Shown piece after piece: positions 1 to 55,176 of a stretch of 55,176 bases of DNA; within the stretch, counting starts at the first letter, position 1, and the number at the start of each line of letters is the position of its first letter. Position numbers and translations under genes: made by a program. Source of the stretch: Candidatus Zhuqueibacterota bacterium (GTDB taxonomy: Bacteria; Zhuqueibacterota; Zhuqueibacteria; Residuimicrobiales; Residuimicrobiaceae); the NCBI GenBank assembly GCA_963169875.1, contig CAUJEL010000139.1, forward strand, positions 1 through 55,176, given 5' to 3'. The notes under the pieces are model-generated. The model ran no database searches and had not been told where the DNA came from. It saw only the letters and a list, made by a program, of their open reading frames with translations.

Positions 1-2
1 CA

Positions 3-411
3 CTTTAAAAAGCAGCCAGGCCTCATACTGGATTGCGACTGATTTTTTCTACTGGCATTGTGGTGTTCCTTTCGTCCTTTAAAAAGCAGCCAGGCCTCAT
101 ACTGGATTGCGACCAAGATCAGCTTTCGGCGATTTGCCACAAAGCGCCTTACTTTAAAAAGCAGCCAGGCCTCATACTGGATTGCGACATTTCCAGTCTT
201 GGTTGGTGCGATTGGATTCACCGGTGACTTTAAAAAGCAGCCAGGCCTCATACTGGATTGCGACAAATAGAGAGTGTCCGGTGTCACCGAAAGTATTGGT
301 CTTTAAAAAGCAGCCAGGCCTCATACTGGATTGCGACGAAATTGTTTCATGATATTCCTCCCGGAAAAAGTTCGCTTTAAAAAGCAGCCAGGCCTCATAC
401 TGGATTGCGAC
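3..411. CRISPR. CRISPR array, partial, 6 repeats and 5 spacers
   Basis: Six identical 37-bp repeats (starting CTTTAAAAAGCAGCC, ending ATACTGGATTGCGAC) lie at 3-39, 77-113, 152-188, 228-264, 301-337 and 375-411. The five spacers are 37, 38, 39, 36 and 37 bp and unrelated to one another. The array probably continues left of the window. No cas gene is visible, so the type cannot be assigned. Read on the minus strand the repeat begins GTCGCAATCC and ends TTTAAAG, which is closer to the usual I/III-type layout (5' GT, 3' AAAG/AAAC). That would make the right side the leader end; a perfect last repeat with no decay fits this weakly. Short open frames crossing the array are artefacts of the repeats. 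Confidence 0.96.
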
Positions 412-436
412 ACAGACCCTCCTTACGAATGTCATA

Positions 437-456
437 AACCTTCCCAAGGTTATAAT
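437..456. promoter_or_regulatory. Hairpin and TATAAT box beside the CRISPR array
   Basis: The 65 bp between the last repeat and the first gene hold a palindrome, AACCTT-ccc-AAGGTT (437-451), directly followed by TATAAT (451-456) and an AT-rich stretch. On the plus strand TATAAT is placed as a -10 box for the gene starting at 477. The palindrome could instead belong to a CRISPR leader if the array is transcribed leftward. No good -35 was recognised. Confidence 0.35.
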
Positions 457-476
457 AATATCGAGTGTGGAAATTT

Positions 477-2255
477 ATGTTTAGCAAAACCCTGTTTTTT
501 TTCTTGCTCTCTGTCTCCATACCTGTGATCGCCGCCGACAAACCCTTCCCCATCCGCGGCGTCCTGCCATGGCATAATTTTCTCTGCGGGCCAACGAGCT
601 GGAATGAGGCGGATTACCGCGCTTACCTCGACCGGCTGCAGCAGCTGGATATCAATTACATCGCCTTTCACTGCTACACCGGCGGACAGGAGCGCTACAG
701 CCCCTACGTCGAGCCCATGATCCGCATCGCCTACCGTGACGTCCTGCCGGAGACCGGCTTCGACACCTCCCTGAGCAACCGCTGGGGCTACCGGCCGCTG
801 CCTCTGGATCAGTTTCCCTTTGGCTCCAGCGCGCAACTGCAGACGCCGCCCGGCGCCAATGCCTTTGGCGCGGATTGCGCGGTTCTCAGCCGCAACAACG
901 CGGAGCGCTACGACCAGGCGCAGGCCCTGATGCGCCGGGTGATGGAAATGGCGCACGAGCGCGGGATGCAGTTCGCCATGGGATTTGAATTCGGCATCCA
1001 TCCGCCGGAACTGGCCTCCATCGTGCCGCCGGACTCGCGCATCCCCGGCGCCGGTCTCCCCGATCCCACCCATCCCTCGTCCATCGAGATTCTGCATGCG
1101 ACCATCGATGATCTCCTGCGCGCCTACCCGGACATCGACTGGATCTGGCTGTGGCTGCACGAACACACCATGCATGTGCCCACCGCACAGCTCTCCGGCG
1201 CTTTCAAACAGGTCTATGAAAACGAAAAATATCTATTTGTTCAGGATGGCAATGAGGAGGCAGTGTTCAGCGGGGTTTGGGCGTTGGCCTACATCCGTAA
1301 AGCCCATGCCTATTTAAAGTTGCGGGCGCCGCGGGTGCAGCTGGCCATCAGCGGCTGGGGCGGAGGGGATCAGTTGATGCCGGTTCTCAAAGGGTTGGAT
1401 AAGGCGCTGCCGCAGGAGATCGTCTTCACCTGTCTGAATCCGAATCAGGGCTGGGAGGCGCAGCCGGATTTTCTGGCGCAGATTCAAAAGCACCGCCGCG
1501 TCTGGGCCATCCCGTGGCTGGAGGGCGACCGCGATCTCTGGCATCTGCAGCCGCGCGTCACCCTGATCCACGATCAGGTGCGGCGCGCCGCGCAGCAGAA
1601 CCTGGACGGCGTCCTGGCCATCCACTGGCGCACGGATGAGACGCGGTTGAATCTGGAGGCCTTTGCCCATTACGCCAGCCATCCGGCTGATACGCTGAGT
1701 GTGGATGGCCTCTATGCAAGGGATGCGCTAATACAATATGGGGAGGCAGCGGCGGCGGAGCTGGCGCCCATTCTGGCGCAATGGGACCGCGCGCCCATCT
1801 GGCCGGCGCCCTATTCGCCGGAATACTGGCCCTATGATCCGTCGTGGGGTCGCATGCCCGCCGAGGTGCGGCAAAAGTATGAAGAGATGGCAGCGCGCTG
1901 TGAACGGCTGGCGGCCGCGGCGCCCGATCCAGAACATAAAGCAAATCTGCTGTGGCTGGCGGATCAACACCGGTTCGCCTTGCTGCTGGATGAAGTGGGC
2001 CGGGCGATGCAGCCTGCTTATGACTTGAAGCAGCGCTGGTACAGCGGAGCGTGGCAGAACGGGCTAAGCGCTGAAGAAGTGGAGAAGGCGCACGAGCAGC
2101 TGAACAGCGCGCCGGTGCAGGCGTTAATCGCGTGCTGCGGCCGTCTTGTGCGCAGCCGCGGCGGCATGGGCGTGTTGAGTTCGGTCAATCAGAGGGTGTG
2201 GCTGCAATACCGGGAGTTGCAGGAATTTTTACGATCTGCCAAGGGGATGGAGTAA
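477..2255 (+). CDS. Secreted glycoside-hydrolase-like protein
   Basis: A 592-residue protein with a clear signal peptide (MFSKTLFFFLLSVSIPVIA, cleaved before AD). The mature N-terminus (RGVLPWHNFLCGP, then DYRAYLDRLQQLDINYIAFHCY) resembles the first strand and helix of TIM-barrel glycoside hydrolases of the GH20/GH67-like kind. Aromatic and acidic patches such as DIDWIWLWLHEHTMH and VLAIHWRTDETR are compatible with a sugar-binding cleft. The exact family and catalytic acids were not identified, so substrate is unknown. The ATG at 477 was preferred over an in-frame GTG at 465 because it begins the signal peptide; neither has a good Shine-Dalgarno sequence. It stands alone between the CRISPR array and an antitoxin gene. 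Likely periplasmic or outer-surface polysaccharide degradation. Confidence 0.6.
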   Translation: MFSKTLFFFLLSVSIPVIAADKPFPIRGVLPWHNFLCGPTSWNEADYRAYLDRLQQLDINYIAFHCYTGGQERYSPYVEPMIRIAYRDVLPETGFDTSLSNRWGYRPLPLDQFPFGSSAQLQTPPGANAFGADCAVLSRNNAERYDQAQALMRRVMEMAHERGMQFAMGFEFGIHPPELASIVPPDSRIPGAGLPDPTHPSSIEILHATIDDLLRAYPDIDWIWLWLHEHTMHVPTAQLSGAFKQVYENEKYLFVQDGNEEAVFSGVWALAYIRKAHAYLKLRAPRVQLAISGWGGGDQLMPVLKGLDKALPQEIVFTCLNPNQGWEAQPDFLAQIQKHRRVWAIPWLEGDRDLWHLQPRVTLIHDQVRRAAQQNLDGVLAIHWRTDETRLNLEAFAHYASHPADTLSVDGLYARDALIQYGEAAAAELAPILAQWDRAPIWPAPYSPEYWPYDPSWGRMPAEVRQKYEEMAARCERLAAAAPDPEHKANLLWLADQHRFALLLDEVGRAMQPAYDLKQRWYSGAWQNGLSAEEVEKAHEQLNSAPVQALIACCGRLVRSRGGMGVLSSVNQRVWLQYRELQEFLRSAKGME

Positions 2256-2329
2256 TGCAGAGACGCTGGTGGAGGGTACGCATGGAAACCCGGCGCTTTG
2301 GCAATAATGATTGCTTATTAGAAAATTAG

Positions 2330-2380
2330 TTTGTACTTTAATTTGTACATAAAAACAAGACAAATAAAGTACAAAGGAGC
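2330..2380 (+). promoter_or_regulatory. Operator and RBS of the antitoxin gene
   Basis: A perfect 11-bp inverted repeat, TTTGTACTTTA (2330-2340) and TAAAGTACAAA (2365-2375), with a third TTTGTAC half-site at 2342-2348. It lies immediately upstream of the Phd/YefM-type gene and ends in its ribosome binding site (AGGAG at 2375-2379, 7 nt before the ATG). Antitoxins of this family autoregulate by binding such palindromes, so this is the probable operator. Confidence 0.7.
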
Positions 2381-2386
2381 AATTAT

Positions 2387-2668
2387 ATGTCTAGAATTCA
2401 ATTGGATGAAGACATCAGGCCTTTATCCGAATTTCGCGCAAATGTTGCCGCTTTCATCGATAAAGTACGCGAAACCAAACGGCCACTCGTCATCACGAAA
2501 AGAGGGAAAAGCGCGGCCATCCTCATGGATGTCTCAGAATACGAAGCTCTGCTGCAAAAGATAGAAATGCTTATGGATATTCATCTCGCAGAAAAACAAT
2601 TATCCGATGGCCATGGCATCAATCATCAAGATGCGAAAACGCAGATATTTTACAGGCTTGATCAATGA
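2387..2668 (+). CDS. Orphan Phd/YefM-family antitoxin
   Basis: A 93-residue protein with the Phd/YefM DNA-binding fold: RPLSEFRANVAAFIDKV, then RPLVITKRGKSAAILMDVSEYEALL, the typical strand-helix pattern of the family. The C-terminal part (LMDIHLAEKQLSDG and onward) matches the toxin-neutralising tail position. These proteins repress their own promoter and block a RelE/Doc-type toxin. No toxin gene follows: directly after the stop codon are six tandem 22-bp repeats and then an unrelated ATPase. The last residues (KTQIFYRLDQ) may be a replaced or frameshifted C-terminus. It is either a solitary regulator or the remnant of a toxin-antitoxin pair that lost the toxin. Confidence 0.85.
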   Translation: MSRIQLDEDIRPLSEFRANVAAFIDKVRETKRPLVITKRGKSAAILMDVSEYEALLQKIEMLMDIHLAEKQLSDGHGINHQDAKTQIFYRLDQ

Positions 2669-2800
2669 CTTTCAATTGGACGAAGACAAACTTACAATTA
2701 GCCGAATAAAAACTTACAATTGGACGAAGAAAAACTTGCAATTGGCCGAAATAATTCTTACAATTAGCCGAATATAAACCTGCAATTGGCTGGTACGAGC
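2669..2800 (+). repeat. Six tandem 22-bp repeats
   Basis: Units start at 2669, 2691, 2713, 2735, 2757 and 2779, each exactly 22 bp. The shared core is CTTaCAATTgGcCGAAtA. Units 1 and 3 carry GGACGAAGA while 2 and 5 carry AGCCGAATA, so variants alternate; the sixth is degenerate after the CAATTGGC core. The array begins on the base after the antitoxin stop codon and ends 24 bp before the ATPase start. A 22-bp period is about two helical turns, as in protein-binding iterons, but slipped-strand duplication would give the same appearance. Confidence 0.85.
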
Positions 2801-2824
2801 GTTGATAATTGACTTATAAAAAAC

Positions 2825-4063
2825 ATGAAATTATATCCCCGATATATTCAGCCGCGCATATTTGAGGCCCTGGCTGATACGCCTGTGGTTCTAATTCACG
2901 GACCACGGCAATGCGGCAAAAGCACCTTGGCCAATCTTGTCGCAGATGAGGCAGGATTTACCTATTTTAGTTTTGATAACGATGTGCAACGTGCTGCGGC
3001 TATGGCGGACCCAATGGGTTATGTGGCTGAGTTGCCCAGGCGTGTGATTTTGGATGAAGTTCAGCGTGTTCCAGGAATTTTTACCTCATTAAAAGCGGCA
3101 GTCGATGCTCAGCGGGAACCGGGACGGTTTATCCTGACCGGATCGGCCAATGTGATGCTGGTGCCCAAACTGGCTGATTCGTTGGCCGGCCGGATGGAAA
3201 TTCTGAGATTGCATCCCCTGGCCCAAGTAGAGCTCTGCGCCGGTAAACCCGATTTTTTTGCCAAACTATTTAATTCCGATTTCAAGTCCGGTTTGTGCGG
3301 ACGCCGTCTCGGCCTGCAGTTGGCGGAGCGAATCGTCACGGGCGGTTACCCGGCCGCTGTGGCCCGAGCGACCGCACGGCGGCAGACCGCTTGGTACCGG
3401 GACTATGCCAGTACTTTGATTCAACGGGATATCCAGGATTTGACACGCATCAGCGCATTAGATTTACTACCGCGTCTGCTGGCCTTAACTGCAGGTCAGA
3501 CCGCCTGCCTGGTGAATGTATCCGATCTTGCGGCCCCTTTTCAAATAAGCCGACCCACTATTCGAGAGTACGTCACATTGCTATCGAGGATTTTTCTGCT
3601 TGAAGAATTGCCGCCATGGCATAGCAATCGTATGAATCGGCTGGTTAAGACACCCAAATTACATCTATGCGATACCGGGCTGGGGTGTTCATTGCTTGGA
3701 TTGGATGCAGAGTTACTATGGAAAGACCGTACCGTCTTTGGCCGCATGCTTGAAACTTTTGTTTTTCAAGAGCTGCGCAGACAAGCCAGTTGGTATGATG
3801 AGATGGTTTTGTTCAGCCATTTCCGCGACAAGGACAAAGTGGAAGTGGATGTGGTACTGGAATGCGCTGGGCGGCTCGCAGGCATCGAGACAAAGGCGGC
3901 GTCTACGGTTACGAGTGATGACTTCAAAGGCCTGCGCAAACTTCAGGATGCCGCTGACAAAAGTTTTACTGTCGGCGTATTATTGTATGATGGGGACGCC
4001 ATTGTTCCCTTTGGGAAAAACCTGTACGCTGTGCCCATATCCAGACTCTGGGAAGGCAATTGA
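2825..4063 (+). CDS. AAA ATPase with DUF4143 domain
   Basis: A 412-residue ATPase of the AAA_14/DUF4143 family. Visible motifs are Walker A GPRQCGKST (residues 26-34), Walker B VILDE (74-78) and a sensor-1-like GRFILTGSAN (100-109). The C-terminal part (around residues 338-360, EVDVVLE then GIETKA) has the D/E-x-K spacing seen in the PD-(D/E)xK-like end of DUF4143 proteins. The cellular role of this family is poorly defined; its members are common in accessory regions beside toxin-antitoxin genes, as here. The length is usual for the family. It follows the 22-bp repeats with no good Shine-Dalgarno sequence and converges on phoR. Confidence 0.88.
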   Translation: MKLYPRYIQPRIFEALADTPVVLIHGPRQCGKSTLANLVADEAGFTYFSFDNDVQRAAAMADPMGYVAELPRRVILDEVQRVPGIFTSLKAAVDAQREPGRFILTGSANVMLVPKLADSLAGRMEILRLHPLAQVELCAGKPDFFAKLFNSDFKSGLCGRRLGLQLAERIVTGGYPAAVARATARRQTAWYRDYASTLIQRDIQDLTRISALDLLPRLLALTAGQTACLVNVSDLAAPFQISRPTIREYVTLLSRIFLLEELPPWHSNRMNRLVKTPKLHLCDTGLGCSLLGLDAELLWKDRTVFGRMLETFVFQELRRQASWYDEMVLFSHFRDKDKVEVDVVLECAGRLAGIETKAASTVTSDDFKGLRKLQDAADKSFTVGVLLYDGDAIVPFGKNLYAVPISRLWEGN

Positions 4064-4223
4064 GGCATGCGTGTAAATTCCCGGATCGCGTTCGGCGATC
4101 ACTACTTGCCCTCGGGAGAGGATTGTTGCAGATGAACATGAAGTACTGGTGCCGGGCTGGCGCTCGGCGCTCCCAGGCGCCATATATCCCTATTCCCCTA
4201 TTTCCTTATTTCCCAATGCTTTT

Positions 4224-5681
4224 TCAACCCTTCTTGAGCACAAAACTGAACCGTGACCCTTTGTTGACCTCGCTCTGCAGCTGCACACGGCTGCCATGGG
4301 CTTCGATGATGTGCTTGACGATGGCCAGCCCCAGTCCGGTGCCGCCCACGGCGCGCGAGCGCTCCTTGTCCACCCGGTAAAACCGCTCAAAAATCCTGGC
4401 GTGGTGTTCCGCCGGTATGCCGCGGCCGGTGTCCGCCACATACACTTCAACCCCTTCAGGCACGTCGCGGCAGCCGAGTTCCACCCTGCCATCGGCCACA
4501 TTGTATTTGATGGCGTTTTCGGCCAGGTTGTTGATCACCTGGGTCAGGCGCTCGGGATCGCCGATGGCCATTTTTTTCTCGCCGGGCGATGTAACCGTGA
4601 CCGCCACCGCGTAATCTTTTGCTTTCACCTGCAGTTCGTCGCAGATCTTGCCCAGCAGTCCATTGACATCGAACGGCCGGAAGATCATCTTCATCTCACC
4701 CGATTCGATGCGGCTGATGTCGATGAGATCGGTGAGCAAATTATTGAGGCGCACCGATTGCTGATAGGCGCGGCTGATGAATTCTTTCTCCTGTTCCGGA
4801 TCATCAAAAGTGCTGTGCATCAGGGTTTCGAGATAGCCCTGCAGGGTGAAGATGGGCGTGCGCAGTTCGTGGGAGACATTGCCGAGGAACTGGCTGCGCA
4901 CCTGTTCCAGTTTGCGCACCTGCACCAGATCTTCGCGCAGCTTGCCGAGCATCTGATTGAGGAGATCCGCCAATTGCCCGATTTCATCATGGCTGCTGTG
5001 CTGAAAGCTGGCCTCGAGGTCGCCGCGCTTGACTTTTTCGGCCACAGCGGCCAACTTCTGAATGGGATAGGAGAGTTTGCCCGCCAGCCAGTAACTCAAC
5101 AGACTGATCAGGGCCAGGGCAACAATGGAGGCGAGAAAAATAGTCAGGCGCAGGTCGCGAAATTGATTTTGGATTTCCCCCAGGGGATAGGCGATGCGCG
5201 CATAGCGGGCGATTTCGCCTTCACTTTGCGGCAGATAGTCGTGCTTCAGCCGCAGCGCGCCGTAGAGAAACGGCTGCTTCAGGGAGGCGCTGAGGCGTTG
5301 GTCCTGCCCGATCCCTTCGCGCTTGGCCTGGATGATCTCGGGCCGGCTGCCGTGATTTTCCATTCGGTCGAGGGAATCCGCGGGGAGTTCGGAGTCGAAG
5401 CGCACCAGGCCGGAAGAATCCACCAGGGTCAACCGGAAACCGCCCGCGGCCGCGTATGCGCTCAGTGCTTGATAGTGCGCCGGATTGGTGACAGACTCCA
5501 GCGGGGTATTTATCAGCAGACTCTGAACCTGGCTGAGCTGGTTCTCCATGAAATGGTTCAGTCTTTTTTGATAATAGCGCTGCATGCTGAGGATGGTGAA
5601 CAGGCTGCCGCAGAGCATCATGACCGATATGAGCAGAATATGGATCAGCGTGAGCTTGTATCTCAGGGAAAATTTCATCAT
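4224..5681 (-). CDS. phoR: Phosphate sensor histidine kinase PhoR
   Basis: A 485-residue membrane histidine kinase. It has TM1 near residues 10-33, an extracytoplasmic sensor region of about 145 residues, TM2 near 180-200 and a HAMP linker to about 255. The H-box FLGNVSHELRTP puts the phosphorylated His at 271; the N-box (NNLAENAIKYN), G1 (DTGRGIP) and G2 (GGTGLGLAIVKHI) follow. In the known Pho system PhoR phosphorylates PhoB when PstSCAB-PhoU signals phosphate shortage. It starts 3 nt after the phoB stop codon, so the pair is co-translated, and it is the last gene of the minus-strand pho cluster. The first of two adjacent ATGs was taken as start. Confidence 0.92.
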   Translation of the reverse strand: MMKFSLRYKLTLIHILLISVMMLCGSLFTILSMQRYYQKRLNHFMENQLSQVQSLLINTPLESVTNPAHYQALSAYAAAGGFRLTLVDSSGLVRFDSELPADSLDRMENHGSRPEIIQAKREGIGQDQRLSASLKQPFLYGALRLKHDYLPQSEGEIARYARIAYPLGEIQNQFRDLRLTIFLASIVALALISLLSYWLAGKLSYPIQKLAAVAEKVKRGDLEASFQHSSHDEIGQLADLLNQMLGKLREDLVQVRKLEQVRSQFLGNVSHELRTPIFTLQGYLETLMHSTFDDPEQEKEFISRAYQQSVRLNNLLTDLIDISRIESGEMKMIFRPFDVNGLLGKICDELQVKAKDYAVAVTVTSPGEKKMAIGDPERLTQVINNLAENAIKYNVADGRVELGCRDVPEGVEVYVADTGRGIPAEHHARIFERFYRVDKERSRAVGGTGLGLAIVKHIIEAHGSRVQLQSEVNKGSRFSFVLKKG

Positions 5682-5684
5682 GTT

Positions 5685-6377
5685 TCAGATCTCGTTTATG
5701 AAGCGGTAACCAACCCCTTTGAGGGTTTCGATATGGCGCATTTCGTCGTCGCCCAGTTTTTCACGGATTTTGCGGATGTGAACATCGATGGTGCGGTCGA
5801 TGACCACCACATCTTCATCCCATAATTCGTTGAGCAGCGTCTCGCGGCTGATGACGCGGCCGGGGCGCTGCGCCAGATAGCGCAGGATTTCAAATTCTTT
5901 TTTGGTGAAGGGCACATTCTCGCCTTTGACCGTGACGCTGTAACTGGCGCTGTCAACAACCACATTGCCAAACGCGATTTTTTCCGCCAGCGGGGCCGTG
6001 GCAGCCGCTGCTTTGCGCAGCGCCAGCTTGACGCGCGCCAGGAGTTTGTGCATACTGATGGGCTTGACGATATAATCATCGGCGCCCAGTTCCAGGCCGA
6101 CGACTTCATCGATTTCGCTGTCCTTGGCGGTGAGAAAGACCACGGGCAGATGTTCGGTTCGCGGATCGCGGCGCAGTTCGCGCAGAACTTCCCACCCGTC
6201 CAAGCCCGGCAGCATGACATCGAGAATGACAAGATCGGGATGGCTGCTGTGCGCAAGTTCCAGGGCGGTGTCGCCGTCGGCTGCGGTCAGCGTCTCGTAC
6301 CCTTCACGCTTTAAGTTAAACGTGAGCAGATCGAGAATGTCCTGCTCATCATCGACAATCAGTATTGTTTTGGCCAT
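5685..6377 (-). CDS. phoB: Phosphate response regulator PhoB
   Basis: A 230-residue OmpR/PhoB-family regulator. The receiver domain has the acidic pair D9-D10, phospho-acceptor D53 (LVILDVMLPG) and K105 (DDYIVKPIS). The C-terminal winged helix carries FTKKEFEILRYLAQRPG and the recognition and wing region TIDVHIRKIREKL...GVGYRF. MAKTILIVDDE is the canonical family start at 6377. However, a TTG at 6425 has the better ribosome binding site (AAAGGAG 9 nt upstream) and would add 16 residues (LLSSFAAVNPANNGWA-type extension), so the true start is open. It lies between phoU and phoR and should activate the pst, porin and perhaps olsF promoters. Confidence 0.93.
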   Translation of the reverse strand: MAKTILIVDDEQDILDLLTFNLKREGYETLTAADGDTALELAHSSHPDLVILDVMLPGLDGWEVLRELRRDPRTEHLPVVFLTAKDSEIDEVVGLELGADDYIVKPISMHKLLARVKLALRKAAAATAPLAEKIAFGNVVVDSASYSVTVKGENVPFTKKEFEILRYLAQRPGRVISRETLLNELWDEDVVVIDRTIDVHIRKIREKLGDDEMRHIETLKGVGYRFINEI

Positions 6378-6425
6378 GGCCCATCCATTATTGGCGGGAT
6401 TAACAGCTGCAAATGAACTCAACAA

Positions 6426-6606
6426 TTCAAGTTACTCCTTTACAATGCCATCATCAAGTGTTTTTCACCATTTGTGCTCGCTGCGTCCGTGTTGCATCGC
6501 GGCGATGAACATCGAGCGCCGGCGCGTTCGCTGCGCACGGACTGAACCAGGCACTCGAACGGATGCAGCTCGTTCGGGGACTTTTGTCTGGCGCACCGGT
6601 TCAGTT
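6426..6606 (-). other. Structured phoU-phoB gap
   Basis: A 181-bp gap, long for this packed cluster, without a credible gene. It holds nested inverted repeats: ACTGAACC (6541-6548) with GGTTCAGT (6598-6605), and inside them CGAAC with GTTCG. A second GC-rich patch of CGCTGCG/CGCGGCG type lies at about 6478-6540. It ends in AAAGGAG just before the possible TTG start of phoB. The hairpins could attenuate or process the phoU-phoB transcript, or an internal promoter for phoBR may lie here. Confidence 0.5.
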
Positions 6607-7257
6607 TTATTGATGCGCCACGATGCGCGCTTCCACCAGGAAGATGACTTCTTCGGCGATATTGGTGGCATGATCAGCCAGTCTTTCCAGATGTCGCGAG
6701 AGGACGATGAAATGAGCGCCGGGTTCGACTGTATCGGCTTGTGTCTGCATTTTGGCGATGAGATCATTGAAAATTTTTCGACAAAGGTCATCCACTTGAT
6801 CATCGCGGCTGCGCACCGATTCGGCCAGTTCCAGGTTATTGTTGATGAACGCCTCGATGGCATCGCGCGCCATGGCGCGCGCGTCTTCGCCGAGCTGCAG
6901 CAAACCGGTTTCTTCCAGCAGTTTGCGGCTTTCCATGGTTTTTTGCACGCGCTGGACGATGTTGACGGCAATGTCGCCGCAGCGCTCCAGCTGGTTGTTG
7001 ATCATCAGCGCGGTCATGACAAAGCGCAGGTCGCCGGCCACAGGCTGGAACAGGGCGAGTATGTTTTCGCTCTGCGCCTGGATGAGGTTATCGTAGGCAT
7101 CGATTTCGCGGTCGCGGCTGCGCACGAATTTGCACAATTCCGCATTGCCGGTCTGCATCGCCTGGATGGCAAAGTTCAGCTGCGCGTCCACCAACTCGGC
7201 CATCTGCTGGATGTTCTTTTTTAGACTGGCCATCTCCTGGGTGAAATGATTCTGCAT
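6607..7257 (-). CDS. phoU: Phosphate signalling protein PhoU
   Basis: A 216-residue all-helical protein made of two three-helix PhoU repeats. The metal-binding E/D-rich helices are visible in both halves (SRDREIDAYDNLI and SRDDQVDDLCRKI; LERCGDIAVNIVQ and LERLADHATNIAEE). PhoU links the Pst transporter to PhoR and lowers kinase activity when phosphate is plentiful. The start at 7257 is set by AAGGAG upstream; the reading frame stays open further upstream into pstB but that part is out of frame with PstB and not coding. It lies 19 bp after pstB. Length is normal. Confidence 0.94.
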   Translation of the reverse strand: MQNHFTQEMASLKKNIQQMAELVDAQLNFAIQAMQTGNAELCKFVRSRDREIDAYDNLIQAQSENILALFQPVAGDLRFVMTALMINNQLERCGDIAVNIVQRVQKTMESRKLLEETGLLQLGEDARAMARDAIEAFINNNLELAESVRSRDDQVDDLCRKIFNDLIAKMQTQADTVEPGAHFIVLSRHLERLADHATNIAEEVIFLVEARIVAHQ

Positions 7258-7276
7258 GGGGGTCTCCTTGTATAAA

Positions 7277-8035
7277 TCAACCGAAGCGGCCGGTGATGTA
7301 ATCTTCGGTCTGCTTTTTATCCGGGGTGGTGAAAATTTTGATGGTCGGCCCCACCTCGATGAGCTGGCCAAGATAAAAGAAGGCGGTGACGTCGCTGACA
7401 CGTGCGGCCTGCTGCATATTGTGGGTGACAATGACGATGGTGTAATGTTCCTTGAGCGAAAAGACCAGCTCTTCAATCTTTTGCGTGGCGATGGGATCCA
7501 GGGCCGAAGCGGGCTCATCCATGAGCACGACCTCGGGCTGGACAGCCAGGGCGCGGGCAATGCAGAGACGCTGCTGCTGGCCGCCCGACAAGTCCATGGC
7601 CGAATCTTTGAGCCGGTCCTGCACTTCGTTCCACAAGGCAGCGTCTTTCAGGCTCTGCTCGACGCGCGCTTCGATGAAAGCCCGATCATTGACGCCGTTG
7701 ATGCGCAGCCCATAGGCGACATTGTCAAAGATCGATTTGGGGAACGGGTTCGATTTCTGAAACACCATGCCGACGCGGCGGCGAAGATCGACCACGTCGA
7801 CGGAACGGTCGTAGATGTCTTCGCCTTCCAGTGTGATGCGGCCTTCGACCCGGGTGTCGGGTAGAATCTCATTCATGCGATTCATGGAACGCAGAAAGGT
7901 CGATTTGCCGCAGCCCGATGGGCCGATCAAGGCGGTCACCTGATTTTTTGCGATGCTCAGGTTGATGTCGTTCAGAGCTTTGAACGAGCCGTAATAAAAT
8001 GAAAAATTTTCTGCGGTCATCGCAGGCGTGGACAT
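7277..8035 (-). CDS. pstB: Phosphate ABC transporter ATPase PstB
   Basis: A 252-residue ABC ATPase. It shows Walker [11 protein letters not shown]-loop [15 protein letters not shown] (the SNPFPKSI form is typical of PstB), signature LSGGQQQR, Walker [13 protein letters not shown] and the switch His in VTHNMQQA. It powers phosphate uptake through PstC and PstA at the inner membrane. The ATG at 8035 is preferred because GAGGA lies 8 nt upstream; an in-frame ATG at 8053 lacks a ribosome binding site. It follows pstA by 23 bp and precedes phoU. Confidence 0.96.
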
Positions 8036-8058
8036 ATTTTTTTCCTCATGCATACAAA

Positions 8059-8931
8059 TCAGACGCGTTTAAATTTTTTGCGAAAACGGTAGCGGATCCA
8101 GGTGGCCGAAAAATTCATCAATAATACCAGCACCAGCAGCACCAGTGCGGTTCCGTAAGCCAGGGGACGCACTTTGACGATTTCATGGTGCTGGGTTGAC
8201 ATGATGAAGAGATGATAGGGCAGCGCCATGAACTGGCTGGTCAACACTTTGGGAAACGCATTGAGTTGTGGCCAGAAGAAAGCGACGCCGGTGAAGAGAA
8301 TGGGCGCGGTTTCGCCCGCGGCGCGCGCCAGTCCGAGAATGGTTCCGGTGAGCATGCCGGGCACGGCATAGGGCAGCACGTTGGTGCGGATGGTCTGCCA
8401 CTTGGTCGCTCCCAACGCCAGTGCGCCTTCGCGATAGGACATGGGTACGGTCTTGAGCGCCTCTTCGCTCGCAGTGATGGTCCAGGGCAGGGTCAGCAAT
8501 CCCAAAGTGAGCCCGGCTGAAATCACGGACAGGCCAAGGTTCATCATCAGCACAAAAAGGGCAAAGCCGAACAGGCCGTGCACGATGGAGGGCACGCCGG
8601 AGAGGTTGCGGATGGCGAGGCGGATCACGCGCACCAGTCTGCCCTGGGTGGCGTATTCATTGAGATAGATGGCGGAAAAGATACCGACGGGCACAGAGAA
8701 GACGATGGTGACCATGCTCACCCAGAAGGTGCCGACAATGGCCGGCCAGATGCCGCCTTCGGTCATGCCTTTGCGCGGTTTGGCGGTGAGGAACTCCCAG
8801 TTGATCACACCGATGCCCTTGGAGAGGATGTCCCAGACAATATAGGCTACCATGGCCAGCACCAGGACGGTTGCCAGGCGCAGCAGATTAAAGCCCAGTT
8901 GCTGTTGAATTTTGCGCAGGTTTCCTTTCAT
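8059..8931 (-). CDS. pstA: Phosphate ABC transporter permease PstA
   Basis: A 290-residue inner-membrane permease with about six hydrophobic segments and the ABC-permease EAA-type loop ([14 protein letters not shown]). Family features include [22 protein letters not shown] near the N-terminus and [14 protein letters not shown] near the end, both characteristic of PstA. It forms the phosphate channel with PstC. Its ATG overlaps the pstC stop by 4 nt (ATGA), showing translational coupling; AAGGTG lies 6 nt upstream. Confidence 0.95.
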
Positions 8932-9830
8932 CGCATCACCTTTTGGTAGCGTTGTAACACCATATCGGAAGCAAGATTGAAGATAAACGTGATCACAAAG
9001 AGCACAAAGGCGATGACAAAGAGGGAATGATAATGGGTGCTCCCCTGCACGGTTTCGCCCAATTCGATGGCGATGGTGGCGGTCATGGTGCGCACCGGAT
9101 CGAGGTAGCTGTGCGGCATGGCCGCGGCGTTGCCGCAGACCATGAGTACGGTCATGGTCTCACCGATGGCGCGCCCCATGCCCAGCATCACGGCCGCGAT
9201 GATGCCGGAGAGGGCGGAAGGGATGGTGACGCGTATCAGCGTCTGCCATTTATTGGCCCCGAGGGCCAGCGAAGCGCTCTTGAGTTCCTGGGGCACGGCG
9301 ATGATGGCGTCCTCGGAAATGCTGATGATGGTGGGCAGAGCCATCACCGCCAGCAGAATGGAGCCGTTGATCGCGTTCAGGCCGCTCGGTGTATTGAACA
9401 ATTTGGCCAACAGAGGGCTGAGGACTACGAGGCCGAGAAAACCCACCACGACTGAGGGTATGGCCGCGAGCACTTCAATGATGGGTTTGACGATCTCACG
9501 TACGCGATGGTTGGCCACATCCGCCAGCCAGGCGGCGGTGGCGATGCCGATGGGCACCGCGATGGCCATGGCGCCGAGGGAGACCATCATGGTGCCCACC
9601 AGCAGGGCCATGATGCCGTGGGTTTCCTGCACCGGCGAAGTGGGTTCCCAGCGGCTGGCGGCAAAGGCTTTCAATCCCAGTTCCTTGACAGCCGGCCAGG
9701 CCTGGACCAGCAGCAGCATGAATATGCCGAGCAGGACCAGGATGGCGAAGAGGCCGTTGAGCATGAAGAATTTTTCAATGGCCTGTTCCTTGATGCAGCT
9801 GGAGCGTTTACGTTTTTGGATTTTGTTCAT
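8928..9830 (-). CDS. pstC: Phosphate ABC transporter permease PstC
   Basis: A 300-residue permease with six predicted membrane segments and the EAA loop (KSASLALGANKWQTL). GRAIGETMTVLMVCGNAA is a typical PstC stretch. A basic N-terminus (MNKIQKRKRSSC) precedes the first membrane helix. The ATG at 9830 gives a normal PstC length; the frame extends 26 codons further upstream with no family likeness. No strong Shine-Dalgarno sequence precedes it. It is separated from pstS by a 280-bp repeat-bearing gap, unlike the tight spacing of the rest of the operon, so expression is probably lower than that of pstS. Confidence 0.94.
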   Translation of the reverse strand: MNKIQKRKRSSCIKEQAIEKFFMLNGLFAILVLLGIFMLLLVQAWPAVKELGLKAFAASRWEPTSPVQETHGIMALLVGTMMVSLGAMAIAVPIGIATAAWLADVANHRVREIVKPIIEVLAAIPSVVVGFLGLVVLSPLLAKLFNTPSGLNAINGSILLAVMALPTIISISEDAIIAVPQELKSASLALGANKWQTLIRVTIPSALSGIIAAVMLGMGRAIGETMTVLMVCGNAAAMPHSYLDPVRTMTATIAIELGETVQGSTHYHSLFVIAFVLFVITFIFNLASDMVLQRYQKVMR

Positions 9831-9905
9831 TTTGGGGTCATATCCGTTATTGGATTTAAATTGGGGCACAACAAAAACAGGTGGCGCCCACAAAAAAAAT
9901 GCTGT

Positions 9906-10110
9906 CATTGCCGGTTGGTAATGCCGGCGGCCACCTTCAGGAAAAGAACATCAATAGCCGCCGGGATGCGCCGCTGCGGCAGTATCCCATTCCGCAGACT
10001 CTATCGGCTTTACCGGTTGCGGCATCCTTCCGGTTCCTGTTTATCGATCCAGCCCCGTTCGTCCTCACGGGATGCCGCAACCTGATGGCCGCCGGGATGC
10101 GCCGCTGCGG
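9906..10110 (-). repeat. Direct and inverted repeats between pstS and pstC
   Basis: A 23-bp perfect direct repeat (GCCGCCGGGATGCGCC then GCTGCGG) is at 9957-9979 and 10088-10110; the second copy abuts the pstS stop codon. Between them are 13-bp perfect inverted arms GGTTGCGGCATCC (10015-10027) and GGATGCCGCAACC (10070-10082). A small hairpin, CATTGCC-ggtt-GGTAATG, is at 9906-9923. In pst operons the binding protein is usually made in excess; such hairpins after pstS could stabilise its 3' end or attenuate transcription into pstC. A decayed repetitive element is an alternative. Confidence 0.7.
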
Positions 10111-10995
10111 TTAGAATCCCGCCTTCTTGTTGTTTTCCAGGTATTGGCCGGCGACCGGGTAAAATCCCATCTCTTCCACAACCTTTTGTCCCTCGGGTCC
10201 GAGGATGAAGGCGATGAAATTCTTCACATTTCCCTTGGGCTTGCCGTTGGTGTATTGATAGAGCGCACGGGCGATGGGATAGGTACCGGCTTTGATGTTT
10301 TCTTTCACCAGCGGGCTGACCGCTTTGGCGTTGCCGGCGGAAACATCCAGCACCTTGATGCCCGGCAGCACCTGGCCCTTGTCATCAAACACATAACCGA
10401 CGCCGACATAGCTGATGCCGGTTTTGTCACTGCCGACGGCTTCCATGATCTGGGCATTGCCGTTCATCTGTTTCATTTTTGCCGAGTAATCCTTGTTGCC
10501 GAGCACGTGTTCCTGGAAGAAGACATAGGTGCCCGAATTGGGCTGACGGCCGTAGAGCGAGATGGGCATGTTGGGTCCGCCGAGCTCTTTCCAGTTGCTG
10601 ATTTCGCCGCGGAAGATGGCGCCCACCTGGGCCATGCTCAACGATTGCACGGGATTGTCATGGTGTACGATCACCGACAGGGCATCGATGCCGATGGCGA
10701 TTTCCGTGGCAACGACGCCGTTTTCCTTGGCGGCGGCGTACTCTTTTTCTTTCATCGGACGCGAGGCATCGGCAATTTGCACTTTGTTGGCGATGAGCGC
10801 GGCGATGCCCACGCCCGAGCCACCGCCGGTCACGGCGATGGCGGTGGCGGGATCTTTTTCCATATAGACTTCAGCGAGACGCTGCACCAGATTGACCGAG
10901 GTGTCAGAGCCTTTGATCTGGATGAAATCCTGGGCTGCGGCGATAGCCGGTAAGGCCACCAGGGCTGCCAGGGCTAAAATGATCGATTTTTTCAT
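10111..10995 (-). CDS. pstS: Phosphate-binding periplasmic protein PstS
   Basis: A 294-residue secreted binding protein with a signal peptide (MKKSIILALAALVALPAIAAAQ). Ligand-loop motifs are IKGSDTS near the mature N-terminus, TGGGSGVGI and GRQPNSGTY, all of which contact phosphate in this family. VGAIFRGEISNW and EGQKVVEEMGFYPV are also typical. There is no lipobox, so the protein is free in the periplasm. It has AAGGAGT 7 nt before the ATG and lies 36 bp downstream of the porin gene, suggesting one transcript. Confidence 0.95.
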   Translation of the reverse strand: MKKSIILALAALVALPAIAAAQDFIQIKGSDTSVNLVQRLAEVYMEKDPATAIAVTGGGSGVGIAALIANKVQIADASRPMKEKEYAAAKENGVVATEIAIGIDALSVIVHHDNPVQSLSMAQVGAIFRGEISNWKELGGPNMPISLYGRQPNSGTYVFFQEHVLGNKDYSAKMKQMNGNAQIMEAVGSDKTGISYVGVGYVFDDKGQVLPGIKVLDVSAGNAKAVSPLVKENIKAGTYPIARALYQYTNGKPKGNVKNFIAFILGPEGQKVVEEMGFYPVAGQYLENNKKAGF

Positions 10996-11031
10996 GGTAT
11001 TTACTCCTTCATTTTTATAAGTGCAATGCTG

Positions 11032-12180
11032 TTATTCACCAATGATCTTCCCGGAATCGAATTTGGCATAAAGCGTGATCCGGGCGGTGACGTCGTCTTT
11101 GAGGCCTTCCCTGGCGTACGATTTGATGAATACATTGGGCATGATGTGCATGTTGCTCACGGGGATATAATCCAGTCCGGCGATGAGAAGGCTGTTCTCG
11201 TCATCCATGCCGCTGCCGCTCATTTTGCCGTTGGAAAATTTCGTATAGACCGTTTCGCTGGTATTGGGATCATAAACATCGTATCGGGCGTAGGCTTTCA
11301 GCTTTGGGATCGGGGTTATCAAAGAGGCAAAGACCGAATAGCCCGTTTTCACCACATCGGCTTTGTCATAGCCGGTCAGTTTAAGGTCGTTGACGACGCC
11401 GTTTTCGATGCCGGATTTTTGATTAGTGCGTTGAAAGTACTCGGCGCCCAGCGTATAGCGCGGCTGGTCGTAGCCGATGAAGGCTTTCCAGGTCATGCAG
11501 CCGGTGGAGCCGGTATAATCCTTGCCCGCACTCATCACCGTGGCGGTCTGCGGGTCTGTTGGATTCTGTTTTTCATAATCCACATAACCCTCGAGGATGA
11601 GACCTCTCATGGGCGTGAGCCACAGGGCATAGCCGATTTTTTTGTAGCGATCGCCTTCGGAAGCGCCATAGCCGGTGCCGTTCATGAAGGTCAGCCAGTG
11701 ATGCACCAGGTTGTTGAGATCGCCCTTGAGGGCGATGCCCATGTCGGCCGAGGAGCTGATCTTGTTGAGGTCCATGATCGTTTTTTCGATGGAACGGTAG
11801 CCCCAGTACTCTTCGCTGTTTTTAAACGCATTGGTTTCGGCGATGCCGAGATAGAGTTTGTGCAGGGGGATGAGGTTGCTCCATTCGATGAACGCGTGTT
11901 TGACAAAGGGGTTGATCTTGCTGGTGCTGCCGTAGGCGCCGTGCTCGGATTCAAGGCGGAAACGCACCTTGATGGCTTCGGTGATGTTGTTTTCGAAGGT
12001 GAAGTAAATACGACGGAACTGAAATGCATTGCGGTCTTTTTCAGCGGCTATGCTGTTATTATGGTTGTAGGAATAGTCAGCGAAAACGACTCCGTCAATT
12101 TTTGAAGTGGTTTGTGCCTGGGTTTGTGCCGATAGTGAAAGCGCCCAAATGGTCAGTGCGAGCATGATTACTTTTTTCAT
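11032..12180 (-). CDS. Outer-membrane porin, probably phosphate-starvation type
   Basis: A 382-residue protein with a signal peptide (cut after about residue 22, AQTQAQ). Alternating amphipathic strands fill the mature part, for example FQFRRIYFTFENNITEAIKV and YTLGAEYFQRT, as in 16-18-strand porins of the OprP/OprO-like (phosphate-selective porin) or related families. It is the first gene of the pst-pho transcript, which suggests passage of phosphate or phosphate esters through the outer membrane; that function is inferred from position. The C-terminus (SGKIIGE) lacks the usual final aromatic residue. AAGGAG lies 7 nt before the ATG. Confidence 0.75.
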   Translation of the reverse strand: MKKVIMLALTIWALSLSAQTQAQTTSKIDGVVFADYSYNHNNSIAAEKDRNAFQFRRIYFTFENNITEAIKVRFRLESEHGAYGSTSKINPFVKHAFIEWSNLIPLHKLYLGIAETNAFKNSEEYWGYRSIEKTIMDLNKISSSADMGIALKGDLNNLVHHWLTFMNGTGYGASEGDRYKKIGYALWLTPMRGLILEGYVDYEKQNPTDPQTATVMSAGKDYTGSTGCMTWKAFIGYDQPRYTLGAEYFQRTNQKSGIENGVVNDLKLTGYDKADVVKTGYSVFASLITPIPKLKAYARYDVYDPNTSETVYTKFSNGKMSGSGMDDENSLLIAGLDYIPVSNMHIMPNVFIKSYAREGLKDDVTARITLYAKFDSGKIIGE

Positions 12181-12194
12181 TTCTTACTCCTTGA

Positions 12195-12240
12195 TTTGAT
12201 GGTGAATCAAAAAGCATTTTGACAGTAAAAGATAGTAAAC
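12195..12240 (-). promoter_or_regulatory. Candidate PhoB-binding repeats upstream of the porin gene
   Basis: On the plus strand GACAGTAAAA (12221-12230) is followed directly by GATAGTAAAC (12231-12240), a 10-bp tandem repeat 41-60 bp before the porin ATG. Read on the minus strand it gives CTATC and CTGTCAA, similar to one half of the E. coli Pho box (CTGTCAT), though the period is 10 rather than 11. A 6-bp-arm hairpin, TTTGAT-ggtga-ATCAAA (12195-12211), lies in the leader. The region is shared with the divergent olsF-like gene. Confidence 0.35.
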
Positions 12241-12436
12241 AGATGTTACCTGAGCATGTAGGCTGGATGAAGAAATTGTTAAGACGTACGGCTCTTTGCC
12301 TGTCCGGGTAATATTTCTTTTGACTCAAACGGAAAATTTTACTATTTTAACCAGGCGCAGCGGCATCATTCTACAGAGGATGGTTGCTGCAAAACTGCCA
12401 AATCCCGAGTTCCCTCCACATGAAAAAGGTGGTGTC

Positions 12437-14188
12437 ATGAAAGAGCTCAATGTCCGTGAGATCATTTCATCCAGGAATCCCAATCTATTTGAAAAATATC
12501 CGCGTTTTATCGGCAACTTGATTGTTCGTTTTTTTGAACGCTTGCTGCATGTGGAGGAGATCAATTCATTCATCAGAAATTCAGCCAATATGACCGGGCT
12601 GGCGTTCATCGATGAAGTTTTTGAGGGGCTCAATTTTTCCTATTATATGTCAAGCAGTGACCGCCAAAAGATACCGGCGGACGGCAAATTGATCGTCGTT
12701 GCCAACCATCCTCTCGGCGGACTCGATGGTCTGGCGCTGTTGCGCGCCATCGGTGAAGTGCGCCCGGATGTCAGGATCATTGCCAATGATGTCCTGCTGA
12801 ACTTTGAGAACCTCTCGGATCTGTTTCTGCCGTACGATGTATTTTCCTCGCGCATGCAGAAGGAGCATGTTGCGCGCATCGCCAAGGCCTTGATGGAGGA
12901 GCGGCCTGTCATTTTCTTCCCTGCCGCGGAGGTGTCGCGATTGGCGCCCAAGGGCATCCGCGATCCCAAATGGCTCAACGGCCCGGTGTTCTTCGCCAAG
13001 AAATACGATGTGCCGGTTCTGCCGGTGTTCATCAAAGCGAGAAACTCGATCCTGTTCTACCTCATCTCCCTGATCAATAAAAGAATTTCAACACTGCTTC
13101 TGGCGCGGGAAATCTTTAACAAGCGCGGCAAGTCCATCCGCTTGAAAGTGGGCGATCCCATCCCGGGGGTGGTTTTCAGTTCGAGCTACCTCAAGGCGGC
13201 CGTGACCACCAAGCTGTTGCGCAAACACACCCTGCTTCTCGCCCGTAAGAAAGCCGCTTCCATCTTCAAAACCGAAAAGACCATCATCCATCCCATCGAT
13301 CGCAAGCGCCTCAAGGAAGAACTGCTGGCCTCTGAACTGCTGGGGGAAACCAGCGACGGCAAAAAGATTTATCTGATCCATTTCGACAAGGCCGGCCAGG
13401 TGATGCGCGAAATCGCCCGACTGCGCGAGCTGACCTTCCGCCGCGTCGGTGAAGGTACCGGACTCAAGCTGGATCTGGACCGCTTCGACCGCTATTACCG
13501 ACATATCGTGCTCTGGGATGATGATGCGCTGGAGATCATCGGATCCTATCGCATCGGTAATTGCCAGGAGATCTTCTCGACGCACGGTGTGGATGGCCTG
13601 TATACCAACACGTTGTTCAAATATACGGATAAGGCCCAATCCTATCTTCAGTTTGGCCTCGAACTGGGCCGGAGTTTTGTCCAGGCCAAATATTGGAAAA
13701 CCAATGCGCTCGATTATCTGTGGCAAGGTATCGGCGCTTATGTGGCCAAGCATCCGGAGGTGAAATATCTGCTCGGACCGGTGAGCATCAGCAATACCTA
13801 CACCGAAGATGCCAAAAATCTGCTGGTCTATTTCTATTCCAAATGGTTCCCCGGGGATGCCTCCCTGGCACCGCATATCGCGCCGTTCCGCATCTCGCAG
13901 AAAAAACAGGAAGAATTGGCTGATGTATTTACCGGCAAAGAATATCGCGAGGATGTGCGCAAGCTGAAAGAAGAACTCAAGGTTTTGGGTTTCACCATTC
14001 CCATTCTTTACAAACAGTATTCAGAGCTGTGCGAAGAGGGCGGCGTCTCTTTCATTGATTTTGGCGTGGACAAGGATTTTGGCGATTGCATTGACGGACT
14101 GATTCTGGTGCAGATCGAATACCTCAAAGAGAGCAAACGCGAACGCTACATTTCGATCAACCAGCCCAAAAGTCCGCCGGAAAAGTAA
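12437..14188 (+). CDS. Bifunctional ornithine-lipid synthase-like acyltransferase (OlsF-like)
   Basis: A 583-residue fusion. Residues about 60-290 are a lysophospholipid-acyltransferase domain with the variant motif NHPLGGLD (His 91), an FPAAEVSR block (161-168) in the place of FPEGTRS, and a later PVLPVFIK. Residues about 320-560 are a GNAT/hemolysin-like N-acyltransferase domain related to OlsB (RLRELTFRRVGEG, LDRFDRYYRHIVLWD, IIGSYRIG). This order is that of OlsF, where the C-terminal part makes lyso-ornithine lipid and the N-terminal part adds the second acyl chain. The divergent position beside the pst-pho cluster supports a phosphorus-free lipid role. The ATG at 12437 with AAAGGTGG upstream was chosen over earlier in-frame starts. 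Glycine or other aminolipid synthesis is also possible. Confidence 0.78.
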   Translation: MKELNVREIISSRNPNLFEKYPRFIGNLIVRFFERLLHVEEINSFIRNSANMTGLAFIDEVFEGLNFSYYMSSSDRQKIPADGKLIVVANHPLGGLDGLALLRAIGEVRPDVRIIANDVLLNFENLSDLFLPYDVFSSRMQKEHVARIAKALMEERPVIFFPAAEVSRLAPKGIRDPKWLNGPVFFAKKYDVPVLPVFIKARNSILFYLISLINKRISTLLLAREIFNKRGKSIRLKVGDPIPGVVFSSSYLKAAVTTKLLRKHTLLLARKKAASIFKTEKTIIHPIDRKRLKEELLASELLGETSDGKKIYLIHFDKAGQVMREIARLRELTFRRVGEGTGLKLDLDRFDRYYRHIVLWDDDALEIIGSYRIGNCQEIFSTHGVDGLYTNTLFKYTDKAQSYLQFGLELGRSFVQAKYWKTNALDYLWQGIGAYVAKHPEVKYLLGPVSISNTYTEDAKNLLVYFYSKWFPGDASLAPHIAPFRISQKKQEELADVFTGKEYREDVRKLKEELKVLGFTIPILYKQYSELCEEGGVSFIDFGVDKDFGDCIDGLILVQIEYLKESKRERYISINQPKSPPEK

Positions 14189-14289
14189 ATTCGGCTCTTC
14201 GCAGGCGGATGAGGAATCAAGGTATTGACATTTTCGATTAATAATACTATTTTGCTGCAGGTAATCAACTGATACGCGAGGATGCTGTT

Positions 14290-16560
14290 TTGTCTTTAAA
14301 AAAATTGTTATGCTGCACTGCGATAATCGGCTGCATTTTGGGCGCCTCTGCAGGTTTGGCGCAACCACGGGGAGATCGTCCAACCAGACCGGCTGCGCTG
14401 AAAAAGACGCTGGTCGATGATTATTGGCATTATCATAATGTCGGGAATCTCGGTCTCACGGTCACCAATTATGGCGTCATCGGCGAAGGATATAACAATC
14501 CGGATCAGCCTTCCTGCATGTACAAGCTTCAGGCCGATAATCTCCGCGATCAAATCGAACATATGTCTTTTGGCGGTTTATGGGTGGGCGGCCGCAGCGG
14601 CTACGATGGCATGATTCATGTTTCCACCGCTATTGTCGATGGCGTGTTCGAGGCCGGTGAGGAGGGATTCGAGTTCACCAACAGCGCCTCAGCCGGCGAT
14701 ACCGTCAAGATCAGATCGACCATTGTCACCTCCCCCTATTTTTCTCCCGACGCCATTTCCCATCAAGATTTTATATGCGATTTTACCGACGTCAATCTCC
14801 GTGTGCCGGGCACCGATTTTGAAATACCCAATCATACCCCCCTGGGTTTGAATGTGCATCTTGAATCCTACGCCTGGAATTATCCCTACACCGACGCCTT
14901 TGTCATTCTCAATTATACCATCACCAATGTTTCGGCCTATCCCATAGAGGATGTCTATGCCGGCATCTGGTGCGATGCCGCGGTAGGCAACATGAATTAC
15001 ACCAACATTTACGAACCGGGCGGCGGCTGGTCCTGGTACGACAATCTCACCGGCTTTGATGAGCCCTATGATATGGCCTATCAATTCGACGTGGACGGCG
15101 ATGACGGGTTTGCACAGAGCTATTTCGGCTTGCGCTATCTCGGCGCCTCGGCGCAGCGGGACCGCGTACAGGTCGCTTACGATCAATGGCGCTGGAATAC
15201 CTCCAGCAGTCTTGATTATCCCGACTATGTCATGCCCATGGATGATGAAGGCCGATACAATGTGCTCGCGGGCCGTCATACGGGACAATATTTCAATACG
15301 GTTAATGACGGCGGCATCCCCAGTGATCCCGTGAATCTGGGGAGCTGGATGGTCTTTCTGGGCGCCGGGCCGCTTGCCACCCTGGAAGCTGGCCAGTCAA
15401 CCCAGATCACGTTTGCCATTGTCTGCGGTCTGTGGGCCACCCAGGATGTACTGGACAATCCGGAGCGCCGTGCCAATGTGCGGCTCAATTCCGAGTGGGC
15501 GAAAATCGCTTACAACGGCGAAGATGTGGACGGCGATGGCAAGCTCGATCCCAATGAGGATGTGAACGGCAATGGCCTGCTCGATCCGGGTGAGGATACT
15601 TATCAGGCGGCGCTGGATCTCAATGGCAATGGCCGCTGGGACGCCGGCGAAGCGGTGTTTGGCGACAGGGACGGCGTCCTCGATATCGAAGAGGATGTTT
15701 ATTCCAACCTCCTCAAGGGCATCACGGCGGGCAACGGCGTCATCGACCGTTTCATTCTGCCGAGTCCGCCGCCCTCTCCCAATCTCCTGGTGGTCCCGGG
15801 AGATGGCGAGGTCACCTTATGGTGGGATGATCTTCCGGAAGCGTATGAAGATCCCATCACCCGGGAAAAAGATTTCGAGGGATACCGGGTCTACAGCTCC
15901 CCCAAGACGGCCGGGGGCAGCGACGCCACCCTGCTGGCGGAATTTGATGCCATCGATAACCTCGGGTATGACACCGGTTTTGAACTGGTGCGCAAGGATA
16001 CGATGATTGCGGAGCATGCTTACCACTATCGTTTCAAGAACAGCAATCTGCTCTCCGGCTGGCCCGGTCAATATTGGTTCGCGGTCACTGCGTTTGATCA
16101 AGGCAATCCGGCCAACCGGTTGCCGAGTCTGGAGAGTTCGGTTCTCGAGAACAAAACCTATGCCATCATCGGTTCCGCGCCGCAAACCAAAGAATCCGGA
16201 AAACAGGCGGGCGTTTTCCCCAATCCCTACCGCGCGCAGGCCGCCTGGGATGGAGACGGCGACCGCGAACACATGCTGTGGTTTTTCAATCTACCCGCCA
16301 AAGCCCATGTGCGCATTTTCACCCTGGCCGGTGACCTGGTGGATGAGTTTCATCACCATGCAGCGAGTTATCGCGGTGAGGACGTGGAACTGATGCAGCA
16401 AAAGATCGGCTCGACCGGCACGGTGCTGCCGGGCGGCATGCATGCCTGGGATCTCATCTCCGCGTATGATCAGGCCGTGGCCACAGGGCTTTATTTTTTC
16501 AGTGTTGAAAATCAAGAGACCGGGGAAATTCAGACGGGTAAGTTTGTCATTATTAAATGA
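14290..16560 (+). CDS. Secreted sorting-domain protein with EF-hand-like loops
   Basis: A 756-residue secreted protein. A TTG start at 14290 is supported by GAGGA upstream and by the signal peptide LKKLLCCTAIIGCILGASAGLAQ. Residues about 412-460 hold four calcium-loop-like repeats (DVDGDGKLDPNE, DVNGNGLLDPGE, DLNGNGRWDAGE, GDRDGVLDIEE). A fibronectin-III-like region follows (about 490-640). The C-terminal 110 residues (VFPNPYR, then KAHVRIFTLAGDLV, GLYFFSVENQ, GKFVIIK) match the layout of type IX secretion type A sorting domains. It is therefore likely carried to the cell surface. The large N-terminal half has no family I recognise. It heads the envelope cluster that continues to 29237. Confidence 0.75.
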   Translation: MSLKKLLCCTAIIGCILGASAGLAQPRGDRPTRPAALKKTLVDDYWHYHNVGNLGLTVTNYGVIGEGYNNPDQPSCMYKLQADNLRDQIEHMSFGGLWVGGRSGYDGMIHVSTAIVDGVFEAGEEGFEFTNSASAGDTVKIRSTIVTSPYFSPDAISHQDFICDFTDVNLRVPGTDFEIPNHTPLGLNVHLESYAWNYPYTDAFVILNYTITNVSAYPIEDVYAGIWCDAAVGNMNYTNIYEPGGGWSWYDNLTGFDEPYDMAYQFDVDGDDGFAQSYFGLRYLGASAQRDRVQVAYDQWRWNTSSSLDYPDYVMPMDDEGRYNVLAGRHTGQYFNTVNDGGIPSDPVNLGSWMVFLGAGPLATLEAGQSTQITFAIVCGLWATQDVLDNPERRANVRLNSEWAKIAYNGEDVDGDGKLDPNEDVNGNGLLDPGEDTYQAALDLNGNGRWDAGEAVFGDRDGVLDIEEDVYSNLLKGITAGNGVIDRFILPSPPPSPNLLVVPGDGEVTLWWDDLPEAYEDPITREKDFEGYRVYSSPKTAGGSDATLLAEFDAIDNLGYDTGFELVRKDTMIAEHAYHYRFKNSNLLSGWPGQYWFAVTAFDQGNPANRLPSLESSVLENKTYAIIGSAPQTKESGKQAGVFPNPYRAQAAWDGDGDREHMLWFFNLPAKAHVRIFTLAGDLVDEFHHHAASYRGEDVELMQQKIGSTGTVLPGGMHAWDLISAYDQAVATGLYFFSVENQETGEIQTGKFVIIK

Positions 16561-16629
16561 TTCAGTCCCGGAAAACGCATTTGCCAAGGCGTCCGGACCA
16601 ATCAAATCAGAATTGTTGTCATTAGTCAA

Positions 16630-16767
16630 CCTGAATTATTCACCGCCGAGGATGCAGAGGTACGCAAAGAAAAGAAAAACGGAAAAATGGCCTCGATGAC
16701 AACTTAATGACTGAAATGGAATTTGAATCAAATTAGTTCGATAATCATTACAAAAACAGCTCGGCGG
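16630..16767 (+). repeat. 138-bp dispersed intergenic element, copy A
   Basis: This segment and 41543-41680 are both exactly 138 bp, start CCTGAATTATTCACC and end CTCGGCGG. By ungapped hand alignment 96 of 138 positions match (about 70%), with most differences near the end. It lies in the 404-bp gap before the OB-module gene. The rest of the gap is AT-rich with no recognised gene. The CGCAGAG...GCAAAGAAAAG core resembles non-coding repeats scattered through many environmental bacterial genomes. Confidence 0.75.
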
Positions 16768-16964
16768 TTTATTCTATTACCCCGGAAAACTTTTTTAGCA
16801 AAATTGTCACGCAGAGTGTTTGATCATAATGGAAAATTTATTTGTTTGCAGCCATGCGCCTGCGTTAAGAATAGAACAGGTGAATTGGTGAAATGGGTGG
16901 TTTTCAGAGTGAACTCGACATTTGCTATAACAATGGATCAATAAACAACGAAAGGAGTTGCATC

Positions 16965-19598
16965 TTGAAAAAAATGCTACTGGTTTTTCTGCTTGTCATG
17001 GCCGCAACGGTCGCATGGGCTGACATCACGCCCATTCGGGACATTCAATACACGGCCGATGCTTCGGGCGATTCGCCTTTGAAAGGCCAGACCGTCACCA
17101 TCAGCGGTGTGGTCACGGGTGAAATTTATGCTTTCAAAAATAGTTACTATTACGTCCAGGATGCCAATGCGCCCTGGTCCGGCATCAAGGTGTACGACAA
17201 AAACCACTTCGCCGCTGAGGGCGACCGCGTCACCCTGACCGGCAAGGTGGAGGAGTACAAGGGCGTTACGGAAATCACCACTGTGACGGACTTTAAAGTC
17301 GATTCCACCGGGACCACCTGGATTCAGCCGATGCCTGTGACCACCGGTGAAATCGCCACCGGCGGCGTCAATGCCGAAGCGTACGAGGGCTGTCTGATCC
17401 ACGTCGGGGCGAGCACCATCACCAACCCCAGCCTCGGCTACGGCGAATGGCAGATCGATGACGGCACCGGCCCCTGCCGCGTGGATGACGAGACCAAATA
17501 CTATTTCAAGCCGGCCAACTACACCGCGGTGCAGTCCATCACCGGCATCCTCGATTTTGCCAATGGCGATACCAAGATCGAGCCGCGGCTGGCTTACGAT
17601 GTGATTGAACAGGGCCCTTATACCCGTATCCAGCGCATTCAGCAGGTGCGCCACAGCGATCTGCTCAAGACCCCGACCAAAAACGATGCGGATTTCAGCT
17701 ATATGCTCGATGACACGGTGACCGTGCGCGGCATTGTCACCATGCCCACCGGGTTGAGCTATGCCGGTGCGGGCATCAAATTCATCTTTGCCGATCCAGA
17801 TGGCGGCCCCTGGTCCGCACTGCTCTCCTATAACTCTGATTCCACGGCCTATCCCACGCTTTATGAAGGTGATGAAATTGAGATGACGGGATATATTGAT
17901 GAATATACAACCGGACCCTCAAACATGACCGAGTTTTTCATCACCAGTCCCATCAATATTCTTGATGCCGGCAAACCCCTGCCCAAAGTGGACTCTGTGG
18001 CCACCAGCGCGCTGCGTTGGCCCACCACCGCCGAGCAGTGGGGTAATGTGTTTGTCGAAATCGGTAACGCCCGGGTGACGCGCAACAATATCCAGTATTA
18101 TCTGTTCGAGGTCAATGACGGTTCCGGCGCCTGCCGCATCTATTATGATTCGGACAGTCTGAGCGATTATCCGACCCCGCCCGTGGGCGCAGTCGCCGAA
18201 TCGATCACCGGATGGATCTATCATCATTATGGCAGCTATGCGGATTCCAGCGCCTACAATATCAATCCGCTCTACACGGAAGACATCGTATGGGGCGCTG
18301 CACCGCTGACCATTAAATCCACCACCCGCAGCGCCGTGGCCCCGCCGCCAGCCCAGGCGGTGACGGTGACGACCGTGCTCGATCCGGTGGCTAATGTGGC
18401 ATGGGCCAAACTGTTCTACAAAGTGGATGATGGCGCGTACATGGAATTACCCATGACCCTGAATGCCGGCGCTTTCACGGCGGAAATTCCGGCGCAGCCA
18501 CTGGGCAGCTATATCAGCTATTATGTCGAAGCGGAAGACAACAACGCCGTGAGAGCCTATGATCCGCCCGACCGCGTCAACGCCAACTACGCTTTTGTGG
18601 TGTTGGAGGGGCAACCCGGCATCGCGCAGATTCAATATACCATTTGGCCTTCCGGAGACAGCCCGTTCCAGGACGAAAAAGTGGTTGTTGAAGGCATCGT
18701 GACAGTGGACAGCCTGTTTTTTGCCAAATTCGGGGCCTACGCGATGCAGGATGCGCAAGGCGCCTGGAATGGTCTCTATTTCCTCGGCAAGGTTCCCAAT
18801 AATCTCCATCGCGGCGATCACGTGCGCGTTTTCGGGACGGTGGAAGATCACAACGCCGATTACCTCAGCAAATGGGAAGGCAACACGCAGATAAAAGCCG
18901 ACAGCGTGCAGATTCTCGCCCGTGTACAAGCCTTGCCCGCGGTGGAATTGGTCAAAACAGTCGATTTGACCAGCCGCAGCACAGCTTCGGAAAAATATGA
19001 GGGTGTTTTGGTGCAGGTCAAAAACGCAACCCTCACCGCCATCAATCAATACGACGTCACCATTGATGACGGCAGCGGACCGTGCCTGCTCGACGGCGAT
19101 GGCTTTGTCGGCCGTGATCAGGACAAAAACAATCTCTTTTATCTCAATCGCCTGCTCAAGTTTTTGATCGTCGGCGGGGATACGTTGCGGATTGGCGATC
19201 AGATCGATGTCGTCCAGGGTGTTTTTCTCTACAGCTTCGGCTCGCACAAGATCGAAGTTCGCGATCTGGACGATGTTGGCACGACGACGGGCGTGGAAAA
19301 TGCGGTGGTGGCGCCGCCGCTGCGCTATGCGCTGGATCAGAATTATCCCAATCCCTTCAATCCGGAGACGCGGCTCTATTTTCAATTGCCTGCAGTCCAG
19401 GATGTCAAGTTGATCATTTACAACATCCGCGGCCAGATCATCCGCCATCTGCTGGACGCGCGGATGGATGCCGGGGACCATGTGGTCAATTGGGATGGCC
19501 GGGATAACAGCGGTCAACCGGTGCCGACCGGCGTCTATATCTATCGCCTCAAAGCGGGCGATTACATGGCAGCGCGCAAGATGACGCTGGTGAAATAA
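16965..19598 (+). CDS. Secreted triple double-OB-module protein with T9SS sorting domain
   Basis: An 877-residue secreted protein. The TTG start at 16965 has AAAGGAG 7 nt upstream and opens the signal peptide (LKKMLLVFLLVMAATVAWA). Three tandem modules (about residues 21-215, 220-442 and 549-775) each pair an OB-like half (pattern V.ISGVVT...YYVQDA..PWSG...GD.VTLTG.VEEY) with a second half ending in DDGTGPCR or DGSGACR. Such OB folds occur in extracellular nuclease-associated proteins. An Ig-like insert occupies about 445-547. The end (NYPNPFNPETRLYFQLP, YNIRGQIIRHLL, GVYIYRLKAGD, RKMTLVK) is a type A T9SS sorting domain. No catalytic domain is seen; binding of nucleic acid or sugar is possible but unproven. 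Confidence 0.8.
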   Translation: MKKMLLVFLLVMAATVAWADITPIRDIQYTADASGDSPLKGQTVTISGVVTGEIYAFKNSYYYVQDANAPWSGIKVYDKNHFAAEGDRVTLTGKVEEYKGVTEITTVTDFKVDSTGTTWIQPMPVTTGEIATGGVNAEAYEGCLIHVGASTITNPSLGYGEWQIDDGTGPCRVDDETKYYFKPANYTAVQSITGILDFANGDTKIEPRLAYDVIEQGPYTRIQRIQQVRHSDLLKTPTKNDADFSYMLDDTVTVRGIVTMPTGLSYAGAGIKFIFADPDGGPWSALLSYNSDSTAYPTLYEGDEIEMTGYIDEYTTGPSNMTEFFITSPINILDAGKPLPKVDSVATSALRWPTTAEQWGNVFVEIGNARVTRNNIQYYLFEVNDGSGACRIYYDSDSLSDYPTPPVGAVAESITGWIYHHYGSYADSSAYNINPLYTEDIVWGAAPLTIKSTTRSAVAPPPAQAVTVTTVLDPVANVAWAKLFYKVDDGAYMELPMTLNAGAFTAEIPAQPLGSYISYYVEAEDNNAVRAYDPPDRVNANYAFVVLEGQPGIAQIQYTIWPSGDSPFQDEKVVVEGIVTVDSLFFAKFGAYAMQDAQGAWNGLYFLGKVPNNLHRGDHVRVFGTVEDHNADYLSKWEGNTQIKADSVQILARVQALPAVELVKTVDLTSRSTASEKYEGVLVQVKNATLTAINQYDVTIDDGSGPCLLDGDGFVGRDQDKNNLFYLNRLLKFLIVGGDTLRIGDQIDVVQGVFLYSFGSHKIEVRDLDDVGTTTGVENAVVAPPLRYALDQNYPNPFNPETRLYFQLPAVQDVKLIIYNIRGQIIRHLLDARMDAGDHVVNWDGRDNSGQPVPTGVYIYRLKAGDYMAARKMTLVK

Positions 19599-19906
19599 GC
19601 TAGATCTCACGCCACGCCCGCTTTATGGAACTCCGGGGCCGTTGTTTCCAGCGGCCCCGGTAATACCGCAGGCGCGGCCGGATGCCCGTCTTATGAAAGT
19701 TCGTGGGACGGAGTTAGCAAGTTCTCCCGCAGAGGCGCTGAGGCGCCGGGAAAAAATATTCCGCAGGCCCGTAAAGAATGCGCAGACGAGTTTTTGTTCA
19801 AGTTTCAGTTTGGGAACGAAAAACATCTGCCTGGCCCCAGAAGCGGCCGGATTGGCGTCCCACGGAGGGCCGAGGGACGGAGTTATAACTTGGAATTGAT
19901 CATTAA
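19599..19906. other. 308-bp gap with strong hairpin and short repeats
   Basis: No credible gene. A 9-bp perfect stem CCGGGGCCG (19633-19641) and CGGCCCCGG (19652-19660) with a 10-nt loop lies 35 bp after the preceding stop; it lacks a T-run, so it is not a classic terminator. GGGACGGAGTTA occurs twice (19705-19716 and 19874-19885), the second inside a CGTCCC/GGGACG inverted repeat. A CGCAGAGGCGCTGAGG patch near 19729 resembles the dispersed repeats elsewhere in the window. Confidence 0.6.
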
Positions 19907-21415
19907 ATGATGAAACACAAAATCAAAAACATTTGCATCTTACTGCTGCTGATTTTGGCCGTCAGCTGCGGACTGAAGGATCCTTTCGGCGACGATCGGA
20001 CGTCAAAGCCGGTCGGCAATCTGCCGCCCGAAACCCATCTTTTCCTGCACGTCAACCAATCCCAGCGCACTGTCAACGATACCCTGGGAAATGGCCAGAT
20101 CGTGGTCAAGATTTACACCGTGGGGCTGGATACCACGCCCAGCCGTCAGATCGTGCGTTGGTGGGGCGATGATCCGGACGGCGCCGTCGCCGGCTATTAT
20201 TACCAGTGGGACTATCAGGCAGAGCCGGTTTTTACAACCGCCGAGTTTGACACTTTCTACGTGCCCATCCGCAGCCAATACGACGAATTTTCTTTCAAGG
20301 TCTGGGCGGTGGATAACCAGGGACTGCAGGACCCGACCCCTGCTGAACTGCGATTTCCGGTTTACAACACACCACCCACCATCTCTTTTCGTCTCAATTC
20401 CAATCCACGGGTTGTGGGAAATCAGAATGTCACAGCCCATACCTTCCCGACGCGGACCTTTGTCTGGGACAGCCACGATGATGACGGCCGCGAGACCATC
20501 ACCGGCATCTATTATGCCCTGGATGACACAACGGCATGGACGCAACTGCCCGGCGATGCCGATCAGGTGACGCTGCGCGGCATTGTCCCCGGTGAACACC
20601 GGTTCTTCGTCAGAGCGCAAGACGTGTCCGGCGCCACGAGTCCGGTCATCTCTTTTCCGGACCCGTCTGATTCGCAGTCACCCTTGCACTGGGTGGTAAA
20701 ACCGGTGGCAGGCGAAATCCTTCTCGTCAATGATTTTGCCCAGGATCAAACGCTCTATCAGGTGCAAGCTTTTTACACCGGCATTCTCGATCAGCTGGTC
20801 GGAACAAATGGTTATTCAGTTTGGGAAATTGGCTCGGATAGAACGCCCTTGATCAATTCTGAAAATGCGCTGCCCTACTCACCCGTCGATATCGAAGCCA
20901 ATTTTTCCTATTTCAAAAAAGTCATCTGGTTTGCGCATCTCGGCCGCCCCAATTTGAGCGACGCGGGTCTCAGCATCACGCGCTTTATGAAGAACGGCGG
21001 CAAGATCTTTATCAGCAACGGCAATGAGGAACGGCCGGACACCACGTGGACGTTCACCAACATCGATTCGGTATACCGCCTCAATCCCGGCGGTCGCCTG
21101 CTGGCCGGCATCGATGTCCCGGCCAGTTTCGGCACCGGCCAGGACGACGCCCTGATGCTCAGCCTCGGCAAGCTCGTGGGCAATCGCGTCTCCGCCCTGA
21201 TCCCCGGGCCCGATGCCGATGTGGTTTACCGCATGCAGGAAGATTCCACGGCAACGGTTACTGTCCCGTATGCGGGCTCTCCTCCGGTGGGTATACGCTA
21301 TCGTATTGGTACAGGCGAATGTATCTATTTTTCGCTGCCGTTGCATTATTGCGATGGCAGGAAGAATATGACTGAAGTGTTCCGTTACCTTTTATTTGAA
21401 GAATTTGGTTCCTAA
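19907..21415 (+). CDS. Large lipoprotein, first gene of receptor operon
   Basis: A 502-residue protein with a lipoprotein signal peptide (lipobox LAVSC, Cys near residue 22). Residues about 40-250 contain two fibronectin/Ig-like repeats (IVRWWGDDPDGAVAGYYYQWD and TRTFVWDSHDDDGRETITGIYYALDD). The C-terminal half (EILLVNDFAQDQ, then VIWFAHLGRPNLSDAGLSITRFMKNGGKIFISNG) has the look of a Rossmann/GATase1-like DUF4350 or ThuA-type domain. Function is unknown; envelope location is clear from the lipobox. It ends 3 bp before the TonB-dependent receptor gene, so the two are co-translated and may form an outer-membrane complex. Confidence 0.72.
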   Translation: MMKHKIKNICILLLLILAVSCGLKDPFGDDRTSKPVGNLPPETHLFLHVNQSQRTVNDTLGNGQIVVKIYTVGLDTTPSRQIVRWWGDDPDGAVAGYYYQWDYQAEPVFTTAEFDTFYVPIRSQYDEFSFKVWAVDNQGLQDPTPAELRFPVYNTPPTISFRLNSNPRVVGNQNVTAHTFPTRTFVWDSHDDDGRETITGIYYALDDTTAWTQLPGDADQVTLRGIVPGEHRFFVRAQDVSGATSPVISFPDPSDSQSPLHWVVKPVAGEILLVNDFAQDQTLYQVQAFYTGILDQLVGTNGYSVWEIGSDRTPLINSENALPYSPVDIEANFSYFKKVIWFAHLGRPNLSDAGLSITRFMKNGGKIFISNGNEERPDTTWTFTNIDSVYRLNPGGRLLAGIDVPASFGTGQDDALMLSLGKLVGNRVSALIPGPDADVVYRMQEDSTATVTVPYAGSPPVGIRYRIGTGECIYFSLPLHYCDGRKNMTEVFRYLLFEEFGS

Positions 21416-21418
21416 TCC

Positions 21419-24124
21419 ATGAAAAAGAGATACCTGTTTTTTACGGCCCTCCTCAGCCTGTGCACGCTCGCCGCGGGACAATCCACGGTGATCAGCGGCC
21501 GGGTCACGGATAAAAAAACCGGCGAGCCTTTGCCGGGGGCCAATATCATTGTGCCCGGCACCTATAAAGGGGCCGTGACCAAAATGGATGGTTCCTACGA
21601 GATCGCCGGGCTTGCGCCCGGAGACTATGATCTCAAGGCCTCCATGATCGGTTATACGGTGCAGCTCCGCACCGGCATCCGCGTCGAAGCCCAGAAGACG
21701 GTGCAGGTCCATTTCAATCTTGAGTCCACGGTGCTGGCGCTGGGACAAACCGTCGAGGTGATCGGCGAAAAGCCGCTCTTTGAAACCGACATCACCGCTT
21801 CACAGCAGCGCCTCTCCTCCGAAGAGATCAAGCAAAAAGTGGTCGAGAACGTCAACGACCTGGTTGGCGAACAGCTGGGCGTGGTGGTGCAGGACAACAA
21901 AATCCATATCCGCGGCGGCCGCGCTGATGAGAGCCTCTACATCATCGATGGACAATCCGTCAAGGATCCCCTGTCGGGGTATTCCAATACGCTCTACGTC
22001 AACGCTTCCGCCATCAAGGATCTCAAAGTCATCACCGGCGGATTCGACGCCGAGTATGGCCAGGCCATGTCCGGCGTCGTCGATATTGAAACCAAAGAAG
22101 GCGATGATGAGTATACCGGGGGCTTGAGCATTAAATCGGACAACCTGCTCAGGAAGATGGTCAAGGGGTTCAACAGCGATATCGCCCAGTTCACCATCGG
22201 GGGACCGGAACCTCTGTCGACCTATCTGCTGCCCGGCAAGGTCAATTTCTTTCTCAGCGGCTATGGTCATATCACGGACACCTACCTGCCAAAAGCGAGC
22301 AAATTGTATCCCTCCAAAAGCGCCTATGAGAAATTTGCACCGCGAGAAGAGAATGACTGGCACCTCATGGCCAAATTGTCCTGGACCATCAAGCCCGGGA
22401 AAAAGCTGACGCTTTCCCATGACCAGTCTCTCAACATCAACCAGGGCTATTTCACCCCGGTCATCATGGATGCGCGCGGATTTCCGTACGAATACGCCAG
22501 GATGCTGGATCATTACAATACCCTCACCAAGGAAACCACGCTCACCAACGCCCAATGGGTGCATACGATCAACAACCGCACCTTTTACCGGTTGAGTTTT
22601 TCCCGCTTTTTCACCAGCATCCACTCGGCGGTACAGAATAAGAACTGGAGCGACTACCAGCAGCAGCTCGATCTCGAGCCCATCTATTACGTCCCGGATA
22701 CCCAGGGCAATGTCCAGACCCGGTTCGGCGATGGCTTTTGGGATACCGGCGATGCCGAGGGCTGGTACGATTATTTCAGCGACAATTATACCTTAAAGGG
22801 CGATCTCACCACCCAGCCCAATGACAAGCACTCCATCAAGACCGGCTTTGAAGCGCGTTATACCGACATGCAAGTGGTGGACATCAACGCCCCCTGGTAT
22901 GGCGAAACCGGCCTGGGCCGCAATCACGACTATTTTCGCGTTTATCCCAATGATGGCGCCTTTTACATTCAGGACCGGGTGACCTATGACGGCATGATCG
23001 TCAATCTCGGGCTGCGCTATGATTACTGGTTTCCGGGCAAGTTCGTCGATGACGCCATCAATGATTCCAATACGGTCACGATCACCGATGCCGCGCGCGA
23101 GAAATATCGCAACGAGACCTTTGAGGTATTCGGCATGCGCGGCAAAGGGCACCTCAGTCCGCGCCTGGGCATCAGCCATCCGGTTACGGACAACGATGTG
23201 CTCTATCTTCATTACGGCCATTTCTCGCAGCAACCCAAGGGCCAGTATGTGTATGCCAAGTTGCGCTCGACCTCGGAAGCCACCTATCAGCTCTTTGGCA
23301 ATCCCAATCTCAAACCCACCACGACGGTGGCTTATGAGATCGGCCTGAAGCATCGTTTCAATGCCAACCAGACACTGGAGATCAAGGCCTATTACAAGGA
23401 CATGTTCGACTATCCGACCGCGGCGTCCATTCGCAAATACAGTCCGAGGTACGGCAACATCAGCTTTTTGATGTATGTGAACATGGATTACGCGCGCTCC
23501 CGCGGCATCGAGATGCGTTTCCGGCGCCGCTACTCCAAATTTTTGAGCGGCAATATCGATTTCACCTATGCGCTGGCCACGGGCAAGAGTTCAACCCCCA
23601 ACACGAATCTGCTGGTGGTAGCCGGCAAGGTGAGTGAGAAGCCGTTGCGCGAGAGCCGCCTCAGCTGGGACCGGCCGTATCGCTTGTCTTCGGACATCTA
23701 TTTTGACATGCCGCAGGACGCCAATATCCGCTTGCTGGGCATGCGTTTGCCTGAGAACTGGGGTCTGACGTTGCGCTGGGAGTATGAATCCGGAAAGCGA
23801 TATCAGCGGATCATTGATGTGGCCAATAACATCTATGAGAAGGACGAAAACGGCAGTCTTTCGGATCCCTGGATGCGCGTCGATCTCAAATGGTACAAGG
23901 ATTTTGAAATCGCCCGGATGCGTTTTTCGCTGTTTATCGAAGCGGAAAATCTTTTGAACACGAAAGTGCCGCGTATCATCAATCCGGTGACCGGCCGGCC
24001 CTTTGAACCGGGTGATCTCATTCCGGTCACCTGGCACGATGAACCCATGGATCTGCCCGCGGATAATCCGGCGCGCTACGATTGGCCGAGGCGGGTCATG
24101 ACCGGGCTGGAGATGAGATTCTGA
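21419..24124 (+). CDS. TonB-dependent receptor with carboxypeptidase-like N-domain
   Basis: A 901-residue outer-membrane receptor. It has a signal peptide of about 20 residues and a carboxypeptidase-regulatory-like beta-sandwich (about 22-100: SGRVTDKKTGEPLPGANI, DGSYEIAGLAPGDY). The plug domain (about 115-230) includes IHIRGGRADESLYIIDGQSV and GFDAEYGQAMSGVVDIET. A long beta-barrel ends in the aromatic GLEMRF, as expected for Bam-inserted barrels. Energy comes from TonB-ExbBD, not present here. Substrate is unknown. The stop codon overlaps the next ATG by one base, giving strong coupling to the PorV-like gene. Confidence 0.9.
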   Translation: MKKRYLFFTALLSLCTLAAGQSTVISGRVTDKKTGEPLPGANIIVPGTYKGAVTKMDGSYEIAGLAPGDYDLKASMIGYTVQLRTGIRVEAQKTVQVHFNLESTVLALGQTVEVIGEKPLFETDITASQQRLSSEEIKQKVVENVNDLVGEQLGVVVQDNKIHIRGGRADESLYIIDGQSVKDPLSGYSNTLYVNASAIKDLKVITGGFDAEYGQAMSGVVDIETKEGDDEYTGGLSIKSDNLLRKMVKGFNSDIAQFTIGGPEPLSTYLLPGKVNFFLSGYGHITDTYLPKASKLYPSKSAYEKFAPREENDWHLMAKLSWTIKPGKKLTLSHDQSLNINQGYFTPVIMDARGFPYEYARMLDHYNTLTKETTLTNAQWVHTINNRTFYRLSFSRFFTSIHSAVQNKNWSDYQQQLDLEPIYYVPDTQGNVQTRFGDGFWDTGDAEGWYDYFSDNYTLKGDLTTQPNDKHSIKTGFEARYTDMQVVDINAPWYGETGLGRNHDYFRVYPNDGAFYIQDRVTYDGMIVNLGLRYDYWFPGKFVDDAINDSNTVTITDAAREKYRNETFEVFGMRGKGHLSPRLGISHPVTDNDVLYLHYGHFSQQPKGQYVYAKLRSTSEATYQLFGNPNLKPTTTVAYEIGLKHRFNANQTLEIKAYYKDMFDYPTAASIRKYSPRYGNISFLMYVNMDYARSRGIEMRFRRRYSKFLSGNIDFTYALATGKSSTPNTNLLVVAGKVSEKPLRESRLSWDRPYRLSSDIYFDMPQDANIRLLGMRLPENWGLTLRWEYESGKRYQRIIDVANNIYEKDENGSLSDPWMRVDLKWYKDFEIARMRFSLFIEAENLLNTKVPRIINPVTGRPFEPGDLIPVTWHDEPMDLPADNPARYDWPRRVMTGLEMRF

Positions 24125-25149
24125 TGAAACGAGCCAATACCTATTTTAACAAGAGTGCAGGTGTGTCCAAAAAATACATTTTGCTGATAGCCGCGTTTTT
24201 CGCACTGCAGGTGAACGCCCAGGGGCTGCTGCCCAGGCTGGGTGAACAGCGCGCGGGGACCGCGGCGGTCACCTTTCTGAAAATCGGCATCGGCGCCCGC
24301 GCCAATGCCATGGGCGGCGCCTATGTGGCCATGGCCAATGACGCCTCAGCCATGTACTGGAATCCGGCCGGCCTGGTGCAATCCGGCAAGAATGAACTGG
24401 CCGTCTCGCATCTGGATTGGCTGGTGGATGTGGATTATGAATATCTCGGCTATGTCCATCAGATCACGCCCAATCTCGGGGTGGGCGCTTTTGCCGGCTA
24501 TCTCCATTTTGACGATATGCCGGTGACGACCGAGTACCATCCCTATGGCAATGGCGAGTATTTCTCCTACAGCGATCTGGTCGCCGGCATCACCGGGTCG
24601 CTCAAAATGACGGACCGGTTTTCCTTCGGCGTGACGGTCAAGTATGTGCGCGAGGAGCTGGCGGATTTGGCCATGGACGGCGTGATGCTGGATTTGGGAA
24701 CCTATTACTGGACTGGTTACAGGAGCCTGCGCATCGCCGCGGCCATGCGCAATTTTGGCAACGACCTGCGCCCCGAAGGCACATACGAACGCCGGAAAAC
24801 CAGCGGCACCACCACGACCAATTTCCAGTCTTTCTCGCCGCCGACGCTCTTTACGTTGGGCGCGGCCATGGATGTCTATGAAAAGAAATCGCATCTGCTG
24901 ACCGCCTCGGTGCAGATGAATCACCCCATGGATGATCAGGAAAATTTCGTCATGGGTGGAGAGTATCGCTATCGCCGCCTCTTCTTTCTCCGGGGAGGCT
25001 ATCGCGCCAGTATGGATGAAAACCAGTGGACCTTTGGCGGCGGCGCCTGTTTTCTGCTCAAAGGCGTACGGATGAAAATTGATTATGCCTATGCGGATTA
25101 TACCCATTTGACCATGACACAACAGTTTACCTTTGGATTTGAGTTTTAA
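24124..25149 (+). CDS. PorV/PorQ-family outer-membrane protein
   Basis: A 341-residue protein with signal peptide (KKYILLIAAFFALQVNAQ) and the hallmark PorV/PorQ start AGTAAVTFLKIGIGARANAMGG...ANDASAMYWNPAGL. The rest is a beta-barrel of the FadL-like fold, ending FTFGFEF. PorV is an outer-membrane partner of type IX secretion that delivers cargo to the attachment complex; PorQ and many paralogues have less defined roles. Here it is locked between a TonB-dependent receptor (1-bp overlap) and a lipoprotein (0-bp gap), and two sorting-domain proteins lie upstream, so a dedicated export or attachment role is plausible. It may equally be a general PorV paralogue. Confidence 0.85.
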   Translation: MKRANTYFNKSAGVSKKYILLIAAFFALQVNAQGLLPRLGEQRAGTAAVTFLKIGIGARANAMGGAYVAMANDASAMYWNPAGLVQSGKNELAVSHLDWLVDVDYEYLGYVHQITPNLGVGAFAGYLHFDDMPVTTEYHPYGNGEYFSYSDLVAGITGSLKMTDRFSFGVTVKYVREELADLAMDGVMLDLGTYYWTGYRSLRIAAAMRNFGNDLRPEGTYERRKTSGTTTTNFQSFSPPTLFTLGAAMDVYEKKSHLLTASVQMNHPMDDQENFVMGGEYRYRRLFFLRGGYRASMDENQWTFGGGACFLLKGVRMKIDYAYADYTHLTMTQQFTFGFEF

Positions 25150-26388
25150 ATGAAGAAAACCAATTTGACCATAATACTGGGCGCTCTGTCGCTCCTGCTG
25201 GCCTGCGAGATGGACAAGATGCCTCTGCCCAGTCCACGCGCGGCCAATTCATCCTTTGGCGCCAATGACACCAGTTACGTGGAATTGAATCCCGTTTGGG
25301 ATTCCGATTATCTGGGTGTGAATCTGGATGCGCCGAGTGACCTGACCATGGGACCCGATGGCATCCTCTATCTGGCTGACCAGGAGGGAGGTCGTATTCA
25401 CGCCTTTTCAAAGGCTGGCACCCGCTTGACCGGTCATGGGCTGGATCAAATTAATGGTGTGCCGGTACCAAGCGGTCTGGATATGGACAGCAAGCTCAAT
25501 TTATTGATCGTCAACGGCAGCCCCACCATATATGCCTGGAACCAGTACCTCAATCTCTCCGAAATCGACTCGATCGCGGCCAAGGGGGTCTATTGGGACC
25601 GCGCCGGGAATGATACGCTGCACCTCACTTTTGCAGAATACCGGGACCGGCTGAGTTCAGGTTCCTCTCTTTCGCTGCGGTACTATCTCTTCAAAAAAGA
25701 CGATGCGGCGGTCCAAGCCGCTCGCGAGGCCTATCCGCTCTACCAGGCTGCTGAAAACGATGCCCGGTTTAATGGCGTGGCCTCCGGCAAGTATGGTTCG
25801 GAATTTTTCTATATCACCGAGAGCAATTATGACCGGATCTATCAATTGCGCCTGATACCTGATTTGGCGCTCAAAGGCCGGGGAAGACAGCTATTGTTTC
25901 ACTACACAGCCATTTTCGAAAAAGTAGTTGCCGCGTACGGATCCGGGTCCGGCACAGTGGACAATCCCTGGGCGATCACGGCCGACAGCGATGAGAACCT
26001 CTACTTTACACAACTGGGCGGCAATTTCAAGGTGCAAAAGCTGCTTGCGGAGACCTTTGCGCCGCGCTATGTGCTCTATCAACACGCCATCATGGATCTG
26101 GATCGTTTCAATGCCCCCATGGACGTGGCGCTGGACGATGCGGGAAATATATTTGTCATGGATGCGGGCGCGGGGTCGGTCTACAAATTTGCCAACGCAG
26201 GCGTGGCCGCGGGCGCGCTTATGCCTTTGGGCAATAAGGGCCTGGCAATAACGAACTTTATTGAAGGCCGCGGACTCTTGGTCAGCGACAATGTGGTCTA
26301 TGTGGTCGAACAGGGCGCCCGGCGCATTCGCAGGTTTCAATATTCCGTCTCGGACTCCGATCTGCCGGATGACGAGAAGAAGCCCTAA
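25150..26388 (+). CDS. NHL/beta-propeller-like lipoprotein
   Basis: A 412-residue lipoprotein (lipobox LLLAC, Cys near residue 19) that begins on the base after the PorV-like stop codon. Repeats of the NHL/SMP-30 type are visible: APSDLTMGPDGILYLADQEGGRIHAFS, NPWAITADSDENLYFTQLGG, APMDVALDDAGNIFVMDAGAGSVYKF. A lower-similarity insert of about 100 residues separates the first blades from the later ones. Such propellers serve as binding scaffolds on the outer membrane. The C-terminal tail DDEKKP is charged. Last gene of the four-gene coupled unit; the next gene starts 134 bp later. Confidence 0.75.
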   Translation: MKKTNLTIILGALSLLLACEMDKMPLPSPRAANSSFGANDTSYVELNPVWDSDYLGVNLDAPSDLTMGPDGILYLADQEGGRIHAFSKAGTRLTGHGLDQINGVPVPSGLDMDSKLNLLIVNGSPTIYAWNQYLNLSEIDSIAAKGVYWDRAGNDTLHLTFAEYRDRLSSGSSLSLRYYLFKKDDAAVQAAREAYPLYQAAENDARFNGVASGKYGSEFFYITESNYDRIYQLRLIPDLALKGRGRQLLFHYTAIFEKVVAAYGSGSGTVDNPWAITADSDENLYFTQLGGNFKVQKLLAETFAPRYVLYQHAIMDLDRFNAPMDVALDDAGNIFVMDAGAGSVYKFANAGVAAGALMPLGNKGLAITNFIEGRGLLVSDNVVYVVEQGARRIRRFQYSVSDSDLPDDEKKP

Positions 26389-26522
26389 CATCATCATCAT
26401 GTGAAAAGGAGGAGAAAGACGCAAACAGGTGATGTACGCAAGTGAGTAAAAAGGCATCTGGGGTGTGTGGTTTGGGTAGCAATTTTTAAGTAAAAAAATT
26501 AGTAACAAGGAGGAAACCGTTT

Positions 26523-29237
26523 ATGAAGTATTCGATTCGAATTGTGCTCACACTTGTCCTGGTTTTTGTGCTCGCCAACGGGCTTTACGCCCAGACCGGG
26601 AAGATCGTCGGTCGCGTTTTTGATGGCGCTACCAAGCAGGCATTGATCGGTGCGAACGTGCAGGTTGCTGGCACCAGCCTGGGCGCTGTCAGCAATATGG
26701 ATGGCAACTTTACCATAACGGGCGTGAGTGCCGGGGATCAACAGGTAAAAGTTACCTTTGTGGGTTACGAGTCGGTTGAAAAAACTTTGGCCGTGACAGC
26801 CAATAAAACTGTCACTGCGAATTTTTCACTGACGCCGACCATGATCATGACAAAGGGTATCAGTATCTTCGCCGATCGTGCTAAGGAACGCGAAACACCG
26901 GTGGCGTTCACCAATGTGCAGAAGCAGGAGATGACCGCCAGGTTGGGCTCTCGTGATATTCCGCTGGTGCTGACGACCACGCCAAGTGTGTATGCCACCA
27001 CAGGCGGAGGCGGGGCGGGAGACGCCCGCGTCAATGTCCGCGGTTTTGATCAGCGCAACGTCGCCATCATGATCAATGGTGTGCCGGTGAACGATATGGA
27101 GAACGGCTGGGTGTACTGGTCCAACTGGGATGGCGTCTCCGATGCCACCTCTTCCATCCAGATGCAGCGCGGTCTCAGCGCCGTCAATTTGGCCACGCCT
27201 TCCATCGGCGGCACCATGAACATCATCACCGATCCCACCTCGCAATCCGCCGGCATCCTGGCGCGTCAGGAAATTGGCAGTGAGGGCTTTTTGAAGACCA
27301 CCGTCAGCGCCTCCAGCGGGCTTATCAATGAAAAATTCTCCGTCAATGGCACTGTGGTGCGCAAGACGGGTGACGGTATCGTCGACAAAACCTATACTGA
27401 TGCATGGGCGTATTATCTGGGCGCAGCGTATAACCTTAATGCCAAAAACCGCCTCGAGCTCTACGCGTTGGGTGCCCCGCAAAAACATGGTCAAGCCACC
27501 AACAAGCAGAACATCGGCGTGTATGACAAAGCGTTTGCACTCGGCCTCGATGGCTATGATCCAGCTGCGGCGGAGAAATACGTCGAATCCGCATCCGGCC
27601 GTAACTACAACCAGAACTGGAACAAGGTGGATCCGTCCTATACAGCCAAACAGTTCTATAATGGCAAAGAGCACGAACGTCACGGCACAGACTTTATCAA
27701 TGAACGCGAAAATTATTACCACAAGCCCATTGTCAATCTCAACTGGTTCTCGCAACTCAGCGACAAAGCGGCGCTCTATTCGGTGGTGTACTATTCCGGC
27801 GGCACCGGCGGAGGATCCGGGACCTATGGATCTGTCACCAGCGACAAGACGCAGTTTCCCAATCCGCGCGATTGGAACGCAACCATCGCCGCCAATCAGG
27901 CCAGCACCACGGGCGCCAAAGGCATTCTGCGCAACAGCACTAATAATCAGTGGACGGTGGGCGCCATTTCCAAGTTCAATTACGAGTTCAGCAAGAATGT
28001 AAAAAGCGCGATTGGCGTGGATTGGCGTACGGCCTCGGTCGACCATTTCCGCGAAGTACGCGACCTGCTCGGCGGCGAATACTATGTCGATCTCAAGGCC
28101 GACAAAGTGAGCCCGAGAAGCGATTTCTGGAGCGCCGAACAAACCAAGCGCAAACTCGGCGATAAAGTCGATTATGATTTCACAAACGACATCAACTGGA
28201 TGGGTTTCTTTGGCCAGACTGAATACTCCAAAGACAAGATCACCGCTTACGGTATGGCGGGCTACTCCATGGTGAAATACAACCATACCAACCACTTCAA
28301 AAAAGGGGACGACGGCAATGAGTTGACCCTCGAGAGCGATTGGATCGGCGGCGTTCAGGTTAAAGGCGGTGCCAGCTACCGCGCCACTGATAACATGAAT
28401 GTATACGCCAATGTTGGTCATGTTTCCAAAGTCCCGATTCTGGATAACGTCATCAGCGATGTCACTTCTTCTTTGGCTAAAAATCCCAAGAATGAGACCT
28501 TCCTCTCTTTTGAGGTAGGGACCAACATTCATCTCCTCGACAACAAACTGGCGGCCAAACTCAACATCTATCACACCAACTGGAACGACCGCGCCAAAAC
28601 CTACGGCATCATCGATGAGACCGGCGATGAAAGCATCATCTTCATTTCCGGCATGGATCAGGTGCACCAGGGTGTTGAGCTCGAGTTGGCTTATCAGCCC
28701 GTTCGTTTGCTTCGCTTTGATGCTGCGATGGGCCTCGGCAGCTGGAAAAACACCAATGACGTTTCCGGATACTATAAAGATTACTCCGGAGCCGTGGAAA
28801 AAACCGTTGACTATAATTTCTACGTCAAGGATCTCAAGGTTGGCGATCAGCCGCAAACTCAGCTGGTGCTGGCGACCACGGTTTTCCCGATTGACGGGGC
28901 CCGCCTCGAAGTGATCGCTCGCCATTACCGCGATCATTACGCTTCCTGGGACCCGTTTGGCCGCACCAAATCCACAGATCGTGCCCAAAGCTGGAAAGCA
29001 CCGGACTATACGGTTGTCGATTTGCACGCTGCCTATACGCTGCCCGTTTCCGTTGGCAAGGCGAAATTCCAGCTGTTTGCTCACGTCTTTAATTTGCTCG
29101 ATGAAGTCTACATCCAGGACGCTGTGGATAACAGTTCCTACAGCGCGTTCGGCGACAAAACCCACGCTGCCGACGATGCAGAGGTATGGATGGGCTTGCC
29201 GCGCAATTTCAACTTCGGCGTCCAGGTCAACTATTAG
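26523..29237 (+). CDS. Second TonB-dependent receptor
   Basis: A 904-residue receptor with signal peptide (about 24 residues, ending LYAQ). A carboxypeptidase-like domain (about 26-105: VGRVFDGATKQALIGANV, MDGNFTITGVSAGDQQV) precedes the plug (about 125-240: VNVRGFDQRNVAIMINGVPVNDMENGW, IGGTMNIITDP). The barrel ends NFNFGVQVNY. It is only distantly like the receptor at 21419, so it is not a recent duplicate. Ribosome binding site: AAGGAGG 8-14 nt upstream of the ATG. It has its own 134-bp leader and is closed by a strong terminator, so it may be transcribed alone. The substrate is unknown; no SusD-like partner is nearby. Confidence 0.9.
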   Translation: MKYSIRIVLTLVLVFVLANGLYAQTGKIVGRVFDGATKQALIGANVQVAGTSLGAVSNMDGNFTITGVSAGDQQVKVTFVGYESVEKTLAVTANKTVTANFSLTPTMIMTKGISIFADRAKERETPVAFTNVQKQEMTARLGSRDIPLVLTTTPSVYATTGGGGAGDARVNVRGFDQRNVAIMINGVPVNDMENGWVYWSNWDGVSDATSSIQMQRGLSAVNLATPSIGGTMNIITDPTSQSAGILARQEIGSEGFLKTTVSASSGLINEKFSVNGTVVRKTGDGIVDKTYTDAWAYYLGAAYNLNAKNRLELYALGAPQKHGQATNKQNIGVYDKAFALGLDGYDPAAAEKYVESASGRNYNQNWNKVDPSYTAKQFYNGKEHERHGTDFINERENYYHKPIVNLNWFSQLSDKAALYSVVYYSGGTGGGSGTYGSVTSDKTQFPNPRDWNATIAANQASTTGAKGILRNSTNNQWTVGAISKFNYEFSKNVKSAIGVDWRTASVDHFREVRDLLGGEYYVDLKADKVSPRSDFWSAEQTKRKLGDKVDYDFTNDINWMGFFGQTEYSKDKITAYGMAGYSMVKYNHTNHFKKGDDGNELTLESDWIGGVQVKGGASYRATDNMNVYANVGHVSKVPILDNVISDVTSSLAKNPKNETFLSFEVGTNIHLLDNKLAAKLNIYHTNWNDRAKTYGIIDETGDESIIFISGMDQVHQGVELELAYQPVRLLRFDAAMGLGSWKNTNDVSGYYKDYSGAVEKTVDYNFYVKDLKVGDQPQTQLVLATTVFPIDGARLEVIARHYRDHYASWDPFGRTKSTDRAQSWKAPDYTVVDLHAAYTLPVSVGKAKFQLFAHVFNLLDEVYIQDAVDNSSYSAFGDKTHAADDAEVWMGLPRNFNFGVQVNY

Positions 29238-29251
29238 TCTTGCAATGGTTC

Positions 29252-29281
29252 AAAAAAGCCCCCCTTTGCGGGGGCTTTTTT
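29252..29281 (+). terminator. Rho-independent terminator of the receptor cluster
   Basis: A6-GCCCCC stem, short loop, GGGGGC-T6, starting 15 bp after the receptor stop codon. The flanking A and T runs make it usable in both directions. Confidence 0.93.
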
Positions 29282-29521
29282 ATTGGTGGGCGTTTGGCAT
29301 GACCCATGCATTTGGGGTCGCTCGTTTGCAGTCAGTCTCCCGGCCGGAATGCTATCTTATTTTATTGGCAACTAGTTCGCGCTGCCTTTTGGCACTCTAG
29401 TCGGCCCGGGCTGGAAAACGGATGTTTTTCAAGCCGTTTTCCGTATTTATTGGACAGTCCCAAGATTAATGAAAATAATATCCTTGAATAATTATAGGAA
29501 TATCTTTATTTTAATGCTGTT

Positions 29522-29642
29522 ACAGCGGATCAGAGATTAACCCGGATTCTGTACTAACTTGCCCGCAGCGATTATATGCCCGCACCGCGTGGGTGCATTG
29601 AATAGGGATTACGTCCACCGTTGACAGCGGATCAAAGATTAA
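29522..29642 (+). repeat. 19-bp direct repeat in a 400-bp gap
   Basis: ACAGCGGATCAGAGATTAA (29522-29540) recurs at 29624-29642 with one mismatch, 102 bp apart. It sits in the non-coding stretch 29282-29678, where no gene, tRNA or promoter was recognised. It may be a remnant of duplicated or inserted DNA. Confidence 0.6.
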
Positions 29643-29678
29643 GCCCTGCTACGGCATGGCTGCGTTGTTCTCATAAAA

Positions 29679-30503
29679 ATGTTTAAGCCTGGAGATCTGG
29701 TACTGCGCATGAAAACGCCTCCCTGCCGAATTCTCTGGAGCGGAAACCTGCAGCAAGCGCAGGTGGCCGTGGAGTGGTCCCCGCAGCCGTTTCTTCTTCC
29801 GCCAGAACTCGCCGCGGCGATCGATATGGAATGGAGCAGCCGGGCACTGGAAGGGTATTTCAATGGGGCCCTGGCGCGGTTGCAGCGTTGGCGGGGAGAT
29901 GAACAGCAGTTAATCCTGTGGCTGCAGCCGTCGGATTACAAAACCCTGCTCTATTCGAACCGGCATGTCGCAGAAATAAGGGCACGATGGGGTGAGGAAT
30001 TGCTGTCGCACGCACTGGGCATCAGTGCTGTGGTGGCTTGTGCGGATGGCCAACTGGTTTTAATGAAACGCAGCCAAAGTGTGGGCGAATTTCCCGGCGC
30101 TTTCGATGTTTTTGGCGGCCACATCGACATATCGCATGACGGTCAGCGCCCCGATTTGTTCGCAGCCATCGCTCAGGAGCTGCAGGAAGAAGCACGTCTT
30201 TTCCGGACAGAGTATGAGTTTTACTGCATTGGCCTGTTGCAGACGTGCGCGGCGCTCAAGCCGGAGCTGGTTTTTGCGGTGAGTTGTTTTTCTGATAGCG
30301 CACGGCTGCTGTCCGGCTCGCAAACAGCCAAAGACAGGGCGGAGTACGACCGGTTATTTACGCTTTCCTGTGAGGAAAATGCAATTGCCCTGTTCCTCGC
30401 AGAACAAGGTGAAAGGATCAGTCCATCCGCATTTGGATGTCTGCAGATTTATAAGGATTATTTGAAGCGCATCATCAAGGAAGAAAATCATGCAAAACGA
30501 TGA
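29679..30503 (+). CDS. Nudix hydrolase, NUDT22-like
   Basis: A 274-residue protein. The C-terminal half is a Nudix domain: a GAFDVFGGHID turn followed at unusual distance by IAQELQEEARL, the counterpart of the REUXEE helix. The non-standard Nudix box, the preceding LVLMKRSQSVGEFPG and the N-terminal region with YFNGALARLQRW and LLYSNRH resemble NUDT22, a UDP-sugar diphosphatase that also has a degenerate box. A UDP-sugar or nucleotide-sugar substrate is inferred. The first ATG lacks a ribosome binding site; an in-frame ATG at 29709 is a possible alternative. The stop overlaps the start of ssb by 14 bp. Confidence 0.65.
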   Translation: MFKPGDLVLRMKTPPCRILWSGNLQQAQVAVEWSPQPFLLPPELAAAIDMEWSSRALEGYFNGALARLQRWRGDEQQLILWLQPSDYKTLLYSNRHVAEIRARWGEELLSHALGISAVVACADGQLVLMKRSQSVGEFPGAFDVFGGHIDISHDGQRPDLFAAIAQELQEEARLFRTEYEFYCIGLLQTCAALKPELVFAVSCFSDSARLLSGSQTAKDRAEYDRLFTLSCEENAIALFLAEQGERISPSAFGCLQIYKDYLKRIIKEENHAKR

Positions 30504-30990
30504 AATACCCCATATCGGGCCGGAAAATCTCGGCGAGCCGCCGCAGGCTGCCAGGGCGCGGGATTTTGCCTTTCCCGGCGTAAACCGTGTGGCCATTGCC
30601 GGGAAATTGATTCAAGATCCCCCACTGCGCTATACCACACGCGGCGTGCCAGTCACCAATTTTGTTATCGTGACTTCGCCTGAAGTCGAGCCTGCGGCCG
30701 TGGAGGGATTGGATCGTCCGCCCTGCTATATCAGTGTGGTGGTATGGGCGCAGCAGGCGGTGCAGTGCAACAAGTATCTGCACAAGGGGAATTCCGTCCT
30801 CATCATCGGCGAGTTGCAATCGATGCCCAACCATGCTCCGGAACGCAATTATTTTCCGGTTCAGGTCAATGCGCAGTGGATTCAGTATCTTGAGCGCGGC
30901 ACGGTGACCATCAATGAATCGGACTATGAAGGAGAGGATGAGGCCGAGGAGAATACCCCGATGCAGGAGTCCGCGGCAGAGCCGACTTAA
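30490..30990 (+). CDS. ssb: Single-stranded DNA-binding protein
   Basis: A 166-residue SSB with one OB fold (VNRVAIAGKLIQDPPLRYTTRGVPVTNFVIVTS, then CYISVVVWAQQAVQCNKYLHKGNSVLIIGELQS). A highly acidic tail (ESDYEGEDEAEEN) stands in the place of the protein-interaction tail, but the usual final DDxxPF motif is missing: the protein ends QESAAEPT. It may therefore be a second, specialised SSB rather than the housekeeping one. AAGGAAG lies about 7 nt before the ATG, inside the end of the Nudix gene. Its stop converges with lptD, sharing TTAA. Confidence 0.82.
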   Translation: MQNDEIPHIGPENLGEPPQAARARDFAFPGVNRVAIAGKLIQDPPLRYTTRGVPVTNFVIVTSPEVEPAAVEGLDRPPCYISVVVWAQQAVQCNKYLHKGNSVLIIGELQSMPNHAPERNYFPVQVNAQWIQYLERGTVTINESDYEGEDEAEENTPMQESAAEPT

Positions 30991-33623
30991 TATCCCAGCA
31001 CGCTGCCGGCGCCGCCAAAGCGCTCCAGTTTGATGTCGCGCAAACTCGGCGACTTGACATTAATGCGGAAGAAAACCCGCTTGCCCATGCCCGACGGCAC
31101 CCAATCCACCGACGCCTCCCAGCAGTGCAGATCGCGATAGAAAGTGAAACGATGGTAGGAGATTTGCCTTTTTTCAATATCGATGTGGGAGCTGTACCCG
31201 ACCCGCCATTTTTCTGTGAGATTGAGTTCCGCGCCAGAGATGTCGAGGTAATAGCGTTTGCTGGGTTTGTCGGGATTGGACTTGTCGAGATAAAAATTGA
31301 ACATGAAATTGACGCGCCAGGGAATGCTGGCATGCCCCATGAGGCGGTCATCGGCGAAACGCCGGCCCTGACGCAGCAACGCTTCCTCTTCTACAGAAAG
31401 ATCATCCGACCATCTCAAGCTGTCCGAGCCGATGCCGCTGCTGTCTTGCCCACTTGCGCCCTTATCCTTGGATTCCCCTTTGCCCTCCAACCGCAGTGAA
31501 AAGCTCAAATTGAGCGAAGTCAGGCGCATGAAATCCCCTTTTTTCCAGCCATCCTCCTCAAAGAGATAACGATTGACGCGTGTCTTTTTCTCCGGGTCCC
31601 AGGCATAAAACGAGTGACTGGTGCCGGCGCTGAGACTGAAATTGCGCGCCGGATTGGCTTGCCAGGAACTGCGCAGATCGGATAGCCGGTACTGATCCGC
31701 TTCGAAATTATATCCCGTATTGAAATCCATGGAGAAGAGATCGATCTTTTTGGTTTTTTCACCCTGGCCGCGTTTCATCTGAAACAGGTTGCGCACCGAG
31801 AGGTTGAGCAGCTGACTGCCACCGCTCGGCGTGGTGCCGCCGAAGCGGTCTTTTTTGTAGGTTTTGCCGGTTGAGTCTTTGATATCGACGAAATAGCCCC
31901 AACTGCTGCCGGAAAAATCGGGCCGGTAGCTGAACGAGAGGGACGGCGTGACCACATGGCGGATGGCTTGAATATCCGCGATGCCCGGATAGAACACACC
32001 ATATAGTTTGGTGTTGGCAGATGCGCTGTAGCTGAAAGTGTGCCGCGCCGCCGGGCCCTTTTTTTCCTGACTTTCGATTTGTCCGTTGGCTGGATTCACG
32101 GCATAGGAGAAGGTTTTGTCGTACCAGTCCTGATCAATGGAGAGGGAATGGTTGACGGCGAGAATGTTGAAATATTTTTTGGGGCTGTTCAAAGAAAAAG
32201 AGAGGTCGTTGTTGAGCTGGCGGTTACGATCGATTTTTTTAATGGTATCCAGAGCGGTTCTTTGCAAATACTCCCGCTGGGAGTTTATGTAATTGGAACC
32301 CCAGGAGAAATAGAGATTGGAATACCAATGACTCTCCCGGCGCGAACGGCCGCCCCTGGCTGGCTTGAAGAGCTGAGTTTGACTCTTGCGCAATGAAATC
32401 TGCGGCAGGGTGGTCTGGGTGACATCGTCGCTGAGATCCCGCGTCTGGGAGAAATTGGCGCTCAGGCTGATCTTTTGTTCGCTCCAGTATTTGCTGTAGG
32501 TGGCGTTGGAGCGCAGCTGCCGCTGCAGGCGCGTATCGAGGTTGGCGCTGAAATCGCGGTAGTAGCTTTTATCGCTGACAAAGGTGCCGCTGGCGCTGAA
32601 CCGGGATGAGGGATCGATTTCGTGGTTATGGCGAAAGGTGACGTCCCAGCGCCGCGATTGGGTGCCGCTGGCAAAATCCTTGCGCGTCCAGGATCCGTTG
32701 ATGCTGCCGTTGAGCAGATAGCGGATGGCATAGTTGGCGCCCGCATCGAACAGCCAGCCCGATTTTTCAAAAAAATCAACCGTGGCGCGGGCATCGAAAT
32801 AATCGCTGGCCGCCCAGTAGTAGCCGAGACCGCGCAGGTAACGGCCTTCGCTGGTGCTCTCGCCATAGCGCGGGATGATGATGCCGGAGCTGCGCCCCTT
32901 TTTGAGGGGAAAAAAGGCAAAGGGCAGGGCGGCCACGGGGATGTGACCCAGATACATGACAATGGGTTTGGCGATGACGCGTTCATTGACGATCATTTTC
33001 AGTTTGGCGGCATGAAAACAAAAATGCGGATTCGAATCCAGATCGCAGGTCGTGAAGGTGGAGTTGGTGACGTTGAATGTCTTGTCGCCCACCATCTTGA
33101 TCTGACTGCCGAGATAATGTCCGTCTTCGAATTTGGTCCGGCCACGCACGACCCGGCCTTTTTCGGTCTTGTAATTATAGATCATCATGGCGCCGGTCAT
33201 CTGTGAGTCGCCATCGATGAGCAGCGGCTCGTGCCGCATCACCAGCTGGCGCGTGGAGTCGGTGCCGGTTTCGTTTTTGACCCAGGCGGAGTCGGGCAGG
33301 CCCTCGGCGGTGAGCGTGCTCGAGTCCCAGTCGATGGTGATCTTGCCCGCTTTTAAGGTCATGTTCTTATAGTTTACCATGGCATCGCCGACAAAATAGC
33401 TTTTGCGCGATTCCACATCGTTCATGATGAATTTAGCCTGATAGACAATGATGGTGTCGACATCGGAGGCCGTCTCTGCTTGAGCCGCGGGTTGGATGGT
33501 CGTGTCGGTTTGGCTGGGGACAAGCGTTTCCTGAGCAAGGCTGATGGTGACCAGAGTGAACAGAAGCAGGCTATATGAGATAAAGGCGCGCAAGGGTATC
33601 CTCAAGTATGCAGAGACGATCAA
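30987..33623 (-). CDS. lptD: LPS assembly outer-membrane protein LptD
   Basis: An 878-residue LptD homologue with a signal peptide of about 30 residues. The N-terminal OstA/LptA-like beta-jellyroll (about 60-190) includes ESRKSYFVGDAMVNYKNMTLKAGKI. The family signature around 195-265 has TTCDLDSNPHFCFHA and AALPFAFFPLKKGRSSGIIIPRYG. The remaining 600 residues form the large barrel, ending GAGSVLGY. LptD with LptE places lipopolysaccharide in the outer leaflet, so this organism probably makes LPS. The ATG overlaps the rarA stop by 4 nt, and the stop overlaps that of ssb on the other strand. Confidence 0.88.
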   Translation of the reverse strand: MIVSAYLRIPLRAFISYSLLLFTLVTISLAQETLVPSQTDTTIQPAAQAETASDVDTIIVYQAKFIMNDVESRKSYFVGDAMVNYKNMTLKAGKITIDWDSSTLTAEGLPDSAWVKNETGTDSTRQLVMRHEPLLIDGDSQMTGAMMIYNYKTEKGRVVRGRTKFEDGHYLGSQIKMVGDKTFNVTNSTFTTCDLDSNPHFCFHAAKLKMIVNERVIAKPIVMYLGHIPVAALPFAFFPLKKGRSSGIIIPRYGESTSEGRYLRGLGYYWAASDYFDARATVDFFEKSGWLFDAGANYAIRYLLNGSINGSWTRKDFASGTQSRRWDVTFRHNHEIDPSSRFSASGTFVSDKSYYRDFSANLDTRLQRQLRSNATYSKYWSEQKISLSANFSQTRDLSDDVTQTTLPQISLRKSQTQLFKPARGGRSRRESHWYSNLYFSWGSNYINSQREYLQRTALDTIKKIDRNRQLNNDLSFSLNSPKKYFNILAVNHSLSIDQDWYDKTFSYAVNPANGQIESQEKKGPAARHTFSYSASANTKLYGVFYPGIADIQAIRHVVTPSLSFSYRPDFSGSSWGYFVDIKDSTGKTYKKDRFGGTTPSGGSQLLNLSVRNLFQMKRGQGEKTKKIDLFSMDFNTGYNFEADQYRLSDLRSSWQANPARNFSLSAGTSHSFYAWDPEKKTRVNRYLFEEDGWKKGDFMRLTSLNLSFSLRLEGKGESKDKGASGQDSSGIGSDSLRWSDDLSVEEEALLRQGRRFADDRLMGHASIPWRVNFMFNFYLDKSNPDKPSKRYYLDISGAELNLTEKWRVGYSSHIDIEKRQISYHRFTFYRDLHCWEASVDWVPSGMGKRVFFRINVKSPSLRDIKLERFGGAGSVLGY

Positions 33624-34960
33624 CGTTTTCTTTTGGGCCAGAGCTGCAGCAGCCGCTCTTTGATGCGTTTTTCGATGCCATTTTCACTCGGGCGATAAAA
33701 AACCACTGGTTTTAACTCGGGCGGGAAGTAGTTTTGTTCCACAAAGCCACCGCTGTCGTGCGGATATTTGTAACCGCTGGCATAACCCTGTTCTTTCATC
33801 AACCGCGTCGGCGCATTGCGCAGGTGCAGCGGCACATCGGCGGGCTGGCCTTGATGCAAGCACTCGGTGGCCGCCTCGATACCGCGATAGGAGGCATTGC
33901 TCTTGGCGGCGCTGGCCAAATAAGTCGTTGCCTGCGCCAGCACAATGCGCGCCTCCGGCATGCCGATGGCGTGAACCGCCGAGAAGGCCGAGGTGGCAAC
34001 CATCAGGCCATGGGGATCGGCGTTGCCGATGTCTTCTGCGGCGAGGATGATCAGACGCCGGGCGATGAACAGGGGATCTTCGCCGGCATCGAGCATGCGC
34101 GCCAGCCAATACAGCGCGGCATCCGGATCGGAACCGCGGACGCTTTTGATAAACGCGGATATGACATCGTAATGATATTCGCCCTGTTTGTCGTAGAGCA
34201 GGGTGCGGCGCTGCATGGCTTCCTCGATGAGCGCGCGATCGATGACGCGGCGGCCCTCCGGGTCAGGCTGCGCCATTTTGGCGGCCAGCTCCAGAGCTGT
34301 GAGGGCGTTGCGGCCATCGCCGCCGGCCAACTTGATCAACAGGATGCGCGATTCCGGCAGCAGATCGAGGTGCTGCTGCTTCAGCCACTCATCCTGCTGC
34401 AGGGCGCGGCTGATCATGAGATCGAGCTGTTCATCGCTCAAGGATTCGAGTTTGAAGACGCGGCAGCGGGAGAGCAGCGCCGAGATGACTTCAAAGCTTG
34501 GGTTCTCCGTGGTGGCGCCGATGAGGAGGATGGTGCCGTCCTCGACGCTGTGCAGCAGCGCATCCTGCTGCGCTTTGTTGAAACGATGAATTTCATCGAT
34601 AAACAGAATAGGGCGCTGACCGCCGGATTGACGGTTTTCCTGCGCCTGGGCGATGATTTTGCGCACATCGGCCACGCCAGCGGTCACCGCGCTGATGCCA
34701 TGAAACGGCGCCCGGGTCTCCGCGGCGATGATGCGCGCCAGGGTGGTCTTGCCGGTGCCCGGAGGCCCCCAGAAAATCATCGAAACCAGTTGATCGCTGG
34801 CGATGACGCGGCGCAGGATTTTATCGGGCCCCAGCAAATGGGATTGACCGATGAATTCCGCAAGGGAATGCGGTCGCACCCGTTCCGCCAGCGGAACGGA
34901 ATCCGGTTGTGCCATCTGTGCAGAAGGTTTTTCGTTGATCAGAGTCATGTTTGTCATCAT
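33620..34960 (-). CDS. rarA: Replication-associated recombination protein RarA
   Basis: A 446-residue AAA+ ATPase of the RarA/MgsA/WHIP family. Motifs: RPHSLAEFIGQSHLLG, Walker A WGPPGTGKTT, Walker B ILFIDEIHRFNKAQQD, sensor 1 IGATTENPSF and arginine-finger region SALLSRCRVF. The C-terminal part has the tetramerisation domain (YASGYKYPHDSGGFVEQNYFP). It acts at stalled replication forks, clamp-loader-like. The ATG at 34960 was chosen at the first of MMTNM; upstream codons to 35065 show no conservation and no start has a strong ribosome binding site. It is 4 nt overlapped with lptD. Confidence 0.93.
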   Translation of the reverse strand: MMTNMTLINEKPSAQMAQPDSVPLAERVRPHSLAEFIGQSHLLGPDKILRRVIASDQLVSMIFWGPPGTGKTTLARIIAAETRAPFHGISAVTAGVADVRKIIAQAQENRQSGGQRPILFIDEIHRFNKAQQDALLHSVEDGTILLIGATTENPSFEVISALLSRCRVFKLESLSDEQLDLMISRALQQDEWLKQQHLDLLPESRILLIKLAGGDGRNALTALELAAKMAQPDPEGRRVIDRALIEEAMQRRTLLYDKQGEYHYDVISAFIKSVRGSDPDAALYWLARMLDAGEDPLFIARRLIILAAEDIGNADPHGLMVATSAFSAVHAIGMPEARIVLAQATTYLASAAKSNASYRGIEAATECLHQGQPADVPLHLRNAPTRLMKEQGYASGYKYPHDSGGFVEQNYFPPELKPVVFYRPSENGIEKRIKERLLQLWPKRKR

Positions 34961-35097
34961 CTTGACGTGTTTGATAGTGATGGAATTTACCAAAATTTGC
35001 CGGCAATTGCAAGGCACAAAAGAGGCCATGGCTTTTTTTAAAATAGGCAAAAAAACATGTAACATTTTTGATTTTGTTTAGTATATTATTAGATGTA

Positions 35098-35109
35098 TAC
35101 CGAACGGTA
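35098..35109 (+). promoter_or_regulatory. Candidate TetR-family operator
   Basis: TACCG-AA-CGGTA, an inverted repeat 44 bp before the tetR start, inside the region divergent with rarA. The sequence TATACCGAACGGTAGGTA resembles operators of AcrR/TetR efflux repressors. An AT-rich TATATTATTAG patch (35082-35092) just upstream could be the -10 region, which the repressor would cover or adjoin. Confidence 0.5.
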
Positions 35110-35152
35110 GGTAAGGTTCTGCATCTTCAATCAGCTCTAGGAATGGGGGCTT

Positions 35153-35740
35153 ATGGCCTGCACTGAAACAGATACCAAAGAACATATATTTAAAATTGCT
35201 GCTCAGCTTTTTGCGGAAAAAGGTTTCAACGGCGTTTCCATGCGCGAACTCTCCGAACAATCCGGTGTTTCCAAACCTACGATCTATTACTATTTCGGCA
35301 GCAAGGAGGGCATCTACCGCGCCCTTCTGGAAGCGGGCATCGAGCACACCCAGGCCGATGTGGCGCGCATCCGCGCCTTGAATCTTTCGGTTCATGATGA
35401 ATTGGTGGTGATCATCAAGGAAAAGTTCCGCGATTGCCGGGAATACCCCGAGTTCAGCAAATTTTTCATCAGTGTGCACATGTCCATCGAAAAATTGACG
35501 TTTATTAATGATTTCAAGCAGCGTTCTGATGAACCGATGATGAAACTGGAGCAGCTGCTGCAACGGGGGGTGGAGAGTGGTGAATTTCGCAGTGACATCG
35601 ATATCAAGATGGCGGCTGATCTGCTCGGCTCCACCATTCTGTTTCATATCTGGCGGCTGATGGAATCAAAAGCAGCGAATGATTCTGATCAGCTGGCTGA
35701 AAAAATAGTTGATACCTTATGCAATGGTTTGCGTAAATAA
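35153..35740 (+). CDS. TetR/AcrR-family repressor of the efflux operon
   Basis: A 195-residue regulator. The N-terminal helix-turn-helix is canonical (IFKIAAQLFAEKGFNGVSMRELSEQSGVSKPTIYYYFGSKEGIYRALL). The C-terminal ligand-binding helices are variable as usual. It precedes the TolC-adaptor-RND genes by 30 bp in the same direction, the standard arrangement of an autoregulated efflux operon in which a drug or lipid ligand releases the repressor. A palindromic operator is present upstream. Confidence 0.92.
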   Translation: MACTETDTKEHIFKIAAQLFAEKGFNGVSMRELSEQSGVSKPTIYYYFGSKEGIYRALLEAGIEHTQADVARIRALNLSVHDELVVIIKEKFRDCREYPEFSKFFISVHMSIEKLTFINDFKQRSDEPMMKLEQLLQRGVESGEFRSDIDIKMAADLLGSTILFHIWRLMESKAANDSDQLAEKIVDTLCNGLRK

Positions 35741-35770
35741 CTACATTAACCGGGCCTCGTGGAGGAACTC

Positions 35771-37165
35771 ATGCAAATCAAAAAAGCCCTTTTAATCGTA
35801 TTATCCCTTTTTCTATCCAGTCAGGTTTCACTGTACGCCCAGGATAAGCTGGTGCTCACGGTGGAGCAGAGCGTTCAATATGCCCTGGAAAAAAATCCTG
35901 AACTCAGGGTGGCTGAAAAGGAAGTGGCCAAAGCCAGGGCCGGCGTCTGGGAAGCGACGTCCGGTCTCCTGCCGCAGATCAATGGCTATGCCAATTTGCA
36001 GCACGCCTGGGATATCCAACAGCAGACGATTCCAAATTTCCTCAAGCCGATGCTGGGACCGCTCGTGGATATGATCCCTGAATTGAAAGGCATGCCCGAC
36101 TATGTCACCATGTCTTTCGGACTTGAAAACACGCTGGTCTATGGGGCCACGCTGACGCAACCGCTTTTTTTGGGCGGAGCGGGCATCTCCGGTGTGCAGA
36201 TGGCCAGCGCCGGCAAGCGCGCCGCGGAACAGAATCTCGAATCGAAACGGCAAACCTTGATCTATCAGACGGCCAGCGCGTTCTACGCCTGCCTGTTGGC
36301 GCAGGAACTGGTGGCGGTTCAGGAAAAGGCGTTGAGCCAGGCCCAGGCCAATCTGGATGTGGTGGCTAAAAAATATGATGTGGGCGCCGCGTCCGGTTTT
36401 GATAAAATGCGCGCCGAGGTGGAAGTGGCCAATCTCAAACCGCAGGTGATCAGCGCCAGGAACAACCTTCAGACAGCCAGGACCGGTTTGCGCACCGTGC
36501 TCGGGCTGGAGCGCCAGACCGCGATCGAGGTGCAGGGCGCCCTGCGTTTTGAAGAAGATGAGTTCGGCAATCAGCCCCTTGACAGTTTTCTCAAATCGGC
36601 GCTGCAGGCGCGGCCGGAAATCCTCGTCATGAAGGAACAGCTGCAAATCAGCAATAAAGGCGTGGCTTTGGCGCGCAGCAACTTTATGCCCAAGCTCCTG
36701 TTTCAGACCGATTATTCCTATATGGCCATGAAGAATGATCTAAAATTTAACCAGAATGAGTTCAGCAAGGGATTCACTTCGGCCCTCAGTCTGCAGATTC
36801 CGCTGTTCACCAGTTTCAAGAACAGCAAGCAGTACCAGAAAGCCAGACTGGATCAAAAGATCATGATCGATACCGAGAAACAGGTATACGATGGCATCGT
36901 GGCGGACGCGGAGGTCAGTTACAATAAATTTCAGGAAGCGCGGCAGAAATACACCGCTGCTGTGGAATCGGTGGATCTGGCCCAGGAGGCACTGCGTCTG
37001 GCCAACCTGATGTACGCCGAAGGCGCCAATACCCAGCTCGATGTGCTCAGCTCGCAGCTGGCGCTGAATCAGGCGAGATTGAATTATGTTTCTTCCCTTT
37101 ATGAATATCAAATGGCACGCTACCAGATCCGCAAGGCGGTCGGCGGCTTGAAAAGTGTATTATAA
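35771..37165 (+). CDS. TolC-family outer-membrane efflux protein
   Basis: A 464-residue outer-membrane factor with signal peptide (MQIKKALLIVLSLFLSS...LYAQ). Two OEP repeats with long coiled-coil helices are visible: LTVEQSVQYALEKNPELRVAEKEVAKARAG... and the second half ARPEILVMKEQLQISNKGVALARSNFMPKL. It forms the trans-periplasmic exit duct of the pump. GGAGG 6-7 nt before the ATG at 35771 fixes the start over a GTG at 35759. Followed by the adaptor gene after 24 bp. Confidence 0.93.
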   Translation: MQIKKALLIVLSLFLSSQVSLYAQDKLVLTVEQSVQYALEKNPELRVAEKEVAKARAGVWEATSGLLPQINGYANLQHAWDIQQQTIPNFLKPMLGPLVDMIPELKGMPDYVTMSFGLENTLVYGATLTQPLFLGGAGISGVQMASAGKRAAEQNLESKRQTLIYQTASAFYACLLAQELVAVQEKALSQAQANLDVVAKKYDVGAASGFDKMRAEVEVANLKPQVISARNNLQTARTGLRTVLGLERQTAIEVQGALRFEEDEFGNQPLDSFLKSALQARPEILVMKEQLQISNKGVALARSNFMPKLLFQTDYSYMAMKNDLKFNQNEFSKGFTSALSLQIPLFTSFKNSKQYQKARLDQKIMIDTEKQVYDGIVADAEVSYNKFQEARQKYTAAVESVDLAQEALRLANLMYAEGANTQLDVLSSQLALNQARLNYVSSLYEYQMARYQIRKAVGGLKSVL

Positions 37166-37189
37166 TAGCAAATGCGAAGGAGATAGATC

Positions 37190-38320
37190 ATGCAACGTCG
37201 TTGGATTTTTCTTTTTCTGATTAGCAGTATGGCCCTATGGGGTTTCGGTTGCTCTGGCGGAAATTCCAAGGCCGATGAGCAAAATGCGACGATCCCGGTT
37301 GAAGTGATGACCGTGGCACTGGGGGATATCGAACAGTATTCGAGCTACAATGGTGACATCGAAGCGGAATACGAGGTCAAGGTATTTTCCAAGATTCCCG
37401 ACCGCATCGAAAAGTATTATGTCGATGAAGGCGGCTATGTCAAACAGGGCGCTCCCATCGCGCGCATTTTTGCGGCCACCATCGAACAGGGTGTGCGTCA
37501 GGCCGAAGCCGGTTTGGCTGCAGCCAGGGCTCAGGAAGCCAATGTCGCCGTCGAATATGAGCGCGCGCAAAAGCTCTTCAAGGAAAATGTCATGAGCAAG
37601 CAGCAGTTCGACCTGGTGCAGACACAGTACGAAGCTGCCAAGGCGGCTCTGGAACAGGCGCAGGCGGGATTGATCTCGGCCAAAAGCACCTTGAGTGATG
37701 CCACGGTGACCGCGCCGATTTCGGGCATCATCGGCAAGCGCTACTATGAGGCGGGTGACATGGCCAATCCCGCGTTGCCGCTGGTGACCGTGGTGCAGAT
37801 GGAGCGGGTTAAAATCACCTTCGATGCCACCGAAAATGATCTCGGCCGCCTCAAGGTCGGACAGACGGCCAAAATTCAGGTGCGCAGTTACGAGAATGAG
37901 ACATTCACCGGTCAGGTGCACAAGATCAGCCCGGTTCTGGATCCCATGACACGCATGGCTACGGTTGAGGTGCTGGTGAATAATCCGGACCGCCGGCTCA
38001 AACCGGGCATGTTCGCGCGGGTGAAAGTGATCACCGGTGAGCTGCATGATGTGATTGCCGTGCCGCGGCACGCCACGATTGAAAAAAATGTCCTGCAAAC
38101 CATGGGTAATGATGAGCAGGTTGAAACGAATTATCTTGTTTACGTCGTCGCCGATGGCAAGGTACAGCAGCGCAAGTTGGAAGTTTCCTATGTCAATCAC
38201 ATTCAGCTGGCGGTCAGCGGCGGCATTAAAGTCGGCGAGCAGCTCGTGATAACGGGACAGGCTGGTCTGCGCGAGGGCAGCACGGTTAAAGTCATCAACA
38301 AAGAGGAGGCGGCCCTATGA
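37190..38320 (+). CDS. RND efflux periplasmic adaptor lipoprotein
   Basis: A 376-residue membrane-fusion protein with a lipobox (WGFGC, Cys near residue 21), anchoring it to the inner membrane. The barrel-sandwich hybrid halves (EVKVFSKIPDRIEKYYVDEGGYVKQGAPI and SDATVTAPISGIIGKRYYEAGDM) flank a coiled-coil hairpin of about 70 residues. The beta-barrel and membrane-proximal domains follow (MTRMATVEVLVNNPDRRLKPGMFARV). It bridges the RND pump and TolC. Its stop overlaps the pump ATG by 4 nt. Confidence 0.94.
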   Translation: MQRRWIFLFLISSMALWGFGCSGGNSKADEQNATIPVEVMTVALGDIEQYSSYNGDIEAEYEVKVFSKIPDRIEKYYVDEGGYVKQGAPIARIFAATIEQGVRQAEAGLAAARAQEANVAVEYERAQKLFKENVMSKQQFDLVQTQYEAAKAALEQAQAGLISAKSTLSDATVTAPISGIIGKRYYEAGDMANPALPLVTVVQMERVKITFDATENDLGRLKVGQTAKIQVRSYENETFTGQVHKISPVLDPMTRMATVEVLVNNPDRRLKPGMFARVKVITGELHDVIAVPRHATIEKNVLQTMGNDEQVETNYLVYVVADGKVQQRKLEVSYVNHIQLAVSGGIKVGEQLVITGQAGLREGSTVKVINKEEAAL

Positions 38321-41300
38321 GGATAACCCAGGCTTCCATTAAAAATGGCGTGACTGCTGCCATGATCTATCTCATCGCCATTGGCTTTGGCCTTTTTTCG
38401 CTGGCGCGTCTCAATATCGATCTCTATCCCAAGCTCGAATTCCCGATGCTGGCCATCATCACCCAGTACACGGGCGTGGGGCCCAATGACCTGGAGACGG
38501 TCGTCACGCGGCCTCTCGAAGAGGTCGTCGCTTCGGTTGAAAACGTCAAGACGGTGAGTTCCACGTCGCAGCAGGGACTCTCCCTGGTGATGATGGAGTT
38601 CAACTGGGGCACGGACATGAATCAGGCTGAAATCGACGTGCGTAATAATCTCGAATTCATCCGCGACTATATGCCGGAGGATGCCAGCGAACCGATGGTA
38701 TTCGCCTTTGATATTTCGTCGCAGCCGATTCTCTATCTGACGCTCTCCTCCTCCAGTCTGACGCAGGCGGAGTTGCGTTATATCGCCGAACATGATCTGG
38801 AGCCCCGGCTGGAGCGCATCTCCGGCGTCGCGTCGGCGTCCACGATGGGCGGTATGAAGCGGGAGATCAAAATCTATGCGGATCCCATGCGCATGCGCGC
38901 CCATAACGTCTCCCTTGACCAGATCAAGGGTTCCCTGCTGGCGGCGAATCTGCAAATTCCTTCCGGCATGGTGGAGAACGAGAATCTGGAATTTTCCGTC
39001 AACACGGCGGGTCAATACACCAGCGTGGACCAGATCGCCAACACCAATGTGGCCAACTACAACGGCGCTATCATTCGCGTCAGCGATGTGGCGCGGGTGG
39101 AGGATGGTTTTTCCGAACAGAGGCAGCGCGTGTTGAACAACGGCAAACCCGCCGTGATGGTGATGGTACAGCGGCAATCGGACGCCAACTCCGTGACGGT
39201 CTGCCGCGAAGTGGCCAAACGCATGCCCACCATCGAAGCCGAATTGCCGACCGGCGTCAAGGTCGGCACGATGATGGATCTCTCCAAATTTATCACCCAG
39301 TCCATGTCGAATCTGGGAAATACAGCCTGGCAGGCCATTCTCCTGACTTTTCTCGTGCTGCTGTTCTTCCTGATGAACATGCGCAGCGCGCTCATCGTGG
39401 CCGTTTCAATCCCGGTATCGATGATCACAACCTTTGCGGTCATGGATCAGGCGGGATTGACGTTGAACATCATTTCCATGGCCGGTTTGGCGCTGGCCAT
39501 CGGCATGCTGGTCGACAACTCGATCGTGGTGCTGGAGTCCATTTTCCGGCATCATGAAGAAGGCAAGGAAAAACTGGTGGATGCGGCCAATAACGGCGCC
39601 GGGGAAGTGGCCATGGCGGTCACCGCCTCCACGTTGACGACCGTGGTGGTTTTCGTGCCAGTGCTGTTTGTGCCGGGTATGGCGGGCATGCTTTTCCGCG
39701 ACATGGTGATCACCATCTGTTTTTCGCTCACCATCTCCCTGATCGTGTCGCTGACGCTCGTCCCGCTGCTGGCTTCGCGGATTTTGCGGCTGCAGAAAAA
39801 CCTCAATCCCAACGGTTTGGCCATGCGCAGCAAAGGCCTTGTCTCTGCGTGGCTGACCGATTTGCATGCGTTTTATGGCCGCGCCCTGAGATGGGCCCTG
39901 GCCCACAAAAAGACGGTGCTGGCGACCACGTTTGTGGCTTTTGTCCTTTCCCTGGCGTCGTTGATTCTATCGGGCGGTGATTTCATGCCGAGAACCGACC
40001 AGGGTTTTGTCGTCATGTCCGTGGACCGCTCGCCGGGCACGAGCCTGGAGGCCATGGATAAAAGCATGGCGGAATTGAATCAGATCATCACCGAAAAGGT
40101 GCCTGAGGCGGAAAATATCTACGCCAACTATGGTCAGGGCGAAGGCATTATGTCGCTTTTCTCATCGCGCAACTCTTCAGAAGGCGATGTGACCATTCGT
40201 CTCAAGGATCTCAAAGACCGCGATCGCAGCATGTTCGAAATCCAGGATGCGCTGCGCGACGACATCAAATCGATCCCGGATGCGGATATCAAGTTTTCGG
40301 ATCGCGGTGAGCAACTCTTCAGCGGCAGCGATATCACGGTCAAGATTTTTGGTCATGATCTGCAGAAATCCGAAGCCATTGCCAATGAGCTGCAGACCAA
40401 AATCGAAATAATTGAAGGCGTCGCTTCGGTCACTTCGAGCATCCGTAAAGCCACACCGGAATTGCGCATCGAACTGGACCGGCAGCGCATAGCGGACCTG
40501 GGCCTCAGTACGGCCCAGATCGGACAAGTCGTCAGCACCAGCATTCTCGGCACCGTGGTCACCCAGTTCCGGGATGGCGGCGATGAATATGATATCCGGC
40601 TGCAGCTTGATAAAAAGGCGCGCACCAGCAAAGAGGATCTGGAGAATATCCTGATCATGACGCCGACCGGCGCACAGGTTCCTTTGCGGGCGCTGGCCAC
40701 CATCGAATACACCAAGGCGCCGCGCGAAATATTGCGCGAAGATCAGGAACGCATCGTCACGTTAAATCTGGATGTGTCCGGCCGCGATTTGCGCAGTGTG
40801 ACCGCGGATGTCAACAAGGCGATCAAGCAAGTTGCACTGCCCAGAGATTATCGCGTCGATATCGGCGGTGCCGCCGAAGACCAGCAAGAATCGTTCATGT
40901 ACCTCGGTCTCGCCTTTTTGGTGGCCATTCTTCTCACCTACATGGTCATGGCGTCGCAGTTCGAATCGCTGGTGGATCCGTTTACCATTCTTATTACGGT
41001 GCCCCTGTCGGTGATCGGGGTGGCTCTTGGACTCCTGGTGACGGGCACGGACCTGAGTGTGATGGCCCTGGTTGGCGTTGTCATGCTCGTGGGTATCGTG
41101 GTCAATAACGGCATCGTGCTGGTGGATAAAATCAACCAGCTGCGCCGCTCAGGCATCGAACTGCTCCCGGCCATCTATGAGGCCGGACGCGTGCGCATGC
41201 GGCCGGTGCTGATGACTGCGCTGACCACCATCCTCAGCATGCTGCCGCTCGCCCTGGGTTTGGGAGAGAGCGGGGAAACCTGGGCGCCCATGGCGCGCTC

Positions 41301-41457
41301 GGTCATGGGCGGCATGACTGTCGCCAGTGTTCTGACGTTGATCGTTGTACCGATCATCTATTACTATATGGAAGCCATCGGCCAGCGTGCCAACCGTTTC
41401 CGCAAGGAGCGGGAACATCGCCGCCTCGAAAAGGGTCTTGTTCACGAAGAAGTATAA
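38317..41457 (+). CDS. RND efflux pump permease, HAE1-type
   Basis: A 1046-residue inner-membrane pump of the AcrB/MexB superfamily with the usual 12-helix, two-porter-loop layout. TM4 carries the proton-relay acid in LAIGMLVDNSIVVLESIFRH. SVENVKTVSSTSQQGLSLVMMEF and the second-half repeat MALVGVVMLVGIVVNNGIVLVDKIN are typical. Length is normal. It exports hydrophobic compounds by proton antiport with the adaptor and TolC partner upstream; substrates cannot be read from sequence. A strong terminator follows. Confidence 0.95.
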   Translation: MRITQASIKNGVTAAMIYLIAIGFGLFSLARLNIDLYPKLEFPMLAIITQYTGVGPNDLETVVTRPLEEVVASVENVKTVSSTSQQGLSLVMMEFNWGTDMNQAEIDVRNNLEFIRDYMPEDASEPMVFAFDISSQPILYLTLSSSSLTQAELRYIAEHDLEPRLERISGVASASTMGGMKREIKIYADPMRMRAHNVSLDQIKGSLLAANLQIPSGMVENENLEFSVNTAGQYTSVDQIANTNVANYNGAIIRVSDVARVEDGFSEQRQRVLNNGKPAVMVMVQRQSDANSVTVCREVAKRMPTIEAELPTGVKVGTMMDLSKFITQSMSNLGNTAWQAILLTFLVLLFFLMNMRSALIVAVSIPVSMITTFAVMDQAGLTLNIISMAGLALAIGMLVDNSIVVLESIFRHHEEGKEKLVDAANNGAGEVAMAVTASTLTTVVVFVPVLFVPGMAGMLFRDMVITICFSLTISLIVSLTLVPLLASRILRLQKNLNPNGLAMRSKGLVSAWLTDLHAFYGRALRWALAHKKTVLATTFVAFVLSLASLILSGGDFMPRTDQGFVVMSVDRSPGTSLEAMDKSMAELNQIITEKVPEAENIYANYGQGEGIMSLFSSRNSSEGDVTIRLKDLKDRDRSMFEIQDALRDDIKSIPDADIKFSDRGEQLFSGSDITVKIFGHDLQKSEAIANELQTKIEIIEGVASVTSSIRKATPELRIELDRQRIADLGLSTAQIGQVVSTSILGTVVTQFRDGGDEYDIRLQLDKKARTSKEDLENILIMTPTGAQVPLRALATIEYTKAPREILREDQERIVTLNLDVSGRDLRSVTADVNKAIKQVALPRDYRVDIGGAAEDQQESFMYLGLAFLVAILLTYMVMASQFESLVDPFTILITVPLSVIGVALGLLVTGTDLSVMALVGVVMLVGIVVNNGIVLVDKINQLRRSGIELLPAIYEAGRVRMRPVLMTALTTILSMLPLALGLGESGETWAPMARSVMGGMTVASVLTLIVVPIIYYYMEAIGQRANRFRKEREHRRLEKGLVHEEV

Positions 41458-41468
41458 TTTGCCACATC

Positions 41469-41501
41469 AAGGGCCGCATCCATGGATGCGGCCCTTTTTT
41501 T
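41469..41501 (+). terminator. Rho-independent terminator of the efflux operon
   Basis: A 24-bp perfect palindrome (GGGCCGCATCCA mirrored, 41471-41494) followed by seven T, 11 bp after the pump stop codon. Confidence 0.95.
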
Positions 41502-41542
41502 ATGGGATTTGCTTTTTGGTTTTTTTTGTCTATTTTTAATAA

Positions 41543-41680
41543 CCTGAATTATTCACCAGCGAAGACGCAGAGATGCGCAAGGAAAAGATAAACGGTGAAA
41601 TAGCATCGATAGCAACTTTAAGGCTGCGATGGAATTCATATAAAAAATCGCTTAATAATCCCAACAAAATATCTCGGCGG
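41543..41680 (+). repeat. 138-bp dispersed intergenic element, copy B
   Basis: Same length and ends as 16630-16767 (CCTGAATTATTCACC to CTCGGCGG), about 70% identical in an ungapped alignment. It lies in the 362-bp gap between the efflux terminator and the helicase gene. No frame is shared between the copies, so it is not protein-coding. Confidence 0.75.
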
Positions 41681-41762
41681 CCACAGCGTGCCGGGTGGTT
41701 TATAAATATAACAGGATTAACGGGGCATCCAATAAATTGATGAAGTTAGGTTTGTCTTTTCT

Positions 41763-41789
41763 GGTTCCCAATCTCCGGCTCGGGAACGA
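41763..41789. repeat. GTTCCC/GGGAAC palindromic repeat
   Basis: GTTCCC (41764-41769) and GGGAAC (41782-41787) enclose CAATCTCCGGCTC-type sequence. This resembles the very common small palindromic repeat (GTTCCCAAnCTCCnnnTTGGGAAC form) found scattered in many unrelated bacteria. A half copy, TTTGGGAACGA, is near 19810. Confidence 0.6.
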
Positions 41790-41819
41790 GTAAATCCCAG
41801 ATGAAGTCTAGGAGTATTG

Positions 41820-44800
41820 ATGAGCATCGATCTGTTCCATCCCCTGGTTTCAAACTGGTTTGAAAAGCGTTTTGCCACAGCGAGTCCGCCGCAGCTTCAG
41901 GGCTGGCCGGCCATCGCGGACGGGCAAAACACCCTCATCCTGGCCCCCACAGGTTCCGGAAAAACGCTGGCCGCTTTTCTCTGGTGCATCGATGAACTGC
42001 TGCGCTTGGGCATGGACCGCGATGCCAAAGAGTTCGAACGCAATCTCCACGGGATTCACACGCTCTATATTTCTCCCCTCAAAGCGCTCAATAATGATAT
42101 ACATCGCAACCTGAAAGAGCCGCTCGCCGGTATCCACGCTGAGGCGGAAGCCGCGGGCACGCCGGCGCCGCTTGTTCGCGTTCAGGTGCGCACCGGCGAC
42201 ACGCCGGCCTCGGAGCGCGCGGCCATGCTGCGTAAGCCGCCTCATATCCTCATCACCACACCGGAATCCCTTTTCTTGCTGCTCACCTCCGTCAAAGGCC
42301 GCGAACTCTTTCGCAACTTGCGTTACGTCATCATTGATGAAATCCACAACATCAGCGCGAACAAGCGCGGTGTTCACCTCTCCCTCTCGCTGGAACGGCT
42401 CGAAGTGCTGTGTCACAAATCCCCGGTGCGCATCGGCTTGTCGGCGACCCAGAAGCCCCTGGAACGCATCGCTGCTTTTCTGGCCGGGCAAACCAGGGCA
42501 GATGATGGCAACTGGCACCCCCGGCCGGTCACCATTGTCGATTGCGGGCAGCGCAAGGATCTGGATGTGCGCGTCATCGCCCCGGTTGCGGATTACAGCG
42601 AGCTGCCGGAAGCCTCGGTCTGGCCCGCGGTGTACCAGAAACTCTACGAATTGATTCGCAGTCATCGCACCACGCTGATTTTTGCCAACATGCGGGCGCA
42701 GACGGAAAAGATCGCGCGGCAGCTGAACGAAATGCACAGCCGCCAGGTCAACACACCGGATGCGATCATCGCCTTGGCGCATCACGGCAGTCTGTCGAAA
42801 GAGACCCGCTTCGACATTGAAAACCGCCTCAAGTCCGGGGACATCCCGGCCGTGGTCGCGACCGCGTCCCTCGAACTGGGCATCGATATCGGCAGCATCG
42901 ATCTGGTGGTGCAGCTGGAGGCGCCGCGCTCCGTGGCGAGCGCACTACAGCGCGTCGGCCGCAGCGGCCACCTGCTGAGCGCAACCAGCAAGGGACGCAT
43001 TATCCCGCTCTATTCAGCCGACCTGGACGACTGTGTGGCCACGACGCTGGCCATGCATGCGGGCGAGATCGAGGAAACGCGCATTCCCGAGAATTGCCTG
43101 GATGTATTGGCGCAGCAGATCGTCGCTGAGGTGGCGATGCAGCCCCAGGACCGCCAACAACTTTATCTGCGCCTGCGCGGCAGTTATTGTTACCGTCTGC
43201 TCCCGGAAGATGTTTTCAATCAGGTCGTGGAGATGTTGAGCGGGTCTTATGCGCAGCGTGATCTCAAGGCGCTGGCGCCGCGCTTGACCTGGGACCGGGT
43301 CAATGACCAGCTCATTGCCCGCCATGGCAGCCGCATGCTGGCGGTTATGAATATGGGCACCATCCCGGATCGGGCTTATTACGGCGTCTATCTTCAGGAC
43401 AGCAAGACCCGGTTGGGCGAAGTGGAGGAAGAATTCGTCTTTGAGTCACGCGTCGGCGATCATTTCTTCCTCGGCAACAACGAGTGGCGCATTCTGGCCA
43501 TCGACAGGAATCAGATCACCGTGGCGCCCATTGAAGCGCAAAAACCGCGCGCCCCCTTCTGGAAAGGGGAGTCGCTGTTTCGCGATCTCGGCACCAGCCA
43601 GCACATCGGTCGATTCCGCCGCGGTTTCCTCGAACAAGGAACTGCCTGGCCTGCGGACATGGACAAAAAAATGGCTGAAGAAGCCATCTGGCAGAATCTG
43701 CGCCACTATTTATCGCGGCAGCATGCCCATTGCGACGGGCTGGCGACAGACCGGCAGTTTGTCGTGGAAACTTTTACGGACTCGGGCGGTCAACCCTACC
43801 TGGTCATGCATGCACCACTGGGGGCGCGCATCACTGGATTGTGGGCGATCGGCCTGGCGTCTGTCCTGCAGCAGCATGGCATCGAAGTCCAGTATGCGTT
43901 TGATGATGATTGCGTGGTGCTGCGGCTTCCGGAATCATGCGAATGGCCTGAATTTGATGCGCTCTTTGCTTTATCCGTCGAGGTGTTCGAAGGATTTTTG
44001 CGCAACGCGCTGATCTCCACACCGCTCTTTTCGGTTCGCTTTCGCCACAACGCGGCGAGAGCCCTGCTGTTGCCGCGATCCCGACCCCACAAACGCATTC
44101 CGCTATGGCTGCAGCGATTGCGCGCCGCGGATCTGCTGCAGTCCGTTCGCGATAGCGGCGACTTTCCCATTCTCCTGGAAACCTACCGGGATTGCCTGCA
44201 GGATCTCTTTGACTGGCCGGGCTTGCGTCAAGTCCTGCAGCAGATTAATGATAAAGAGATTTCCCTGCATACCTGCAGGACCCCTTCGCCCTCTCCCATG
44301 GCCGCCGGGGTGTTGTTCCGGTTTGTCTCCAACAATATGTACGAGTACGACCGCTCGCGCCTGCCCGGCCAGGCGGCATCGGTCAGCAGTGAACTTTTGG
44401 CGGAGATACTCTCCCGCGAGACCATACCCGCCATCGTCACCGCAGAAATGGTGGCGGAGGCGGAGGCCCGCTGGCAGCATACGGATCCCGCCTTTCGCGC
44501 GCGTGATGCCGAAGACCTTTACGCCCTGCTGCAAAAACTGGGACCGTTGCATGATGCAGAGCTGAATGTGCGCTGCCAGAAAAATCCACAAGCCTGGTTA
44601 CAATCCCTGGCGGACGCTGGACGGATCGTGTATGATGAATCAGGCCAGGCGTGGCGGGTTGTTGGGGGGGATTTTGTGGACGCAGGCACAACCCCGGAAC
44701 AGCACCTCGAGGAGAAGGTGTTGCGCTTCCTGCGGCCGCGCGGGCCGCAAACCCTGCGCCAGATTGCAGAGGCATTGGACACAACCCCGGAAAGCATACA

Positions 44801-46280
44801 AACGGTTCTGGATCGTGCCGTCGCGGCCGCTCAAGTCGTTCATGGAAAGCTGATAGTTGACTGGACCGGGGAGCAGTATTGCGATCGCGATCATTTCGCG
44901 GAGTTATACCGCCGCGCGGTGGTCCTGCGCCGCGGCAGTGAAGGCCCTTTTTCACTGGAGAACCTGCAACAATTCCTGCTCTCCTGGAACGGCATCAGTG
45001 CGCCATTCAGGAATCAAAACGATGTAATCGAACACTATATGGGTTATCCCTTTACGCCGCGTTTTTTTGAAGCGGAGTTACTTATTGGCCGCATGTCGTT
45101 GCAGGACGATTCTGTGGATGTTTCATTCTTTGCCGAGAGCGTTCGTCATGGCGAAATCGTGGTCTATGGATGGCGTTCAGAGGAGAAAATCCGTCTTCGC
45201 GTCGGTTTTTTCAAGCGGGGGAATGGCCATCTCCTTTTCACGGCAGCCTCGCTGGCGGCGCGCGCAGAAGAATTACAAGACAGCGAGCGTCTGGTTTGGC
45301 AGTTTTTGCGCGAGCAGGGGGCAAGCTATATGGATGAGATCGAACAGGGCTGCCAACTCACCAGGGCGCAAACCGTCGTCGCGCTGCGCGGATTGGCAGC
45401 GGCGACCCTGGTGAGCTGTGATGAGTATCGCACTTTTTTAGAGACGCTCTTTTCCCTAGATGGTCAGGTATCATTCCCGGAGATGGAAACGCTATCGCAT
45501 GCCGTCACGCCATCCTGGCCGAGAACGCATCCGCCGCGCGTCTCGCGGGATGCGGTGCGTAAAAAAATGCAAACCCGTATCCAGCAGCAACGCGGGCGCT
45601 GGTTTCTGCTGGCCTCTTACTCGGCCATGGGCAAAGAAATAAGCAGCGTTTCCCAGGCTGAAGCGCAAGCGCGACTCCTGCTGCTGCGTTATGGCATACT
45701 GGTCAAGGAGTGGTACCGCCGCGAGAGCGGACTGCTGCCGTGGCCGCGGCTGTTTCAGGTTTTAAAGCGGATGGAGTGGCAGGGAGAGATTCGCCGCGGC
45801 TATTTCATCCAGGGCCTTTCCGGTATCCAGTTTGCGCTGCCGGAGGCCCTGGAACGCCTGAAAGCAATCGTTTCCGCGCCCGAACCCGGCGGAACTGTTC
45901 ATCTGATCAGCATGGCGGATCCGGCCTTTCCACTAAGCCCGGATCTGGTGCCTGCCGCTGACGGTACAAGTGCACTTCCGCCGCGATTGCCCGGCAACTA
46001 TCTGGCCTTTAATGGCAAAGGTCAGGTCATCGCCATCCTGGAAAATTACGGCGTCAACATCCGTACCACCCATGCCTGCGCAGACGCGGACATCGACGCG
46101 CTGGCTGCGGCGCTGAAGCATCTGCTGGCGCTGCCTGTATCTCTGCGTCCGCGGCGCTTTCTTGCTATTGAGCGGATTGACGACGGGGCCGCGGCAGCAA
46201 GTCCACGGGCCAGCGCATTTCTGGACCAGGGCTATCACCACGATGGCAAGTGCCTTGTTTTATGGCCTTCTGATTTGTAA
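41820..46280 (+). CDS. lhr: Lhr-family large ATP-dependent helicase
   Basis: A 1486-residue superfamily 2 helicase, close to the length of E. coli Lhr. Motifs: Walker A APTGSGKT, Ib/TTPESL, DEIH box (YVIIDEIHNI), motif III SATQ, motif V ATASLELGIDIG and motif VI QRVGRSGH. The ATPase core (about 1-430) is followed by the winged-helix and Lhr-specific domains and a long C-terminal region (with FRFVSNNMYEYDRSRLP and RGYFIQGLSGIQFALPEA). Lhr unwinds RNA-DNA hybrids and is linked to DNA repair. ATG at 41820 with AGGAG upstream. It is flanked on both sides by repeat-rich gaps and has no obvious operon partner such as the nuclease often found with lhr. Confidence 0.92.
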   Translation: MSIDLFHPLVSNWFEKRFATASPPQLQGWPAIADGQNTLILAPTGSGKTLAAFLWCIDELLRLGMDRDAKEFERNLHGIHTLYISPLKALNNDIHRNLKEPLAGIHAEAEAAGTPAPLVRVQVRTGDTPASERAAMLRKPPHILITTPESLFLLLTSVKGRELFRNLRYVIIDEIHNISANKRGVHLSLSLERLEVLCHKSPVRIGLSATQKPLERIAAFLAGQTRADDGNWHPRPVTIVDCGQRKDLDVRVIAPVADYSELPEASVWPAVYQKLYELIRSHRTTLIFANMRAQTEKIARQLNEMHSRQVNTPDAIIALAHHGSLSKETRFDIENRLKSGDIPAVVATASLELGIDIGSIDLVVQLEAPRSVASALQRVGRSGHLLSATSKGRIIPLYSADLDDCVATTLAMHAGEIEETRIPENCLDVLAQQIVAEVAMQPQDRQQLYLRLRGSYCYRLLPEDVFNQVVEMLSGSYAQRDLKALAPRLTWDRVNDQLIARHGSRMLAVMNMGTIPDRAYYGVYLQDSKTRLGEVEEEFVFESRVGDHFFLGNNEWRILAIDRNQITVAPIEAQKPRAPFWKGESLFRDLGTSQHIGRFRRGFLEQGTAWPADMDKKMAEEAIWQNLRHYLSRQHAHCDGLATDRQFVVETFTDSGGQPYLVMHAPLGARITGLWAIGLASVLQQHGIEVQYAFDDDCVVLRLPESCEWPEFDALFALSVEVFEGFLRNALISTPLFSVRFRHNAARALLLPRSRPHKRIPLWLQRLRAADLLQSVRDSGDFPILLETYRDCLQDLFDWPGLRQVLQQINDKEISLHTCRTPSPSPMAAGVLFRFVSNNMYEYDRSRLPGQAASVSSELLAEILSRETIPAIVTAEMVAEAEARWQHTDPAFRARDAEDLYALLQKLGPLHDAELNVRCQKNPQAWLQSLADAGRIVYDESGQAWRVVGGDFVDAGTTPEQHLEEKVLRFLRPRGPQTLRQIAEALDTTPESIQTVLDRAVAAAQVVHGKLIVDWTGEQYCDRDHFAELYRRAVVLRRGSEGPFSLENLQQFLLSWNGISAPFRNQNDVIEHYMGYPFTPRFFEAELLIGRMSLQDDSVDVSFFAESVRHGEIVVYGWRSEEKIRLRVGFFKRGNGHLLFTAASLAARAEELQDSERLVWQFLREQGASYMDEIEQGCQLTRAQTVVALRGLAAATLVSCDEYRTFLETLFSLDGQVSFPEMETLSHAVTPSWPRTHPPRVSRDAVRKKMQTRIQQQRGRWFLLASYSAMGKEISSVSQAEAQARLLLLRYGILVKEWYRRESGLLPWPRLFQVLKRMEWQGEIRRGYFIQGLSGIQFALPEALERLKAIVSAPEPGGTVHLISMADPAFPLSPDLVPAADGTSALPPRLPGNYLAFNGKGQVIAILENYGVNIRTTHACADADIDALAAALKHLLALPVSLRPRRFLAIERIDDGAAAASPRASAFLDQGYHHDGKCLVLWPSDL

Positions 46281-46460
46281 GTGCATTAAAACACTATCTG
46301 AGCGGAATAACGCTTTTCTCTGCAGCGTTTGTTTGAATATCGAGAAGGATTCGAGGAGGTTGTTAAGCTTCTCAAAGCAATCGATAAAAGAATGGCCGGT
46401 TTTTTCTTCTCTCTGCGGCGTTGTATTTCTTAAGGCCCCGGAGATCTTGAATAGTGTTGT

Positions 46461-46504
46461 CTGAATTATTCGCCGCCGAATGCGCGAGATAAACAAATTA
46501 ACAG
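46461..46504 (+). repeat. Probable remnant of the 138-bp element
   Basis: CTGAATTATTCGCCGCCGA matches the start of copy A with one change, then continues ATGCGCGAGATAAAC, which fits copy B with deletions. An inverted CGCCGCAGAGAGAAGAAAAAA-type patch lies at about 46402-46422. The 259-bp gap 46281-46539 otherwise shows no gene. Confidence 0.5.
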
Positions 46505-46539
46505 GGGTTTTCCCGGACAACAAATAAAAGGAGGTTTTT

Positions 46540-47001
46540 ATGGCTGATCTTAATGTGGGCGATGTCGCCCCTGCATTTTCACTGCCCGCGACCACGGGTG
46601 AGACGATCTCTTTGCAGGATTTTTTGGGCAAAAAAAAGATCGTGCTCTATTTTTACCCGAAAGATGATACCCCGGGTTGTACCAAGGAAGCTTGCTCTTT
46701 CCGCGACACCCTGCCCAATATTCAAAAGAAGGACACAGTAGTGTTGGGCGTCAGCGCCGATGATTTGAAGGCGCATGACAAATTTATTAAAAAATACACC
46801 CTGAACTTTCCGTTGCTCTCCGATGCAGACCACAAGGTGGCGGAAGCTTACGGCGCCTGGGGCGAAAAATCCATGTATGGAAAAAAGTATTTTGGAATGA
46901 TCCGAAAAACCTTTATTATAGGCAAAGACGGCAAGCTGGACCATGTGTTCCACAAAGTGAAACCTGAGGAACACGGCGAAGAAATACTAAAACTCCTCTA
47001 A
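46540..47001 (+). CDS. bcp: Peroxiredoxin BCP/PrxQ
   Basis: A 153-residue thiol peroxidase. The active-site motif [11 protein letters not shown] has peroxidatic Cys47 and resolving Cys52, the five-residue spacing of BCP proteins. The PrxQ features [25 protein letters not shown] and [10 protein letters not shown] are present. It reduces hydroperoxides with thioredoxin in the cytoplasm. Strong ribosome binding site AAAGGAGG. It leads a close-packed row with larA-like, VOC and transporter genes (gaps 15, 12 and 10 bp), suggesting one transcript. Confidence 0.95.
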
Positions 47002-47016
47002 TTTGAGTACAAACGC

Positions 47017-48282
47017 ATGCAGTTAAAATACGGAACGGACTATGTTACGTTCACGCCGGACGCGGGTGTCGCCTGGACGGTTCTTCCTGAACAGGAACCA
47101 GGCGACTTTGCTGTCACTGGCCGCGCATTGATTGACAAGGCCGTGGCAGATTTGCTGCTGCAGCTGCGGGATACCGGCGTTGCTTCCGGATCCCGGCTTC
47201 TGCTGGTGGTACCGGATCATACCCGGCGCTGCCGCCTCGCAGAAATTTTAGGGGCACTTTTACCCGTCCTTGTCAAAAACTTGAATCCGGTGATCAAAAT
47301 AATCGTGGCCAATGGCAGTCACGTCCTGCAACCCGAAGCCGTGGTCCGGGAACTGGTCGGAGAATCCGTTTATGACCATTTCCCGGTCATTCAACACGAT
47401 GCCAGGGATGATGCGCAGTTGATTGAACTGGGTGTGACCAGTTATGGCACGCCGGTGCGGCTCAACAAACTGGTGCTCGAGTCGGATTGGATCATCACCA
47501 TCGGTGGAATACTGTATCATTATTTTGCCGGATTTGGCGGCGGCCCCAAGATGCTGCTTCCGGGGATCGCCGGTGTGGAGACCATCCGCAGCAATCATCG
47601 ACGCACACTGGACCCGCAAACTGGGATGTTTCATCGAGATTGTGAAGAAGGCAATATTCTCACCAATCCTGTTTTTGTCGATTTGGCACAGGTGGTAAAT
47701 TTTGTGCCCCGGGTCCTGTCGCTGCAAGTGGTGCTCTCTCCGCGTGGAGAAATCGTGGATGCCGAAGCAGGGCCTCTGCTCCCGGTGCACCAGCGCCTGT
47801 GCGAGCGGGTGCGGCAACTTTATGGCGTGCCGGTAAAGGAAAAAGCTGATGTGGTCGTTGTCAGTGCGGGCGGTTATCCGGCCGATGTGAATCTGATCCA
47901 GTCGCACAAATCCATTCACCATGCCTTTCAGGCGCTCAAGCCAGGGGGGGCCGTGATTGCGCTGGCCGAATGCCGTGAGGGCATTGGGTCCAGTTACTTC
48001 ATGCGCTATTTCAACGGCGCCACCTCGGCGCAGATGGGCGCCCGGTTGTTGAGCGATTACCAGATCAATGGTCATACGGCATTGGCCTTGCGCACCAAGA
48101 CCGAATCGGCGCGCATCATACTGGTCTCCAAACTGGATGCCAATGAGGTCCAGCAGACCGGTATGTGTCCAGCGGCTTCCTTTACAGAAGCCTGGGAAAT
48201 AGCAAAAAATCATCTGCCGGCCTCAGCCATGGGCTATATCATGCCCAATGGTTCCAAATATGCACCTGTGAAACAAAATTGA
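47017..48282 (+). CDS. LarA-family nickel-pincer racemase/epimerase
   Basis: A 421-residue LarA (DUF2088) protein. All key positions of lactate racemase appear in order: D67 and R70 in VPDHTRR, H102 in NGSHV, H168 in LYHYF, the cofactor-tethering K178 in GFGGGPKMLLPG, and H194-R195 in SNHRR. LarA enzymes racemise or epimerise alpha-hydroxy acids with a covalently bound nickel-pincer nucleotide made by LarB, LarC and LarE, none of which is in the window. Many LarA homologues act on other hydroxy acids, so lactate is only one option. The downstream VOC dioxygenase and transporter suggest an organic-acid pathway. Confidence 0.88.
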   Translation: MQLKYGTDYVTFTPDAGVAWTVLPEQEPGDFAVTGRALIDKAVADLLLQLRDTGVASGSRLLLVVPDHTRRCRLAEILGALLPVLVKNLNPVIKIIVANGSHVLQPEAVVRELVGESVYDHFPVIQHDARDDAQLIELGVTSYGTPVRLNKLVLESDWIITIGGILYHYFAGFGGGPKMLLPGIAGVETIRSNHRRTLDPQTGMFHRDCEEGNILTNPVFVDLAQVVNFVPRVLSLQVVLSPRGEIVDAEAGPLLPVHQRLCERVRQLYGVPVKEKADVVVVSAGGYPADVNLIQSHKSIHHAFQALKPGGAVIALAECREGIGSSYFMRYFNGATSAQMGARLLSDYQINGHTALALRTKTESARIILVSKLDANEVQQTGMCPAASFTEAWEIAKNHLPASAMGYIMPNGSKYAPVKQN

Positions 48283-48294
48283 CAGGATAGAAAT

Positions 48295-49308
48295 ATGTAC
48301 CAAAGTATTCAAGCTGAATTAGGGCAATTACGGGATCAACTCGGGGTATCCCCCATTGACCAGGTATTTGCAGGTTTGCACCACATCCGCTATACGGTAG
48401 CACCCGGTTCGGCTGTGCCATTCATTCTCGAGTGGGGGCAGAAGACCCGCTATCAGTTTGCCGGTGCTTTTCGCCGCACGGCAGACCAGTCGATTGAGTA
48501 TGTGCTTCGTCTTGCAGATAATCCCGTCGCTGTGATTGTCGAGGAGACCCCCGCGCTGCCGCACGGATTTCCCCGGCTTCGGTCTCTTGGCTTCCGGGTC
48601 CATGATCTCGCCGCGGTGCGCCAGGTCCTGCAGGAAGAAAATATTCATTTTTCGGAAAGGGATCATGCCCTGGTTACGGCGCCGCTGGCTGGATTGGGTG
48701 ATTCTTTCTCGTACGTGACGCGCGAGGAGATGGATTGGTTTTCGTCAGCCGAATACACTGATTATAAGCCGGAAAATTCTGACACTCTGTTGCAGCGAAA
48801 AGAAAATGTTAATCTGCAGGATGTACAGGGTATCGACCACATTGCGTACCGCACCCGGCTGGATGAAGTGCGTTTGGCCGCGAGATTGTTGATGCGGCTG
48901 ACAGCTTACCGGTTTGATTCCTGTTATACGGTGGACGGCCAGTACGCGGAAACCATGGTGTTTCGCTGGGGGCATGAAAAACCGGCCATGGTCGCTTCGT
49001 ACGGATGGAATGAGGAATCGGTCGTGCATAACTACGTCGCCAAGTATGGACCGCGGGTTCATCATCTGGCGTTCTATGTCAACAAGGTGCTTGCGCTGGT
49101 AGAACATCAGAAGAAAAGCGGCATGGAATTCACCACGCAGGAGATGATCGGGGATGCATCGCGGGGCATCCTGCAAATCTTTACCACGCCCTCCCCGCAC
49201 AGTCATGAGATCTGCGAATACATCGAACGTTTTGGCGGTTTCCGCGGTTTTTTCGATAAAGGCAATGTGGCCGAATTGATGGGTTCGACGGAAAAATTCA
49301 ACCAGTAA
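48295..49308 (+). CDS. HPPD-like two-domain VOC dioxygenase
   Basis: A 337-residue protein of two vicinal-oxygen-chelate domains, related to 4-hydroxyphenylpyruvate dioxygenase. The metal triad positions are conserved: His in GIDHIAYR, His in RVHHLAFYV and Glu in HEICEYIERFGG. The C-terminus GFRGFFDKGNVAELMGSTE corresponds to the HPPD end, in which a helix closes the active site. LQIFTTP matches the HPPD strand LLQIFT. It is a little shorter than usual HPPD (about 355-380). It may act on hydroxyphenylpyruvate (tyrosine breakdown) or on another 2-oxo acid. No homogentisate dioxygenase is nearby. Confidence 0.75.
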   Translation: MYQSIQAELGQLRDQLGVSPIDQVFAGLHHIRYTVAPGSAVPFILEWGQKTRYQFAGAFRRTADQSIEYVLRLADNPVAVIVEETPALPHGFPRLRSLGFRVHDLAAVRQVLQEENIHFSERDHALVTAPLAGLGDSFSYVTREEMDWFSSAEYTDYKPENSDTLLQRKENVNLQDVQGIDHIAYRTRLDEVRLAARLLMRLTAYRFDSCYTVDGQYAETMVFRWGHEKPAMVASYGWNEESVVHNYVAKYGPRVHHLAFYVNKVLALVEHQKKSGMEFTTQEMIGDASRGILQIFTTPSPHSHEICEYIERFGGFRGFFDKGNVAELMGSTEKFNQ

Positions 49309-49318
49309 GGACACCCGC

Positions 49319-50788
49319 ATGGAAAAGAACAAAGGCACCATATTATCCTCATTCCCGCGCGTTTTTTGGGTTGCCAATGTGATGGAGTTGTTCGAGCGCG
49401 CCGCTTATTATGGCATGAACTCTGTTTTAGCGGTCTATCTTTCCAACAGTGTGCAGCAGGGCGGGCTCGGATTTGCTGAACAGTCGGTGGGTTTTCTGCA
49501 GAGTCTGGTCTATGCCATGACGTATATCGTGCCCATCCTGGGTGGTGCGTTGGCGGACCGCTATGGTTACCGGCGCATGCTCATGATCGCCTTTTCGTTG
49601 CTGACCGCGGGCTATTATATTTCGGGAAATGTGTCCCAGTACGGCGTCGTCTTTTCCAGTCTTTTATTGCTCGCCACTGGCGCGGGATTGTTCAAGCCCA
49701 TCATCTCCGGCACGCTGGCGCGTACAACGACTGAAGAGAATTCCGGGTTTGGATTTGGCATCTATTACTGGATGATCAATCTGGGTGCTTTTTTGGCGCC
49801 TCTGTTGGTGAGTTATTTGAAGGGATTTTCCTGGTCGCTGGTATTCACCGTTTCAGCCATCTATTGCGCCTTGATGCTCATACCGGTTGTCTTTTTTTAC
49901 AAAGATCCACCCAAGCCGGAAAACAAAAAGACCCTGGGGCAGGTCCTGGGCAGCGCGGCGATGGTGCTGGCGGACGCGCGCTTCATGCTGATGATTTTTG
50001 TCTATTCCTGTTTCTGGATTTTGTACTTTCAGCAGTTTGGTTCTGTTTTGTGGTATATGCGGGATTTTGTCGACAAGGCGCCCGTCAATGCGTTTTTTGC
50101 CTCCCTGGGCATCCCCTTCAATTTTGATGTGGAGCACGTCACCGTCATCAATGCTGGAACGATCATTTTGCTGCAGGTGCTGGTCAGCCGCGCGGTGAAA
50201 AATGTCAAGGCTTTACCCACCATGGTGACCGGAATCCTCTTTGGTTCCCTGGGGTTCGTCTTTTTGGCATTCGCGCAATCGCCATGGATTTTTATCCTTG
50301 GGTTGATGGTGTTTTCGATTGGGGAGATGACCGCGCATCCCAAGTACTACAGCTATGTCGGTCTGATAGCGCCGGCGGACAAGAAAGCGGTCTATATGGG
50401 CTATGCTTTTCTCTATGGGGTCATCGGCAGTCTGGTGGGATCCAACCTCGGCGGCATGATGTACGGAAAAATCCTCAAGCCCCTGGTGGGTCAGGTTGGG
50501 GTTGCGGCAACCGTTCGCGAATTCTGGCTTATTTTTGCGGTACTTGGCCTGGTCACAATGGCGGGTCTGCTCGCCTATCATCGCTATTTCAGTGAGGATA
50601 CCGAAGCGACGCGTCTTCGCGCCAAACGCATCATGACGGTTTTGTATGCATTGCTGGCGGTGGCTGGGGCTGCTTTTCTCTATAATTCACTAGGCAGTGC
50701 GGCGGTTGATTATAAAACCATGGTTCAATCCGTGATATTGTTGCTTGTAGGCGGGGGAGGTCTCGCGGTCAGTCTGCGGCGGGCATAG
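49319..50788 (+). CDS. POT-family (MFS) peptide or organic-acid transporter
   Basis: A 489-residue membrane protein with about 12-14 hydrophobic helices. The N-terminal motif VMELFERAAYYGMNSVLAVYL is the ExxERxxYYG motif of proton-coupled oligopeptide transporters, followed by the MFS loop GGALADRYGYRRML and the POT helix-4/5 motif GAGLFKPIISGTLAR. These proteins import di- and tripeptides with protons; relatives carry nitrate or organic acids. It starts 10 bp after the dioxygenase gene, so it may supply tyrosine-containing peptides or an organic-acid substrate. It converges with the flavodoxin-like gene. Confidence 0.87.
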   Translation: MEKNKGTILSSFPRVFWVANVMELFERAAYYGMNSVLAVYLSNSVQQGGLGFAEQSVGFLQSLVYAMTYIVPILGGALADRYGYRRMLMIAFSLLTAGYYISGNVSQYGVVFSSLLLLATGAGLFKPIISGTLARTTTEENSGFGFGIYYWMINLGAFLAPLLVSYLKGFSWSLVFTVSAIYCALMLIPVVFFYKDPPKPENKKTLGQVLGSAAMVLADARFMLMIFVYSCFWILYFQQFGSVLWYMRDFVDKAPVNAFFASLGIPFNFDVEHVTVINAGTIILLQVLVSRAVKNVKALPTMVTGILFGSLGFVFLAFAQSPWIFILGLMVFSIGEMTAHPKYYSYVGLIAPADKKAVYMGYAFLYGVIGSLVGSNLGGMMYGKILKPLVGQVGVAATVREFWLIFAVLGLVTMAGLLAYHRYFSEDTEATRLRAKRIMTVLYALLAVAGAAFLYNSLGSAAVDYKTMVQSVILLLVGGGGLAVSLRRA

Positions 50789-50793
50789 GTTTC

Positions 50794-51363
50794 TCAAGAT
50801 TTGCCTGCGGTTTGCGACGCCGCTTTTTCGGCGCTTTTTTGCAGCAGTATTTCCCGCAGTGCCGCCGCCCATTGACGTATGTAGGACCAGTCGCGTGTAT
50901 CCACACTGCCTTCGCCCGGCAACCCGGATTTTTCCAGAACGCGGCGCATGAGGTTCTGCATGACGGGATTGAGACGATTGAAATCGATCTTGCCGCCAAA
51001 GGCTTCAGCGGCAACCGGTTTGATCTGGGGAAATCTCTGTTGAAATACGGGAAGAAATTTATTTTTCACTTCCTCCCGGCCCAGTTCACAGTTTGCCGAG
51101 AGACAAACCAGGAAAAAAGCCACTGCTTTTTCCTGCAGTTCATGACGATGCAGTGCGAGGAAATCAACCACATTGGCCATGGGGTGTTCTGCGCGCACCG
51201 AGCTGCCGAGCACAACGCTGTCATATTGGCGGATGTCCTTGGCGTCATCAATAGAAATCAGATAAACTTCAAAGGTTTTTTCTTCGCTCAGGATGGTTTT
51301 GATCTCTTCAGCAACTTCCCGGGTTGTGCCGTAGCCGCTGCTGTAAGTGACGAGTATTTTCAT
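50794..51363 (-). CDS. Flavodoxin-like protein, HemG-type
   Basis: A 189-residue protein with a flavodoxin fold. The FMN phosphate loop is YSSGYGTTREVAE at the N-terminus; SVVLGSSVRAEHP and FFLVCLSANC match the isoalloxazine loops. The layout is that of menaquinone-dependent protoporphyrinogen oxidase HemG and related flavodoxin domain proteins. No other haem gene is nearby, so the role is uncertain. The ATG at 51363 begins the flavodoxin strand MKILVTYSS; codons upstream to 51408 are not needed. Divergent from the radical SAM gene. Confidence 0.75.
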   Translation of the reverse strand: MKILVTYSSGYGTTREVAEEIKTILSEEKTFEVYLISIDDAKDIRQYDSVVLGSSVRAEHPMANVVDFLALHRHELQEKAVAFFLVCLSANCELGREEVKNKFLPVFQQRFPQIKPVAAEAFGGKIDFNRLNPVMQNLMRRVLEKSGLPGEGSVDTRDWSYIRQWAAALREILLQKSAEKAASQTAGKS

Positions 51364-51425
51364 AAGTAAAGCCTGATTAATAATAAGGGATGAAACTTCC
51401 CGGGCCAACTGGACTATGCTATTTC

Positions 51426-51436
51426 CTAACAGTTAG
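51426..51436. promoter_or_regulatory. Small palindrome in divergent promoter region
   Basis: CTAAC-A-GTTAG lies between the flavodoxin-like and radical SAM genes (109-bp gap), 37 bp before the latter. It may be an operator; no binding protein is known. Confidence 0.25.
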
Positions 51437-51472
51437 TAACAACTGCATTTGGCGAAAAATTTCCTGTAACTT

Positions 51473-52804
51473 ATGCGTATTGTTTTAATTCAGCCACCCT
51501 TTGAAGACTTTTTTGCCACGCCCATACGTTTTTACCCGTTGGGACTCACTTATGTGGCAGTAACATTGAGACTATGCGGCCATGAAGTTGCCGTGCTGGA
51601 TACCTTGACGCCTTTGCACAAGCGCACCATCACTCTTCCCCCCTCATTCTCGCATTTACGACAGCATCTCAACGAGACACCTCATTTTTTTAAACATTAT
51701 TTTCGTTTTGGCAAAGAGGATCATGCCATCTTGCAGGAGATTGCCGCGCTGCGACCGCATGCGGTCGGCCTCTCGGCGCAGTTCACCGCCTATTATAAAA
51801 ATGTGCATGAACTGGCCGGTAAAATTAAAAACGAATTAGGCCTGTTCGTGTTCATCGGTGGGAACCATGCCACAGCCCTCTCAGCGGAAATCCGGCAGCG
51901 ATCCCCCGCCATCGATGTCATTGTCAACGGTCCGGCGGAAAATGGATTGGGCGAGGTCTTGCAGCGTCTGGATGCTTCTTCCTCGTTCACGGGACTGGAC
52001 TGGCGCACGCTTCAACCGGCCCACGATTTGATACATTTTCAGGATTATCAGATTGGCAAGAGGAATTATGCTTCTTTAATATGCAGCCGCGGTTGTCCCG
52101 CAGGATGTGAGTTCTGCTCGGTGCAAAACATGTTCGGCAGGCGGATTGCGTATCGCAGCATCGAATCCATTCTGGCCGAAATGCACTACCTCTATGACCA
52201 GCATCAGGTTCGCATCTTCAATTTCGAAGATGATAATTTGACGTGCCATCGAAGCTGGTTCAAGTCATTCATGGCGGCCCTGTTAAAGGAGTCCAGATTC
52301 AAGGATATTGAATTGACGGCCATGAACGGGATTTGTTATCCAACCCTGGATGAAGAACTGCTGTCTCTGATGTGGCAGGCGGGCTTCCGGCGTCTCAATC
52401 TATCTCTGGTGACTCAGGATCCCCGCCTGCGCCGGGTGTATCAGCGCCCCGGCGCTGGGCAGGATCTGCAACCGGTGATCCGGGCTGCACAAAACCTGGG
52501 GTTTCAGATCACGGTTTATCTCATCATCGGCTTGCCCGAACAGACCTATGAGGAGGTCAAAGGGACAATCGATCATCTGCTTGATTTGAATGTGCTGGTA
52601 GGCCCATCGGTTTTTTATCTGCCCCCGGCGAGTCCGCTTTTGCAGCGTCTGCAAATCGACCGTAAAATTCTTTCGGACTGGAACTTGTACCGGTCCGCTG
52701 CTTTTGCCATTGAAACGGAGCATCTTTCGCGGCAGCAGTTGGTTGAACTTTTTATCTATGCCCGGGGTGAAAATCTCTCCAGAACAGGGCAGGGAATGGA
52801 TTGA
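51473..52804 (+). CDS. B12-binding-type radical SAM protein
   Basis: A 443-residue protein. The N-terminal part (about 1-170) has the Rossmann-like cobalamin-binding layout (IVLIQPPFEDF, GLTYVAVTLRLCGHEVAVLD, FVFIGGNHATALS). The radical SAM core follows, with the 4Fe-4S motif CPAGCEFC preceded by a further Cys (ICSRG). Later features are FEDDNLTCHRSWF and VYLIIGLPEQTYEEV. Such enzymes perform methylations or rearrangements at unactivated carbons, often in lipid, cofactor or natural-product synthesis. The substrate is unknown. It is followed after about 100 bp by a glutamine synthetase. Confidence 0.88.
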   Translation: MRIVLIQPPFEDFFATPIRFYPLGLTYVAVTLRLCGHEVAVLDTLTPLHKRTITLPPSFSHLRQHLNETPHFFKHYFRFGKEDHAILQEIAALRPHAVGLSAQFTAYYKNVHELAGKIKNELGLFVFIGGNHATALSAEIRQRSPAIDVIVNGPAENGLGEVLQRLDASSSFTGLDWRTLQPAHDLIHFQDYQIGKRNYASLICSRGCPAGCEFCSVQNMFGRRIAYRSIESILAEMHYLYDQHQVRIFNFEDDNLTCHRSWFKSFMAALLKESRFKDIELTAMNGICYPTLDEELLSLMWQAGFRRLNLSLVTQDPRLRRVYQRPGAGQDLQPVIRAAQNLGFQITVYLIIGLPEQTYEEVKGTIDHLLDLNVLVGPSVFYLPPASPLLQRLQIDRKILSDWNLYRSAAFAIETEHLSRQQLVELFIYARGENLSRTGQGMD

Positions 52805-52905
52805 TCCGCTTATTTTCCTTGTCCGAATCAACAGAATTTACGTATATTGATAGCGCGAACAGGATCGGGGATAGCCCGAAATCATCAGAGTATAGGGAGG
52901 AATGG

Positions 52906-54444
52906 ATGAATGTTTCTTACGCCTTGACCAATCCGATTTCATTGATCGTCGACAAGTCGCGTGATGAATTCACCAGGCAGGATTTGATGCGTGTGGTGGA
53001 GGAAAAGCAAATAGAACGCATCACGCTGCACTACACCGCGCTGGATGGCAAGTTAAAGGAACTCAAGATTCCCATTGCCAACCGCCTGCAGCTGGAGCAC
53101 ATCCTGGCTGACGGCGAACGCGTCGATGGGTCTTCCTTGTTCAAAGGCATGGTCGATGCTTCGGTTTCAGATTTATATGTTGTTCCGGTGTACCGCACGG
53201 CATTTCTGAATCCTTTTGATTCAGGAAGCCTCGATTTTATGTGCCGCTATTTGATGCACGACGGCTCTCTGGCGCCGTTTGCGCTCGACAACATTCTGCA
53301 GGCCGCGCATGGGATGTTTCAGAAAAAAACCGGCTTTGTGCTGCAGGCGCTCGGAGAGTTGGAATTCTATCTCATGAGCGCTCCGCCCAACAATCTTTTT
53401 AAAGCGGACAAACAACGCGGCTATCATGCCTCAGCGCCGTTCATCAAGACCGGCAAGGTCCTTGACGAAATGGTGCGCTATATTACGCAGATCACCGGCG
53501 CAGTCAAGTACGCCCATAGTGAAGTCGGTTATCTGGACAAGGTGCGCAGCGATTTGGAGGAGATACAGGGCAAACGCGCCGAGCAGCTGGAGATCGAGTT
53601 CTTGCCCACGCCCATCGAAGAGACTGGTGATAATCTGGTACTGGCGCGTTGGTTGATACGCAATGTCGCTTACAAATACGATTGTGTGGCTACTTTCACG
53701 CCCAAGGTCGAGGAAGGGGTGGCTGGCAACGGCATGCATGTGCATGTGGAATTGATGAAAGACGGCAAGAACCGGATGCTGGATGACGACGGTAAATTAT
53801 CGACACCAGCGCGTAAACTGGTGGGCGGATTCTGTGCGTATGCGGACTCTTTGACCGCGTTCGGGAACACCGTGTCGTCCGCCTATCTGCGGCTGGTGCC
53901 GAACCAGGAAGCGCCGACCCGGATATGCTGGAGTGATTTCAACCGCTCGGCCATGATTCGCGTTCCACTGGGATGGGCGAAGGTGCAGGACCTTGGGCAA
54001 AAACTAAATCCGCAGCAAAAGGAATCTACGCATATTGCCGAAGGCCGGCAGACGGTCGAACTGCGCAGTCCCGATGGCAGTGCCATCACACACCTGTTAC
54101 TAGCCGGCATGACCATGGCTGCCGAATGGGGCCTCTCACATCCCGACTCTCTGGAAATTGCCGAAAGGCTCTACGTCAAGGGCAACATCTTTGAAGATCA
54201 AGAGCTGCTCAAGCGGCTGCAGGCTTTGCCAAAAAGCTGCGTCGAGTCCGCACAGCTTTTGCTGGAAAAACGCGCTCTGTACGAACGGGAAGGCGTTTTT
54301 CCACCCAGCATCATCGAATATGTCGCCAGGCTCCTGAGGATGGAAAAAGATGAAAATATGAATAAATACCTGGCGGATTTGCCCGCGGATGACCGTCTGC
54401 ATGAAACACGAAAGATCATGCACAAGGATCTGCACCGGCACTAG
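52906..54444 (+). CDS. Divergent glutamine synthetase family enzyme
   Basis: A 512-residue enzyme of the glutamine synthetase fold. Recognisable are the beta-grasp start (IPIANRLQLEHILADGERVDGSS), the metal ligands LGELEFYL, HSEVGY and LEIEF, the GNGMHVHVEL loop (for NGSGMHxH), RLVPNQEAPTRICWSDFNRSAMIRVP, and LRSPDGSA. The usual adenylylation segment (NLYxLP) is absent; instead there is KGNIFEDQELLKRLQALP. It may be an unregulated glutamine synthetase or a gamma-glutamyl ligase acting on another amine. Start at 52906 is supported by GGGAGG 5 nt upstream; the frame stays open upstream to 52801 without likeness to the family. Confidence 0.85.
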   Translation: MNVSYALTNPISLIVDKSRDEFTRQDLMRVVEEKQIERITLHYTALDGKLKELKIPIANRLQLEHILADGERVDGSSLFKGMVDASVSDLYVVPVYRTAFLNPFDSGSLDFMCRYLMHDGSLAPFALDNILQAAHGMFQKKTGFVLQALGELEFYLMSAPPNNLFKADKQRGYHASAPFIKTGKVLDEMVRYITQITGAVKYAHSEVGYLDKVRSDLEEIQGKRAEQLEIEFLPTPIEETGDNLVLARWLIRNVAYKYDCVATFTPKVEEGVAGNGMHVHVELMKDGKNRMLDDDGKLSTPARKLVGGFCAYADSLTAFGNTVSSAYLRLVPNQEAPTRICWSDFNRSAMIRVPLGWAKVQDLGQKLNPQQKESTHIAEGRQTVELRSPDGSAITHLLLAGMTMAAEWGLSHPDSLEIAERLYVKGNIFEDQELLKRLQALPKSCVESAQLLLEKRALYEREGVFPPSIIEYVARLLRMEKDENMNKYLADLPADDRLHETRKIMHKDLHRH

Positions 54445-54554
54445 AATGAGGAGCACCATAATCCAAAAATCTGCAGGCAGGAAATATTGGAATAACAGCG
54501 CCTGATTGCCCGTTTTACATATTGGACTAATACCTTTTAAAAAGGGGAGGCAAA

Positions 54555-55176
54555 ATGGAGCAAAAATTGTATCTGTTGGCGCTGGTTGTGTTGTCGATGT
54601 GTTTGCTCACTCAACCTGTTCTGGCACAGTACCAATCGCAGGGCATTAAAGGCGGTATCGGTGTTGGTGTCCTCGGTGGTAAAACAGATGTCGAAGAATC
54701 GTTCACCGATGCAAGGGTTGGCGTGCAAGGCCGGGCATTTATCCGCTATGACCTTTTTGGTACCGGTTTTTTGCAGGGCGAATTCGGCCTCACCTCCGGA
54801 ACGGTGAAAGGCGTTGATTACAATACGCATGTCGTACCGGTTGACTATCGCTTGCTGGTCAGCCCGCTGGCCTTTGAAACCTGGAATCTCTATCTCTATG
54901 GCGGCGCTGGTGTACTCTTTTACAAACACAACGAAATTCCCGTGGCTGCTTATCTCGAAGAGAAAGACGATCGCAATGGTTTTGTCATTCCATTCGGTCT
55001 GGGTCTGCAATTCAAAGTTGGAGATCAGACCGCTCTGGAAATAAGCGGCGGATACAACCTGACCACAAAGGATGACGTCGAGTACCTCATCAAAGACGGC
55101 AACATGAAGGACAGCTATTTCGGCGCGCTGGTCGGTTTCACCTATGGCGGTGAAGACGATGGCGATAGTGATGGGG
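54555..55176 (+). CDS. Outer-membrane beta-barrel protein, 3' end outside window
   Basis: At least 207 residues, running off the right edge with no stop codon. A signal peptide (MEQKLYLLALVVLSM...PVLAQ) is followed by alternating barrel strands with GIKGGIGVGVLGGK, NLYLYGGAGVLFYKHN, FVIPFGLGLQFKVG and SYFGALVGFTYG. This is an OmpA-N/porin-like 8-strand barrel. The last visible residues, GGEDDGDSDG, look like the start of a calcium-binding thrombospondin-3-type linker, so an OmpA C-terminal peptidoglycan-binding domain may follow outside the window. Ribosome binding site GGGGAGG 5 nt before the ATG. Confidence 0.82.
   Translation, partial: MEQKLYLLALVVLSMCLLTQPVLAQYQSQGIKGGIGVGVLGGKTDVEESFTDARVGVQGRAFIRYDLFGTGFLQGEFGLTSGTVKGVDYNTHVVPVDYRLLVSPLAFETWNLYLYGGAGVLFYKHNEIPVAAYLEEKDDRNGFVIPFGLGLQFKVGDQTALEISGGYNLTTKDDVEYLIKDGNMKDSYFGALVGFTYGGEDDGDSDG

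Follow-up and report, generated by a model that had tools for sequence, protein, structure and literature searches.

Several described systems resemble parts of the locus discussed here. Xds combines an OB fold with an EEP domain (PMC6746945, excerpt), and in ExeM removal of the OB region, which is reported to be crucial, nearly abolishes activity (PMC6085458, excerpt). The dome of the Bacteroidota BAM complex combines surface lipoproteins with a propeller and a barrel of the FadL type. Among the BtBAM subunits, BamG is homologous to FadL and has been compared with PorV, and BamI holds a propeller (PMC12578637, excerpt). PorV itself is called a shuttle of the type IX secretion system (T9SS) in the excerpt of PMC8564354. 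Among the titles and abstract openings listed in a thin search of the open PMC literature, we found no description of an enzyme-free T9SS protein with multiple OB folds, nor of the six-gene cluster to which the protein described here belongs.

The protein, referred to as the OB protein, is encoded on a contig of 55,176 nucleotides from a Candidatus Zhuqueibacterota bacterium; the whole of this stretch is called the window. The features of the OB protein are the following.

16965..19598, plus strand: OB protein, 877 aa from a TTG start, with signal peptide, three double-OB modules, Ig-like domain and sorting tail
16965..17024, plus strand: signal peptide, read by eye
17025..17624, plus strand: module A, double OB, closest to modules found beside EEP domains
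17625..18308, plus strand: module B, double OB, the best conserved
18309..18614, plus strand: Ig/CBM56-like domain (CBM_56 25.3 bits, cut-off 27)
18615..19277, plus strand: module C, double OB (tRNA_anti-codon and DUF5689 below cut-off when the module is scanned alone)
19326..19595, plus strand: FlgD-like type IX sorting tail, last 90 residues (FlgD_ig and TIGR04183 over cut-off)

The TTG at 16965 is the likely start codon, because an AAAGGAG site lies 7 bases before it and the same place reads LKK in 7 of 26 relatives and MKK in 3 (the rest differ or are cut). An earlier note on this DNA had described a secreted sorting-domain protein without a visible enzyme domain, and both parts of that description agree with our findings. 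The sorting tail scores 41.9 bits for FlgD_ig, over its cut-off, and 27.9 bits for TIGR04183 (cut-off 23), with Pfam Por_Secre_tail (18.6) under its cut-off, and SprA, a T9SS gene, is encoded in the same genome (863 bits). With a C-terminal sorting domain and a T9SS in the genome, the OB protein is predicted to be T9SS cargo. A search of this genome with the OB protein gives 152 matches, almost all of which fall on the sorting tail; together with SprA they suggest a large T9SS secretome. No enzyme family passed its cut-off in the Pfam and NCBIfam scans of the OB protein, and the HxKxxxxD motif occurs in none of 106 OB frames (80 from named loci and 26 from a genome set, with several genomes in both). 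A hidden catalytic site was rejected on these grounds; a site of some unknown kind is possible.

The internal repetition claimed in the earlier note is borne out by self-alignment. In a numbering of 874 residues in which ATG 16974 is residue 1, the modules span 18-217 (A), 218-445 (B) and 548-768 (C), and their local scores (A-B 148, A-C 185, B-C 107) exceed the maxima of 500 shuffles each (63, 57 and 52), with z scores of 18.3, 31.2 and 15.6. The spacer 446-547 lies outside the repeat (z 0.4 to A and 0.6 to C). The motifs G(V/I)VT, W(S/N)(G/A) and GD.(V/I)...G.(V/I)(E/D) are common to all three modules. The IQYT...SGDSP start, which had been read as recurring, is found only in A and C, B having a divergent start, and the proposed xDDGSGPC half takes the form DDG(T/S)GPC in A and C but NDGSGAC in B. 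Three modules are thus present as described, but they do not stand in tandem throughout, as the Ig/CBM56-like domain separates B from C.

An AlphaFold2 model built from 60 sequences, with alignment rows from the 59 of 80 named loci that passed a coverage filter, has a mean pLDDT of 90.3 and a pTM of 0.59, so that the domains are well defined and their arrangement less so. A model from the single sequence (pLDDT 32) was set aside. In VIA-align, model residues 1-97 match OBody with Z 11.1 (rmsd 2.3 over 87) and residues 321-427 with Z 11.5 (rmsd 2.5 over 94); the solved OB folds found with these two stretches also include aspartyl-tRNA synthetase and HIN domains, with Z values between about 10 and 12. 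Two of the six halves are therefore matched directly to solved OB folds in the model, and the other four are assigned because of the repeat and a predicted strand order consistent with six barrels; the six OB folds of the earlier note hold. The 50 Foldseek matches listed from the PDB have query TM of at most 0.13, are mostly multi-domain Ig/FN3 proteins and are not taken as evidence; human CST, PorU, PorZ and GbpA are also among the matches listed. We are nearly certain of the overall architecture, namely three double-OB modules together with one Ig-like domain and a tail for type IX sorting.

Several relatives of these modules belong to nuclease-type proteins. The NCBIfam model for ExeM/NucH (NF033681) matches the OB protein at 69.5 bits (2.7e-19), short of its cut-off of 300, and the alignment is confined to profile positions 2-115 (best stretch) and 2-120 of 546; we take profile 2-115 to be the OB part of ExeM/NucH. 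Modules A and C are homologous to this OB region, and the OB protein thus has a double-OB (YhcR-like) region of the ExeM/NucH kind; no EEP domain was found in it with Pfam. The profile A2 finds the EEP-named chains 9sf8 (4.9e-7) and 9sf9 (9.3e-7), with the best stretch in their first ~80 residues. In two further genomes of the order, the best match to module A is a protein with a double-OB region; A scores 311 and 309 against these two regions, compared with 185 and 148 against its own sisters C and B. These two proteins carry two lamin tail domains each and an EEP match, at 35.5 bits in L046, over the cut-off of 24.5, and at 23.4, just below it, in L047.

A module tree was built from 12 chosen orthologues and 5 other proteins. 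Of the 13 A modules, 12 group with those of L046 and L047 (support 93/88, branch not starred). Modules B and C each cluster by position across phyla (100/100 and 100/99), so that a recent duplication was rejected for these two, and A does not form one group in this tree (3 changes), being broken by nuclease-type modules and by L144_A. The three modules are acidic, with net charges of -13, -15 and -11. This acidity was not counted against DNA binding, since the modules beside EEP domains are likewise acidic.

Two further kinds of relative should be mentioned. One double-OB protein of the window's own genome has a PLD domain (138.9 bits).

L045:6027-8441, contig C99: double-OB-like region, PLD-type domain and sorting tail

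Its product is perhaps a secreted nuclease or phospholipase. DUF5689 (PF18942) reaches 13.4 bits in the window protein, below its cut-off of 28.6, and passes the cut-off in three of six scanned relatives, L134 (71.8 bits, 3 stretches), L137 and L128, but not in L139 or L109. To our knowledge DUF5689 has no known function.

The OB protein varies among its relatives. In named loci with at least 80% of a module aligned, the median identity is 58% for B (n=78), 46% for A (n=77) and 36% for C (n=67), with 51% for the tail (n=73). Module A is missing in L048-L051 and L072, and in L052 and L053 a lamin tail domain takes its place at the start. Other relatives have extra modules and many lack C, so that the number of OB folds varies. 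A CXXCH motif is found near the N-terminus in 20 of the 106 OB frames, all within the 80 named loci. The cytochrome-like OB proteins with this motif are those of L095, L098, L128, L129, L134, L135, L137-L143, L145-L148 and L150, nearly all from loci titled Neomarinimicrobiota or Marinimicrobia; in two more loci, L109 and L118, the OB protein begins with CXXCH, and that of L109 has a Reeler-type domain next to it.

The OB gene is the second in a cluster of six genes with a constant order, S, OB, Lp, T1, PorV-family barrel and NHL propeller. Its neighbours in the window are listed below.

14290..16560, plus strand: S protein, 756 aa, T9SS-type, without a Pfam family; signal peptide and CTD-like end read by eye
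19907..21415, plus strand: Lp, 502 aa, without a Pfam family; a LAVSC box, read by eye, marks it as a lipoprotein
21419..24124, plus strand: T1, TonB-dependent receptor with carboxypeptidase-like N-terminal domain and plug
24124..25149, plus strand: PorV/PorQ-family barrel, 204.3 bits for NF033709 against a cut-off of 90; its start was picked by eye
25150..26388, plus strand: NHL beta-propeller, taken as a lipoprotein from a LLAC box read by eye
26523..29237, plus strand: T2, second TonB-dependent receptor, not a constant member

We investigated the neighbourhood by tblastn of the window genes against 31 genome stretches (26 with an OB orthologue) and the 80 named loci, which were kept from 86 relatives found. 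All six genes were found in 49 of the 80 loci, and in all 49 their order is the same. A locus was counted as scorable if its contig was long enough or the gene was found, which biases the figures slightly towards hits; on this basis S lies upstream of OB in 66 of 68 loci (the misses are L106 and L130), and downstream we find Lp in 73 of 73, T1 in 63 of 63, and PorV and NHL each in 58 of 58. That the six genes form a functional unit appears very probable. Neither for S nor for Lp did Pfam give a family, be it for the window proteins or for four relatives of each; the one exception is a PKD hit that stays below cut-off. T1 belongs to the best conserved proteins of the cluster. None of the six is a nuclease, phosphatase or nucleoside gene.

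A few observations concern the surroundings of the cluster. In the nearest relative the Lp gene is split over two frames (L054:7583-9029), by a frameshift or an assembly error. A Caldithrix MAG (L082) carries S, OB and Lp on a short contig. After the cluster, within 29679-30990, the window encodes a single-stranded DNA-binding protein (30490-30990; ssb 57.8 bits, cut-off 53.95) and a product with a weak NUDIX hit, and homologues of both genes recur in G002, G010, G011 and G013. An open frame of 1487 aa lies at 41817-46280. Rfam gave no match at gathering score, and the promoter scan (20 sites, shuffled mean 14.9) and the terminator scan (30, against 20.7) were not used.

The named loci are titled KSB1, Calditrichota, LCP-89 and, in many cases, Neomarinimicrobiota, with a few others such as Deferribacteres and Actinomycetota. 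We surveyed 61 genomes of the window's phylum that are at least 85% complete. The OB protein hits 38 of them; G008, G016 and G018 were dropped, as they match only the first ~200 positions inside frames of 1215-1335 aa (that of G008 carries an EEP domain). This leaves OB orthologues in 35 genomes, with T1 in 35 and Lp in 37. OB and T1 occur together in 34 genomes, each alone in one, and neither in 25, thus agreeing in 59 of 61, and all three proteins are absent from 24. The exceptions are G056, which lacks only T1 of the three, G051, which lacks only OB, and G050, which has Lp alone; G013 has two OB loci. The genomes are related, so that Fisher p values for the cluster association are too small. 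In the phylum of L103, which is titled Neomarinimicrobiota, the OB protein is matched at E 1e-60 in 68 of 149 genomes, once in 64 of these and more than once in 4, with no match in the other 81. The surface system is common and dispensable, and the OB protein is not essential, as many genomes of both phyla have no match to it. A mobile or viral origin was rejected: of 50 viral-contig pattern matches none was confirmed, and plasmids and phages gave no match. The 50 BFVD matches listed have query TM of at most 0.13.

We suggest that a conserved surface system of the outer membrane has in the OB protein its secreted capture subunit, one without an enzyme, a reading to which we give a probability of about 0.4. 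That it captures for the receptor T1 is a tentative proposal, a little short of even odds. Its place in a conserved TonB/PorV cluster suggests that it works within an outer-membrane complex and not as a binder by itself. The T9SS would carry the OB protein and S to the cell surface, where the OB protein would sit with the Lp and NHL lipoproteins near T1; the PorV-family barrel of the cluster is perhaps the shuttle. Several OB faces, with module B as the core, might then bind a large extracellular ligand and hand it over to T1, which would import it with TonB energy; SusD-type proteins serve SusC in this way. Against this reading, T1 may signal rather than import, the six genes include no nuclease, phosphatase or nucleoside gene, the number of OB folds varies, and G056, G051 and G050 have incomplete sets.

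The nature of the ligand is a further question. Nucleic acid leads because the nearest modules belong to nuclease-type proteins, and the binding of extracellular DNA that the earlier note had proposed is plausible from these sequence relationships; as an answer for the ligand, nucleic acid is nonetheless doubtful in our view. OB folds also bind sugars and proteins, and sugars are a possible ligand. Two other double-OB proteins of the same genome match no nuclease, which argues against a DNA-only reading, and DNA capture gives no account of the cytochrome-like domain in some relatives.

The main rival to capture is a scaffolding role in a complex for outer-membrane assembly or for secretion. 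The OB modules would then hold proteins together, much as the parts of the Bacteroidota BAM dome do. A PorV-family barrel, a propeller lipoprotein and other surface proteins in fixed order are similar parts, and the high conservation of module B would suit a fixed partner. We consider this possible, if on the unlikely side. The absence of OB, T1 and Lp from 24 phylum genomes, and of OB from more than half of the Neomarinimicrobiota genomes at the threshold used, speaks against an essential assembly factor, the BamA family was not found among the cluster proteins scanned, and the strong conservation of T1 suits a transport role.

It is also conceivable that the system captures polysaccharides, in the manner of a PUL-like system without a hydrolase of its own, with the OB modules as oligosaccharide binders and the Ig-like domain as a CBM56-type domain. 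The CBM_56 match, below cut-off in the window protein, rises to 35.8 bits, over cut-off, in L092. The Ig-like domain matches CBM56 with Z 10-11 in VIA-align and the Ig-like domains of amylase-type enzymes with Z up to 12.7, and a TonB receptor is encoded close to the OB gene. However, Ig domains from other proteins fit this domain just as well (PPAD Z 13.2, SiiE 10.6), it is the least conserved part of the protein (median 31% identity, n=37), and no glycoside hydrolase family was found in the cluster proteins scanned. We consider it quite improbable that polysaccharide is what the system captures.

A phosphate transporter operon lies divergently, just upstream of the cluster, and raised the idea that DNA might serve as a source of phosphorus.

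4224-12180, minus strand: phosphate operon, PstA and PstC by NCBIfam; PstS, PstB, PhoU, PhoB, PhoR and porin by reading

The cluster would then belong to the Pho regulon and serve to scavenge extracellular DNA under phosphate starvation. Of 11 other genomes of the order, 5 (G003, G004, G005, G010 and G011) have homologues of PhoR/PhoB or Pst close to the cluster, but in 23 genomes of other orders, of which 5.8 to 59 kb each were examined, there are only weaker matches (PstB up to 36%, PhoR up to 30%, PhoB up to 41% over ~105-residue stretches). Among 15 named carriers, 8 have no PstC hit at 1e-30, and in 5 of the 7 PstC-positive ones PstC and the OB gene are on different contigs (2 were not compared); the assemblies are fragmented, so neither figure is proof. 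Shared local synteny accounts for the linkage equally well and we treat it as such; a Pho-regulated role appears very unlikely. A surface redox or electron-transfer module, with a cytochrome borne by the OB array of certain lineages, is hardly credible: L098 (Cytochrom_C, 27.5 bits) and L134 (PSCyt1, 43.8 bits) pass the cut-off among six scanned CXXCH relatives, but three of the six reach cytochromes only below it and L109 has the Reeler domain instead, and CXXCH is absent from the window protein, from 86 of the 106 OB frames in all (some cut at the 5' end) and from the frames of S (0/89), Lp (0/99), T1 (0/87), PorV (0/78) and NHL (0/76).

Returning to capture at the outer membrane, its most far-reaching form would be a six-part machine common to KSB1, Calditrichota, LCP-89 and Neomarinimicrobiota. 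Its OB array, of nuclease type but without the enzyme, would take up nucleic acid at the surface and feed it to a dedicated TonB receptor. We regard this as improbable; if true, it would be a receptor-driven route of nucleic-acid uptake without a nuclease of its own. Neomarinimicrobiota (SAR406) are widespread in the ocean, and their uptake, like that of KSB1 and Calditrichota, is poorly known. If the OB protein binds nucleic acid, it would offer a testable mechanism for DNA or RNA scavenging, and if it is a scaffold, it would mark a new outer-membrane complex. A locus of six genes in one order, usually in single copy and with two members (S and Lp) for which the proteins scanned gave no Pfam family over cut-off, points to a specific shared trait.

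How does this locus compare with the known systems? Paired-OB DNA binders such as the HIN domains share the OB fold (Z ~10 to HIN), a similarity of fold only, and they are eukaryotic intracellular proteins; human CST ranks sixth among the Foldseek matches listed, with a query TM of 0.12. DUF5689 has about the length of one double-OB module and is recognised in some relatives, but the window protein itself stays well below its cut-off. The Bacteroidota BAM dome (BamG-K), as excerpted in PMC12578637, likewise has a FadL/PorV-type barrel, a propeller lipoprotein and an extracellular assembly. The cluster differs in having a TonB receptor, in being absent from many genomes and in showing no BamA or BamD match among the proteins scanned. 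With SusC/SusD-type systems it shares a TonB-dependent receptor with a carboxypeptidase-like domain beside surface proteins and lipoproteins. In contrast to them, T1 reaches only 70.8 of 368 for SusC/RagA, no SusD family was matched among the proteins scanned, and the proposed capture protein is OB-based and sorted by the T9SS. The ExeM/NucH family (NF033681) is secreted too, has an OB region homologous to modules A and C and, in the case of ExeM, according to the excerpted source, a lamin tail domain as in some relatives of the OB protein. Unlike these nucleases, the OB protein has three modules and an Ig-like domain, carries no EEP domain and is encoded in a TonB-receptor cluster.
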